Virus record (IMG/VR): IMGVR_UViG_3300010160_000112
Location: 1-38,109 of that record
Length of the DNA: 38,109 nt
Source of the DNA: a virus
Reading direction: 5' to 3' (one strand)
In this document: positions 1 to 38,109 of the stretch, in pieces
Numbering within the stretch: the first letter of the stretch is position 1
Layout of the letters: each line of letters opens with the position of its first letter
The notes under the pieces: model-generated
Databases searched by the model: none
What the model was told of the DNA's origin: nothing
Seen by the model: the letters and a program-made list of their open reading frames with translations, nothing else
Position numbers and translations under genes: made by a program

Positions 1-334
1 CATTGGGGAGGTGGCGTGCCCATTCAACACTTTGAATATCACGCTTGTCCCTATAATATAGATCGTGATTTCCAGGAATAAAATATACTCGATCAAAGTT
101 GGCATTCATGTGCTCCAGCGCCCGTAGGCTGTAGTTTAGTGTGACGATGTTGAGACTGGCTCTATTGTTGTGCCAATCGCCAAGGAACATGCAGGTCTCA
201 CAACCTTCCGACTTGGCTTTGGCAGTGGCCCACTTCACAAAGTTTAGGCAGTCCTCATTGTGAGTGGTGCTGTTGGATTTCAGTCCAAAGTGGATGTCAG
301 TGAAGATCGCGGCTTTGCGGAATAGATTAGTCAT
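1..334 (-). CDS. 47: gp47-like recombination nuclease subunit (SbcD/Mre11-type metallophosphoesterase), 3' part outside window
   Basis: Partial gene: the N-terminal 111 residues are present and the rest lies beyond base 1. The calcineurin-like phosphoesterase metal motifs are visible in order: D13-x-H15 (TDIHFG), G52-D53 followed by WHNN, and G88-N89-H90-D91. In T4, gp47 pairs with the gp46 ATPase to form the Mre11/Rad50-like complex that resects DNA ends for recombination-dependent replication; that role is inferred here from family and gene order. The start ATG at 334 overlaps the stop of the upstream SGNH-like gene by 8 bases (ATGACTAA), so translation is probably coupled. The neighbouring gp55 supports the T4-type 46-47-55 core arrangement. 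Confidence is high for the phosphoesterase and good for the gp47 assignment. Confidence 0.88.
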   Translation of the reverse strand, partial: MTNLFRKAAIFTDIHFGLKSNSTTHNEDCLNFVKWATAKAKSEGCETCMFLGDWHNNRASLNIVTLNYSLRALEHMNANFDRVYFIPGNHDLYYRDKRDIQSVEWARHLPN

Positions 335-1223
335 CGTGTGATTTTACATGATTTAGTATGCGTTGGGCAATAGCCTTGTGGCTCAAAGGGCCGGCATGCA
401 ATCCATCGGTGCCGTAGTCTACATGCAATCCATAGCTAGAACAGTACTCAGGGTACTTGACATATTGGGATACATAATCATATGATTTTCCAAAATCGCA
501 TATTGAGATTATTATAAATCTGCAACCGATTGAATGTAAAAATTTAGTACCAGTGTTAAGCAGGCTCAGTTGAGTAAAATATAGTTGTTCGTCGTTCATA
601 CAATCGACCAGTATTCGATCCTTGCTACAGTTAAGAACAACTTCCATAACATGATTACCGTTAAATCTGCTGACACGCCCAGGAGTAGTTAATTGCCATA
701 TTACTGTATCTTGTGGTTTAATCTGGCAGTTAAACAAATGTCGATGGCTCCATGTTAAGCTGCTGCCAGGTTTAGTAATCAATGCCACCGGCAAATCTAA
801 ATATTCAGACTGGGACAACCATTGCCCGTAGTTAAGCTCGTGATCACGCAGTCCAACTCCATGACTGTGACTGCATCCAAACACCCACAGCATAGGATGA
901 TCTAATCTGGTGTTGATATTAGGATGATCAGTAAATTGTTCAATACCCTCACAAGCAGTTGCAGTTGATCGTGTTAGATACTGATACAATGATAATGATT
1001 CTTTGTAGATATTACCGTTGAGGTCAAATCCACGCGGCTCGAATCTAATCATATCAAACTGCGATGAAATTTGAATAATTCGATCTACAGGGAGATCTCC
1101 TAATGATGTATGATATGCGCCTGGCGGCAGATTTTTTCTGTATGAATCCAATAGTACTGAATTGGGATCAACATGTGAAAAATCACATGTTGATGCAGTC
1201 AAATATAAAAGTTTCTGGGTCAT
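327..1223 (-). CDS. SGNH/GDSL-hydrolase-like phage protein
   Basis: A 298-residue protein. The motif FGCSHSHGVGL (about residues 115-125) looks like the nucleophile block of SGNH-type hydrolases in its phage variant, G-C-S-H-S/T-x-G. DGLHAGPLSHKAIAQRIL near the C-terminus matches the D-x-x-H block that supplies the catalytic Asp and His. SGNH enzymes are usually esterases or acyl-hydrolases, often acting on sugar acetyl groups; the substrate here is unknown. No signal peptide or membrane segment is evident. The start ATG (1223-1221) overlaps the gp55 stop as ATGA, and the 3' end overlaps gp47 by 8 bases, so the gene sits inside the replication/sigma-factor operon. A 12-bp perfect inverted repeat lies in codons 10-19. 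The hydrolase call rests on motif reading only. Confidence 0.6.
   Translation of the reverse strand: MTQKLLYLTASTCDFSHVDPNSVLLDSYRKNLPPGAYHTSLGDLPVDRIIQISSQFDMIRFEPRGFDLNGNIYKESLSLYQYLTRSTATACEGIEQFTDHPNINTRLDHPMLWVFGCSHSHGVGLRDHELNYGQWLSQSEYLDLPVALITKPGSSLTWSHRHLFNCQIKPQDTVIWQLTTPGRVSRFNGNHVMEVVLNCSKDRILVDCMNDEQLYFTQLSLLNTGTKFLHSIGCRFIIISICDFGKSYDYVSQYVKYPEYCSSYGLHVDYGTDGLHAGPLSHKAIAQRILNHVKSHDD
1167..1194 (-). repeat. 12-bp perfect inverted repeat with 4-nt loop inside the start of the SGNH-like gene
   Basis: The arms ATCAACATGTGA (1167-1178) and TCACATGTTGAT (1183-1194) are perfectly complementary around AAAA (TTTT on the coding strand). On the minus-strand mRNA this forms a 12-bp stem starting about 30 bases after the SGNH-like start codon and encoding STCDFSHVDP. 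It could slow ribosomes, stabilise or cleave the polycistronic message, or bind a dimeric protein. There is no trailing T-run, so it is not a normal terminator. Confidence 0.6.
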
Positions 1224-2128
1224 TCGTCTAGAGTACTAACAACCGGTCCGGACATGGCAGCCATACCTGCCTTGCCTGAATTCTGTCTAGTCCACGAAGG
1301 ATTCAACCCATTCATCTCTAAAATATCGTCACGTATGTTTTGATTCTTCTTTTCAATGTTCAAGATGCGAGTGAAGCTGTTGGTGATAGCAGCGGTGTAG
1401 TACGCAAACGGATTCTGCGATTTGGATTCATCAAACTGCAATCCAATCTGGCTCAGCTGTAATAATGCCTGGCCACGCATCTCTTCATTATAGGTGTATC
1501 CACGCCAGTTTGATCTTGTGGCATAACGCTCGCACAGCTTCATGAACATGGTGGCCAGCTTGCGTGTCATCTCTCCGTGGTCCTTGGAGAATTCACCATC
1601 ACCGAGACTGCCCTTCCAATGACTGCGTCCTACTATAAACGGTGCTTTTTCTTCGTCTATTCTGTAGTGTTCAAATGGTGGAAAATTCAATCGCACATGA
1701 TTCAAACTCAACACTGGTACGTCTAGCAACTCGCCTAGTGGATCGTCATCTTCTACTGCGTCATCTAGATCTAGGATATCTTCCAGACGTTTGCGTTTGG
1801 CTTTGGCTTCTGCTTTGGTTATTTTCTTAGGCGCCATGGGCACATGATCCCATACGGTGATGCGAAAAACGATATCTGTGTTGGGGATTTTCTTGGGATC
1901 AACTATCTCACCGGTTTCACGTTTGATGCGATCTGCACGATTGCGGCGCGCTTCAGCAATGGTGCGTTGATTGATCTTGTCAAGACTGGGCAGGATGATA
2001 TCAAATTGATGATCTGCCACACGGTCTTGGTACCAGCAGTAGTTGTTTTTGCTTAGATGTATTTCTTTGAGGATATCTCTGTTGTTGAGATAGTTAACAC
2101 GGGGTGCTGACTTTGGTAATAAAGACAT
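1220..2128 (-). CDS. 55: gp55-like sigma factor for late transcription
   Basis: A 302-residue protein starting at ATG 2128, chosen because AGGAGA (2138-2133) sits 4 bases upstream; an in-frame ATG 11 codons earlier (2161) has no such site and lies within the promoter. The N-terminal PRVNYLNNRDILKEI resembles T4 gp55 PKYNYVNNKELLQAI. The C-terminal part (RSNWRGYTYNEEM, FDESKSQNPFAYYTAAITNSF, then basic IEKKNQN) matches the sigma-region-2-like core of gp55 (FSGYTQSWKQEM, FDETKYKNPHAYITQ). Roughly 150 extra residues separate these two parts, making it much longer than the 185-residue T4 protein; the insert includes a Lys-rich then Asp/Glu-rich stretch. Role known for the family: directs host RNA polymerase to TATAAATA late promoters together with the sliding clamp and a coactivator. 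First gene of the leftward operon. Confidence 0.9.
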   Translation of the reverse strand: MSLLPKSAPRVNYLNNRDILKEIHLSKNNYCWYQDRVADHQFDIILPSLDKINQRTIAEARRNRADRIKRETGEIVDPKKIPNTDIVFRITVWDHVPMAPKKITKAEAKAKRKRLEDILDLDDAVEDDDPLGELLDVPVLSLNHVRLNFPPFEHYRIDEEKAPFIVGRSHWKGSLGDGEFSKDHGEMTRKLATMFMKLCERYATRSNWRGYTYNEEMRGQALLQLSQIGLQFDESKSQNPFAYYTAAITNSFTRILNIEKKNQNIRDDILEMNGLNPSWTRQNSGKAGMAAMSGPVVSTLDE

Positions 2129-2143
2129 GAATTCTCCTGATAT

Positions 2144-2177
2144 GTATTTATTGTAACACATTGTGTGATGTTGTCAA
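2144..2177 (-). promoter_or_regulatory. sigma70-type promoter for gp55 operon, overlapping a late-type box
   Basis: On the minus strand there is an exact -35 hexamer TTGACA (2177-2172), a 16-base spacer, and a -10 hexamer TACAAT (2155-2150, five of six consensus bases). This predicts transcription starting near 2143 and a leader of about 15 bases carrying the AGGAGA ribosome site. The sequence AATAAATA (2152-2145) overlaps the -10 and differs by one base from the T4 late box, so the sigma factor gene could also be read late. This is inference from sequence only; no start site is known. Confidence 0.6.
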
Positions 2178-2208
2178 CCTTTATATAAACTATGCCGTTT
2201 TTGCACCT

Positions 2209-2216
2209 GCTAAATA
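2209..2216 (+). promoter_or_regulatory. late-type promoter box (GCTAAATA) of the structural operon
   Basis: GCTAAATA lies 16 bases before the ATG of the first structural gene and matches six of eight bases of the T4 late box TATAAATA. Transcription would start near 2222, next to the AGGA ribosome site. A second AT-rich element, TATAAA at 2184-2189 with TTGTGT 17 bases upstream, could act as a weak sigma70-type promoter for the same genes. Confidence 0.45.
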
Positions 2217-2232
2217 AGATACAGGAACAAAA

Positions 2233-3975
2233 ATGGCGCAGATATACGATCCCAATCAAGCAGGAGCATTCAACAAGCTATTACAAAGTGGGCTGAGTAC
2301 GGCTAACGCAGCCGTGCAGGCCGGTATTTCATCGGCTGCTGCCAGTCAGTATGGACTAGGAAATAATGGCAATCTTGGTGCGCTGATTCCCGGAGCCAAT
2401 GCTGCACCAGCAACTGCTCAGTCTACATTCCAGAATGTGGATTTTGCACAAACGGTGTCTGGACAGCCTGTGCAGACAGCGCAACTAAACATCGCCCCTG
2501 CACAGCTGGACACGCCACAGACCATTGTTCTTACCACACCAACGGTCACCGGCCTGGATCTCACAGCCACCAGTCCATTTGCTGCATTCGACCAAGTACA
2601 AGCGGTACCTCGTCCAACATTAGCTGCTGAGGCAGCACCCAGCCCCACTACATTCTCAGCCACAGACCCTAGGGTGTCCTCATCTATCCCTAATCCAGTG
2701 ATAGTGACTACTTCTGATGCTGCCCGTGATGCAGCAATCAGTGCATCACGTCCGGGATACGATCAAGCACCGCCGGTGACTGATACAAACATAGCAGGAG
2801 GCATACGACCACAAGATGTGGGCCCAGCTAATTCTGCACCGGCACCGCAACTGGTACCAACACAAACACTTGATCCTGCTACTGCTCAACAAGCCTTAAC
2901 ACCCGCAGCGGAACCAGTCAATGCTAACACAGCCGGATTACCAATACGTAACGAAGAAGGGCAAGTGGTGCAGGGTATCCTTCAAAATCCCGAAACCGGA
3001 GAAACTTATTACACTACTGCTCCGGCGCCGGTGCCTTCGCCGGAAAATCCAAGCGCAGAAAATCAGAGCAACGCCGAAACAGCTAGGCTGAACAATGCCA
3101 ATCAGCAGGCTGCCATACAATCAACCTACAAGCAACCGGGCAACGTGGAGTGGCGATTCCGTATCAGTCTGGCAGAAGGCGCCGATTATCTTTACAAAGC
3201 CGGCGGCGGTGCCGGATCTCCTTCGGCTTCCGGTGGATTTTCAGGAGCACAATTTGGTAATACCGGTGCTGGCCCCGGCATATTAGCACCATTGATAGGT
3301 ACCAATGGCGTGGTGTTTCCCTACACTCCTCAGGTGCAGATGACCTACCGTGCCAAATACAACAGCTACGAACTGGTGCATTCAAATTATCGTGGCGCGT
3401 TCTATCAGAACAGCAGCGTGGACGACATCAGCATACGTGGTACATTCACTGCACAAGATACCTATGAAGCAGCATACATGTTGGCTGTGATACATTTTTT
3501 CCGTTCAGTGACCAAGATGTTCTATGGCCAAGACAAACAACGCGGCGCACCACCTCCATTAGTGTATCTCAGCGGCTTAGGTGACTATCAATTCAACAAT
3601 CATCCTGCTGTGATCACATCATTTGACTATTCGTTGCCTGCAGATGTGGATTACATACGAGCTAACCAGCCCAACAATTTTGGCACTGATCTGTTGAATC
3701 GCCGTACATCTTATGCAGCACCGCCATCTAATCCTCTATCAGCAATAGCCAATAGACTAGCAAAGGCTTTTTTGTCTCCTGGTGCTGAACCACAGGTACC
3801 AGATCCACAACCTGTGACTAATTCGGTGACCAACACCGCAACAGCCACATATGTTCCAACCAAGATAGAGATAAGTCTGAATCTAATGCCTATGCAGACC
3901 AGAGATCAGGTCAGCAAACAATTCAGCCTGGCAAAATTTGCCGACGGCAACCTACTACGCGGAGGATTCTGGTAA
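2233..3975 (+). CDS. baseplate tail-tube cap/initiator (gp48/gp54-like)
   Basis: A 580-residue protein. Residues 1-300 are low-complexity, rich in Ala, Pro, Thr, Asn and Gln, with no recognisable fold. From about residue 302 a conserved domain begins (GNVEWRFRISLAEGADYLYKA) and runs through GVVFPYTPQVQMTYRAKY, YQNSSVDDISIRGTFTAQD, AVIHFFRSVTKMFYGQD and GAPPPLVYLSG to about 490. This is the tube-like domain seen in aquatic T4-like phages annotated as gp48 or gp54, proteins that sit between hub and tail tube and start tube polymerisation. Which of the two it corresponds to cannot be settled by eye. It is the first gene of the rightward operon, with AGGA 7 bases before the ATG, and its stop overlaps the gp53-like start as TAATG. 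The long disordered N-terminal extension is unusual compared with T4 (320-364 residues). Confidence 0.7.
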   Translation: MAQIYDPNQAGAFNKLLQSGLSTANAAVQAGISSAAASQYGLGNNGNLGALIPGANAAPATAQSTFQNVDFAQTVSGQPVQTAQLNIAPAQLDTPQTIVLTTPTVTGLDLTATSPFAAFDQVQAVPRPTLAAEAAPSPTTFSATDPRVSSSIPNPVIVTTSDAARDAAISASRPGYDQAPPVTDTNIAGGIRPQDVGPANSAPAPQLVPTQTLDPATAQQALTPAAEPVNANTAGLPIRNEEGQVVQGILQNPETGETYYTTAPAPVPSPENPSAENQSNAETARLNNANQQAAIQSTYKQPGNVEWRFRISLAEGADYLYKAGGGAGSPSASGGFSGAQFGNTGAGPGILAPLIGTNGVVFPYTPQVQMTYRAKYNSYELVHSNYRGAFYQNSSVDDISIRGTFTAQDTYEAAYMLAVIHFFRSVTKMFYGQDKQRGAPPPLVYLSGLGDYQFNNHPAVITSFDYSLPADVDYIRANQPNNFGTDLLNRRTSYAAPPSNPLSAIANRLAKAFLSPGAEPQVPDPQPVTNSVTNTATATYVPTKIEISLNLMPMQTRDQVSKQFSLAKFADGNLLRGGFW

Positions 3976-4274
3976 TGGCCACATACGACACAACCAGTCC
4001 ATACTACAATACACCATTCACTCAGTTCTATCTTGACAAGATGGTCAATAGACCTATACCGGTAGAGAATGATGATCTCACATTTACGATCAATCTCACA
4101 TATCAATATCGTCCTGACCTGTTGGCCTATGATCTGTACGGCACACCGGCATTATGGTGGGTGTTCTATCAACGCAACCCCAACACATTGACCAAGCCGC
4201 CTTTTGATTTCACAGCCAACACATTCATTTATCTGCCCAAGATCGGCACACTGAAAACAGCACTGGGATTCTAA
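3975..4274 (+). CDS. 53: gp53-like baseplate wedge subunit
   Basis: A 99-residue protein with the pattern typical of short gp53-like wedge proteins: N-terminal YYNTPF and FYLDKMVNRPIP, then YQYRPDLLAYDLYGTPALWWVFYQRNP, and a C-terminal DFTANTFIYLPKIG resembling a LysM-like end that ties the wedge together. In T4, gp53 locks adjacent wedges around the hub. It starts inside the stop of the preceding gene (TAATG), implying coupled translation and near-equal dosage with the tube-cap protein. About half the length of T4 gp53 (196 residues), as is usual for aquatic relatives. Confidence 0.82.
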   Translation: MATYDTTSPYYNTPFTQFYLDKMVNRPIPVENDDLTFTINLTYQYRPDLLAYDLYGTPALWWVFYQRNPNTLTKPPFDFTANTFIYLPKIGTLKTALGF

Positions 4275-4277
4275 CGC

Positions 4278-6857
4278 ATGGCCACTACACTACCTGCGGC
4301 TACTCAATACAGCTATAATAAGCCCAATACAAACACCGCAGCCACCAAAGAAGAAGTAGCACCGGGTGTTCGAGTTAGTGTATCCGGCGTTGGTCCTAAA
4401 ATAATAAAACCAACACCTAATGTATTAGACAAATTCAGTAGTTACACATATCAGGCGTCGATTTATCTGTTGACTCCTACGCAATATGGTAATTTTCAAG
4501 ACGGCAATAGGATTATTCCCAACAGCCAACTTCTGTTCCAGAGTGGAGGGAAAGCTGCGGGCACCGGTAACAAATTTTTTGATAATGATTTTTACATAGA
4601 CAACATAACCATAGAAACTCTCACAGCTGGCAAACAAACCCAAGGTGCGCACATGGCCACGGATATAAAATTTACCATAACCGAGCCCATGGGTATCACA
4701 CTATTAGACAGGCTCAAGAATGCTGTGGCAGCTCAACGTCCAAATTCAAAATCCAACTGGGCAGCAGCACACTATCTCATGGTCATAAGTTTTTTTGGAT
4801 ACGATCAAAACGGCAATCTAGTCACGCCCGGAACTACTATAACCGCAACCGGCACCCAGAATCCAAAAGCAGTTGTGGTAAAATACATTCCTTTTTTGAT
4901 CAAAGATGTTAACTGGTCAGTGGGTAATAAATTAGTCAGTTATGAATTTACCGGTGCACCAGTGGGACAGCTGACAGGTGGCAGTTCAAAAAGCGGAACT
5001 ATCACATCTGATTTTCAGATCACCGCCGGCACAGTGGGTGAATTTTTTGGTGGAAGATCTATTACTTCGGCATCACCTTCGGGTGCTCCGGCAGATTCTC
5101 CAGGGCAGAGCACCACGCCATTTAAAAGTACCGGTGACGGAGGAGCAAATGCACCCGAAACTGCTGTGGCAGCTCCTACGTCTTCCGCCGGGGGGCTAGT
5201 AGAAGCACTAAACGCAAATGCAGTGCGGGCGGCAAAGCAAGCTGGATACAAACAACCTGACGAATATGATATTGTGTTTGTTGATGCCGAAGAAATTAAA
5301 TCGGCTGCTCTGGGGGCTTTGGAAACTTTTAAAAACAAGAAAATTGTGCCAATGGCTAAACCTGCAACTGAGTCTCCTGGTAGTCTAGATTCCTCTAAGA
5401 CCCCTGCTTCCACTACCAGGTATACTATTCCTATAACTGCTGGTATGCCAATTATTAAAATGCTAGATCTTGTCATACGTGACAGCCAATACATTACCAA
5501 AAAGCAAATAACAACCAATGATTCCGACGGCGGCATTAACGCAAGCAGCAATAATACTGATCCGCCCACCTGGTATCTGATTACATTTTCCGCCATGCCC
5601 AAGGAATATGACGATGCACGAAACGATTATGCTTACAAAATGAGATATACTATAACCAAGTATGCAGTACCAAATTTGCATAGTACTAGGTTTCCGGTAT
5701 TAAAAACATTTCCGGGGCTGCACAAAGAATACAAATATTGGTTTACCGGAGAAAACACAGCCATACTAGATTTCTCAGCAAGATTTGATAGCATGTACAA
5801 AATGACAACCAACGGTGCGGGCGATAAGTCGGCCCTGGCCGCACAGCAGCAGATATTATCTGCCAGCAGAAATGATCTTTATCGAGATGAAGTTTACCTC
5901 CTGAAAACAGGATATGCACCTCGTAGTACACAACCGGTTGGCATTGGGTCCAATAATGTCAACGAAGGCAGCGCAAATGCTGCTGAATATCTTTACGCGC
6001 CGGAAACGCTAGGTACCTCTAAGATCCGAATAATCGGTGATCCTGCTTGGATACAGCAAGGTAGTTTAGTTGGCCCTATTGGGATCAATGGATTCAAACA
6101 AGAATCTGATCAGGGCTTTTTGCCCGACGGCACTATTTCTTTTGATACCGTGCAAGCATTATACGAGATCGCATGGCAACGTCCCGAGGACTATGATATC
6201 TCAACTGGCCTGGCCGATCCGTATGCCAAGACATTCCAAAAATATGGCGAAAGAGAACCATTGCAAAGTAATATCTATCAGGCAACGAAAATAGTGCATG
6301 AATTCCGTAACGGACAATTTGAACAGACCATTGAAGGATTGATATGTCTATTCAGTAAACCAAAGCAGATCACCACAGCAGCACAATACTCTGCGGCAGA
6401 TAGCACCCGAGCCGCCATTGGAGAGTCTCCAAGCTCTCGAACTCAACCCGCAACAGCATCCCCGTCAAACAGATTTGGGACCAACACAAATACAGCAGTC
6501 GCACCGGCAGCAGCCGCATCAGTAGTATCAGCAGCAGCAATCAGCACAGGCACAATAGCGGCACCTATTGCGGACCAGGCCGCAACAGCAGCTGGTTCAA
6601 ATGTACCAACTACTACAGCAGAACAATATGCTGCTGTAGATAATGCCCGAAGCCCAATAACCGATGTTACAAACATAGTGCCTGCATTGCCGCCCTCGCC
6701 AGTGACCAGCAACGGACAAACCGTTGGCGGATATGGATTTGGTGCTGTACTAAATTCTCCTCCGGTATTAGTCCCGGGCGCAGGCCGAACATCAATTGAT
6801 GCACTGCAAGCCGCTGCTGTAAATGTATCACCTTATCTAACACGTAGAGATCCATAA
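4278..6857 (+). CDS. large virion structural protein, probable baseplate hub component
   Basis: An 859-residue protein. The N-terminal part (about 48-260) is a beta-rich domain (KFSSYTYQASIYLLTP, HYLMVISFFGYD, VKYIPFLIKDVNWSVGNKLVSYEF). A middle part includes PEYDIVFVDAEEIKSAA, IPITAGMPIIKMLDLVIRDSQYI and YAYKMRYTITKYAVPNL, followed by YKYWFTGENTAILDFSARFD. The tail after about 690 is Ala/Ser/Thr-rich with two imperfect copies of TTAAQYSAADSTR-like sequence (about 698 and 778). The family recurs in aquatic T4-like phages beside the gp5-like spike gene, the place of gp27 in function, so a hub role is inferred from context rather than shown. The stop overlaps the next start (TAATG). No enzymatic motif seen. 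Confidence 0.55.
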   Translation: MATTLPAATQYSYNKPNTNTAATKEEVAPGVRVSVSGVGPKIIKPTPNVLDKFSSYTYQASIYLLTPTQYGNFQDGNRIIPNSQLLFQSGGKAAGTGNKFFDNDFYIDNITIETLTAGKQTQGAHMATDIKFTITEPMGITLLDRLKNAVAAQRPNSKSNWAAAHYLMVISFFGYDQNGNLVTPGTTITATGTQNPKAVVVKYIPFLIKDVNWSVGNKLVSYEFTGAPVGQLTGGSSKSGTITSDFQITAGTVGEFFGGRSITSASPSGAPADSPGQSTTPFKSTGDGGANAPETAVAAPTSSAGGLVEALNANAVRAAKQAGYKQPDEYDIVFVDAEEIKSAALGALETFKNKKIVPMAKPATESPGSLDSSKTPASTTRYTIPITAGMPIIKMLDLVIRDSQYITKKQITTNDSDGGINASSNNTDPPTWYLITFSAMPKEYDDARNDYAYKMRYTITKYAVPNLHSTRFPVLKTFPGLHKEYKYWFTGENTAILDFSARFDSMYKMTTNGAGDKSALAAQQQILSASRNDLYRDEVYLLKTGYAPRSTQPVGIGSNNVNEGSANAAEYLYAPETLGTSKIRIIGDPAWIQQGSLVGPIGINGFKQESDQGFLPDGTISFDTVQALYEIAWQRPEDYDISTGLADPYAKTFQKYGEREPLQSNIYQATKIVHEFRNGQFEQTIEGLICLFSKPKQITTAAQYSAADSTRAAIGESPSSRTQPATASPSNRFGTNTNTAVAPAAAASVVSAAAISTGTIAAPIADQAATAAGSNVPTTTAEQYAAVDNARSPITDVTNIVPALPPSPVTSNGQTVGGYGFGAVLNSPPVLVPGAGRTSIDALQAAAVNVSPYLTRRDP

Positions 6858-8410
6858 TGGCAAATAATATTCAGCGTAATAAAAAAGATCCCAGTTATAG
6901 ATTTGATCGTGGCGGATACCCAGCAGAATTTGGCCCATTCACTGGAGTGATCAAATCCACCGTAGACCCCACTAGATCTGGCAGATTGCAAGTGTACATT
7001 GAGGCGTTTGTTTCTGGAAATCTTAACGGAGAAAACCCAACAACTTCGACTTCGCCCGAGGACGATCCTCAGAATTGGACTACGGTCAGTTACATGCAAC
7101 AATTTGGCGGTGCCACTCCGCCACAGCCCACAGGTGGATCTACCGATTCACTTGGCAGCTATCCAGGAAATCAAAACAGCTATGGCATGTGGTTTACTCC
7201 GCCAGATGTGGGCGTGACCGTGCTGTGTGTGTTTGTAAATGGTCAGCGCGACCAAGGATATTACATTGGCACGGTGCCTGAACAAGGGTTGGGCAGCATG
7301 TTACCAGCCATTGGCTCCAGCTCACAATATCTGGTTGATGACAATAACGAAAATCAAAAGCAATATTTTTCTGAATCTGCACTACTGCCAGTGACTGAGA
7401 TCAATACCAATAACGCTGAAGTTTTTAATGACCCGGCATTTTTTACCAAACCTAAGCCAGTGCATAGCTATGTGGCAAGTACCATGTTCCAGCAAGGTCT
7501 TATTAACGACGCCGAACGCGGTCCTATTAGAAGTTCCAGCCAACGTGAGACTCCTAGTGCTGTGTTTGGGGTAAGCACCCCGGGCAGTCCTATCTACCAA
7601 GGTGGCATGGGGCCTAATGATATTCGACGCAAAATCAATGATGGCAGTATCAAACCTAACCAAGCACAGGTCATAGGCCGAGTTGGTGGTCACACCTTGG
7701 TCATGGATGACGGCGATCTCGAAGATAACAATCAACTATTCCGACTGAGGACTAGTAAAGGTCATCAGATTACCATGAATGATAGCGGAAACTTTTTCTA
7801 TATCGTTCATGCTAATGGGCAGACATGGCTGGAGTTTGGGTCAGAAGGTACTATAGACATGTACTCTACCAACTCTATCAACATGCGCACCGCAGGAGAT
7901 ATAAATTTCCATGCCGACAGAGACATCAACATGTTTGCCGGCAGAAACGTACAGATCAAGAGTACTAACCGTATGCAATTAGAAAGCATGGGCAACATGG
8001 TACTGGATGCACAGCAAGATATAACCATGTACAGCAAAAATACCATAGGAGTCAAAGCCGACGGCGCGCTGACCATCAACAGCGCATCCAGCAGCTGGGG
8101 CAGTGGCAGTGAATTGATAGTCACCGCAGAGCAAGTGGATATCAATGGACCAGCAGCGGGAAAAGTATCTTCTCCCAACCCTATAACTAAAACTCTTTTT
8201 ACTGACATACAATTCAACACCAGTGCGGGGTGGGTGGCCGCACCAGACGATTTGACCAGCATTTGTAGTAGGATAACCACACACGAACCATATCCGTATC
8301 ACAACAAAGGTGTGGATGTTCCGCCGTTCAGCTTTGAACCAGGAAAACCCCCACCTCCACCTGGTGCAACTCCGGTTCCTCCCGGTGTAGAACTTGGAAG
8401 AGTAGCATAA
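6857..8410 (+). CDS. 5: gp5/VgrG-like baseplate central spike protein without lysozyme domain
   Basis: A 517-residue protein. An N-terminal OB-fold (about 24-150: FTGVIKSTVDPTRSGRLQVYI, SYGMWFTPPDVGVTVLCVF, DQGYYIGTVPEQGLGSMLP) matches gp5/VgrG spikes. Residues about 311-425 form a run of short alternating repeats (GTIDMYSTNSINMRTAGDI, INMFAGRNVQIKS, MVLDAQQDITMYSKN), the triple-stranded beta-helix of the needle. T4 gp5 has a lysozyme domain between these parts; here the linker shows no lysozyme-like sequence, so the spike is probably a mechanical puncturing device. The C-terminus is Pro-rich (KPPPPPGATPVPPG). Role: trimeric needle under the hub that pierces the outer membrane. Overlaps the hub gene by one base. 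Confidence 0.85.
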   Translation: MANNIQRNKKDPSYRFDRGGYPAEFGPFTGVIKSTVDPTRSGRLQVYIEAFVSGNLNGENPTTSTSPEDDPQNWTTVSYMQQFGGATPPQPTGGSTDSLGSYPGNQNSYGMWFTPPDVGVTVLCVFVNGQRDQGYYIGTVPEQGLGSMLPAIGSSSQYLVDDNNENQKQYFSESALLPVTEINTNNAEVFNDPAFFTKPKPVHSYVASTMFQQGLINDAERGPIRSSSQRETPSAVFGVSTPGSPIYQGGMGPNDIRRKINDGSIKPNQAQVIGRVGGHTLVMDDGDLEDNNQLFRLRTSKGHQITMNDSGNFFYIVHANGQTWLEFGSEGTIDMYSTNSINMRTAGDINFHADRDINMFAGRNVQIKSTNRMQLESMGNMVLDAQQDITMYSKNTIGVKADGALTINSASSSWGSGSELIVTAEQVDINGPAAGKVSSPNPITKTLFTDIQFNTSAGWVAAPDDLTSICSRITTHEPYPYHNKGVDVPPFSFEPGKPPPPPGATPVPPGVELGRVA

Positions 8411-8411
8411 C

Positions 8412-10073
8412 ATGGCCGGATTTACATTCAACTTACCCAATGGACAGGTATTCTCACTCAAAGGCCCACCGGGCCTTGACTTTGCCCGGGCCAAAGCCAT
8501 CTTTGACCAACAAGCTGCCACTGGATCGCTAGTGGGCTTCAAGCCCGGAGATGTGCTGAGTGCATCCACACAGGCCCAGGCCGGGCTACAAAGTGCTCAG
8601 GCCGCAGTGGGGCAAGCATTAAGTGGAGTTACCGGATCTCTAGGTGCAGGTATACCCGGTGCTGCTGGCCTACTGGGCAGCGCATCGAAAAGTCTAGCCG
8701 GGGTAGGCGGAGCACTCAGTGGCAGTCTTTCGGCAGGTGTTCCGGGACTAACTGGTGCAATAGGTCCAGCGGTGTCTAGTCTCCAGGGTTCATTGTCAGG
8801 TGCAGCTGGCACTATTGGATCGCTTGCCACAACTGCCATCGGAACACTCAACAAAGCTATCAGTGGAGTACCCGGTGGTGCAACTATCAACACAGCTGAC
8901 TTTACCAAGCAGATTCCAGCATTGGGATCAATCGGCAATCTCAGTGCGCCAGATGTGACTGGAATAATGGCCTCGGCTAAAAATCTAGTAGGGCAGGCAA
9001 CAGATAAATTGAGCAATTTGAAAGGTGCAGGATCGTTTGGGTTTGATGCATCTCAGTTGGAAAAAGCCGGAATACTCAAACCCGGAACATCAGCACTGGC
9101 CGCTATAAAAAATGCTTCGTTAAGTGATCTGTTCAAGAGTGCATCATCATTTACAGGAAAACTTGGAATCAAAAGTGGAGCAGACTTGTTGGCCAATGCC
9201 CCTGCCCAAGCACAAATACAACAGGATCTAATGGTCAAAGGATTAGCCGGAATGTCGACTCTTGGTATTCCAACCGGCGCTCTCAGTGCTCCTGCATTAG
9301 GTGCTGTGGCTGTGCTGGCAGCCAAAAGTGTGACCAACGCAGTGGCTTGGCTCAAAGGAGCACCTGCTGCGGCCGGCGTGCCAGCTTCGGCAGCGACTGC
9401 TGCGGCTGCTATCGCACCAGGAGTTTCTAATGCAGATGTTGCCAGTACAACTGCATACGCGGTGAGATATACACAGCAAAAAGTACCCGAAGTATTCAAA
9501 GCCGAAGTGACACCTGTTCCTGCAGAAAATACTGCCAATAGAGAAACGCTTACTGCTGCTACCACCCGGGTGTTGGGCAATGACAAGATCCCACCACCCA
9601 ATTATACCAGATCAGATGGAATATTAGGAGGAGATGCAGCTCGTACTGCATTGTTGGCTGAATTGCAAGCAGCCAGTGATGATTTGGATTCAACATTTAA
9701 ACAATTCCAGGCCATGAGCGAAAAACTAAAAGTACTGGAAAATCAGCAAGTGGTATCTCAGCAGCAGTTTGATGCTTTTAGAGCAGAGTTTAATCAAGTC
9801 AAAGAAGGTGCCATACAGAAAAATAATGAAACTTATGTTCCTGTGTTGGCCAAGTATGATGCTGCCATAGCAGGTACCACCGTATCAGCCAGCAAGGTAT
9901 TGGAAGATACCGGCGATACATCCGCGGCAGCTGAACTCACTCGTGTGCGAAGTACGTTTTTTAGAATAGTTCTTGCTCTCAAAGCCAAAGATAGAATACG
10001 GCAGGGAGTGGCCAATGATATTGTGGCTCGTGCGAAAGAATTGAAGAAACGTATATCTACCAATGTCAGCTGA
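8412..10073 (+). CDS. Gly/Ala/Ser-rich virion protein of the hub region, function unknown
   Basis: A 553-residue protein. The N-terminus (TFNLPNGQVFSLKGPPGLDF, ARAKAIFDQQAATGSLVGF) is a module recurring in aquatic phage virion proteins. Residues about 45-190 are an Ala/Gly/Ser-rich amphipathic stretch with repeated GxLxG spacing. FGFDASQLEKAGILKPGT (about 208-226) is another recurring phage motif. A hydrophobic segment follows (GALSAPALGAVAVLAAKS, about 290). Residues 409-473 look like a coiled coil (ELQAASDDLDSTFKQF, EKLKVLENQQVVSQQQFD). It sits one base after the spike gene and before gp25, so it is probably inside the tail or hub. Size and helix content would fit a gp29-like hub/tape protein (T4 gp29 is 590 residues), but no clear similarity is seen; treat that as one alternative only. 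Confidence 0.5.
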   Translation: MAGFTFNLPNGQVFSLKGPPGLDFARAKAIFDQQAATGSLVGFKPGDVLSASTQAQAGLQSAQAAVGQALSGVTGSLGAGIPGAAGLLGSASKSLAGVGGALSGSLSAGVPGLTGAIGPAVSSLQGSLSGAAGTIGSLATTAIGTLNKAISGVPGGATINTADFTKQIPALGSIGNLSAPDVTGIMASAKNLVGQATDKLSNLKGAGSFGFDASQLEKAGILKPGTSALAAIKNASLSDLFKSASSFTGKLGIKSGADLLANAPAQAQIQQDLMVKGLAGMSTLGIPTGALSAPALGAVAVLAAKSVTNAVAWLKGAPAAAGVPASAATAAAAIAPGVSNADVASTTAYAVRYTQQKVPEVFKAEVTPVPAENTANRETLTAATTRVLGNDKIPPPNYTRSDGILGGDAARTALLAELQAASDDLDSTFKQFQAMSEKLKVLENQQVVSQQQFDAFRAEFNQVKEGAIQKNNETYVPVLAKYDAAIAGTTVSASKVLEDTGDTSAAAELTRVRSTFFRIVLALKAKDRIRQGVANDIVARAKELKKRISTNVS

Positions 10074-10093
10074 TTTTTATTGGTAAATATTGT

Positions 10094-10471
10094 ATGGCAC
10101 AGACATTCATAGGTTTCAATACCATCAACCAGTATAAAAAATTCACTCTCACTGACTTTGAATTGATCAAACGCGATCTTGCCAATGCATTCAATATCCG
10201 ACAAGGTGAACTGCCTGGACGTCCTGACTACGGCACTATAATGTGGAACTTCTTGTTTGAAAATCAAATTGAAGAACTACAGAACAGCATCGTGGCCGAA
10301 GTGCAACGTGTGGCCGGCGGCGACCCCAGAGTGTTTATTTCGGACATACAGGTGTTTCCTGAAGAAAACGGTATCTTGATACAAATAGAAGTCACTGTCA
10401 CGCCATCCACCGATGCCACTCGCCTGGGCATATTTTTTGATATCATAAGCCGACGAGCTAGTTTTGTTTAG
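10094..10471 (+). CDS. 25: gp25-like baseplate wedge subunit (GPW/gp25 family)
   Basis: A 125-residue protein of the GPW/gp25 family: LTDFELIKRDLANAFNIRQGELPGRPDYGT, then WNFLFENQIEELQNSIVAEVQRV and a C-terminal beta part (DIQVFPEENGILIQIEVTV). The conserved short strand with GRPDYGT is characteristic. In contractile injection systems gp25 links the sheath end to the wedge gp6 and seeds sheath assembly. Length is close to T4 gp25 (132). No good ribosome site precedes the ATG; the 20-base gap contains TAAATA only 4 bases before the start. Confidence 0.9.
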   Translation: MAQTFIGFNTINQYKKFTLTDFELIKRDLANAFNIRQGELPGRPDYGTIMWNFLFENQIEELQNSIVAEVQRVAGGDPRVFISDIQVFPEENGILIQIEVTVTPSTDATRLGIFFDIISRRASFV

Positions 10472-10496
10472 GATAAACTACGCAGTTTTTTGTGTC

Positions 10497-10504
10497 CATA
10501 AATA
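10497..10504 (+). promoter_or_regulatory. late-type promoter box (CATAAATA) before gp6
   Basis: CATAAATA matches seven of eight bases of the T4 late box. It lies in the 61-base gap between gp25 and gp6, 28 bases before the gp6 ATG, leaving room for a leader of about 20 bases that includes AAAGG (10518-10522). The spacing is right for a functional late promoter inside the operon. Confidence 0.5.
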
Positions 10505-10532
10505 AACAATAAGGCACAAAAGGTCGAAACCA

Positions 10533-13500
10533 ATGGCAACAACAACTAGACAAACCGCAATCTTTGGAGTAGAGGACTGGAAACAAATCTACCAGACCTA
10601 CCGCGAAGCCGACTTCCAAAGCTACGACTTTGAGACTCTGCGCAAAAGTTTTGTTGATTATCTGCGCCTGTACTATCCCGAAACATTCAACGATTACATT
10701 GAGTCTAGCGAATTTATCGCGCTGTTGGATGTGATGGCATTCATGGGCCAAGCACTGGCTTTTCGCACTGATCTCAACACACGAGAAAATTACATGGACA
10801 CTGCTGAACGTAGAGATTCAGTAGTTCAATTGGCAAACTTGGTCAGCTACACTGCTAAACGCAATACAGAAGCACAAGGCTTGCTCAAGGTGTTTTCAGT
10901 GGTCACAACAGAAAACGTCACAGACTACAACGGAGTAAATCTCAGCAATGTTACAGTAGACTGGGCAGATCCTACCAATCCTGCTTGGCAAGAACAATTT
11001 ACTACCATCATCAATGCCAGCCTGGTTGATTCGCAAAAAGTGGGTCGCCCAGGAAATCGCCAGACCATCTTGGGTGTGCGTACTGACGAATATGGTATAA
11101 ATCTAGTGCCAGGATTCTTGCCGGTAATCCCTTACACTGCCACAGTGGATGGAATCAACATGCCATTTGAAGCTATGTCCTCTACATCGATGGGCGAAGA
11201 TTATCTCTACGAACCCAGCCCTAAGATAAACCAAGCATTTAACATATTGTTCCGTAATGATCAGCTGGGATTCAACAGCAACAACACCGGATATTTCTTC
11301 ATGTTCAAGCAAGGAGTGTTACAGAATCAAGACTTCAACTTACCTGAACGAATTTCTAATCGTACGGTCAATATCAACATTGATGGTGTTAACGAACAAG
11401 ACCGTTGGTTATTCCAGTTGGACAATGTGGGAAACATCAATCGTGAATGGAAGTTTACAGAAAATGTTTATTCGGCCGCTGCCGAACAACTTGGCACCAG
11501 CCTGCGCCCTATCTTTTCAGTGACCAGTAGAGCTAACGATCAGATCACTTTGGTATTTGGCGATGGGGTTTTCAGTGAAATACCAGTGGGCACATTCCGT
11601 TGCTATGTTCGTGCATCTAATGGATTGCAATATATCATCAACCCTGAAGAAATGCAATCTGTCAGTTTGCCCATCAGCTACATCAGTCGCAGCGGCAATC
11701 TTGAAACTATAACTTTTACTTGCGGTATTACTCAACCGGTCAGCAATAGTCAATCACGCGAACCAATTGCACAGATCAAACAACGTGCGCCTGCTCAGTA
11801 CTACACACAGAATAGGATGGTCAACGGAGAAGATTACAATCTGTTTCCGTATACTCAGTACAACTCCATCCTCAAGAGCAAAGCTATCAACCGTGCCAGC
11901 ATCGGGACCAGTCGGTATCTTGATCTAGTGGACAACACCGGCAAATACAGCTCAACCAATACATTTGGCAGTGACGGCGGCCTGTGGGAACAGAACGTAT
12001 TACCTACCATATTGTTCTCCTGGAATACCAGGAATGAAATCGCAGATGTTATAACAAACCAAGTACAATCAGAATTACTAGCGCCTATTGTCAAGCAGTT
12101 TTACTATGCAAATTTTCCGCGTCAGTCGGTCAATACCGGCACCACCGCATTGAGCACCTGGCAACAAAGTACTACATTGGCCAATCAGACCACTGGATTT
12201 TTCCGTAATAGCACCGTGACCAGTACATGGACCAGTGGTACTCCTATACCAGTAGGCAATGTAGTAAGCATATCTAATCCTTTCTTTTTTGTCACACCAG
12301 GCGCGTTGATAAAATTTGTATCGCCCACAGGATATTACTTTGATCGTAATAATCGACTGGTTCAAGGAACCCCGTCTCGAGCGGACGAAACACTAGAAAT
12401 TTGGGCCAGCCCTCTGCAGGTACTGGGTGACGGATACAACGGAGGATTAGGCAATCTTCCATCGGGTGCCGGACCTGTTACTTTGAACAACTTTGTTCCT
12501 ACTGGGGCCATTGTCGATTCGATTATTCCATTGTTTGTTACTGATTTGCCATTGGACCTCGAAACTGCCATCAGCGAGCAAATTGTATTGTATCGTAATT
12601 TTGGCCTAGGCTATGATAACGATGGATCTGTTACAGGCACACCATATTCTTGGTATCTGATTACTAGTACCAATCTTGATCAGGATGCAGCCTGGAGCCA
12701 GACCGTTCCAGGAGCGGCCGGTAACACCAACGGAGTAAACACCGATGCCAGCTGGATGATACAATTTGTCACAGTGAATCAAAGTTACACTATTACCTTC
12801 CGCGGATTACAATACAATTTTGGATCAGTGCTACAGACAAGATTTTTCTTTTATGAAAATCAACAAATTTATGACAGCCGGACCGGTACGGTGATCAAGG
12901 ATTATGTCAATGTGTTAGCAGTCAATACTCAGCCAGATTCTACAGCACATCTGCCTGGAGACATCCCTGTAACTATTATAGGCCAGCCGGTGGAAAGCGA
13001 TGGATATGTGGACGATTTCCAAGTGTTGGTCAGCTATCGAGATGCAGACAGCGACGGCATTCCTGACAATCCAGATTTTTTTACAGAGATTGTTGCCCCT
13101 ACGGTAAATGCCAACGAAAAATTAGTATTCTTGCAACAGACCGTTGATTTTGACAATCTTCAACGCTATCTATTGGTAGAACGCGGACGAGTAAATTCCG
13201 ACTATGCTACCATAGATGATATTGAATTGGTCAAGAGTGAATGGTCTCCGGGCCAGGTGTTTTATGCCTACGATCAAGACACATTCTACGAACTCAGTAT
13301 TTCTGTAACAGGAGTACGTACACTTGTGGCAGTAACAGGATGGATCGCACGAACAGGTCGACAAGATTTGTACTATCAATATCGTCATAATTCTCCATTG
13401 ACTAACCGTATAGATCCCGGTACTACTAACATCATTGATTTATATGTGATACCTCAATCTTATTATACCGCCTATCAGAATTGGATCAGGGACACTACCA

Positions 13501-14000
13501 ACACTGTACCAAAGCCCAATGTGCCCACCATCGATGAACTCAATACTGCATATCAAGGATTACAAGATTATAAAATGATCAGCGACAACATCATCATCAA
13601 CCCAGTGTCGTTTAAACCAATGTTTGGTATGAAGGCAGCGTCGGAATTACGAGCTACTATAAAAGTGATACGTGCTGCTAACTCCACAGCCAGTACCAGC
13701 GAGATCAAAAGTTCAGTGGTAGCAGAAATGAATAATTACTTCAGCATTGACAAATGGAATTTTGGAGATACCTTCTACTTCTCGGAACTGGCAGCGTACC
13801 TACATCGTATGCTGGGCACAATCATCAGCTCGGTGGTACTGGTACCGTTAAACACACAAAAATCTTTTGGAGACTTGTACGAAGTACGATCAGCACCAAA
13901 CGAATTGTTTGTTAATGCAGCAACAATAGACAACATCGAAGTGATTGAAGCACTTACCAGTACCAATCTGCGTACCGCACCGGGCAGCGGAGTAATTTAA
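10533..14000 (+). CDS. 6: gp6-like baseplate wedge protein (baseplate J family)
   Basis: A 1155-residue protein. The N-terminal 200 residues are strongly typical of gp6 in T4-like phages: FETLRKSFVDYLRLYYPETF, IESSEFIALLDVMAFMGQAL, FRTDLNTRENYMDTAERRDS, LVSYTAKRNTEAQG. The central part has the baseplate-J-like segment (DQITLVFGDGVFSEIPVGTF and IKQRAPAQYYTQNRMVNGEDY). The C-terminus (FKPMFGMKAASELRATIKV, FGDTFYFSELAAYLHRMLG) is also conserved. gp6 dimers form the inner iris ring of the baseplate and couple the wedges during contraction. It is nearly twice the length of T4 gp6 (660), with beta-rich insertions between about 560 and 960. Its stop overlaps the next start (TAATG), pairing it with the giant gp7-position gene. 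Confidence 0.88.
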   Translation: MATTTRQTAIFGVEDWKQIYQTYREADFQSYDFETLRKSFVDYLRLYYPETFNDYIESSEFIALLDVMAFMGQALAFRTDLNTRENYMDTAERRDSVVQLANLVSYTAKRNTEAQGLLKVFSVVTTENVTDYNGVNLSNVTVDWADPTNPAWQEQFTTIINASLVDSQKVGRPGNRQTILGVRTDEYGINLVPGFLPVIPYTATVDGINMPFEAMSSTSMGEDYLYEPSPKINQAFNILFRNDQLGFNSNNTGYFFMFKQGVLQNQDFNLPERISNRTVNINIDGVNEQDRWLFQLDNVGNINREWKFTENVYSAAAEQLGTSLRPIFSVTSRANDQITLVFGDGVFSEIPVGTFRCYVRASNGLQYIINPEEMQSVSLPISYISRSGNLETITFTCGITQPVSNSQSREPIAQIKQRAPAQYYTQNRMVNGEDYNLFPYTQYNSILKSKAINRASIGTSRYLDLVDNTGKYSSTNTFGSDGGLWEQNVLPTILFSWNTRNEIADVITNQVQSELLAPIVKQFYYANFPRQSVNTGTTALSTWQQSTTLANQTTGFFRNSTVTSTWTSGTPIPVGNVVSISNPFFFVTPGALIKFVSPTGYYFDRNNRLVQGTPSRADETLEIWASPLQVLGDGYNGGLGNLPSGAGPVTLNNFVPTGAIVDSIIPLFVTDLPLDLETAISEQIVLYRNFGLGYDNDGSVTGTPYSWYLITSTNLDQDAAWSQTVPGAAGNTNGVNTDASWMIQFVTVNQSYTITFRGLQYNFGSVLQTRFFFYENQQIYDSRTGTVIKDYVNVLAVNTQPDSTAHLPGDIPVTIIGQPVESDGYVDDFQVLVSYRDADSDGIPDNPDFFTEIVAPTVNANEKLVFLQQTVDFDNLQRYLLVERGRVNSDYATIDDIELVKSEWSPGQVFYAYDQDTFYELSISVTGVRTLVAVTGWIARTGRQDLYYQYRHNSPLTNRIDPGTTNIIDLYVIPQSYYTAYQNWIRDTTNTVPKPNVPTIDELNTAYQGLQDYKMISDNIIINPVSFKPMFGMKAASELRATIKVIRAANSTASTSEIKSSVVAEMNNYFSIDKWNFGDTFYFSELAAYLHRMLGTIISSVVLVPLNTQKSFGDLYEVRSAPNELFVNAATIDNIEVIEALTSTNLRTAPGSGVI

Positions 14001-17000
14001 TGGCCACTATACGTTCGGTAGATTTACTCCCACAAATATTTCAAACTGATACCAACAAGCAGTTCTTGGCTGCCACTTTGGATCAACTCACACAAGAACC
14101 ACAGTTCAAGAAAACGCAAGGGTTCATTGGGCGCACAGTAGGTCCGGGAGTCAATCCCAATGACACATATGTGGTAGAGCCGGATGCCACGCGACGAGAT
14201 TATCAACTTGAGCCGGGTGTGGTCAGTTTAGTTCCTGACACCAACACTATCAAAAATGCTATTACCTATCCGGGTATCAACGATGCTGTGGGATTCAGTG
14301 GCGGCGATAGCACACGCCCTGACAGACTGTATGAGAGTGAGTATTACACCTGGGATCCATTTGTAGAGTTCGATTCGTTTGTGAACTTCAGTCAATATTT
14401 TTGGTTACCGTCGGGCCCGGATCCTGTGGATGTGGCAGCATCTACCATACCTACTACTGATAATTTCATAGTTGATCGTGAAAATGGAGTGTATACATTT
14501 TCCGGAGTTACCGGCAACGACCCGGTTATAGATCTTGTGCGCGGTGGCAGCTATACTTTTCAGGTAGCTCAGAATACCAAAGAAACAGTGAATTATCGTG
14601 TGGGTAATTCTGGCACTGCTGCATATCTAATAGACGGATTAAGCAATCCGGCACTTACGCTTGCTCGCGGTAATACCTATGTGTTTAATTTGGTGTTCAA
14701 CGGAGATTTTCCGTTCTGGATCAAAACTGCACCAGTTACTGGAGTAGGCGATGTATACAACACAGGCGTCACAAGAAACGGCGCGCTGACTGGATTAGTT
14801 ACTTTTACTGTGCCACAAGATGCGCCGGATACATTGTACTATGCAAGTCAAACACAATTGAACATGCAAGGTACATTGAATATCATTGATGGCACACCGG
14901 GCACCGGAGCAGGATTTTGGATACAAGCATCACCGGGAGTAAATGGTCGAGACCCGTCTAGCCCAAACATCAGTTCGAGAGATGTACTGGGCGTATTCAA
15001 CAACGGTACAGATCTTGGCACCGTGACTTTCAATGTGCCACTGAAAACTGCACAGAATTTTTATTACTCGCTAACCCCATTTGGCGTCAACCCCAGCGGA
15101 ACTATTATCACCCCTGTTGATTTGATTTGCGATCTTAAATTTGATGAGATCAACAACAAGCAAGTGGATGAATTCTTGGCCGTATACGGCGGCATTGATG
15201 GCACCGCCAATCTCAATGGTCGTACACTAGTATTCACTGAACCGGTAACCGATGCCGAAGCCGGTGGATGGCAAGTGACTACGTTTTTTGATCCATTGGA
15301 AGAATCAAGCGCAAACAATTTCCTAGTAGGTAGCTTTGACACTACATTTTTCAGCCAGACAACCGATGTTGCGCCCGAAGACCGGTATCAATTATGGCAA
15401 ATCAATTATGTCACGGTCAATAATTACACCTTCATGTCCTTGAGCAAGATCTCTGACATCCCGGCGCTAAACAAATTTACCGCAAGATACGGAGCTCAAT
15501 ACAGCAACACACAATGGTACAAAACAGCCGCTGGGTTATTTGAACGAATTCCATTGTTGACTGCGGCACAAGACACTTTGTATTATCAAGATGGTACTGA
15601 TCCTGAAATCTTTGGTCGTATACGTCTAATAGATCAGTCTGCTAATACCACTCTGTACATTGATTCTATCTTGGGCCAACCTAATTATACCAGTCCAACT
15701 GGTGTAGTTTTTACCAATGGCCTCAAAGTAAAATTCATTGGTGATGTAGTCCCGTCCACATATGCATCTGGAACCTTTCCGTTAGTGATCACTGCCGCAC
15801 AGGCCGGCAGCAATTATCTCACAACCGAATCTACCGCTAATCTTTACGTCAACGAGCAGATCATATTCACCGAAAGTATTGGTGGTATATTACCAGGAAC
15901 ATATTACATCCAGAGTATCGCAGCGAATGGTATACAATTCAGTATCAGCACCAAAAAAGGCGGCGGCGCCTATCCTTTACAACCTGGTACAGTAACTGGT
16001 GTTACTGCAACTGTCAACAGCGATCTAGAATACTACGTAAGCGGTGTAGGAACAGCGATTGAATTATTGTTGGTTGATATTTTTGTCACTCCCGAATCGT
16101 ATCTAGTAGATGCTAACGATAGCACCATCTACGTTGAACCAGGCTCTACAGATTATCTTACCATCGACCGGGCCAGCCGTGACCGCAATGCGTGGAGCCG
16201 TAGCAATCGCTGGTTCCATTCAGACGTTATCAACGCTACTGCAACATACAACAACGCCACAGCCACATTTGATAACAATTATCGAGCCAAGCGACCCATC
16301 ATCCAGTTCCGTCCAAATATCAAACTATGGAACATGGGCACCGAAGGCAAGGATCCGGTTGATATTATTGATTTTTCACAAACTGATGCATTCAGTAATG
16401 TGGTGGGGTCTACTGAATATACTGTAGATGGGTATACCTTTATAGACGGCAGCCGAGTGGTATTTGCTGCGGACGCTGATCAATCTGTAAAGAACAAGAT
16501 ATATGTGGTATCATTCATTGTGCCGGATACTGTGGCTCCGTTGATTTCGCAGCCTATCATCAATCTGACACCAGCTGAAGATGGAGAAGTGCTGACTGAT
16601 CAATGCACTATCTGTTTGAATGGCTCAACAACCGCAGGTGTTACATTTTGGTTTGATGGCACAGCATGGATTGAAGCACAACAAAAAACTTCAGTACAAC
16701 AGGCTCCGTTGTTCAATGTATACAACCCTGACGGATATAGCTTCGGTGATCGGGCAGTGTATCAAAGTTCTACATTCTCGGGTAGCAAATTGTTTAGTTA
16801 CGCAGTAGGAGACACCAACATTATTGATCCGATATTGCAATTTCCTTTGCAATACCTCAATATCAACAACGTAGGAGACATTGTCTTCAACAATGATTTA
16901 TACAAAGACACTTTCTTGTATGTGGTCGATAATGCTAGTGTGACATTGGATATCAGCTCAGGATCTGTCAGAGAGTATGGAACTCGTGCAACTTATCAAC

Positions 17001-20000
17001 GCCTAATTGGCTGGCAAACTGCGATCACAACAAGTCAGACCTACCAACAATTTAAATTTGAATACACTGGCGCCACACTCAAACTGGATGTCAAAGTTAA
17101 CGCTCCAGTAAACAACACACCTGCGATTAAAATATACGTAGGATCAGTATTTCAGGCGCCGGGCAATTACAGCTATATTACTGGTGCCAACAGCACAGTA
17201 ATCACATTAAACAATACCTATGTGCCAGGTGATATCATTGAAGTATTGGTGTTAAGCGACCAGCCCAGTGCTACAGCATTTTATCAAGTTCCTATCAATC
17301 TGCAGAATAACCCATTGAATGGAAATAGTCCAGAATTCACACTGGGTACCATACGAACACATTATGAAAGCATCTGTCAGAATCTGTTGACAATTCAAGG
17401 ACCGGTCAACGGCTCCAACAACACCAGAGACCTTGGCAACATAGTGCCTTATGGACTGACTATTTTGCAACAAAGTGCGCCAATGACGCTGGCTGGATAT
17501 TTCTTGCGTTCAACGGACTACAATATTTTTGCATCGTTGAGTTTTGCCGCCAGAGAATATAACAAATACAAATATCAATTGTTAGATGCTGTGACGCAGC
17601 AAACAATTGGGTTTGAATCCATAGGTCAGGTCCTGGACACTGCAATACAAGATGTCACTCTAGGTCGAGTGGAATCACAACCATTTTACTGGTCAGATAT
17701 GCTACCGTTTGGTGCAGTATATACCACTACGACTTACAACATTGAGTACACCATAACAGATTCGTTTGACACGGTTCAAGTTTATAACTATCGGACGGCA
17801 AATTATCTAGGCATGAATGTGTACCTAAATGGAGTATTGTTAACAAGAGATCGTGACTATGTGGTAGCCGCCGACGGCCCACGTGTGACTATTCTCCAGG
17901 ATTTAACATTTGGCGATCAATTGATTTTCCAAGAATACAGCGCCACATATGGCAGCTTTGCTCCTAATACTCCTACTAAATTAGGATTGTATCCAGCATT
18001 TGTGCCGCAGGTGATCACGCAAAAAGCCAGCAACGGATTGGTGCAGGTCACACAAGGACACGACGGATCGATCACTCCGTTGTTCAATGACATACGTGAT
18101 CAGGTGTTGTTGGAGTTTGAAACTAGAATATATAACAATCTCAAGCTAGATGGAAATCCTGTTCCGTTGACCATTGACGATGTGTTGCCCGGACAATTCC
18201 GTGACACAGGATTCACTTACGCAGAAATTACTAACATATTGAATCAAGATTTCTTGAGTTATGTAGGTGCTAACAAACTTGATTTTCGTGCTCAAGATTT
18301 TCGTGCTACCAATGAGTTCACATGGAACTACAGCGGTGCACAGAATAAATTAAACAACACACAAAACTTATTGGGTGCCTGGCGCGGTATCAATCGTTAC
18401 TTCTATGACACTGAACAGCCACAATACACTCCTTGGGAGATGTTGGGATTTAGTAAACAACCTCTCTGGTGGGAAGATACATATGGCCCAGCACCATACA
18501 CCGGCGATAACTTGGTGTTGTGGGACGACCTAGCAGCAGGTTATGTGGCCGATCCTATACAACCATACTTCCGGCCAGAATATGCACGTCCAGCAAGCAT
18601 TGGCTCGTCGGACGAACCACCTCGTGGAGGAATCTGGGGAGCAGGTCCGTATCCTTCTTTGCTGCCAATCATACCAACTGGTGACGAGGGGCAACTATTA
18701 AGCCCGGCTCAAAGTGTGATGGGAACATATGCATCTGCACAATTCCAGAAGAGTTGGGCACCCGGAGACGGCAGCCCTGTAGAAGCATCGTTCTGGAACA
18801 GCTCTAGTTACCCATTTGCAGTGATGCATGTGCTGGCAGTGACTCAGACTGCTAAGTTTTTTGCACTGTTTGCCGATCGTGACCTGTATCGATACAATGA
18901 AGAATTTGGGCAATACTTGCTGAATGATCGTTATCGTTTGAATGCCAACGGCATTGAAGTATACGGTAACGGGGTTAGCAAAGCTAGCTACATTGACTGG
19001 ATCGTTGATTACAACCGTCAGGCCGGTATTAATTCCACTGATGAGCTGACTGCAGACCTAGCCAATCTTGACGTGAGATTGTGTTATAGAATGGCCAGCT
19101 TTTCCGACAAGCAATACATTAAGTTGTTTACGGAAAAATCCAGTCCTAATTCTACCAATACTGCATTGTTAATTCCGGATCAGAGTTATAATCTACTGCT
19201 GTACAAAAATCAACCATTTGACCGTACTAGTTATTCAGCAGTGGTCATACAGATAGTGCCCGGCGGATATGCCATGTATGGGTACAACACATCTCAACCA
19301 TATTTCAACATAATAGCCAGTAAATCCACCGGCCAGTTGCGAACAATCACATCCGGTGGAGCCACAGTACAAGTACCCACTTTCTATACTGATACAATAG
19401 TACAGATACCGTATGGATTTATATTTGCCAACGAAACAAGTGTTTGCGATTTTTTCTTGAGCTACGGAAAATACTTAGAAAAGCAAGGTATAGTTTTTAC
19501 TGATCGTGCCAACGGATACACACTAGATTGGTTGCAGATGTGTAACGAGTTCTTGTATTGGAGTCAGCAAGGCTGGGGCGAAAACGCTCTGCTGAATCTG
19601 AATCCATTGGCAGGTAAACTTTCTGTGACTCGTGAGCAAGCGGTAGTAGATAGCATAGTTGTACAAGCCATAGACAATGTGCTGTTGGATCAAAACAATC
19701 GAGAATTGCCCACACGCAATCTCAATATCACACGGATCGACAATACCTTTACTTGCGAACCGTTGACTACCCAGACTTTGAGTTTTATTGATCTGAAATA
19801 TACCACACACGAACACATGATTGTGCTAGACAATCAGAGTGTGTTTGGTGATTTAATTTATCAACCTATCACCGGAGCACGTCAGAGCCGCTTGGTGTTG
19901 GTGGCCGCCAACACTGACAATTGGACTGGGCAGATTAACACCCCAGGTTTTGTTCTTAATCTAAACAACGTGGAAGAATGGTCGGGATTAAAACGCTATA

Positions 20001-23000
20001 CCAAAGGACAGATAGTAAAATACAAAAATGTGTATTGGAGCGCATTGAACATTATACAACCAAGCAACCGATTTGATTTTAATGACTGGGTGCAAAGCGA
20101 TTACACACAGATTGAATTGGGTCTACTGCCTAATCTGGCCAACAAAGCAAATCAATTGGCCAACAGTTATAATATTAATTCTGCCAATCTTGAAAGTGAT
20201 AACGATCTATTGAGCTATGGATTGATTGGGTTCCGTCCTCGGCAATATATGGCCGCACTGAACCTAGACGACGTGAGTCAGCTGAATGTGTATCGACAAT
20301 TCCTAGGATCCAAAGGAACCATACTCAGTGCAGAGCTATTTTCCAATGCCAATCTTGGAAAAGAAGCAGCAGACTACAGCATCTATGAAAACTGGGCGGT
20401 ACTGCGCTCAACCTATGGGGCTAATGCCAATCGTAGTTTTGTTGAACTTAGACTAAACAAAGCCTATCTGGCCAGTGATCCGAGTGTGGTGCAAGTTGTA
20501 TTACCCCAGCAGGTGAGTGCAGCCGACCAACAGATCTTGTTAAGCGATGTATGGAAACAAAGTTATAAGTTAACTTCTACCGATTTTTTGCCTACCACTA
20601 CAACTTTACCTACTGACATAGGATTGCCCACGGCTGGATATGTGAATTTAAATGATGCTGATATCACAGTATTTGATGTCAACGACCTAGGAAACATTGC
20701 TGCCAATCTTGATGCTATTGCTGTTGGAACATCAATATGGATGGCAAAGATAAATGATTACGATTGGAATATCTATCGTGCGCAAAGTGTGCCGGGCACA
20801 ATACAGCATGTATGCGATAACCTAGATGGCACCAGCAGAGTTATATTCAGTCTACCGCATGGGTTGTCGGTTGGGGATACCCTGATTATCAAGTTTTTTG
20901 ATACCGAAGTCAATGGTGTCTATGAAGTGATGAGCGTACCAAACATAACCACAGTAAACATTGCGTTCCAATTTACCAGCCGCCGTACTGTGGCAGATGG
21001 CATCGGATTAGGCTTCACACTACAAACCATGCGTGTGGCGCAAGCGTCGGACGTTATCAACTTGCCATATGCAGATGATATCGCAGCAGGGTCGATTGTT
21101 TGGGTGGATAATAACGGTGCCGATCTATGGGAAGTGATACAAAAACAAGAAGTATTTTCAGGTTCAACACAAATTAGTCCGATACTGTTAGACGCTGGGG
21201 AACAATATGGGTCAGCAGTGGCCCAGGCCAACTCACGATCAGCATTGTTTGTGGGTAGCCCACGATATGGGTTTGGTACCGGAACTGAATCGGGTGCAGT
21301 ATATGTGTATGTTAAAAACTCTGGAGACACATATTCTCCAGTGAGTCCAATTGCTGATGCAGACGGCATCCTTACATTGGGTGCAACCGGAGTTCGTGCA
21401 TATGGCAACGCTGTAGATTTTGGTAATCAGACCTGGGCAGTGGTGGGTGCTAGCAAAAGCCTTGGCCCTGCCAGTCAGACCAACAATGGTTATGCTGCGA
21501 TAGTTTATCGAGACCCGGTGCTGGGTCAGCCTGGCATCAATCCGTTTACCAATTGGCAATTGCTAACATTACCTGGTACAACCACAACAACTACTCCTGG
21601 CGCAGGGGAATTTGGATACTCAGTGACTATGAGTCCAGATGAGCGCTGGGCATACATTGGTGCTCCTGGATTGAATACAGTATATGCATATGGTCAAGTG
21701 CCGTGGCAAGATCAATATGTTAGTGTATTAGGCAACGGCATCACAAAACAATTTACGATTGCCAGTGAAATACAAATCAACAACAGCAGTCAGCTCAGAG
21801 TCACATTCAATGGGCAACCTCAGATCTCAGGATACTCTATTGATGCAGCATTTGACAAAGTCACATTTACCACTGCACCCGCAGCCGGTGTACTTGTAAA
21901 ATTCCAACGTATCAGCTCACAACAACTAGATGCGCAGACTTATTATGAAGTACCGCAAACATCTACCAGCGGCAGCGGGGTCGGCGCAAAATTTACAATA
22001 ATAAGAGTTCGAGGACAAGTAGGTCAGCCAGGGTCAACCACCGGCGGAGTCGGTGCTACGTCTCTAGGGTCAGGATATGCAGTAGGAAATACCATCACTA
22101 TTGCTGGTGCTAGCTTTGGAGGCACCAACAATATTACTCTCACGATAACATCAATTGGAACCGGCGGCACACTAGGCAACTTTACTATTGCGTACACTGC
22201 ACCGGCATTGACAACGGTGTTTTCGTTGAATGAATATTTCTTTACTGCCACAAACATCTATAGTTTCAGCGTTCAGGTCAACGGAGTGTTATATCGTCCC
22301 AACATAGATTATAGTTTTAGCACAGCCACACAAGATTTAACATTCACCGGAACTGGGCCACCGTCGGGCACTGTGATCATTGTGACAGCAATGAGTTATT
22401 TCACCTATGTTAATTCTTTCACCGTTGCCGGCTTAGGCGGCTCAGATAGATTTGGTCATTCAGTATCATGCACCACAGATGGCCGCCAGATAATGGTCGG
22501 TACTCCGTACAGCACAGAAAGCAGCCAGGTTGAAGCTGGATCTGTGTATGTGTTTGACCGTAATGTACAACGCTTTATCTATGGCGAAGATGGGTCAACT
22601 GTGACATTCACTTTGTTAGGCACGCCAGTGGCTCCTATCAGTGTTATTGTTAATAATGTATTCTTGACCAATCAGGCCGATGGCGTGGTCGGAGCAGCAA
22701 ATACTTTCTATTGGAATGGTGCTAACACAGTAACAATCAATGCTGATTTACAATATGGTGATGTGATTGAAATTGAAACCAATCAATTCTCACAGATCCA
22801 AGAAATTGCACAAAACACTGTGGCTAATTTCTCAAATTTTGGGCAGAGCATTGACATCTGCTCTAATAATTGCAGTCTGTACGTGGGTGTACCACAAAGC
22901 AGTGAACAGGTGTACAAAGGCGGAGTGGTTGAGCGTGATGTAAATCAAAGCCGTGTTTACGGCACTACTACATCGACTGCTGCTAATGCAGTACTCACTG

Positions 23001-26000
23001 CTGGAAATACCTTGCGTGTGAACAACATGGATGTGGTAGTACCTACTACATGGAGCAGTCTGAGTTCTTACAATAAGAATGATGTAGTTTATAATTTGTC
23101 AGGTAGCACATACACAATTTATGTGGCATTGCAAGCGGTTCCTGTTTCTACTGCATTGAGCAATGCAAGTTATTGGTCTGTGGTTACTACAACCACAACC
23201 GCAGCCAGTATCTATGTCCGTGCGTTGGCCGCACAGATAAACAGCACAGTACCAAATGTCAGTGCCACGGTTGATGCCAGTGGCTATCTGACCATAGCTG
23301 TTAAGAATAGCAATTCTGCAACTGCGTTTAATAAACTGCAAGTGGCACCTGGGTCAGTTGGCACAGCATTTACCACATTGGCATTCAAGACATTTGTGTT
23401 TACACAAACCATACTCAGTCCTTATCCAGTAAAATATGCTGCGTTTGGATACAGTGTGAGCATCGCAGATACTGCTACTACACTAGCAGTAGGTGCACCG
23501 AATGGTACTTTGTATTTGATAACCGTGTTTGATGATGGTACCACAGACTTTGATGCCGATAGTACTACATTTATCACCACCGTAAACAATAGTGGTGCTG
23601 TATACACTTATGATTACTTGCCCGGAGCAAACATGAGTGTGTCAAATCCTGGCAACTTTGTATTTGGTCAGCAAATAACCAATAGTGAGATCAGCGAACT
23701 TGATTCGTTTGGTGCTGCAATCACTTACATAGATGGTGTATTGGTAGCAGGCGCGCCAAACAATGACGTTGGCGACAGCTCAGCAAATTACGGTCGGGTG
23801 TTTGTGTTTGAAAATCCAGACCGTCTGAGTGCCTGGAAAGTGATACGCCAGCAACAGCCAGCAGTGGATGTGAGATTGCTCAATGGGGTATTCACATACG
23901 ATCGGATTACCAGTGCTACTACGCAATTCTTTGACTTCTTTAATCCGTTACAAGGCAAGATATTAGGCGCTGCAAGACAAAATATTGATTACATCAGTGC
24001 GCTTGACCCTGCAAATTACAATATTGGACCGACCAGCATCAATGGTGCTACCTGGTGGTCAGGGCATGTGGGAGAAGTATGGTGGGATACCAGCACGGTG
24101 AGATTTATCGATCCCAATCAAGATGACGTAACCTACGCCAGTCGACGTTGGGGACAAATTTTTCCTGGCAGTACAGTAGAAGTATATCAATGGGTCTTGA
24201 GTGCTGTGCCACCATCTAGTTACACCGGCCCCGGAGTACCGTATAGTACCACAAGTTATAGTATCAATTCACGACTTGACCGGGACGGCGTATTTGCCAC
24301 TGAGTATTATTTCTGGGTACGAGGAATAACTACCACGGCTGTTCAGCAAGGAAAAACACTCAGCATAGCAACAGTAGCACAATACATTGAAAATCCTCGC
24401 GCCAGTGGCATAACTTACATCGCACCAATCAATGCCAGCACCATTGCTTTGTATAATGCTGCTGAATACATAGTGGCATCGGATACTGTGATTAACATAT
24501 CATTTGACCGAGAAGCCACTGAGAGTAATGTACACACTGAATACGAATTAATAGCCGAAGGCAAGCCCGACGCGTTCTTGAGCACTAATCTTTACCGTAA
24601 ACTGCAAGACAGCTTCTGCGGAGTTGACACATTTGGTAACAATGTGCCCGACCCTAATCTCGGACCAGCTGAGCGTTACGGGGTGCAATTTAGACCTCGT
24701 CAGAGCATGTTCACCAACAGATTCAGTGCTCTTGAAAACTATCTCACAAGAGTTAACAATGTGTTAGCCCGGTTTCCGATCTCAGAAAGCCGCAGTTTTA
24801 ATCTGCTTAACAGCGCCGAACCGGAACCTAGTGCAGCCACCGGCCTGTGGAATTTACGTGTGGCTAACTTGGAAATCTTAGGGTTCCAAAATATCTACAC
24901 TGTGCCAATCGGTTATCGTTATCTAGTGGTAACCGACAGTGATAATCGCGGTCTATGGACGATTTACACAGTAACAGATAGTGACCAAGTTGCTGGTGAC
25001 CGCCTGTTGAGATTGTCATTTGTGCAAGGATACAATACTGCTGATTATTGGAGTTATATTGACTGGTACCTTCCAGGATACAATTCCAGCAGTAAAGTTC
25101 TAGCAGAAATTACCAATACTGCAGGGTTGAGTACATTAGATGTACCAGTGGGCAGCAGTGTACGAATCACTGCTAATGCACAAGGTAAATGGGAAATATA
25201 TCTGTTGAGTGACACTGGTTGGGATCGTGTAGGATTACAAGATGGCACTATTGCATTCTCAGCTGAGCTATGGGATTATCAATTAGGCAGATTTGGGTTT
25301 GACATTGAAGTTTTTGACGCACAATATTATGATCAAGAACCTGTGAAAGAAACAAGAAAAATTATTCAAGCCATCAATGAAGAACTATTGATCGACGATC
25401 TTGCCATTGAGAGAAATCGTGCATTGATCTTGATGTTTAATTATGTGTTGAGCGAATTCTCTGCACCTGACTGGTTGGTTAAAACCAGCTTGATTGATGT
25501 GGATCACCGCATACGAGATCTTGCTCCGTATCAAAATTATCGTCGAGATAATCAAGAGTTTGTGATTGATTACATAAAAGAAGTCAAGCCATATCATGTT
25601 CAATTGCGCGAATTTAATCTGCGATATAATGGACTGGATCAATTCCTTGGAAGCCTTACTGATTTTGATGTGCCGGCCTACTACAACACTTCGCTGACTG
25701 TTCCCCAATACACCAGTCCTATATTATTACCTTACGAGCACGGTTCTTCAGATATTTCTAACTTCCTAAGTGATTTGCCGGCCAACAGCACGGTGTGGAA
25801 CACTTTTCCATACACTCAGTGGTATAACAATTATCTATTGACACTGACAGATGTATCAATGGTCGACAATGGAACTGGTTATACTGAACCTCCGTTGGTG
25901 ATAATTGGAACTGCGTGGACTAGTAATACTCCAGTGACTATTAATCAACAATTATTTTACGCTAATAATAATGTGACTAATCTGTATACTGTGGTAGCAG

Positions 26001-26233
26001 ATGGCATAACCGGCATGGATCCGCCAACTTTTACAACCGCTGGCAACCAAACTGATGGTACAGCTACACTGACGTATACTGGGCTAGCGGCGCAGGCCAC
26101 TGCGGTGATCAACAGCCTAGGTCAGGTAGTAGCGGTCAATGTAACTTATTCTGAAGCGTATATCGATCGACTCCTGAGATATCATTCACAGGCGGTGGCG
26201 GCATTGGGTCAGGCGCTAGAGCGTATGCTCTGA
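14000..26233 (+). CDS. giant multi-domain baseplate/tail protein in gp7 position (4077 residues, apparently truncated by a frameshift)
   Basis: A 4077-residue ORF. The N-terminus (LLPQIFQTDTNKQFLAATLD, ESEYYTWDPFVEFDSFVNFSQYFWLPSGPD) is shared with the large proteins found after gp6 in aquatic T4-like phages; direct similarity to T4 gp7 is not visible. Domains seen: a cupredoxin-like domain (about 211-299); several VNG...DY beta modules (near 1045-1090, 1275-1315, 2600-2640, 2760-2800, 2880-2930); a conserved mixed core (about 1590-2200, containing FWNSSSYPFAVMHVLAVTQTA); a carbohydrate-binding-like module (1994-2034); and a seven-blade FG-GAP propeller (2403 to about 3275) with modules inserted between blades. 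Translation ends abruptly in a Gly-rich module, and the matching remainder continues in another frame, so the 3' end is probably not native. Expected location is the outer baseplate. Confidence 0.75.
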   Translation: MATIRSVDLLPQIFQTDTNKQFLAATLDQLTQEPQFKKTQGFIGRTVGPGVNPNDTYVVEPDATRRDYQLEPGVVSLVPDTNTIKNAITYPGINDAVGFSGGDSTRPDRLYESEYYTWDPFVEFDSFVNFSQYFWLPSGPDPVDVAASTIPTTDNFIVDRENGVYTFSGVTGNDPVIDLVRGGSYTFQVAQNTKETVNYRVGNSGTAAYLIDGLSNPALTLARGNTYVFNLVFNGDFPFWIKTAPVTGVGDVYNTGVTRNGALTGLVTFTVPQDAPDTLYYASQTQLNMQGTLNIIDGTPGTGAGFWIQASPGVNGRDPSSPNISSRDVLGVFNNGTDLGTVTFNVPLKTAQNFYYSLTPFGVNPSGTIITPVDLICDLKFDEINNKQVDEFLAVYGGIDGTANLNGRTLVFTEPVTDAEAGGWQVTTFFDPLEESSANNFLVGSFDTTFFSQTTDVAPEDRYQLWQINYVTVNNYTFMSLSKISDIPALNKFTARYGAQYSNTQWYKTAAGLFERIPLLTAAQDTLYYQDGTDPEIFGRIRLIDQSANTTLYIDSILGQPNYTSPTGVVFTNGLKVKFIGDVVPSTYASGTFPLVITAAQAGSNYLTTESTANLYVNEQIIFTESIGGILPGTYYIQSIAANGIQFSISTKKGGGAYPLQPGTVTGVTATVNSDLEYYVSGVGTAIELLLVDIFVTPESYLVDANDSTIYVEPGSTDYLTIDRASRDRNAWSRSNRWFHSDVINATATYNNATATFDNNYRAKRPIIQFRPNIKLWNMGTEGKDPVDIIDFSQTDAFSNVVGSTEYTVDGYTFIDGSRVVFAADADQSVKNKIYVVSFIVPDTVAPLISQPIINLTPAEDGEVLTDQCTICLNGSTTAGVTFWFDGTAWIEAQQKTSVQQAPLFNVYNPDGYSFGDRAVYQSSTFSGSKLFSYAVGDTNIIDPILQFPLQYLNINNVGDIVFNNDLYKDTFLYVVDNASVTLDISSGSVREYGTRATYQRLIGWQTAITTSQTYQQFKFEYTGATLKLDVKVNAPVNNTPAIKIYVGSVFQAPGNYSYITGANSTVITLNNTYVPGDIIEVLVLSDQPSATAFYQVPINLQNNPLNGNSPEFTLGTIRTHYESICQNLLTIQGPVNGSNNTRDLGNIVPYGLTILQQSAPMTLAGYFLRSTDYNIFASLSFAAREYNKYKYQLLDAVTQQTIGFESIGQVLDTAIQDVTLGRVESQPFYWSDMLPFGAVYTTTTYNIEYTITDSFDTVQVYNYRTANYLGMNVYLNGVLLTRDRDYVVAADGPRVTILQDLTFGDQLIFQEYSATYGSFAPNTPTKLGLYPAFVPQVITQKASNGLVQVTQGHDGSITPLFNDIRDQVLLEFETRIYNNLKLDGNPVPLTIDDVLPGQFRDTGFTYAEITNILNQDFLSYVGANKLDFRAQDFRATNEFTWNYSGAQNKLNNTQNLLGAWRGINRYFYDTEQPQYTPWEMLGFSKQPLWWEDTYGPAPYTGDNLVLWDDLAAGYVADPIQPYFRPEYARPASIGSSDEPPRGGIWGAGPYPSLLPIIPTGDEGQLLSPAQSVMGTYASAQFQKSWAPGDGSPVEASFWNSSSYPFAVMHVLAVTQTAKFFALFADRDLYRYNEEFGQYLLNDRYRLNANGIEVYGNGVSKASYIDWIVDYNRQAGINSTDELTADLANLDVRLCYRMASFSDKQYIKLFTEKSSPNSTNTALLIPDQSYNLLLYKNQPFDRTSYSAVVIQIVPGGYAMYGYNTSQPYFNIIASKSTGQLRTITSGGATVQVPTFYTDTIVQIPYGFIFANETSVCDFFLSYGKYLEKQGIVFTDRANGYTLDWLQMCNEFLYWSQQGWGENALLNLNPLAGKLSVTREQAVVDSIVVQAIDNVLLDQNNRELPTRNLNITRIDNTFTCEPLTTQTLSFIDLKYTTHEHMIVLDNQSVFGDLIYQPITGARQSRLVLVAANTDNWTGQINTPGFVLNLNNVEEWSGLKRYTKGQIVKYKNVYWSALNIIQPSNRFDFNDWVQSDYTQIELGLLPNLANKANQLANSYNINSANLESDNDLLSYGLIGFRPRQYMAALNLDDVSQLNVYRQFLGSKGTILSAELFSNANLGKEAADYSIYENWAVLRSTYGANANRSFVELRLNKAYLASDPSVVQVVLPQQVSAADQQILLSDVWKQSYKLTSTDFLPTTTTLPTDIGLPTAGYVNLNDADITVFDVNDLGNIAANLDAIAVGTSIWMAKINDYDWNIYRAQSVPGTIQHVCDNLDGTSRVIFSLPHGLSVGDTLIIKFFDTEVNGVYEVMSVPNITTVNIAFQFTSRRTVADGIGLGFTLQTMRVAQASDVINLPYADDIAAGSIVWVDNNGADLWEVIQKQEVFSGSTQISPILLDAGEQYGSAVAQANSRSALFVGSPRYGFGTGTESGAVYVYVKNSGDTYSPVSPIADADGILTLGATGVRAYGNAVDFGNQTWAVVGASKSLGPASQTNNGYAAIVYRDPVLGQPGINPFTNWQLLTLPGTTTTTTPGAGEFGYSVTMSPDERWAYIGAPGLNTVYAYGQVPWQDQYVSVLGNGITKQFTIASEIQINNSSQLRVTFNGQPQISGYSIDAAFDKVTFTTAPAAGVLVKFQRISSQQLDAQTYYEVPQTSTSGSGVGAKFTIIRVRGQVGQPGSTTGGVGATSLGSGYAVGNTITIAGASFGGTNNITLTITSIGTGGTLGNFTIAYTAPALTTVFSLNEYFFTATNIYSFSVQVNGVLYRPNIDYSFSTATQDLTFTGTGPPSGTVIIVTAMSYFTYVNSFTVAGLGGSDRFGHSVSCTTDGRQIMVGTPYSTESSQVEAGSVYVFDRNVQRFIYGEDGSTVTFTLLGTPVAPISVIVNNVFLTNQADGVVGAANTFYWNGANTVTINADLQYGDVIEIETNQFSQIQEIAQNTVANFSNFGQSIDICSNNCSLYVGVPQSSEQVYKGGVVERDVNQSRVYGTTTSTAANAVLTAGNTLRVNNMDVVVPTTWSSLSSYNKNDVVYNLSGSTYTIYVALQAVPVSTALSNASYWSVVTTTTTAASIYVRALAAQINSTVPNVSATVDASGYLTIAVKNSNSATAFNKLQVAPGSVGTAFTTLAFKTFVFTQTILSPYPVKYAAFGYSVSIADTATTLAVGAPNGTLYLITVFDDGTTDFDADSTTFITTVNNSGAVYTYDYLPGANMSVSNPGNFVFGQQITNSEISELDSFGAAITYIDGVLVAGAPNNDVGDSSANYGRVFVFENPDRLSAWKVIRQQQPAVDVRLLNGVFTYDRITSATTQFFDFFNPLQGKILGAARQNIDYISALDPANYNIGPTSINGATWWSGHVGEVWWDTSTVRFIDPNQDDVTYASRRWGQIFPGSTVEVYQWVLSAVPPSSYTGPGVPYSTTSYSINSRLDRDGVFATEYYFWVRGITTTAVQQGKTLSIATVAQYIENPRASGITYIAPINASTIALYNAAEYIVASDTVINISFDREATESNVHTEYELIAEGKPDAFLSTNLYRKLQDSFCGVDTFGNNVPDPNLGPAERYGVQFRPRQSMFTNRFSALENYLTRVNNVLARFPISESRSFNLLNSAEPEPSAATGLWNLRVANLEILGFQNIYTVPIGYRYLVVTDSDNRGLWTIYTVTDSDQVAGDRLLRLSFVQGYNTADYWSYIDWYLPGYNSSSKVLAEITNTAGLSTLDVPVGSSVRITANAQGKWEIYLLSDTGWDRVGLQDGTIAFSAELWDYQLGRFGFDIEVFDAQYYDQEPVKETRKIIQAINEELLIDDLAIERNRALILMFNYVLSEFSAPDWLVKTSLIDVDHRIRDLAPYQNYRRDNQEFVIDYIKEVKPYHVQLREFNLRYNGLDQFLGSLTDFDVPAYYNTSLTVPQYTSPILLPYEHGSSDISNFLSDLPANSTVWNTFPYTQWYNNYLLTLTDVSMVDNGTGYTEPPLVIIGTAWTSNTPVTINQQLFYANNNVTNLYTVVADGITGMDPPTFTTAGNQTDGTATLTYTGLAAQATAVINSLGQVVAVNVTYSEAYIDRLLRYHSQAVAALGQALERML
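14630..14895 (+). other. cupredoxin-like domain lacking copper ligands (within giant protein)
   Basis: Residues about 211-299 follow the cupredoxin-like pattern common in phage virion proteins: NPALTLARGNTYVFNL, a PFWIKTAP strand, GVTRNGALTGLVTFTVPQDAP, then LYYASQTQLNMQG. Copper-binding relatives have HPFYIKT and LYYQCxxHxxM. Here the ligand positions are F237 (for His), S283 (for Cys), Q286 (for His) and M289, so only Met is kept and metal binding is unlikely. Confidence 0.6.
21206..23830 (+). other. seven FG-GAP repeats: predicted integrin-alpha-like beta-propeller with inserted modules
   Basis: Seven blade signatures appear in the giant protein at residues 2403 (YGSAV...ALFVGSPR), 2468 (YGNAV...WAVVGAS), 2538 (FGYSV...WAYIGAP), 2818 (FGHSV...IMVGTP), 2947 (FGQSI...LYVGVP), 3149 (FGYSV...LAVGAP) and 3237 (FGAAI...LVAGAP), most followed by a G-x-V-Y-V-F strand. 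Seven is the number needed to close an FG-GAP propeller. Spacing is tight for blades 1-3 and 6-7 but larger for 3-4 (280 residues), 4-5 (129) and 5-6 (202), where other beta modules are inserted. The calcium-type DxDxDG loops of integrins are not evident. Confidence 0.72.
26150..26158 (+). other. apparent one-base frameshift joining the two giant ORFs
   Basis: The 4077-residue frame reads VNVTYSEAYIDRLL and stops at 26233. The frame one base back is open from 26155 and reads SVYRSTPEISF then TGGGGIGSG, the natural ending of the same Gly-rich module (compare NGTGYTEPPLVII about 90 residues earlier). Adding one G after 26153 (tctgaagc to tctggaagc) restores SGSVYRSTPEISF exactly in register. 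There is no X-XXY-YYZ slippery heptamer, so a missing base (sequencing or real) is more likely than programmed shifting. Confidence 0.72.
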
Positions 26234-26364
26234 TAACTCCAGGTCTGGCCCGAAGTTTCAAAACCACAATCAAATATGACAGGTTCCAATACTTCAGTGA
26301 TGTTCGAGACTGGAACCCAAGTGGCACATATCCTGATGGGCAACTGGTACGATATGACGATCGT

Positions 26365-29142
26365 GTGTGGCAAGCTGCCAGCACAGATTCCACTGCGGTA
26401 GTAGGCCCTGACTTTAATCTTGAAGATTGGACATTGATACCGGCCAAAGATTTAACCGGTGTGGACCGTACTATGGGTCTATATGTGGCCGGCGTAGATC
26501 AACCAGGATTAGATTTGCCATTGTTGATTGACGGTGTTAACTACCCCGGAGTTCAAGTGTATGGTAATTATTTCACAGGAACAACCCCTGAAGATGCTGC
26601 ATACGCTAGCTCGTTTACTGATACAACATTGGGTCAAACATATAGTAGTATCAATGTAGATGGCGGCGAATTCATTGGATTGTACGAAGGTCATGCTCCT
26701 GAAGAATTAGTAAATGGTGCCGAATTTGATACCTTGGACATGCGTGTGTACACTCGTCCAGGCGCAGATTGGAACAGGGATGGACACGGATTCCAATTAG
26801 CAGATCTTCGTTATCAATATAATGCTGCTGTAACAAATGTCTTCAGCTGGGCCGGATTGGTAGACAATCCTGTGGGCATATTTGTGACCAACACCACAAC
26901 AAATCTACCACTATCACTCAACATCGATTATACTGTGAATTGGATATTACAAACTATTACTCTACTCACAGTAGCAAATGGAAATATCATCAGCATTGCT
27001 GCGTTTGAAATTGGTGGCGGCAGTCAGTTGTATCGTACAAATATAGTAGGCAATGATACAAACACTACCATAATACCGGTTAATGCTGCGGAAATAATCG
27101 ACTTGGCAATATTTGTCAATGGTGCACCTGTCAGTGGAGCATCGTGGGATCCGTATATTGACAGCACTGACTGGAATCAGCTGAATAGTTATTCTAAATT
27201 AGATGTGGTCAACTCCACCGACGGTAGTACAATGGAAACTTACTATCGAGCACTACGTGATGTGCCAGCAGGCATAGATATTGCTAATGCTACTTATTGG
27301 ATAGAATTTACCCCTACGTTAGAATCGATAGTCGATTTAGGTGCAGTTTATACCAACACCGATGCTATCGCATTGACTGCATTTGGTGTGACCACGATCG
27401 ATGCTGGATATTTTGTCATTGGCAGACAATACACTATAACGCAAGTAGGAACAACTAATTTTGTGGCCATTGGCGCTGGTGCAAACACAATAGGAACGGT
27501 GTTTACAGCCAGCGGAGTAGGATCGGGCACTGGAACAGCTTCTACAGTATATGGATGGAGTGTGCCGCAGACTCAATATATCATTGCTGATTCTAATTTT
27601 GTTACATTTAAATCTACCACATTAACTAATTCTGTGCAAGGTAGCAATTTAGCCAATATGATAGTCACACGCAATGGATTGAGATTGCAACCCCCCGAAG
27701 GGCGTGAATGGATCAGTGATGGTAGTTCATTGGCATACAGTTTGCCCACACGCGGCGGCTATAGCCAGGCAATTGTAAACGCCACTACAGATGTGATTGT
27801 GTGGGTTGATAATATACTACAACAACAAAGCATCGGTGGAGTACCGGGTGTGTACAGCGTGACTCCGTACGTATCTGCAAATGATCGCGATGTGGTGTTC
27901 AATGTGGCTCCGCCTGTTGGTGCCCGTATATTGATCACAGTAACTACTCAAGCAGGTTATCAGTTGGCAGGTACTACGTTACAAATTGTAGGAGGTGTAA
28001 ATCTTAATGATTTGTTCGCAGTTACTACATTTAATGATACTTCACAGCAGTATCCGTTAACACTGGTATTCAACGGCCCTGTGATTACCGGTGTGGTCGA
28101 GCAAGACCCATTTGATCCGTTGCCAAATGAGGCAGCATACAACAACCAACCAGGCAGCTTTGATTATGCCACAGTCAATAACACTCAATGGAGTTTTGAT
28201 TACAGCGTAGGCACTGCGGTATATGACAATCAATTCTGGTTAGAGCGTGCAGGCGTCAATGCTGCCAGATTATGGGTCACGTTGGATGGTTATGCATTGA
28301 CCAACAGTATAGATTACAGCGTGGAAGGTGAATATCTGATACTAGCATCCGGTGCTATCCAGCCAAATCAAATAATGGCAATCACCGAAGTCACTGACAG
28401 TATTGTTCCGGACGCAATGGCATTCCGTATATTCCAAGACATGCGCGGAGTTCAGGCCACATATCGTATCACTCATGAAACTACCACAACCTTGACACAG
28501 TCATTGACCGCAGATGCTGATATAGCATATGTGGAAGATGCTCTTGCATTAGGACAGCCTAATCTGGACATTGGTGTTTTTGGGGTATGCACAATCGACG
28601 GTGAGCGTATCATGTACAGAAGTATTAATGCGGCCAACAATACATTATCGGGATTGATGAGAGGTACTGCTGGGACAGCAGCAGCAGACCACGATACTGG
28701 CACAGCAGTTTATGACCTAAGTCGTGGAAATCTACTACAAAGTGACTACCAGGATTATATCGTATCTGACACCAGCCTCGGAGATGGATCTACTACTGTA
28801 TTTTATGCTCCAAGCATAACTCCTGGTGACTTTGTTGATAGTGCTAGCGAAGCACCTGCAATAGAAGTATATGTAGCCGGTATCCGCCAATACGCATACA
28901 GTGACACTACTGCCACCAGCCAATATCGTTGGTTTGTGACTGATTTTGACCCGTTGGCTGTGGATTTTGTTGTTGATGACACTGCATATCCACCGTTGTT
29001 GCCACCTGTACCTAATGTAGAAGTCACAATACTGGTACGTCAGGGTGTGACTTGGTATCAACAAGGAGCAACCACACCTAGCGACGGAATTGCATTGCAA
29101 GATACCGATACAGTCGCTGCAAGGTTTTTACGTGGTTTATAA
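26365..29142 (+). CDS. C-terminal continuation of the giant baseplate/tail protein (separate ORF by frameshift)
   Basis: As a free ORF this would start at GTG 26365 (925 residues), but there is no ribosome site, the GTG lies inside a domain (YDDRVWQAAS), and the frame is open back to 26155 with no other start. It is therefore probably the end of the upstream giant gene. Modules: carbohydrate-binding-like W...Y...V...W segments (26311-26433 and 27172-27306); a widespread phage tail module GRQYTITQVGTTNFVAIGAG with GTVFTASGVGSGTG (27421-27540); several VNG/DY-type beta modules (near 26880, 27110, 27800, 28270, 28868); and a GERIMYRSI...LSGLMRGTAGTAAADH module (28600-28695) frequent in phage tail proteins. 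The product ends TVAARFLRGL before a 19-base gap. Role: periphery of the baseplate or host-contact surface, by inference. Confidence 0.7.
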   Translation: MWQAASTDSTAVVGPDFNLEDWTLIPAKDLTGVDRTMGLYVAGVDQPGLDLPLLIDGVNYPGVQVYGNYFTGTTPEDAAYASSFTDTTLGQTYSSINVDGGEFIGLYEGHAPEELVNGAEFDTLDMRVYTRPGADWNRDGHGFQLADLRYQYNAAVTNVFSWAGLVDNPVGIFVTNTTTNLPLSLNIDYTVNWILQTITLLTVANGNIISIAAFEIGGGSQLYRTNIVGNDTNTTIIPVNAAEIIDLAIFVNGAPVSGASWDPYIDSTDWNQLNSYSKLDVVNSTDGSTMETYYRALRDVPAGIDIANATYWIEFTPTLESIVDLGAVYTNTDAIALTAFGVTTIDAGYFVIGRQYTITQVGTTNFVAIGAGANTIGTVFTASGVGSGTGTASTVYGWSVPQTQYIIADSNFVTFKSTTLTNSVQGSNLANMIVTRNGLRLQPPEGREWISDGSSLAYSLPTRGGYSQAIVNATTDVIVWVDNILQQQSIGGVPGVYSVTPYVSANDRDVVFNVAPPVGARILITVTTQAGYQLAGTTLQIVGGVNLNDLFAVTTFNDTSQQYPLTLVFNGPVITGVVEQDPFDPLPNEAAYNNQPGSFDYATVNNTQWSFDYSVGTAVYDNQFWLERAGVNAARLWVTLDGYALTNSIDYSVEGEYLILASGAIQPNQIMAITEVTDSIVPDAMAFRIFQDMRGVQATYRITHETTTTLTQSLTADADIAYVEDALALGQPNLDIGVFGVCTIDGERIMYRSINAANNTLSGLMRGTAGTAAADHDTGTAVYDLSRGNLLQSDYQDYIVSDTSLGDGSTTVFYAPSITPGDFVDSASEAPAIEVYVAGIRQYAYSDTTATSQYRWFVTDFDPLAVDFVVDDTAYPPLLPPVPNVEVTILVRQGVTWYQQGATTPSDGIALQDTDTVAARFLRGL

Positions 29143-29161
29143 ACAAGGTAAATAAAATATC

Positions 29162-29311
29162 ATGTCAACTACAACGCCAACTAAGCCAGCTACTCCTGTA
29201 CCCGCCCAGCGGCCAAACAAACCCAACGAAAGCGGAACAATTTCGGTGCAAGCACATATGAGGATTTTTGATCCTAAAACACAAAAAACCTATGTGGAGG
29301 GACGAGCATGA
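29162..29311 (+). CDS. small protein (49 aa) resembling the N-terminus of the downstream virion protein
   Basis: ATG at 29162, 49 codons, TGA at 29309-29311. Residues 1-25 are Thr/Pro/Lys-rich and probably disordered. Residues 27-49 (ISVQAHMRIFDPKTQKTYVE) line up with residues 8-30 of the next gene (CKIEGFVKIHDPNSGKILVD): the shared pattern is I-x-x-x-x-x-(R/K)-I-x-DP-x-x-x-K-x-x-V. The stop falls where the homologous segment of the neighbour continues into its main domain, and the stop overlaps the next start as ATGA. It may be a partial duplication or a small partner protein of the neighbour. Coding is supported by the fit between two genes (19-base gap before, 4-base overlap after) and by the similarity itself. 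No ribosome site is obvious. Confidence 0.68.
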   Translation: MSTTTPTKPATPVPAQRPNKPNESGTISVQAHMRIFDPKTQKTYVEGRA

Positions 29312-29913
29312 TCACGCCTGGGCTATGTAAAATTGAAGGGTTTGTAAAAATACACGATCCTAATTCTGGCAAAATTCTAGTAGATAAAAAGAACGCTATC
29401 CATTATGAAAACATTTCGATCGCGATGGCGCAGACTCTGAGCAACAGGGATCTAGGATATATCTATCAGATGGCATTTGGCAACGGCGGCAGTTCGGTTG
29501 ATCCCACTGGAGTGATCACATATTTGCCGCCGAACACAACAGGGCAAAACGCAGATTTGTACAATCAAACCTATCAGAAAGTAGTAGATGATAACTCAGC
29601 TGCTGATACTGATCCTGTGAATAACAAAATGACCGTGCTGCATACATCCGGTAATCTCTATACTGATATTCTGGTCAGTTGCTTACTGGATTACGGCGAG
29701 CCCCCTACCCAGCAAGCGTTTGACAATTCAACCAATTTTAATGGTGAATATGTGTTTGATGAACTAGGGCTCAAATCTTGGAACGGCGCATCAGACAATT
29801 TACGATTGATCACTCATGTGATTTTTCACCCGGTGCAAAAAAGTCTAAATCGGCAAATACAGATTGACTACACCTTACGAATCCAGACATTGACTAACAT
29901 CAATGCTGTATAA
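29308..29913 (+). CDS. conserved virion structural protein of aquatic T4-like phages, function unknown
   Basis: A 201-residue protein with the sequence blocks IEGFVKIHDPNSGKILVDKKNA, AFGNGGSSVDPTGVITYLPP, NTTGQNADLYNQTYQKVV, SCLLDYGEPP, EYVFDELGLKS and HVIFHPVQKSLNRQIQIDYTL. These are recognisable as a family recurring between the large gp7-position gene and the fibre genes in aquatic T4-like phages. The location next to wedge genes would suit a gp8-like or fibre-attachment role, but no similarity to T4 gp8 is visible, so the role is not assigned. The start ATG overlaps the stop of the 49-residue gene; AGGGACG lies 6 bases upstream. The stop codon is inside a TATAAATA late box. Confidence 0.65.
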   Translation: MITPGLCKIEGFVKIHDPNSGKILVDKKNAIHYENISIAMAQTLSNRDLGYIYQMAFGNGGSSVDPTGVITYLPPNTTGQNADLYNQTYQKVVDDNSAADTDPVNNKMTVLHTSGNLYTDILVSCLLDYGEPPTQQAFDNSTNFNGEYVFDELGLKSWNGASDNLRLITHVIFHPVQKSLNRQIQIDYTLRIQTLTNINAV

Positions 29914-29916
29914 ATA
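29909..29916 (+). promoter_or_regulatory. exact late promoter box TATAAATA before tail fibre gene
   Basis: TATAAATA is identical to the T4 late consensus and overlaps the stop codon of the previous gene (GTATAA). It lies 25 bases before the next ATG, leaving a leader of about 20 bases with CAGGAAC and AGG. It would raise or decouple expression of the tail fibre genes from the giant operon. Confidence 0.6.
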
Positions 29917-29941
29917 TTGATAACAGGAACAGGTAATCCAA

Positions 29942-31954
29942 ATGGCATATACAATTAATCTAACCGACGGTACAGTTTTTGCAACTATTGCAGATGGCAC
30001 CGTCAACACTGCTAGTAGCATGACGCTGGTAGGCAAAAACTATGCCGGCTATGGTGAATTTTTAGATGAAAACTTCATCCACGCACTGGAAAATTCATCG
30101 AATACTAGCGCACCCGGGTCGCCGCTTACTGGCCAACTATGGTGGGATAAGACCAATGCATTGATGAAAGTGTACAACGGTACAGCTTTTAAAGTCATGA
30201 CTGGATCTACTAGTTCAGCAAGTGCGCCTAGTAATGTCATTGCTGGAGATTTATGGTGGGATACTACCAACGCACAATTGAAAGTGTACAACGGTGCTTC
30301 CTGGACCGTGGTTGGACCAGCTTTTACCTCTGCTGAAGGTACCGCAGGTGCTGTGCCCGAAACAATCACCGACAGTGGAGCCACTCCGCATTACGTGACC
30401 AGTTTGTATGTAAACAATACCCGTGTTGCTATCGTGAGCAAGGACTCGAGTTTTACTCCGTCAGCACCAACTTTTACCACATTTCCTACCATATACAATG
30501 GTATCACTTTGTACAATGTCGGGTCTCCTGTATTTGCAGGCACAGTCACTAACGCAGCATTGTTGGACAATCTGGACAGCACCGACTTCATGCGAGCCAC
30601 TGCCAACACATCCACCACCGGTACATTGGCAGTATTAAACAACTTTGGATTTACCGTAGGGTCGGCCAATGTATTCTCAGTGACCACAACGTCTACTGAT
30701 GCCAACGTCAAGAGCGCAATCTCCAATGGTAACTTGACACTACAGGCCAACGTGGGCGGTACCACTTATAATGTGGCACAGGTTCTCGGAAGCACTGGTG
30801 TATTTGCTGTGTCAAATGCAATGACTGCCGGTACCACAGTATCCGCAGTGGGCAATATCACCGGAGGCAATCTAAGAACCGGCGCACAGATCAGTGCTAC
30901 CGGTAACATCACAGGCGGAAATGTTATTTCTGTTGCTGCTGTGAGTGGTGTATCTTTGGTATCTTCGGGCAACGTAGATAGTGGTAACTTGCGTACAAGT
31001 GGATTGATCAGTGCAGCGGGCAATATTACCAGTGCAGCCAATGTAGCAGGCACATTCTTCCTGGGCAACGGTAGTCAACTTACTGGTCTGAGTTTGGGTG
31101 TTAGTGTTACTAAGTTTGTTAACGGCACCAGTGAAGGTAACGTGGGTGCCACCAACGGCAACATCAACTTTAACGTGGCCGGCGTAAGCAATGTGGTAGT
31201 GATTGACACAACTACTTTGTATGCAAACGTACTGAGCGCACAAAGCATCACAAAATCTGGAACCAACGCTATTGGTAATATCGGATCTGTTACTAGCTTT
31301 TTCAATACCGTATTTGGTAATGTGTACAACGGTACGGTTGTTAGTATGGCAGGTAATGTCACCGGCGGCAATATCACAACCGGTGGACTTGTCAATGCCG
31401 GAACAACTGTAAGTGCTACTGGTAATATCACCGGCGGTAACCTGATCACTGCTGGGTTGCTCAGCACATCCAGCATCACCAAAACTGGTAGCAATGCAGT
31501 AGGTAACATTGGTAGTTCCAGCAACTATTTCAATCAAGTGTTTGCCACAGCTACCACAGCATTGTATGCTGACGTTGCCGAACGCTTTGCAGCCGATGAA
31601 GTATTAGAACCAGGTACAGTAGTTGAACTAGGCGGTATCAATGAGATCACTAGATCCATAACTGATCTTAGCGAAAATGTATTTGGAGTTATCAGTACCA
31701 GACCAGCATACACCATGAATGGCGGAGCAGGAGAAGATTCTACTCATCCTAAAGTAGCAATGACCGGACGTGTGCCAGTCAAAGTCATTGGTGTTATCCG
31801 TAAAGGAGATCGATTGGTATCTGCAGGATCGGGGTTAGCAAGAGCAGCTAAGACAGGGGAAGCTACTGCATTTAATGTGATTGGACGAAGTCTAGTTGAC
31901 AAGATCACCCAGGATTCAGGTACAATTGAAGCGATAGTAACTATCAAGAATTAA
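29942..31954 (+). CDS. tail fibre-like protein with tandem repeats and a peptidase-G2-like C-terminal domain
   Basis: A 670-residue protein. Residues 1-60 (AYTINLTDGTVFATIADGTV, TLVGKNYAGYGEFLDENFIH) are the N-terminal virion-attachment domain common in aquatic phage fibres. Two copies of a WWD module follow (LTGQLWWDKTNALMKVYNG at about 61 and IAGDLWWDTTNAQLKVYNG at about 100). The middle (about 300-510) has GNITGGNL-type repeats expected to make a trimeric beta-structure. Two SITKxGxNAxGNIGS segments lead to LYADVAERFAADEVLEPGTVVELGG (about 541), the start of a C-terminal domain found on many phage fibres and resembling the Peptidase_G2 autoproteolytic chaperone family; cleavage is not shown. 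Likely job: host recognition or fibre shaft. It has its own late promoter box. Confidence 0.75.
   Translation: MAYTINLTDGTVFATIADGTVNTASSMTLVGKNYAGYGEFLDENFIHALENSSNTSAPGSPLTGQLWWDKTNALMKVYNGTAFKVMTGSTSSASAPSNVIAGDLWWDTTNAQLKVYNGASWTVVGPAFTSAEGTAGAVPETITDSGATPHYVTSLYVNNTRVAIVSKDSSFTPSAPTFTTFPTIYNGITLYNVGSPVFAGTVTNAALLDNLDSTDFMRATANTSTTGTLAVLNNFGFTVGSANVFSVTTTSTDANVKSAISNGNLTLQANVGGTTYNVAQVLGSTGVFAVSNAMTAGTTVSAVGNITGGNLRTGAQISATGNITGGNVISVAAVSGVSLVSSGNVDSGNLRTSGLISAAGNITSAANVAGTFFLGNGSQLTGLSLGVSVTKFVNGTSEGNVGATNGNINFNVAGVSNVVVIDTTTLYANVLSAQSITKSGTNAIGNIGSVTSFFNTVFGNVYNGTVVSMAGNVTGGNITTGGLVNAGTTVSATGNITGGNLITAGLLSTSSITKTGSNAVGNIGSSSNYFNQVFATATTALYADVAERFAADEVLEPGTVVELGGINEITRSITDLSENVFGVISTRPAYTMNGGAGEDSTHPKVAMTGRVPVKVIGVIRKGDRLVSAGSGLARAAKTGEATAFNVIGRSLVDKITQDSGTIEAIVTIKN
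30846..31470 (+). repeat. GN(I/V)TGGN-type tandem repeats in the fibre shaft
   Basis: At least six copies of a 17- to 24-residue unit of the form SATGNITGGNLxTxGLI occur in two clusters (30846-31060 and 31340-31470) separated by an unrelated segment. DNA is also repeated (for example ggtaatatcaccggcggtaa-like tracts), making this a site prone to recombination or misassembly. Confidence 0.7.
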
Positions 31955-31968
31955 AACAGGAATAGACA

Positions 31969-32952
31969 ATGACTTATTCAGCAGGCGGATTAATCCAGGC
32001 AACAGACTACAACGGATTTGTTAGCACAACAGCCGGAGCCAATATCAATGACATCTGGGGCGCTGGATCGGGCGACAAAGGGTACGGGCAAACTGCCGTT
32101 GGCACTGTTGCTGCTGCTGGCACAGTGACTGCCACACAATGGGCCAGCTTGGTCAATACTTTGAGCAGTTTAGGTAGCCAGACCAACACCACTCTTACTG
32201 CAAGGTCGGCTCCCACTGCTGGAACCACGATTGCTATCTTGGCAGCAGTCAATACAGATCTCACCAATGTTACCACCAACAGGGCCAATGCTGCTGCTGT
32301 GGGCGCACAATACACAGGATGGACCGGAACCAACTCCAAAACAGCCGGTACATCGGGTGCCGCCTGGACCATCACATTCACCAACACTGTGACATTTGCC
32401 AGTTCAAGTGCTGCCCGTTATTTCTTCAATGGAGGCGGCCTGATCAAACTGCAAACCAGCAAAACTTCAACTGGTCTAACCGGCGATCCAGAATGGAATG
32501 ATTTGTCCAGCACATTATGTGGTCAGATCTATTTCAGCGGAATAGCAGCCAGCCACACCATCGCAGGTGTTTCTTATACCGGAACTACCAAAATCGGCGG
32601 TACAGGGACTCCTACCACACTGAGCACAGCCACAGGATATTACGCATTAACCCCGGGAGGCGCAGCCACTATCATCTACAAACAGTTTGCAGATACAGCA
32701 CCTTACACAGCAAACTACATTCAAACCTCAGTGGCCTTGGATGCCACATCGGCAATACTTACATTCACTACACTTTGGTCTGCTAATGATTCTGGACCAG
32801 GCAATCCCGATCCAATATCCGGCGGTACCGCAGCGGTGGCCGCTACTCCTGGTACTGCTCCATGTACTATCTGTACATATACCCCACCTAGTTCTACCTA
32901 TTTGACCACTGCAAGTTGGGGAACTCCAACTGTGGCTGCCACCACAACTTAA
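31969..32952 (+). CDS. virion structural/fibre-associated protein, last gene of the late operon
   Basis: A 327-residue protein. The N-terminus (YSAGGLIQATDYNGFV, then WGAGSGDKGYGQTAV and ATQWASLVNTLSSLGSQTN) is a module seen in many aquatic phage structural proteins. The central part (SKTAGTSGAAWTITFTNTVT, ARYFFNGGGLIKLQTSKTST, TTLCGQIYFSG-like region) is beta-rich with Gly/Thr/Ser bias, suggesting an adhesin-like or fibre-tip protein. Only three Cys residues are seen, two in a CTIC pair near the C-terminus. It starts 14 bases after the fibre gene with AGGAA upstream, and is followed directly by an intrinsic terminator. The function is inferred from position and composition only. Confidence 0.6.
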   Translation: MTYSAGGLIQATDYNGFVSTTAGANINDIWGAGSGDKGYGQTAVGTVAAAGTVTATQWASLVNTLSSLGSQTNTTLTARSAPTAGTTIAILAAVNTDLTNVTTNRANAAAVGAQYTGWTGTNSKTAGTSGAAWTITFTNTVTFASSSAARYFFNGGGLIKLQTSKTSTGLTGDPEWNDLSSTLCGQIYFSGIAASHTIAGVSYTGTTKIGGTGTPTTLSTATGYYALTPGGAATIIYKQFADTAPYTANYIQTSVALDATSAILTFTTLWSANDSGPGNPDPISGGTAAVAATPGTAPCTICTYTPPSSTYLTTASWGTPTVAATTT

Positions 32953-32954
32953 TC

Positions 32955-32982
32955 GTAAAGGGCCCAAAAGCCCTTTACTTTT
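32955..32982 (+). terminator. intrinsic terminator ending the structural operon
   Basis: A perfect 9-bp stem GTAAAGGGC / GCCCTTTAC with loop CCAAAA is followed by TTTT, two bases after the stop codon of the last structural gene. It is nearly symmetric but the U-tract favours rightward termination. Confidence 0.85.
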
Positions 32983-32992
32983 GATTGCATGT

Positions 32993-33007
32993 CGTGTAGA
33001 ATACACG
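32993..33007 (+). promoter_or_regulatory. CGTGTA-GAA-TACACG inverted repeat touching the start of the accessory cassette
   Basis: A perfect 6-bp inverted repeat with a 3-base centre ends one base before the ATG at 33009, where a ribosome site would be expected; none is seen. It could be an operator for a dimeric protein, a hairpin affecting initiation, or part of a promoter (TAGAAT, 32997-33002, resembles a -10 hexamer but lacks a well-placed -35). Confidence 0.35.
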
Positions 33008-33008
33008 T

Positions 33009-33314
33009 ATGGATACCAATAACTTAATTGCTCATGCTCGCTCTAGATTCAATCACGAATCTGCTAGACGCCTGCTCAAAGAAAAATATCAAGCCCGTAT
33101 GTTATTCGCTCACGCCAGTGGTATGTGGCGTGCTGGCCCTGAACTCTTGGTATTGTTGGCCACGGTGCCGCCGGGTGATGCAGTGATCTTAGACTTGTAC
33201 GAAAACCCAGTGCAAGTCAATCCCGAACAACTGCGCGGTATAGCCATGCAACACTGGCAAGAACAAATGAATGCCTGGTTGATAGAGCACGAACAACTGA
33301 ACAAAAAAAGATGA
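33009..33314 (+). CDS. conserved small phage protein, function unknown
   Basis: A 101-residue basic/amphipathic protein: N-terminal helix (LIAHARSRFNHESARRLLKE, KYQARMLFAHASGMWRAGPE) then LLVLLATVPPGDAVILDLYENPVQVN and a C-terminal helix with QEQMNAWLIEHEQLNKKR. The MWRAGPELL and LDLYENPVQV blocks recur in small proteins of aquatic T4-like phages that sit just after the tail genes, but no activity is known. It is the first gene of the accessory cassette, after the terminator, and its stop overlaps the next start as ATGA. Confidence 0.65.
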   Translation: MDTNNLIAHARSRFNHESARRLLKEKYQARMLFAHASGMWRAGPELLVLLATVPPGDAVILDLYENPVQVNPEQLRGIAMQHWQEQMNAWLIEHEQLNKKR

Positions 33315-34156
33315 CCACTGGTGCATTGATATTTGCATTCAACAATGAAAAAACTGACTATGTGGCCATAGCAGCTTGGTCGGCACGCAATATACATAGA
33401 CATCTTGGAATTCCGGTGGCTGTGGTCACCAACCAGGAAAATCATAATGAATTATCTATATTTGACCAAGTGATCTTTGCAGAGCCGGCCTCGGGCGGCA
33501 CAAGGAATTTTGAAGATTACGGATCCAACGTGACCTGGCACAATGCCAGCAGACCCGATGCATACAATCTCACACCTTGGAACAATACCTTGTTGTTGGA
33601 TGCAGACTACGTAGTAGCCAGCAATCAATTACGCCATGTTTGTATGAACAATAGAGATTTGCAAGCCTACCCAAGATCAATGGATGTACATGGCAATCAC
33701 AACTTAGATTCTTTTGGGAACCCGTTGATGGATATGTTTTGGGCCACGGTGGTACAATTTCGTAAATGTACGCAAGCTCAATACATATTTGATTGCATGA
33801 ATATGATCAAAAAAAATTGGCAGCATTACAGAGATATCTACCACATATACAGCAGCACTTATCGCAATGACTATTCACTCAGTATAGCATTAAATATCCT
33901 AAATGGGCATGTACCACACGCTAATTACAATTCAATCTTGGGATCATTGACGAATGTATATCCATCTAATGCACTGACAGAGATAGATCAAGATTGTTAT
34001 CGCATTGCTTGGGCAGCCGCCGACGGAAAAAAGCATCATGTGGATCTAGCGAATCAGGATTTGCATGCCATGGGCAAAAGAGATTTAGAGGTCATAGTTG
34101 AAAATCATAGAAGAGCAAGGCTATCTAATAGCAGCCTGGAACTCGCCCACAGTTGA
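33311..34156 (+). CDS. glycosyltransferase-like protein (GT-A type fold suspected)
   Basis: A 281-residue protein. It opens with a Rossmann-like strand (GALIFAFNNEKTDYVAIAAW), then SARNIHRHLGIPVAVVT, and NNTLLLDADYVVAS with D97-A98-D99 placed as the metal/nucleotide-sugar binding DxD of GT-A enzymes. YRNDYSLSIALNILNG follows, a pattern often seen in glycosyltransferase acceptor loops (D-E/Y-x-x-L-x). No membrane segment. It overlaps the preceding gene (ATGA) and runs 59 bases into the next gene. Substrate unknown; typical phage uses would be decorating a virion protein or altering a host surface sugar. Alternative: an inactive nucleotide-sugar binding relative. Confidence 0.6.
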   Translation: MTTGALIFAFNNEKTDYVAIAAWSARNIHRHLGIPVAVVTNQENHNELSIFDQVIFAEPASGGTRNFEDYGSNVTWHNASRPDAYNLTPWNNTLLLDADYVVASNQLRHVCMNNRDLQAYPRSMDVHGNHNLDSFGNPLMDMFWATVVQFRKCTQAQYIFDCMNMIKKNWQHYRDIYHIYSSTYRNDYSLSIALNILNGHVPHANYNSILGSLTNVYPSNALTEIDQDCYRIAWAAADGKKHHVDLANQDLHAMGKRDLEVIVENHRRARLSNSSLELAHS

Positions 34157-34871
34157 TTATATCAACTGTGCAAAGTCATTAGTGCAAACACTAAAACACT
34201 GGCATCCTGATGCTAGGGTTTGTTTGGTCACGGATACAGACATCACGGATCCGGCATTTGACCATGTACGGGTGATCACACGGACCAATCTCGATAATCC
34301 TTACGCCGATGATTGGCAAGTATTCTATCAATCGCCATTCCGTGAAACCGTCAAATTAGAAGCTGACATGTGGATCACCAGTTCAATTGATCATTGGTGG
34401 AACATGTTTCGCAAACGCGATTTGGCCATAAGCACAGGATGCAGAAACTGGCAAGATCAACACAGCACAGCAAGAAACTATCGCCAAGTATTTGATGCGA
34501 ACAATCTGCCTGATGTATATAACGCTATCACATATTGGAGATTGAGCCGGACTGCAAAAGAGTTTTTTGATCTAGTGCGAAATATATTTGAGAACTGGAC
34601 AGAGTACCGCAAGCTGTTGAAATTTCCGGATGAAGTACCATCAACTGATCTAGTGTATGCTGTAGCAGCACACATAATTGGTCCAGAGCTGGTGACGTTA
34701 CCATTTGCTACCTATCCTAAAATTATTCATATGAAACGACATCATGCCGGCACCCAGACAGAAAACTGGATGAACGAACTAATCTGGGAATGGGATCATG
34801 GCAACCTACGGGTACAGACCGTAGCGCAATCGGGAGCATTTCACTATCATGTCAAACCAAGCAATAACTGA
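34098..34871 (+). CDS. second glycosyltransferase-like protein (TTG start)
   Basis: A 257-residue protein. An in-frame stop (TAG 34095-34097) immediately precedes codon 1, and the first in-frame ATG (codon 91, ADMWIT) is too far inside, so TTG 34098 with AGAGG 6 bases upstream is the most likely start. The order is GYLIAAWNSPTVDYINCAKS, HPDARVCLVTDTDI, ETVKLEADMWIT (E88-A89-D90 at the DxD place) and PSTDLVYAVAAHIIG, with a late PKIIHMKRH. This parallels the preceding protein, so the two may be distant paralogues. The 59-base overlap with the upstream gene is long for this operon. Function by fold resemblance only. Confidence 0.58.
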   Translation: MKIIEEQGYLIAAWNSPTVDYINCAKSLVQTLKHWHPDARVCLVTDTDITDPAFDHVRVITRTNLDNPYADDWQVFYQSPFRETVKLEADMWITSSIDHWWNMFRKRDLAISTGCRNWQDQHSTARNYRQVFDANNLPDVYNAITYWRLSRTAKEFFDLVRNIFENWTEYRKLLKFPDEVPSTDLVYAVAAHIIGPELVTLPFATYPKIIHMKRHHAGTQTENWMNELIWEWDHGNLRVQTVAQSGAFHYHVKPSNN

Positions 34872-35199
34872 ATCGGAGTTTTGGGCTGCGTTAGCAGCCA
34901 TGCCTGCGCCTCAGCCTATTTTCTTTAGATTGTACTATGACGATCAAGGGCATATATTATTCTACAGCATGGAAGATCTTCCAGGTACATACATTGACAT
35001 TGATGCTGAGACTTTTGCGCGGTCCCACACCAACATGAGAGTGAAGGATGGAAAGTTGATTGAGATAGCACCGACCACCAGTGCAAAACTCATTCCCGGA
35101 GACACAGGCACACCTTGTGATCCCACTGATGTGAGCATAGTAGTGTCAGCGCAGCAACCCAATACCAAATGGAGCAAACGAACATATGAATCAAATTGA
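34849..35199 (+). CDS. conserved phage protein of unknown function
   Basis: A 116-residue protein with blocks IFFRLYYDDQGHILFYSMED, LPGTYIDIDAETFA, NMRVKDGKLIEIA, and GTPCDPTDVSIVV. The same order of blocks occurs in small proteins of aquatic T4-like phages next to glycosyltransferase-like genes; no known domain is evident. It overlaps the upstream gene by 23 bases and the downstream gene by 14, consistent with one transcript. A small beta-rich accessory or binding protein is plausible. Confidence 0.6.
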   Translation: MSNQAITESEFWAALAAMPAPQPIFFRLYYDDQGHILFYSMEDLPGTYIDIDAETFARSHTNMRVKDGKLIEIAPTTSAKLIPGDTGTPCDPTDVSIVVSAQQPNTKWSKRTYESN

Positions 35200-36127
35200 A
35201 AATGAAGTGTGGACAGATATAGCAGACTTAGATTGTATCTACCTCACCTACGACGAGCCACAACGCGAAGAGTTTTGGGTGAAGATAAAAAACATGATCC
35301 CATGGGCCAAACGTGTGGATGGCATCAAAGGGTCAGATGCTGCACACAAAGCAGCCGCAGCAGCCAGTGACACTGAACGATTTATTCTAGTAGATGGCGA
35401 CAACTTGCCATCTGCAGATTTCTTCAACAAAACATTGCAATTCCCCACAGCTGAATACGAGCAAGCAGTATTCCGGTGGCGTGCTAGAAATCATGTGAAT
35501 GGACTCATGTACGGCAACGGAGGCATTAGTAGTTGGACACGCACATTTGTGAATGCTATGCGTACTCACGAAGCTACAGATGGCCGCACAGAGACACAGG
35601 TGGAGTTCTGCTTTGATCCGCTGTACTGGGCCATGCATGATTGTTACAGCACAACATATCCTGCGCAGTCTCCATTCCATGCGTGGCGTGCAGGGTTCCG
35701 AGAAGGTGTGAAGATGTGCCTAAACAAAGGTGCTAGACCCACGGTAGAAGAGTTCAAGAATCAAGTGTTAAGAAATCTCGATCATTTGACCATCTGGCAC
35801 AACATTGGGTCTGATGTGGAAAATGGAGAATGGTGCATGGCCGGCGCCAGGCAAGGCACATACATGACCATGCTGACCAACTGGGATCACAAGTTAGTAC
35901 AGGATTTTGATGCGTTAGCTGAAATTTGGGAAACAGTGAAAGACTCCCAGCCACGCATCCTGAGCAATCTACTAGGCCCTGATCTTGGTACCCAATTAGA
36001 CTTGCCAATGGCCATCCTAGAGTCCGAGCAAAGTGCATTTTTCAAATATCATTATCGCAGCAATTGGCACAACCGTGGTGCTATGGTCAGAGAGATAGAT
36101 ATAATACGCCAACAAGAAGGATGGTAA
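35186..36127 (+). CDS. third glycosyltransferase-like protein with DGD motif
   Basis: A 313-residue protein. CIYLTYDEPQREEFW and VDGIKGSDAAHKAAAAASDT lead to RFILVDGDNLPSADFF, where D70-G71-D72 sits at the end of a hydrophobic strand as in GT-A nucleotidyl-sugar enzymes. YGNGGISSWTRTFVNAM and QVEFCFDPLYW follow; the C-terminus (ESEQSAFFKYHYRSNWHNRG) is also a family hallmark in aquatic phages, where it is usually left unnamed. Soluble, no signal peptide. The start is set by ATG 35186 inside the preceding gene; the stop is separated by a single base from the oxygenase gene. Activity and substrate are inferred, not shown. Confidence 0.58.
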   Translation: MNQIENEVWTDIADLDCIYLTYDEPQREEFWVKIKNMIPWAKRVDGIKGSDAAHKAAAAASDTERFILVDGDNLPSADFFNKTLQFPTAEYEQAVFRWRARNHVNGLMYGNGGISSWTRTFVNAMRTHEATDGRTETQVEFCFDPLYWAMHDCYSTTYPAQSPFHAWRAGFREGVKMCLNKGARPTVEEFKNQVLRNLDHLTIWHNIGSDVENGEWCMAGARQGTYMTMLTNWDHKLVQDFDALAEIWETVKDSQPRILSNLLGPDLGTQLDLPMAILESEQSAFFKYHYRSNWHNRGAMVREIDIIRQQEGW

Positions 36128-36128
36128 T

Positions 36129-36653
36129 ATGCTTAAAATGATCAATTTAGACTATGATTTTTCAAAGATTTTGTCTGCTGACTATTCTCAGCATGAAGGT
36201 AGCTGTATCAGCCACCAAGTTTATGAACTAACAGATATCCATGATCAGTATGGAGGATTTCCTACTACCTATTGTTATGAAAATACCAAAATACATCAAC
36301 TATGGTGGGAAAAAGACGATGTTGATTTTGTTGAGATTGGACGACAATTAGGAATAGAAGTAATTACGGTCAGTAGTATTTGTCAGCCCCCGGGCTGTAT
36401 GATACCGTTGCACCGAGATACCTTTTACCAGATCACCCAAAGATATCCAAATAGAACGGAACTCAAAATTCGAGCCAACATCTATCTTGAAGATTGGAAG
36501 TTAGGACAATTTCTTCAATATGACGATGAGATAAATGTTAAGTGGAGAGCCGGGGATGGAATAATGTGGGATTCTTCACACCTACATCTATCAGCCAATG
36601 CAGGTATGCAAAACAAATACACATTGCAAGTATCGGGATTTCTGTTACAATGA
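36129..36653 (+). CDS. 2OG-Fe(II) oxygenase-like protein (aspartyl/asparaginyl hydroxylase type)
   Basis: A 174-residue double-stranded beta-helix type protein. The iron triad is visible as H95-x-D97 (PPGCMIPLHRDTFYQI) with the distal His at 151 or 153 (WDSSHLHLSANAG). RANIYLEDWKLGQFLQYDDE and KYTLQVSGF complete the usual strand pattern; a basic residue for 2-oxoglutarate (K163 region) is plausible. Such enzymes hydroxylate protein side chains or small molecules using 2-oxoglutarate and oxygen; many aquatic T4-like phages carry them with unknown targets. AAGGATG precedes the start, and the stop overlaps the next ATG (ATGA). Lying among glycosyltransferase-like genes, it could create or act on a modified residue. 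Confidence 0.7.
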   Translation: MLKMINLDYDFSKILSADYSQHEGSCISHQVYELTDIHDQYGGFPTTYCYENTKIHQLWWEKDDVDFVEIGRQLGIEVITVSSICQPPGCMIPLHRDTFYQITQRYPNRTELKIRANIYLEDWKLGQFLQYDDEINVKWRAGDGIMWDSSHLHLSANAGMQNKYTLQVSGFLLQ

Positions 36654-37600
36654 AATTCAGAATCAAAACCGCTGATACTTTTATTTGGAATCTGTCAGAA
36701 TTGGTTGATTTTCTTTTAGAGAATCAACATCAGGATATTGTCATAACCAATGGTTCTGAAGGATGCTGTTCAAGAACGGTGGGGTTGTATAAATGGCTGG
36801 ATAAATTTAAATTTAGCAATGTTACAATAGAAACCAGTAACATATTAGAAATTCACGATCGGTATAACATCACTTGTATATTGCCTTGGAAATTTCTAGA
36901 TGTAGAACGGCCAATTGATCAGATTTATCATACATGGAATCGTCAGTCAATTTTTGGAACTTTATACGGACGTCCTTTATGGCACAGGATAGGTATTGCA
37001 TCTCATCTATTATCGTCGCATAAGTCTATCAGTGAGATTGGTTGTTTGGTTAATCCTACAGATTCGGATCAACGAGAACTATTTGAGATTCTTGAGCTTT
37101 GGAAATATGATCCTGAAAGTTTAATTAAATTTTCTAATGCATGTTTTGAATTTCCGTGCTGCCATCAAGATGTGGATCAATACACACCCGGTGCAACATT
37201 GACCGATGGATTTGTTAAACAAACTGAAAGAGTATATAAGAATTTCCTAATTGATGTAGTGGCAGAAACTTATACCGGTGGTGATTGCTTTTTCGTAACT
37301 GAAAAAACGGTTAGACCTATGCTGTTAAAAAAACCAATGATTTTAATGGGTTCAAAAGATTGTCTAAATTATCTAAGGCAGATGGGATTCAGAACCTTTG
37401 GAGACTTTTGGGACGAAACATATGATGGTTACGAGGGCCGTGAGAGATATTTGCGGATATTGGATCTGATAGATTGGATAGCCGGGCACAGTTACGATCG
37501 GTTGGAGACCATGTATTGGGATATGCAATATACATTAGATCATAATTATAATCTTGTGATGACTCAAGGATACAACAAGACTATAACAAAACTATCATGA
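36650..37600 (+). CDS. putative glycosyltransferase-like protein with FxTEKTVRPMLLKKP motif
   Basis: A 316-residue protein starting at ATG 36650, which overlaps the oxygenase stop as ATGA; the frame is open another 36 codons upstream but that part only shadows the oxygenase gene. The C-terminal half has AETYTGGDCFFVTEKTVRPM followed by LLKKPMILMGSKDCLNYLRQ and FRTFGDFWDETYDGYEGRERY. F-x-T-E-K-x-x-R-P/x is reminiscent of the donor-binding region of GT10 fucosyltransferases and exostosin-type enzymes, where a conserved Lys/Arg and a Pro-rich strand contact the nucleotide sugar. The N-terminal half has no clear match. This family is common in aquatic phages and giant viruses without a tested function. 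Confidence 0.5.
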   Translation: MKFRIKTADTFIWNLSELVDFLLENQHQDIVITNGSEGCCSRTVGLYKWLDKFKFSNVTIETSNILEIHDRYNITCILPWKFLDVERPIDQIYHTWNRQSIFGTLYGRPLWHRIGIASHLLSSHKSISEIGCLVNPTDSDQRELFEILELWKYDPESLIKFSNACFEFPCCHQDVDQYTPGATLTDGFVKQTERVYKNFLIDVVAETYTGGDCFFVTEKTVRPMLLKKPMILMGSKDCLNYLRQMGFRTFGDFWDETYDGYEGRERYLRILDLIDWIAGHSYDRLETMYWDMQYTLDHNYNLVMTQGYNKTITKLS

Positions 37601-38109
37601 GCAAAAGTAATTTTCTATCCTCGGCCGAGCAGATGAAAAATGACCTTGGCCCGGCATTGTGCTTGGCTAAATGGAAACAGGTCAGCTTGCACTTGCCTAC
37701 TGGATTAAATAACTCATGCTATCACCCGCCGTTGCATTCAATTGATCCTGCTGCGATAGAGATCAATCCTGCTGCTCTGCATAATACCGCTCATAAAAAA
37801 TCTCAGCGCAAGATAATGCTACAGCAACAACGACCCAGTGAATGCAGTTACTGCTGGAACATGGAAGACCTGGGCAAGCTGAGCGATCGTCATTATAGAT
37901 CCGGTGAGCCGTGGGCTGCTGTGGATTTTGAACAGATAAAAAATTCAACAGGAGATGAAGATGTTGTTCCCAGTTATGTTGAAGTTAATTTCAATCATGC
38001 TTGCAATCTGCGGTGCAGTTATTGCAGCCCTCAGTTTAGTAGTTCATGGGCAGATGAAGTGTCTAGACTTGGTGCATATCCTACCCTGGTGCCTCATAAT
38101 GCTCCTGAG
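37597..38109 (+). CDS. twitch-domain radical SAM protein (3' end outside window)
   Basis: The N-terminal 171 residues are present. The radical SAM cluster motif CNLRCSYC gives C136-x3-C140-x2-C143, preceded by YVEVNFNHA as in the first TIM-barrel strand. Upstream is a region typical of the phage twitch-domain family: ALCLAKWKQVSLHLPTG, NNSCYHPP, NPAALHNTAHKKSQRKIML and RPSECSYCWNMEDLG, where C83 and C86 may contribute to an extra cluster or metal site. Family members use SAM and a 4Fe-4S cluster for radical chemistry, often on peptides or sugars; the phage substrates are not known. The start ATG 37597 overlaps the preceding stop (ATGA). It is the seventh linked gene of the accessory chain counted from 33311. 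Confidence 0.88.
   Translation, partial: MSKSNFLSSAEQMKNDLGPALCLAKWKQVSLHLPTGLNNSCYHPPLHSIDPAAIEINPAALHNTAHKKSQRKIMLQQQRPSECSYCWNMEDLGKLSDRHYRSGEPWAAVDFEQIKNSTGDEDVVPSYVEVNFNHACNLRCSYCSPQFSSSWADEVSRLGAYPTLVPHNAPE

Follow-up and report, generated by a model that had tools for sequence, protein, structure and literature searches.

Does the stretch between positions 14000 and 29142 of an IMG/VR virus record hold one giant gene interrupted at a single base, two separate genes, or a gene whose frame truly changes in the phage? The record, a single metagenome-assembled one of 38109 bases whose full length is the window analysed here, carries on its forward strand a first open reading frame that starts at an ATG, extends over 14000–26233 (4077 residues) and loses its frame near 26153, and a second one that, as called, starts at a GTG and occupies 26365–29142 (925 residues). 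The frame of the latter opens earlier, at 26155, immediately after a TGA, and runs to 29142 with no ATG, GTG or TTG between 26155 and 26365; both frames and the missing start codon had been reported in a preliminary description of this DNA and hold. The whole span, at 15143 bases, would need one more to make up 5048 codons. Read as one unit, it comprises a first part at 14000–26154 (about residues 1–4052), a site of one-base loss within 26140–26165 that is private to this record, and a second part in the frame one base back at 26155–29142 (995 residues and the stop codon); the remainder of the first frame up to its TGA, at 26155–26233, is an out-of-frame overhang that encodes nothing conserved. 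We favour, with a probability of roughly three in four, the reading in which 14000–29142 is one baseplate-associated giant gene of about 5047 residues, the frame change being private and most probably an indel introduced in assembly or sequencing, and the full-length protein most likely being made.

The genes of the record are those of the baseplate region of a T4-related jumbo myovirus. They include a small wedge-like gene at 3975, a gp5-like hub/lysozyme gene at 6857 and, on the forward strand, a gp25-like baseplate wedge gene (10094–10471, phrog_43) and a T4 gp6-like baseplate wedge gene (10533–14000), which lies directly 5′ of the giant gene and overlaps its start with its own stop. On the 3′ side follow, on the same strand, a conserved gene for 201 residues (29308–29913, phrog_11259), with a gene of equal length in the same place in phage PAC2, and a gene for a 670-residue virion/tail-fibre-like protein (29942–31954) in the position annotated as gp10-like in PAC2. 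Those other genes of the record that were compared with close relatives have the same length and keep their open frame.

Three further features of this neighbourhood deserve mention in their own right. The gene after the 201-residue one (29942–31954) encodes 670 residues here, whereas 1238 codons are open in one relative (L004:13578–17273), which part of the gene matches twice, as in an internal duplication or module insertion. The genes at 36129–36653 and 36542–37600 share 112 bases read in different frames, and since the overlap is kept in another relative (L007) it is not a frameshift error. A late sigma factor gene (1220–2161, reverse strand, phrog_12791), with 92–98% identity in relatives, stands beside the baseplate genes on the opposite strand.

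The giant gene belongs to a known family that is already represented in cultured jumbo phages. Its first part matches the PHROG 10938 profile (E 1.6e-293, 978 bits) in four stretches over the core, and it adjoins the gp6-like wedge gene, as do the PHROG 10938 relatives. A single uninterrupted gene is usual in these relatives rather than part of the profile definition, and although the gene is broken in the analysed record, its membership in this family of Rak2/Atu_ph07/PA5oct-type jumbo phages, as judged by homology, stands despite the private break. The giant frame would encode a baseplate-associated virion protein of a jumbo myovirus of this kind. By their wedge and giant proteins, the nearest cultured phages are Atu_ph07, Phosso, PA5oct/PAC2/MIJ3 and 121Q/PBECO4 with their relatives, and SCTP-2 was matched through its wedge protein.

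In Atu_ph07 (‘structural protein’ AUZ94962.1, 4449 residues) and in the Sinorhizobium phages Phosso (4555 residues) and AP-J-162 (ORF 58, 4455 residues; PMC11242549), a single giant gene with a homologous core directly follows the gp6-like wedge gene; these three proteins are about 25% identical to ours overall, shorter and unbroken. Mass spectrometry has confirmed most of the structural proteins predicted for Atu_ph07, and CDS 170–215 are covered by one of its virion-protein clusters (PMC6102473). The Pseudomonas phages PA5oct, MIJ3 and PAC2 share with the record the order of gp25-like, gp6-like, giant, 201-residue and gp10-like genes as well as the homologous core, but their giant protein, which in PAC2 has 3857 residues and is annotated as a chitin-binding type-3 domain protein, is about 29% identical, some 1200 residues shorter and uninterrupted. 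In Escherichia phage 121Q and its relatives, the homologous core is found in gp582, 3′ of the gp6-like wedge gene; annotated with 9972 bases and yielding 3333 residues from its longest ATG frame, the 121Q gene is likewise uninterrupted and is missing large portions of the N-terminal and middle regions. The giant gene also takes the place, after gene 6, of T4 gene 7, which encodes a baseplate wedge protein of 1032 residues. Profile comparisons covering residues 651–1501 and 3271–3901 gave probabilities of 0.2 and 0.6% for a relation to T4 gp7; over these stretches no sequence similarity to gp7 was detected.

The continuity of the gene was judged on 101 loci, collected from about 90 different contigs in two scans of the IMG/VR viral_contigs. 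In each locus it was checked whether the homology extends across two or more open frames. This was flagged in four of them, in no case at the site corresponding to the break, and the relatives that reach the junction carry one uninterrupted frame, in agreement with the earlier proposal of one gene of about 5047 residues. Both sides of the break are co-linear and free of gaps against single relative proteins, at 86–89% and 82–84% identity, so the change of frame is not a product of chance. That one continuous gene has been broken by one missing base is therefore strongly supported. A second, independent gene initiated at GTG 26365 is extremely improbable: the GTG is in frame, but no ribosome-binding site lies upstream of it, it falls inside a CBM5/12-like module, the 70 codons before it are as constrained as the rest, and the relatives, none of which is split into two genes at this site, refute it. 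A degenerate 35-base pattern made from the record's own sequence retrieved no same-species record from viral_contigs.

The size of the reconstructed protein, which had been described as exceptional, is ordinary for the clade. Three closest relatives that were fetched in full have 5046, 5004 and 5046 residues, more distant full-length ones 4760–4900, and in some partial relatives the frame stays open for at least 5241 codons, which makes about 5047 residues a usual length in this group; the single genes of the cultured phages encode 3333–4555 residues.

At the site itself, an alignment with seven close-relative loci places a net gap of one base in the analysed record only, so that the break is a missing base, as first proposed, and not a natural gene boundary. 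The residues suggested for the repaired junction, S-G-S-V-Y-R-S, need correction, as close relatives read S-D-A-V-Y-R-S-T-P across the break; more distant ones have a G-S-G-Y-R-S motif in what is apparently the same place. Programmed −1 ribosomal frameshifting, which would give both the 4077-residue and the full-length form, would agree with the direction of the frame change and with the overlap of the two frames. It is nonetheless largely refuted, and we regard it as exceedingly unlikely, because the overlap contains no slippery heptamer of the form X XXY YYZ and in the relatives a single frame codes for the whole protein, so that no shift is conserved. Only weak, short internal repeats occur within the giant gene and none at the break, and the collapse of an internal repeat was rejected as its cause.

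Codon constraint is as strong after the break as before it, and this holds for the 70 codons before GTG 26365 too. Against the relative L002, third-position differences dominate on both sides: by first, second and third codon position, the counts are 438/192/1564 upstream of the break, 8/7/36 for the 70 codons from 26155 to the GTG, and 135/83/440 after the break, with pN of about 0.08–0.10 and pS of about 0.66–0.76 for the two sides. In the 26 codons that run on out of frame to 26233, the differences spread over all three positions (15/21/24). Counted at sites where three outgroups agree and the record alone departs, its own changes amount to 30 of 1664 before and 3 of 330 after the break, similar to the figures in relatives. 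This lack of relaxation implies that in-frame translation of the downstream part either lasted until very recently or continues.

These counts bear on the main rival, a real and very recent frameshift in some or all of the sampled genomes, leaving a truncated, probably defective protein that keeps the core and lacks about the last 990 residues. The most conserved parts of the protein, at about residues 700–2250 and 3300–3890, end before the break, and the truncated product would retain them; the absence of a homopolymer of 4 or more bases at or near the site also suits a mutation. Against it stand the complete absence of a trace of relaxed constraint 3′ of the break, the retention of the C-terminal part in relatives and the position of the break, which cuts a predicted folded domain. 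As the break is private and the downstream frame unrelaxed, a technical error is likelier than the truncated product that had been envisaged for the phage, and we consider the recent mutation unlikely, though it is far ahead of the two-gene and programmed-frameshifting readings.

Breaks in assembled records of the giant gene are not rare, four of the 101 other loci (L082, L042, L071 and L099) being interrupted at other places. One lacks about 170 bases of the gene (L082:7149–7150) relative to an intact locus (L081:6979–7150) to which the rest of it is 99.99–100% identical, and this deletion looks like an assembly error. Two loci from different samples, 99.4% identical to each other, lack the same stretch of about 150 bases compared with L075, a deletion that breaks the frame (near 3711 in L042 and near 3735 in L071), and each is broken privately at one more point. 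In the fourth, the gene is open except for a single in-frame TGA (L099:8879–8881). Breaks of this sort, such as that of L082 beside its near-identical intact counterpart, count for a technical origin of ours, and their frequency, together with the absence of decay, favours a technical error over a recent mutation. Two points weigh against it: technical indels commonly arise at homopolymers, which the site is not, and the inspected breaks are deletions of about 150–170 bases or an in-frame TGA and thus differ in kind from the loss of one base. On balance, the one-base loss near 26153 would be a technical indel in the record, with the full-length protein of about 5047 residues most probably being made in the phage population.

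Structure prediction gives a partial view of what the break divides. A model of the junction, built from an intact relative (L113) and its own relatives (mean pLDDT 65.7), contains a well-predicted β-domain at model residues 67–201, in which the break would fall between two strands, at about residue 171–174. Just 3′ of the break, at 26302–26376 on the forward strand, lies a CBM_5_12-like (chitin-binding type 3) motif, PF02839, within which GTG 26365 falls; with E values of up to 1 admitted, 42 of 46 relatives match it (best E 4.3e-07), and the score of the reference member, 17.2, stays below the Pfam cut-off of 26.2. Modules farther downstream resemble T7 fibre/tail adaptor and chitin-binding domains at Z of about 6–7, a level that can reflect a common arrangement alone.

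The core, which bears on a possible fold in common with T4 gp7, was modelled poorly by AlphaFold (pLDDT 50.5), with small β-modules alone matched in structure comparison. Its best neighbours are small tail-fibre adaptor domains, such as that of TSP4 of phage CBA120 (Z 8.8, rmsd 1.7 over 64 residues), a match too weak for a function to be assigned. In Foldseek searches, a single hit to the core model fell below 0.001, namely 8es4_F (HRP29 tail); the junction model had none. By sequence, the first part of the protein matched no solved structure and the second gave chance-like matches alone.

What is established on function is thus membership in PHROG 10938 and synteny with the gp25-like and gp6-like wedge genes. 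Taken with family matches that are weak and structure matches of middling quality, on which the functional reading is based, this suggests that the intact protein is a wedge-bound, multi-module peripheral baseplate protein built from β-modules that are attached to the wedge. Its C-terminal part would carry adsorption or glycan-binding modules and, with its CBM5/12-like and fibre-adaptor-like modules, putatively helps to hold adsorption parts or to bind glycans. Should the frameshift be a real on/off switch in the population, which we think very unlikely, some virions would lack the C-terminal adsorption modules and the population would be mixed in host binding.

For users of such data, the break means that gene callers will list two proteins for this record, one of them from a false GTG inside a module, and that, owing to breaks of this kind, split tail genes will be overcounted in metagenome assemblies. 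Irrespective of the break, this family of baseplate proteins of 3300 to more than 5000 residues, for which our sequence searches found no solved structure, carries modules that resemble glycan-binding domains and merits a solved structure.

Follow-up and report, generated by a model that had tools for sequence, protein, structure and literature searches.

The question raised by this locus is what a propeller of the integrin-alpha type does in a giant protein encoded within a phage baseplate gene block. Within the window, i.e. the whole analysed stretch of 38,109 nt, the genes gp53, gp5, gp25 and gp6 are followed in this order by a giant ORF, and the preliminary description of its product as a phage baseplate protein agrees with this membership of the block. 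The main features are as follows.

10094..10471, + strand: gp25-like baseplate wedge protein
10533..14000, + strand: gp6-like baseplate wedge protein, directly upstream of the giant ORF
14000..26233, + strand: giant ORF of 4077 aa, scaffold and propeller; phrog_10938 (virion structural protein), E 1.6e-293
16037..20509, + strand: conserved scaffold core, residues 680-2170, common to PA5oct, Atu_ph07, Phosso, SCTP-2, Vibrio 2.275.O and CBB
23834..25699, + strand: conserved scaffold C-flank, residues 3279-3900, without a PDB fold match
26365..29142, + strand: downstream ORF, which in relatives is the C-terminal part of the giant protein and is split off here by a frame break near 26155

The phrog_10938 profile matched the giant ORF in 4 stretches, and among Pfam families at E ≤ 1 the whole ORF gave only FG-GAP_2, Sgo0707_N2 and DUF2460; there was no Rfam match within the window and none in the P0001 sequence search of solved structures. 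Presence in the virion is supported for the scaffold family, not for this virus itself: the scaffold relative CBB_236 was detected in CBB virions by mass spectrometry, according to a passage of PMC5259590, and another scaffold relative, EST35_0128 of PA5oct, carries the note ESI-MS/MS.

Seven FG-GAP motifs resembling FG-x-(S/A)-(V/I)...(V/I)-G-(A/S/T)-P lie within residues 2403-3290 of the giant ORF, as had been announced from position 21206 onwards, and start at residues 2403 (the codon beginning at 21206), 2468, 2538, 2818, 2947, 3149 and 3237. The pattern occurs 7 times in the protein versus a mean of 0.014 and a maximum of 2 in 2000 whole-protein shuffles, and shuffling of the region only (n=2000) gave a mean of 0.0115 and a maximum of 1. 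It was composed after the motifs had been seen and is fitted to them, therefore the Pfam model FG-GAP_2 (PF14312) serves as the independent test. This model matched the giant ORF with 38.1 bits (E 1.8e-9), exceeding its cut-off of 23; in the window record four separate stretches matched with E ≤ 1.6e-4, one of which alone passes the cut-off. An FG-GAP_2 match at E ≤ 0.1 was obtained in 22/22 aligned members, and the older Pfam model PF01839 matched in 1/22 relatives. Conservation of the motif per blade ranges from 63/64 to 69/69 rows, with 66/69 for blade 3, in the alignment (A3) built from 80 loci with the omission of 11 identical ones and of L079, whose frame is broken; L013 and L014 are not among the 80 because their giant proteins are equal to that of L012.

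The AlphaFold model of the propeller, built with 68 relatives (pLDDT 88.9, pTM 0.88), places a four-stranded repeat at each of the seven motifs and closes them into a ring; it is a predicted and not a solved structure. Integrin alpha heads superpose on it from the first to the last blade (model residues 1-891) in VIA-align, the best match having Z 40.2 and 2.7 A over 362 residues, and integrin alpha accounts for 50/50 among the matches listed, with Z 36.1-40.2. Foldseek itself superposed the model poorly on integrins, with a TM by query of 0.3 and an rmsd of about 15 A over 940 columns with gaps, because the inserts break the alignment; the good figures are those of VIA-align. In a comparison of the propeller profile with the sequences of solved structures integrin alpha-IIb came top with a non-significant E of 0.084. 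As modelled, the seven blades of the domain form a closed ring of the integrin-alpha/FG-GAP type, which is what the preliminary description had proposed; neither of the two outcomes that it named as refuting, a propeller that does not close or the lack of FG-GAP profile hits, was observed. The parts of the domain are arranged in the following way.

21158..23827, + strand: integrin-alpha-like propeller of seven blades including its inserts, residues about 2387-3276, predicted from the AlphaFold model, VIA-align and the strand map
21158..21175, + strand: N-terminal strand, which, judged by the order of the strands and by its alignment with residue 1 of integrin, would complete blade 7 as its fourth strand and close the ring
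21206..21340, + strand: blade 1
21401..21568, + strand: blade 2
21611..21700, + strand: blade 3, strands 1-3
22397..22420, + strand: blade 3, strand 4
22451..22579, + strand: blade 4, strands 1-3
22763..22810, + strand: blade 4, strand 4, the end of a long strand common to module D
22838..22945, + strand: blade 5, strands 1-3
22859..22873, + strand: C-x3-C of blade 5, in the loop joining strands 1 and 2; 69/69 aligned rows have both cysteines
23393..23416, + strand: blade 5, strand 4
23444..23677, + strand: blade 6, with a low-confidence loop at model residues 790-811
23708..23812, + strand: blade 7, strands 1-3

The ring is interrupted by extra modules. Their existence had been recognized correctly from the sequence, but their supposed placement between blades 3-4, 4-5 and 5-6 was not upheld, since the strand map puts them within blades 3, 4 and 5, in each case in the hairpin that joins strand 3 to strand 4.

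21707..21913, + strand: module A, blade 3; matches the N-terminal region of tailspike colanidase (E 4e-3) and, weakly, DUF2460
21914..22204, + strand: module B, blade 3, GYxxGNTITI type, missing in some relatives
22205..22387, + strand: module C, blade 3
22580..22762, + strand: module D, 3-4 hairpin of blade 4
22946..23392, + strand: module E, 3-4 hairpin of blade 5
23045..23194, + strand: CBM5/12-like piece nested in module E, missing in many relatives

Pfam CBM_5_12 was matched at E ≤ 1 by 13/23 aligned fragments (best 2e-5), the window's own blade-5 fragment giving no match, and an insert matched an F2-pyocin tail fibre at E 1.6e-4. Inserts in the hairpins of blades 3-5 are found in nearly all relatives, some of which have optional inserts also in the 2-3 and 4-1 loops, and optional CBM5/12-like and other modules are gained or lost within single loops.

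These observations bear on whether the propeller and its inserts touch the host at all. It is rather unlikely, though a serious alternative, that both are structural and form a spacer or docking platform for wedge proteins or tail fibres, the inserts varying as the partners vary. Module A resembles the N-terminal part of tailspikes and T7-type tail proteins, by which in known phages fibres are anchored to the virion; the position of the scaffold within the wedge gene block and the near-constant presence of the blade 3-5 hairpin inserts point in the same direction. The turnover of the optional CBM5/12-like and other modules within single loops, however, fits adhesion parts better, and the likeness of some inserts to CBM5/12 modules and to a tailspike/T7-fibre-type module lends binding indirect support. 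The reading that we prefer, and hold to be probable, is that this giant virion protein of the baseplate block represents a rigid propeller chassis on which modules for adhesion or docking are displayed and can be exchanged.

The comparison with the integrin alpha head (9t3y_A, alphaM; 5e6s_C, alphaL) shows in both cases seven four-stranded FG-GAP blades (Z 40.2 and 39.0, 16-19% identity) and the insertion of domains into loops of the propeller, of which the alphaI domain is the integrin example. The carriers are different, a phage protein here and the integrin alpha subunit there, and most of the phage inserts are housed by 3-4 hairpins, those of blades 3-5. Integrin alpha further possesses, in several of its blades, calcium-binding DxDxDGxxD loops that connect strand 1 with strand 2, and behind the head the thigh and calf leg domains, whereas the calcium loop occurs in 0/69 rows of the phage propeller and the giant ORF lacks integrin leg families (Pfam, E ≤ 1). 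These differences matter for the idea that, as in integrins, ligands bind to the top face of the ring itself, with inserts regulating the access to it. The fold match to integrin heads speaks for it, as do the optional inserts of the 2-3 and 4-1 loops, which form the face that integrins use, on the side of the I domain insertion; nevertheless, given the missing calcium loops and the fact that phages have no known integrin beta partner, we consider it quite improbable.

PF14312 repeat proteins occur in bacteria, in phages and in giant viruses. They share the repeat profile above cut-off, and the BFVD neighbours belong to uncultured Caudovirales phage and to relatives of mimivirus, but here a single fixed ring, interrupted by modules, is embedded in a baseplate-block scaffold. 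The fold is known and the setting is new. The full-text search of published literature (titles and abstract starts) gave no account of a phage baseplate with a propeller of the FG-GAP or integrin-like kind.

In the viral contig collection at least 579 stretches match the baseplate-block protein; the scans comprise the best 80 matches, and consequently propeller-less relatives may be under-sampled. The collection of phage records contained no propeller relative at E ≤ 1e-5, and at E ≤ 1 the 188-260 module alone was matched, in 15 records. In prokaryote genome contigs 83 pattern hits were obtained, 0 of which were confirmed. With a strict blade HMM applied to 223 ORFs, seven blades were found in 168, six in 24 and more than seven in none, while a permissive iterated HMM on 175 unique intervals gave 0 hits in 6, 5 in 7, 6 in 7, 7 in 130, 8 in 24 and 9 in 1, the extra blade hits being weak. 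Judged by these profile hits, the blade count of seven is firm only at the strict threshold.

A tree was calculated by a quick method from 173 intervals thinned to 118 (2/175 unique intervals were dropped, their core being too short), in which the long outgroup branches (PA5oct, SCTP-2, CBB and others) are flagged as unsure. The propeller is present in 112/112 uncultured representatives and absent from six named jumbo phages; it occupies one variable site of a conserved scaffold. At least 21 changes of insert class in blade 3 and at least 14 in blade 5 were counted on the 118-row tree, where 86 rows were countable and 26/112 propeller rows lacking a clean seven-hit set were left uncounted; changes in blades 1, 2 and 6 were no different from those with shuffled labels. 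The notion that the repeats are an ordinary FG-GAP decoration with no specific role, as in many viral proteins, may refer to the wide occurrence of FG-GAP-like structures in viral proteins (182 BFVD matches at E ≤ 0.001) and to the 64 FG-GAP_2 matches of Phosso, which lie in other genes, but it hardly deserves credence, because site and blade number are fixed and the motifs conserved in 112/112 tree representatives outside the named phages.

The phrog_10938 giant virion proteins of PA5oct, Atu_ph07, Phosso, SCTP-2, CBB, RaK2 and 121Q share with the window protein the scaffold (pieces of 22-37% identity) and the location after gp6; unlike it, the named phages showed no FG-GAP match in the six examined. 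Between the same flanks they hold from 45 (CBB) to 1532 (Atu_ph07) residues. A divergent propeller in these intervals was considered and rejected: Pfam found none in five of them, the blade HMM gave 0/6, and hhalign detected no propeller in those of Atu_ph07, PA5oct and SCTP-2 (three of the six phages). Kelch-type propellers are reported in other CBB proteins in a part of PMC5259590.

T4 gp7 is likewise encoded directly after gp6 in the baseplate block, the giant protein being four to five times longer. Sequence homology to T4 gp7 was rejected, since hhalign probabilities were ≤ 0.5% when the profiles of the core and of the C-flank were compared with T4 gp7 itself and with a profile of six gp7 members. 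The C-flank, the only part of the scaffold that was folded, gave a model with pLDDT 81.5 and pTM 0.60, for which Foldseek gave no PDB match with E ≤ 0.001 and the best VIA-align Z was 4.5; no solved structure or homologue that places the scaffold in the baseplate was found. We infer a location in the baseplate wedge, an outward display of the modules and binding to the host surface. The preliminary description is supported in part, as regards the ring, its projecting modules and the baseplate gene block; the position at the tail periphery and the host-surface or glycan-binding role that it suggested are more tentative.

According to the proposed chassis mechanism, the conserved scaffold of uncultured jumbo phages would hold the closed seven-bladed ring at one variable site as a stable and rigid chassis. 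Beta modules would be carried by the hairpins joining strands 3 and 4 in blades 3, 4 and 5, and some relatives would bear them also in the 2-3 and 4-1 loops. Modules of tail-fibre, tailspike and CBM5/12-like kinds would be gained, lost and replaced while the ring stays, and most likely they would, upon landing of the baseplate, make contact with the envelope of the host or serve to dock fibres.

It is possible, as a tentative extension, that the ring has been kept as an insertion chassis, the phage counterpart of the integrin head, and that lineages insert and exchange adhesion domains in a small set of fixed loops within a baseplate protein, which would provide jumbo phages with a system for host range or attachment that is distinct from the tail fibres. 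If this is true, there would be a site on the virion where adhesion parts change without touching the fibre genes, defined loops and modules would be available for host-binding tests, and the phage would offer a case for studying how integrin-type propellers spread and acquire inserted domains.

The FG-GAP propeller lies in a single ORF of the window, a virus record of 38109 bases, and its sequence surroundings are as follows (window positions).
14000-26233, plus strand: giant ORF, 4077 aa, bearing the propeller
14595-14890 (residues about 198-297): ~100-residue module also present, at 35-48% identity, in Prochlorococcus and Synechococcus phage tail fibre proteins
19973-20107: second CBM5/12-like piece, within the scaffold core, whose profile gives a weak match (E 0.027) to the chitinase A1 chitin-binding domain
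22859-22873: C-x3-C pair of blade 5
about 26155: break of the reading frame
26365-29142: following ORF

The preliminary description had proposed seven integrin-like blades, and a purpose-written FG-GAP pattern found exactly seven sites in the giant ORF, against a mean of 0.014 in shuffles (n=2000). The Pfam FG-GAP_2 profile (cut-off 23) reached 38.1 bits with the giant ORF as a whole and 51.5 bits with the propeller piece of 917 residues alone. The search of the phage record collection with this piece gave zero matches at E <= 1e-5, and a 22-sequence profile confirmed 162 matching stretches in the viral contig collection, from which 79 loci were retained and the window was aligned with 68 distinct relatives (69 rows).

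Blades of the propeller. Motif start (giant ORF residue); FG site kept in the alignment (of rows with a residue there); insert in the strand 3-4 hairpin by strand map; changes of insert-length class on the scaffold tree (86 rows counted).
Blade 1: 2403; 68/68; changes at least 2
Blade 2: 2468; 67/67; changes at least 4
Blade 3: 2538; 66/69; insert about 230 residues; changes at least 21
Blade 4: 2818; 68/69; insert about 60 residues; changes at least 4
Blade 5: 2947; 69/69; insert about 150 residues; changes at least 14
Blade 6: 3149; 65/65
Blade 7: 3237; 63/64

The AlphaFold model of the 917 residues built with this alignment reached a mean pLDDT of 88.9 and a pTM of 0.88. In VIA-align the first 50 matches listed were integrin alpha entries, the best being alphaM, which superposed over 362 residues at 2.7 A rmsd and 17% identity (Z 40.2), spanning model residues 1-891; integrins were also top in Foldseek (E 5.9e-8), where global superposition was poor because of the inserts. 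The strand map gives four strands per motif, with three after the motif of blade 7, whose fourth strand is predicted to be supplied by residues 4-9 at the start of the piece, closing the ring as in integrin propellers. Unlike integrins, the propeller carries no DxDxDGxxD loop (0/69 rows). Its place is taken by the C-x3-C pair between strands 1 and 2 of blade 5, invariant in 69/69 rows; some integrin blades bear their calcium loops at this position.

The genes 5' of the giant ORF are gp53-, gp5-, gp25- and gp6-like, and the giant ORF itself occupies the gp7 place of the T4 gene order; profile comparisons found no sequence relation of the scaffold to T4 gp7, and the C-flank model matched zero solved folds. 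In Salicola phage SCTP-2 (L008, 2609-11899) the gene before the scaffold relative, gp6-like in other phages, is about 3097 aa. The scaffold (residues 1-145, 680-2170, and 3279-3900) is common to jumbo phages, where the approximate length in residues of the interval between the same flanks rises from 45 (CBB) through 128 (Vibrio 2.275.O), 320 (PA5oct) and 399 (SCTP-2) to 1515 (Phosso) and 1532 (Atu_ph07) (lengths by HMM boundaries differ somewhat); the site is therefore variable across the family. The relative in CBB, CBB_236, was detected in virions by mass spectrometry according to an excerpt of PMC5259590, and ESI-MS/MS is noted for the relative in the PA5oct record. Relatives possess one intact ORF of about 5000 aa covering both window ORFs. 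The frame break may be either an artefact of assembly or a genuine split; the propeller region of another locus (L079, 10001-12393) also has a broken frame.

A blade HMM built from 471 blade sequences was run on 223 ORFs having both scaffold flanks, and seven to zero blades were found in 168, 24, 2, 4, 6, 12, 1, and 6 ORFs, or in 124, 21, 1, 4, 6, 12, 1, and 6 of 175 unique intervals, the six ORFs with zero being those of the named jumbo phages. An iterated permissive HMM recovered more blades in diverged intervals; 25 intervals yielded eight or nine hits, which were weak. The C-x3-C pattern occurs in 143/175 unique intervals; those of the six named phages are among the 32 without it. On the tree of 118 scaffold cores propeller presence changes once, between these six phages and the other 112.

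At four further points relatives carry extra modules: three are 2-3 loops (blade 1, CBM-like, 5 rows; blade 2, 2 rows; blade 4, 4 rows) and the fourth is the 4-1 loop following blade 1 (2 rows). Module B of the blade-3 insert or the CBM-like piece is missing from other relatives; the latter, a 50-residue CBM5/12-like piece nested in the blade-5 insert, is absent as one block from many. In two loci, L173 and L255, most motifs follow one another closely, which makes the ring almost bare. Label shuffles (n=300) gave minimum class changes of 26, 5, and 22 for blades 3, 4, and 5, all above those observed, and thus insert classes are inherited yet often changing; in blades 1, 2, and 6 changes were too rare for this comparison.

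FG-GAP_2 also matches 64 times in other very long ORFs of Sinorhizobium phage Phosso (PV764938.1), located at 48-69 kb and at 92-95 kb. Two of these frames measure 3702 and 3182 aa and the others are shorter; they are perhaps fibres of several propellers. Atu_ph07 (MF403008.1) has, at 243 kb, a distinct FG-GAP frame some 409 aa long, and its protein named hemagglutinin (BFVD A0A2L0UZX4) matches the propeller model in fold.

The fold and the scaffold family are already on record and FG-GAP proteins are common in viruses; none of the open-licence papers retrieved describes a baseplate-block protein in which an integrin-type ring is embedded, keeps its number of blades and exchanges its inserts. 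Computation demonstrates the fold, the inserts, and their turnover. Hints of module display to the host come from matches to Pfam CBM5/12 (13/23 fragments), F2-pyocin tail fibre (E 1.6e-4), colanidase tailspike, and Phage_T7_tail (6/22 relatives). The same four hints are compatible with the propeller and inserts serving as a docking platform for fibres, the main alternative, which we regard as less likely. Under the display reading, which we favour, the ring would be a rigid chassis presenting exchangeable modules toward the host.

Follow-up and report, generated by a model that had tools for sequence, protein, structure and literature searches.

The window, a stretch of 38,109 nucleotides, comes from a jumbo-type myophage of the T4 superfamily and covers part of its genome; the jumbo-type kinship of the window's phages to Atu_ph07 and PBECO4 comes from a baseplate comparison. 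A check of open reading frames located all eight consecutive genes of the original prediction (Table 1). Their description as nearly all overlapping was accurate, since overlaps are present at six of the seven junctions: 4 nt for g1/GTa, 59 nt for GTa/GTb, 23 nt for GTb/g4, 14 nt for g4/g5 and 4 nt each for OX/GTd and GTd/rSAM1. The sole non-overlapping junction, g5/OX, has a gap of 1 nt. A Pfam search with all eight cassette proteins returned no family at its cut-off; weak matches were obtained for OX and rSAM1.

Table 1. Genes and predicted signals of the cassette and of the tail-fibre genes upstream of it.
Feature	Position	Strand	Description
fib1	29308..29913	+	Conserved virion-locus protein upstream; phrog_11259
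T4-type late promoter candidate TATAAATA	29909..29916	+	Before fib2; kept in relatives
fib2	29942..31954	+	Tail-fibre-like; GNITGGN-type repeat
fib3	31969..32952	+	Thr/Ser-rich, appendage-like; last gene upstream of the cassette
Intrinsic-terminator-like hairpin	32955..32978	+	3′ of fib3; position conserved in relatives
Sigma70-type promoter-like site TTTACT-17-TAGAAT	32974..33002	+	End of -10 box 6 nt from g1 ATG; near-leaderless
g1	33009..33314	+	101 aa, conserved, without family match
GTa	33311..34156	+	GT-A glycosyltransferase (modelled), glycogenin/GT8-like; LLLDADY; invariant D97xD99, HxMGK
GTb	34098..34871	+	TTG start; GT-A-like, GTa homologue; KLEADM (EAD motif); phrog_1903
g4	34849..35199	+	116 aa, conserved core member
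g5	35186..36127	+	Putative GT2-like transferase; VDGDN (DGDN motif); core member
OX	36129..36653	+	Asp/Asn-hydroxylase-like 2OG-Fe(II) oxygenase; H95xD97...H153, K163; accessory
GTd	36650..37600	+	Probably GT-B-like (T4 BGT / alpha-1,3-FucT / exostosin-like); accessory, g5-rSAM slot
rSAM1	37597..38109	+	N-terminal-twitch radical SAM (NF033640); cut by contig end

Relatives were taken as the best 80 of 346 in a scan with GTa and the best 80 of at least 535 in a scan with g5. Placing together those of the 160 loci that had more than 20% of 31-mers in common left 106 groups. The order fib3-g1-GTa-GTb-g4-g5 is intact in 100 of the 106 groups, which confirms the conservation of gene order for which a check had been proposed; the loci of the remaining six, 8.9-10.2 kb long, break off within the core. 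The block fib3-g1-GTa is present in every one of the 106 groups, in strict co-inheritance with fib1 and fib3. Eight marine or freshwater MAG-binned contigs were found, and four of the five examined carry the order GTa-GTb-g5-rSAM. At the fib1 position of PBECO4, the annotation contains virion and hypothetical genes and no such cassette. Partial distance correlations were calculated for the 87 of 106 groups with all eight genes, a set in which the gene counted as the first radical SAM after g5 is possibly not the same paralogue throughout; the value was 0.38 for GTa-GTb, with weak correlations for fib3-GTa (0.21) and fib3-g4 (0.26).

That the cassette follows the tail genes after a terminator was correctly predicted, the hairpin behind fib3 keeping its position in relatives. 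In 101 of 106 groups, the g1 ATG is located 5-7 nt past a sigma70-type -10 box (shuffles: mean 0.86, maximum 3). The exact TATAAATA motif precedes fib2 in 63 of 101 groups (expected mean 2.6) and g1 in 0 of 106. Because the total counts of terminator- and promoter-like sites in a scan of the window were no higher there than in shuffles, the hairpin and the promoter site rest on their conservation. Sequence statistics thus show a conserved boundary, consisting of a putative terminator and a putative promoter, that divides the cassette from a tail-fibre unit of the T4-type late class. What appears to be new here is the conserved placement of the g1 start codon just behind a -10 box, as against the T4-type late promoter predicted for the tail-fibre unit. 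The promoter class would indicate separate transcription and says nothing for early timing. Given a separate promoter, the position behind tail genes does not by itself tie the cassette to the virion.

Structure models were built for GTa and GTd, two of the seven complete cassette proteins. The GTa model (pLDDT 90) matched glycogenin-1 (3t7n_A) with a Z score of 17.6 over 205 aligned residues at 3.3 Å and LgtC (1g9r) with a Z score of 14.6; a Foldseek search gave an E-value of 3.4e-7. D97 and D99, which form the DxD metal/nucleotide motif, are invariant in 15 of 15 aligned sequences. The C-terminal motif of GT8 enzymes is HxxGxxKPW; the C-terminal invariants of GTa are H252, M254, G255 and K256 (HxMGK), and the GT8 motif is not complete. 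As modelled, GTa would be a GT-A (glycogenin/GT8-like) enzyme. We refer to it as GT8-like and not as a GT8 member, because it had no significant match to a Pfam GT8 profile (no Pfam family at E<=1). GTb is homologous to GTa (hhalign, 97.8%, E 1.1e-12), and its EAD aligns with the DAD of GTa; it also matches phrog_1903, a PHROG whose function is listed as "unknown". PDB sequence searches with the GTa and GTb profiles gave nothing useful. When 50,697 phage records were searched by tblastn, GTa had no match and GTb had 14 weak ACG-2014f matches at 24%. Genes annotated as GT6, GT11 and GT25 lie near these weak matches.

Evidence on the other core proteins is more limited. No family match was obtained for g1, and its tblastn search of the same 50,697 phage records was empty. 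For g5, homologues from two relatives gave matches below the cut-offs, one to PF13641 (L231, E 0.0013) and one to PF00535 (L227, E 0.0091), which weakly suggest a GT2-like protein. The g5 profile had no significant match in a PDB sequence search, profile comparison of g5 with GTa and with GTb yielded nothing, and there was no tblastn match in the phage records. The g4 protein has one conserved Cys and a conserved C-terminus. Since its last residues share DNA with the g5 start codon, their conservation is explicable by the overlap alone. The idea of g4 as a RiPP-like precursor, which drew on that stretch, was rejected.

OX and GTd share a variable slot between g5 and the radical SAM gene, and the slot counts refer to the 96 groups in which both of these genes were seen. 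OX occupies the slot in 4 of the 96. H95, D97 and H153, which we take to be the iron ligands (HxD...H triad), and K163 are invariant in 14 of 14 sequences. The protein is called "-like" only, because its PF05118 score (17.8 bits) is under the gathering score of 22.6. The phage records contained one partial tblastn match to OX and none to GTd, and PDB sequence searches with both profiles gave nothing useful. It had been proposed that an oxygenase or a radical enzyme first installs a group for the transferases to decorate; this scheme fails as the general route because OX is not a core gene.

The GTd start is most likely ATG 36650; the GTG at 36542 of the longest-ORF list was rejected, as the ATGA overlap with OX favours the downstream codon. 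The GTd model (pLDDT 80.6) resembles T4 beta-glucosyltransferase (Z 10.4), alpha-1,3-fucosyltransferase (Z 10.0) and EXT1/EXT2 and the phage HY126 glycosyltransferase (both Z 9.6), with a best Foldseek E-value of only 6.5e-3. We regard a GT-B-like fold as moderately supported by the model. The presence of T4 BGT and the HY126 enzyme among the top structures raises the question of whether the cassette glycosylates phage DNA, in the manner of T4-like base glucosylation, with GTd as a BGT-like enzyme. This is very improbable: GTd is accessory and 67 of the 96 groups lack it in the slot, the fucosyltransferase and exostosin matches are within 1 Z of T4 BGT, and GTa and GTb are GT8-like. Overall, the glycosyltransferase-like character that had been proposed stands for GTa (GT-A fold), GTb (homology to GTa) and, moderately, GTd (GT-B-like), while g5 is weakly GT2-like. 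With the exception of the g5 fold, neither a scrambled gene order nor folds unrelated to glycosyltransferases, the outcomes named as counting against the original prediction, were encountered when tested.

At the 3′ end of the cassette, rSAM1 is cut at position 38109, so that 171 codons are in the window as compared with 455 in the orthologue from one relative (L019, 11469-12836). The incomplete window copy scores 134.6 bits (E 4.6e-39) against the N_Twi_rSAM family NF033640, whose cut-off is 170; the L019 orthologue, with a CNLRCSYC that fits CxxxCxxC, scores 316 bits, and all five paralogues read in L019 exceed the cut-off. Matches over the cut-off were found in 11 of 11 relatives searched. 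In relatives, the cassette extends into tandem N-Twitch radical SAM genes and further GTd-like proteins, GTd paralogues recurring downstream. In a single relative, the 262-kb G006, we also read downstream genes for a NodU/CmcH-type carbamoyltransferase (Carbam_trans_C, 2e-48), a DegT-type aminotransferase (1.3e-49) and an NDP-sugar epimerase (Epimerase, 1.6e-43), the latter two on the opposite strand, as well as weak GDSL-like hydrolases.

Radical SAM, 2OG oxygenase and carbamoyltransferase genes resemble the S-SSM6a cluster, for which the available part of PMC7824862 considers a decorated polysaccharide or a secondary metabolite. The product of the cassette might accordingly be a secondary metabolite, a small molecule that is secreted, or else a modified, RiPP-like peptide; the precursor or carrier would be g4, a small core protein with its conserved Cys and C-terminus, or g1. 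We consider this unlikely, given that the conserved end of g4 is attributable to the g5 start, that 92 of the 96 groups lack OX and that no short dedicated precursor was seen.

A more substantial alternative, which we hold possible, is that GTa, GTb, g5 and the radical SAM proteins glycosylate or otherwise alter the phage's own tail appendage fib3 (or fib2), changing adhesion or shielding. The co-inheritance of the cassette with fib1 and fib3 is in line with it, as are the weak fib3 distance correlations and the Thr/Ser-rich composition of fib3, one candidate substrate under this explanation; the part of PMC12619734 available to us mentions glycans on mycobacteriophage virions. A further argument for it comes from cultured Atu_ph07 and Phosso, in which fib1 is ~51-52% identical and the equivalent place, just behind homologues of fib1 and fib2, is taken by several radical SAM genes. 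There, in place of transferases, a protein with a (CHxS)3 C-terminus (tail CHxSCHxSCHxSRSRR) stands beside a different radical SAM set, forming a maturase/substrate-like pair; in Atu_ph07 this protein is AUZ94952. No protein of the Phosso/Atu_ph07 cassette is homologous to g1, GTa, GTb, g4, g5 or fib3 in profile comparison, and homology of the two cassettes was rejected (all hhalign probabilities <=3.1%). Likewise, fib3 was rejected as a cysteine-tag substrate because its cysteines are not conserved. Also against tail modification are the cassette's own predicted non-late promoter with a terminator in front and the sugar-nucleotide and amino-sugar enzymes of one relative, which suit a polysaccharide at least equally. 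We regard as doubtful the narrower proposal that jumbo phages keep two unrelated radical SAM systems directly behind the same tail-fibre genes: one with the (CHxS)3 tag, in Atu_ph07 and Phosso, and the present one, in which the fixed g1-GTa-GTb-g4-g5 and tandem N-Twitch radical SAM pathway would glycosylate and radically modify the tail appendage. The C-terminal tag (CHxS)3RxRR is widespread among phages, and its genes often neighbour those for radical SAM/SPASM proteins.

The reading that we prefer, at a probability of roughly 45%, is that the phage uses this locus to build and tailor glycans at the host envelope; it would correspond to the "host recognition cluster" (HRC) of aquatic T4-like phages, but with a fixed core. 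Host RNA polymerase would transcribe the cassette independently of the late genes, and GTa, GTb and g5 would use host NDP-sugars to assemble, in the cytosol, a short glycan of invariant structure. Lineage-specific changes would come from the variable slot (OX, GTd) and from radical SAM, carbamoyl and amino-sugar enzymes. The product would be put on a host envelope glycan, and the altered surface may exclude competing phages or released siblings. The glycosyltransferase folds and homology, the conserved core, the predicted non-late promoter, the G006 sugar enzymes, the tandem radical SAM genes and the precedents of the HRC and of the P-SSM2 and S-SSM6a clusters all argue for action on the host envelope. 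A fixed core in a fixed place in ~100 groups is less expected, as host-surface variation is usually hypervariable. Moreover, the rSAM proteins have N-terminal auxiliary-cluster cysteines, and radical SAM enzymes of this kind often act on peptides. The genes that we read included no recognizable initiating transferase for a lipid carrier, no flippase and no polymerase.

Previously unnamed phage genes become a defined unit: its fixed core is shared by ~100 distinct groups of contigs from jumbo-type phages, it has a predicted promoter to itself, and behind the core come a variable slot and the radical SAM genes. The targets of multi-copy phage radical SAM enzymes, and whether this much coding capacity is spent on the host surface or on the phages' own tails, are now testable.

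The original prediction knew of no described system that explains the set, a view that published clusters do not support. The passages available to us describe, in jumbo phages and cyanophages, P-SSM2-type LPS clusters and a second S-SSM6a cluster that includes carbamoyltransferases as well as 2OG oxygenases (PMC7824862), and in pelagimyophages, clusters linked to tail fibres that contain GT8 transferases and radical SAM cassettes and are read as host O-chain modification (PMC7029224). Multiple GT families and an NAD-dependent epimerase are shared with the P-SSM2-type and S-SSM6a clusters, and carbamoyltransferases and 2OG oxygenases with the second S-SSM6a cluster (PMC7824862); the word "radical" has 0 occurrences in the available text on P-SSM2 and S-SSM6a, whereas radical SAM genes are present here in all 11 relatives searched. 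The HRC of pelagimyophages and cyanomyophages, like our cassette, belongs to T4-like aquatic myophages, lies behind or among tail fibres and has several transferases (GT8 being the most represented in the HRC) and radical SAM genes, according to the portion of PMC7029224 at hand. As described there, HRC radical SAM cassettes come and go, and the HRC is large, non-syntenic and located between VrlC and gp14; here, in contrast, the stretch from fib3 to g5 keeps one order in 100 of 106 groups, and the slot after g5 varies. The cassette therefore works like an HRC, with tail-fibre-linked glycosyltransferases and radical SAM genes, and is not filed as one, its content being fixed in order where that of an HRC is hypervariable and non-syntenic.

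ORF reading of the window, a linear virus record of 38,109 bases, found all eight predicted cassette genes at the positions originally assigned to them. Neighbouring genes overlap at six of the seven junctions; at the other, g5 and the 2OG-Fe(II) oxygenase-like gene OX are separated by a 1-base gap. The transferase-like gene GTd most likely starts at an ATG that gives an ATGA overlap with OX, and the radical SAM gene, rSAM1, is incomplete, extending past the contig end. Genes upstream of the cassette include several baseplate, tail or virion genes and one late sigma factor gene. Matches to the large baseplate wedge protein, at 31-34%, come from cultured jumbo phages such as Phosso, Atu_ph07 and PBECO4. 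A single 4077-aa ORF separates the fibre genes from the baseplate wedge gene; Phosso and Atu_ph07 encode a giant structural protein at the equivalent place.

Features discussed in the text and their positions
Feature	Record or locus	Positions
Cassette g1-GTa-GTb-g4-g5-OX-GTd-rSAM1 (+ strand)	window	33009-38109
Near-leaderless promoter-like site	window	32997-33011
Most likely GTd start (ATG)	window	36650
4077-aa ORF	window	14000-26233
TctA-family transporter gene	L045 (G006)	11809-13989
Three clustered radical SAM genes, Vibrio phage K566	L222	13971-19460
Tandem g5 protein	L231	3051-4634
Short free-standing phage protein	L228	12179-12853
(CHxS)3-RxRR tag protein	L220	18306-19226
(CHxS)3-RxRR tag protein	L221	17098-17988
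(CHxS)3-RxRR tag protein	L225	7060-7620
(CHxS)3-RxRR tag protein	L226	7025-7561
Further (CHxS)3-RxRR tag proteins	L235-L314	

The AlphaFold model of GTa (pLDDT 90.1) has glycogenin as its best match among solved structures (Z 17.6, 205 residues, 3.3 Å), with LgtC and other GT-A enzymes ranking below it. All 15 aligned sequences keep the aspartates of the DxD motif and, close to the C-terminus, an HxMGK motif, whose histidine would correspond to the GT8 metal ligand. Profile alignment joins GTb to GTa (97.8%, E 1.1e-12), with EAD falling on DAD. Structural matches of the GTd model to T4 BGT (Z 10.4), alpha-1,3-fucosyltransferase (10.0) and exostosin (9.6) suggest, with moderate confidence, a GT-B-like protein; Foldseek alone returned no significant match for GTd. 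The g5 protein carries a DGDN motif, and its possible transferase role is a lead, since its homologues match GT2 Pfam models below the cut-off only. Residues H95xD97, H153 and K163 of OX are kept in 14 of 14 sequences. rSAM1 belongs to NF033640, the incomplete window copy scoring 134.6 bits versus 316 bits for the orthologue at a related locus, L019.

As a single query GTa retrieved 15 contigs and as a profile 346 relatives, while the g5 search yielded at least 535. Loci of the best 80 of the 346 and the best 80 of the at least 535 (160 in total) were taken, and near-identical ones were merged into 106 groups. Gene order is conserved among these best relatives: the appendage-like gene fib3, the small conserved gene g1 and GTa stand in order in 106 of 106 groups, and the full core fib3-g1-GTa-GTb-g4-g5 is present in 100, the loci of the remaining six being 8.9-10.2 kb long and ending within the core. 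The slot from g5 to the first radical SAM gene, counted in 96 groups of the same best-80 sets, is without any cassette family in 67, and holds one GTd in 24, two GTd in 1, OX with GTd in 3, and OX, GTd and two g5-like genes in 1; OX is therefore accessory. When OX was the query, 19 of 25 loci were without the core, many of those contigs being short. The order GTa-GTb-g5-rSAM is unchanged in four of the five MAG-binned contigs examined, and g1, GTa, g5 and GTd had no match in any cultured phage of a 50,697-record collection. One tandem protein has two g5-like domains, the second of which resembles a short free-standing phage protein seen also at another locus.

In relatives the cassette extends beyond the point where the window ends, and NF033640 matches above the cut-off were detected in 11 of 11 of their records searched. 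L019 encodes five such radical SAM paralogues, all above the cut-off and with CxxxCxxC and GGEP motifs, and GTd-like proteins are interspersed among them. The cassette unit continues in a 261,673-base relative, G006, with two weakly GDSL-like proteins and a carbamoyltransferase (2e-48), and on the opposite strand are a DegT aminotransferase (1.3e-49), an NDP-sugar epimerase (1.6e-43) and, judged by eye, one more GT-like protein; all of these were read in this one relative. G006 also has a TctA-family transporter gene (4.1e-42) adjoined by a possible solute-binding protein gene. The annotated radical SAM genes clustered in K566 are distant kin of the NF033640 set (24% to one G006 paralogue), and an annotated PagP-like lipid A acylation gene lies ~5 kb from them.

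In the fib3-g1 gap, a hairpin resembling a terminator precedes a sigma70-type promoter-like site. In groups from the best-80 sets, a -10-like hexamer ends 5-7 nt upstream of the g1 ATG in 101 of 106 (0.86 groups, maximum 3, in dinucleotide shuffles), and 66 have a TTTACT-like -35 box at 17 nt. Transcription from this site would give g1 an mRNA with little or no leader. At the junction of the virion-locus gene fib1 and the tail-fibre-like gene fib2, TATAAATA is present in 63 of 101 groups versus 2.6 expected, or in 100 of 101 versus 32 expected with at most one mismatch; before g1 it occurs in 0 of 106. Because TATAAATA is found at the former place and is absent from the latter, the tail-fibre unit resembles a T4-type late unit, unlike the cassette. 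In G006, TRTATAAT with an ATG 5-7 nt on precedes five ORFs of at least 50 aa (g1 and four others; 0.25 expected), one being a 410-aa ORF that adjoins the TctA-like gene. Of the 42 sigma70-type sites (TT[TG]ACN-16..18-TATAAT) in this contig, 40 are on the minus strand, and many read GCTATAAT and have a start codon 24-32 nt further on; its minus-strand genes apparently have a promoter class of their own.

A fixed core of GT-A enzymes acting in the cytosol, optional GT-B and OX steps, radical SAM steps and the amino-sugar and carbamoyl enzymes of one relative together fit a pathway that builds and tailors a glycan. We favour the host envelope as the target, at a probability of about 0.45, because of the separate non-late promoter, the genes for sugar supply and the way in which analogous islands have been interpreted in the literature. 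A tentative alternative, close behind in probability, is that the enzymes modify the phage's own appendage, since the core always accompanies tail-fibre genes in this sample and cultured relatives have a different radical SAM system in that position.

Directly downstream of the fib1-fib2 homologues, Phosso and Atu_ph07 have a cupin-like gene and a radical SAM/SPASM gene (best NCBIfam matches, all below cut-offs, PapB 7.6e-12, DynA 1.3e-11 and HxsB 3.3e-9), together with additional radical SAM genes and a protein whose C-terminal end is CHTSCHASCHSSRSRR or CHSSCHASCHNSRSRR. Burkholderia phage FLC6 and Pseudomonas phage DT01 also have a related radical SAM gene, and the gene that follows it ends in a similar C-terminal tail; in the four cultured phages a cupin-like gene lies beside the tag protein. 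Such proteins come in several sizes (99-309 aa), often adjoined by a radical SAM/SPASM gene. Viral contigs yielded at least 120 matches to a DNA pattern of tail plus stop. Among the 80 loci listed, the pattern formed an ORF end, a position that it requires, in 79 (99 ORFs), and in 51 of these 79 the same strand carried a related radical SAM gene no more than 3 kb away. The (CHxS)3-RxRR ending may be a C-terminal tag that marks virion-locus proteins for radical SAM modification. Virion mass spectrometry has been reported for Atu_ph07 (PMC6102473).

No open paper was found to describe the fixed core, its promoter or its breadth, and the available text on a related Sinorhizobium jumbo phage makes no mention of radical SAM (PMC11242549). 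In pelagimyophages, a host recognition cluster combines tail-fibre genes, a transferase set rich in GT8 members and cassettes of radical SAM genes, and was read as O-chain modification against co-infection (PMC7029224). LPS clusters have been described in P-SSM2, and a second cyanophage cluster combines carbamoyltransferases with 2OG oxygenases (PMC7824862). Another lineage of aquatic jumbo phages has putative transferases in its core gene set (PMC12619734), and radical SAM and transferase genes have been noted in marine viromes (PMC7150976). Given these published clusters, the kind of system to which the cassette belongs is already known.
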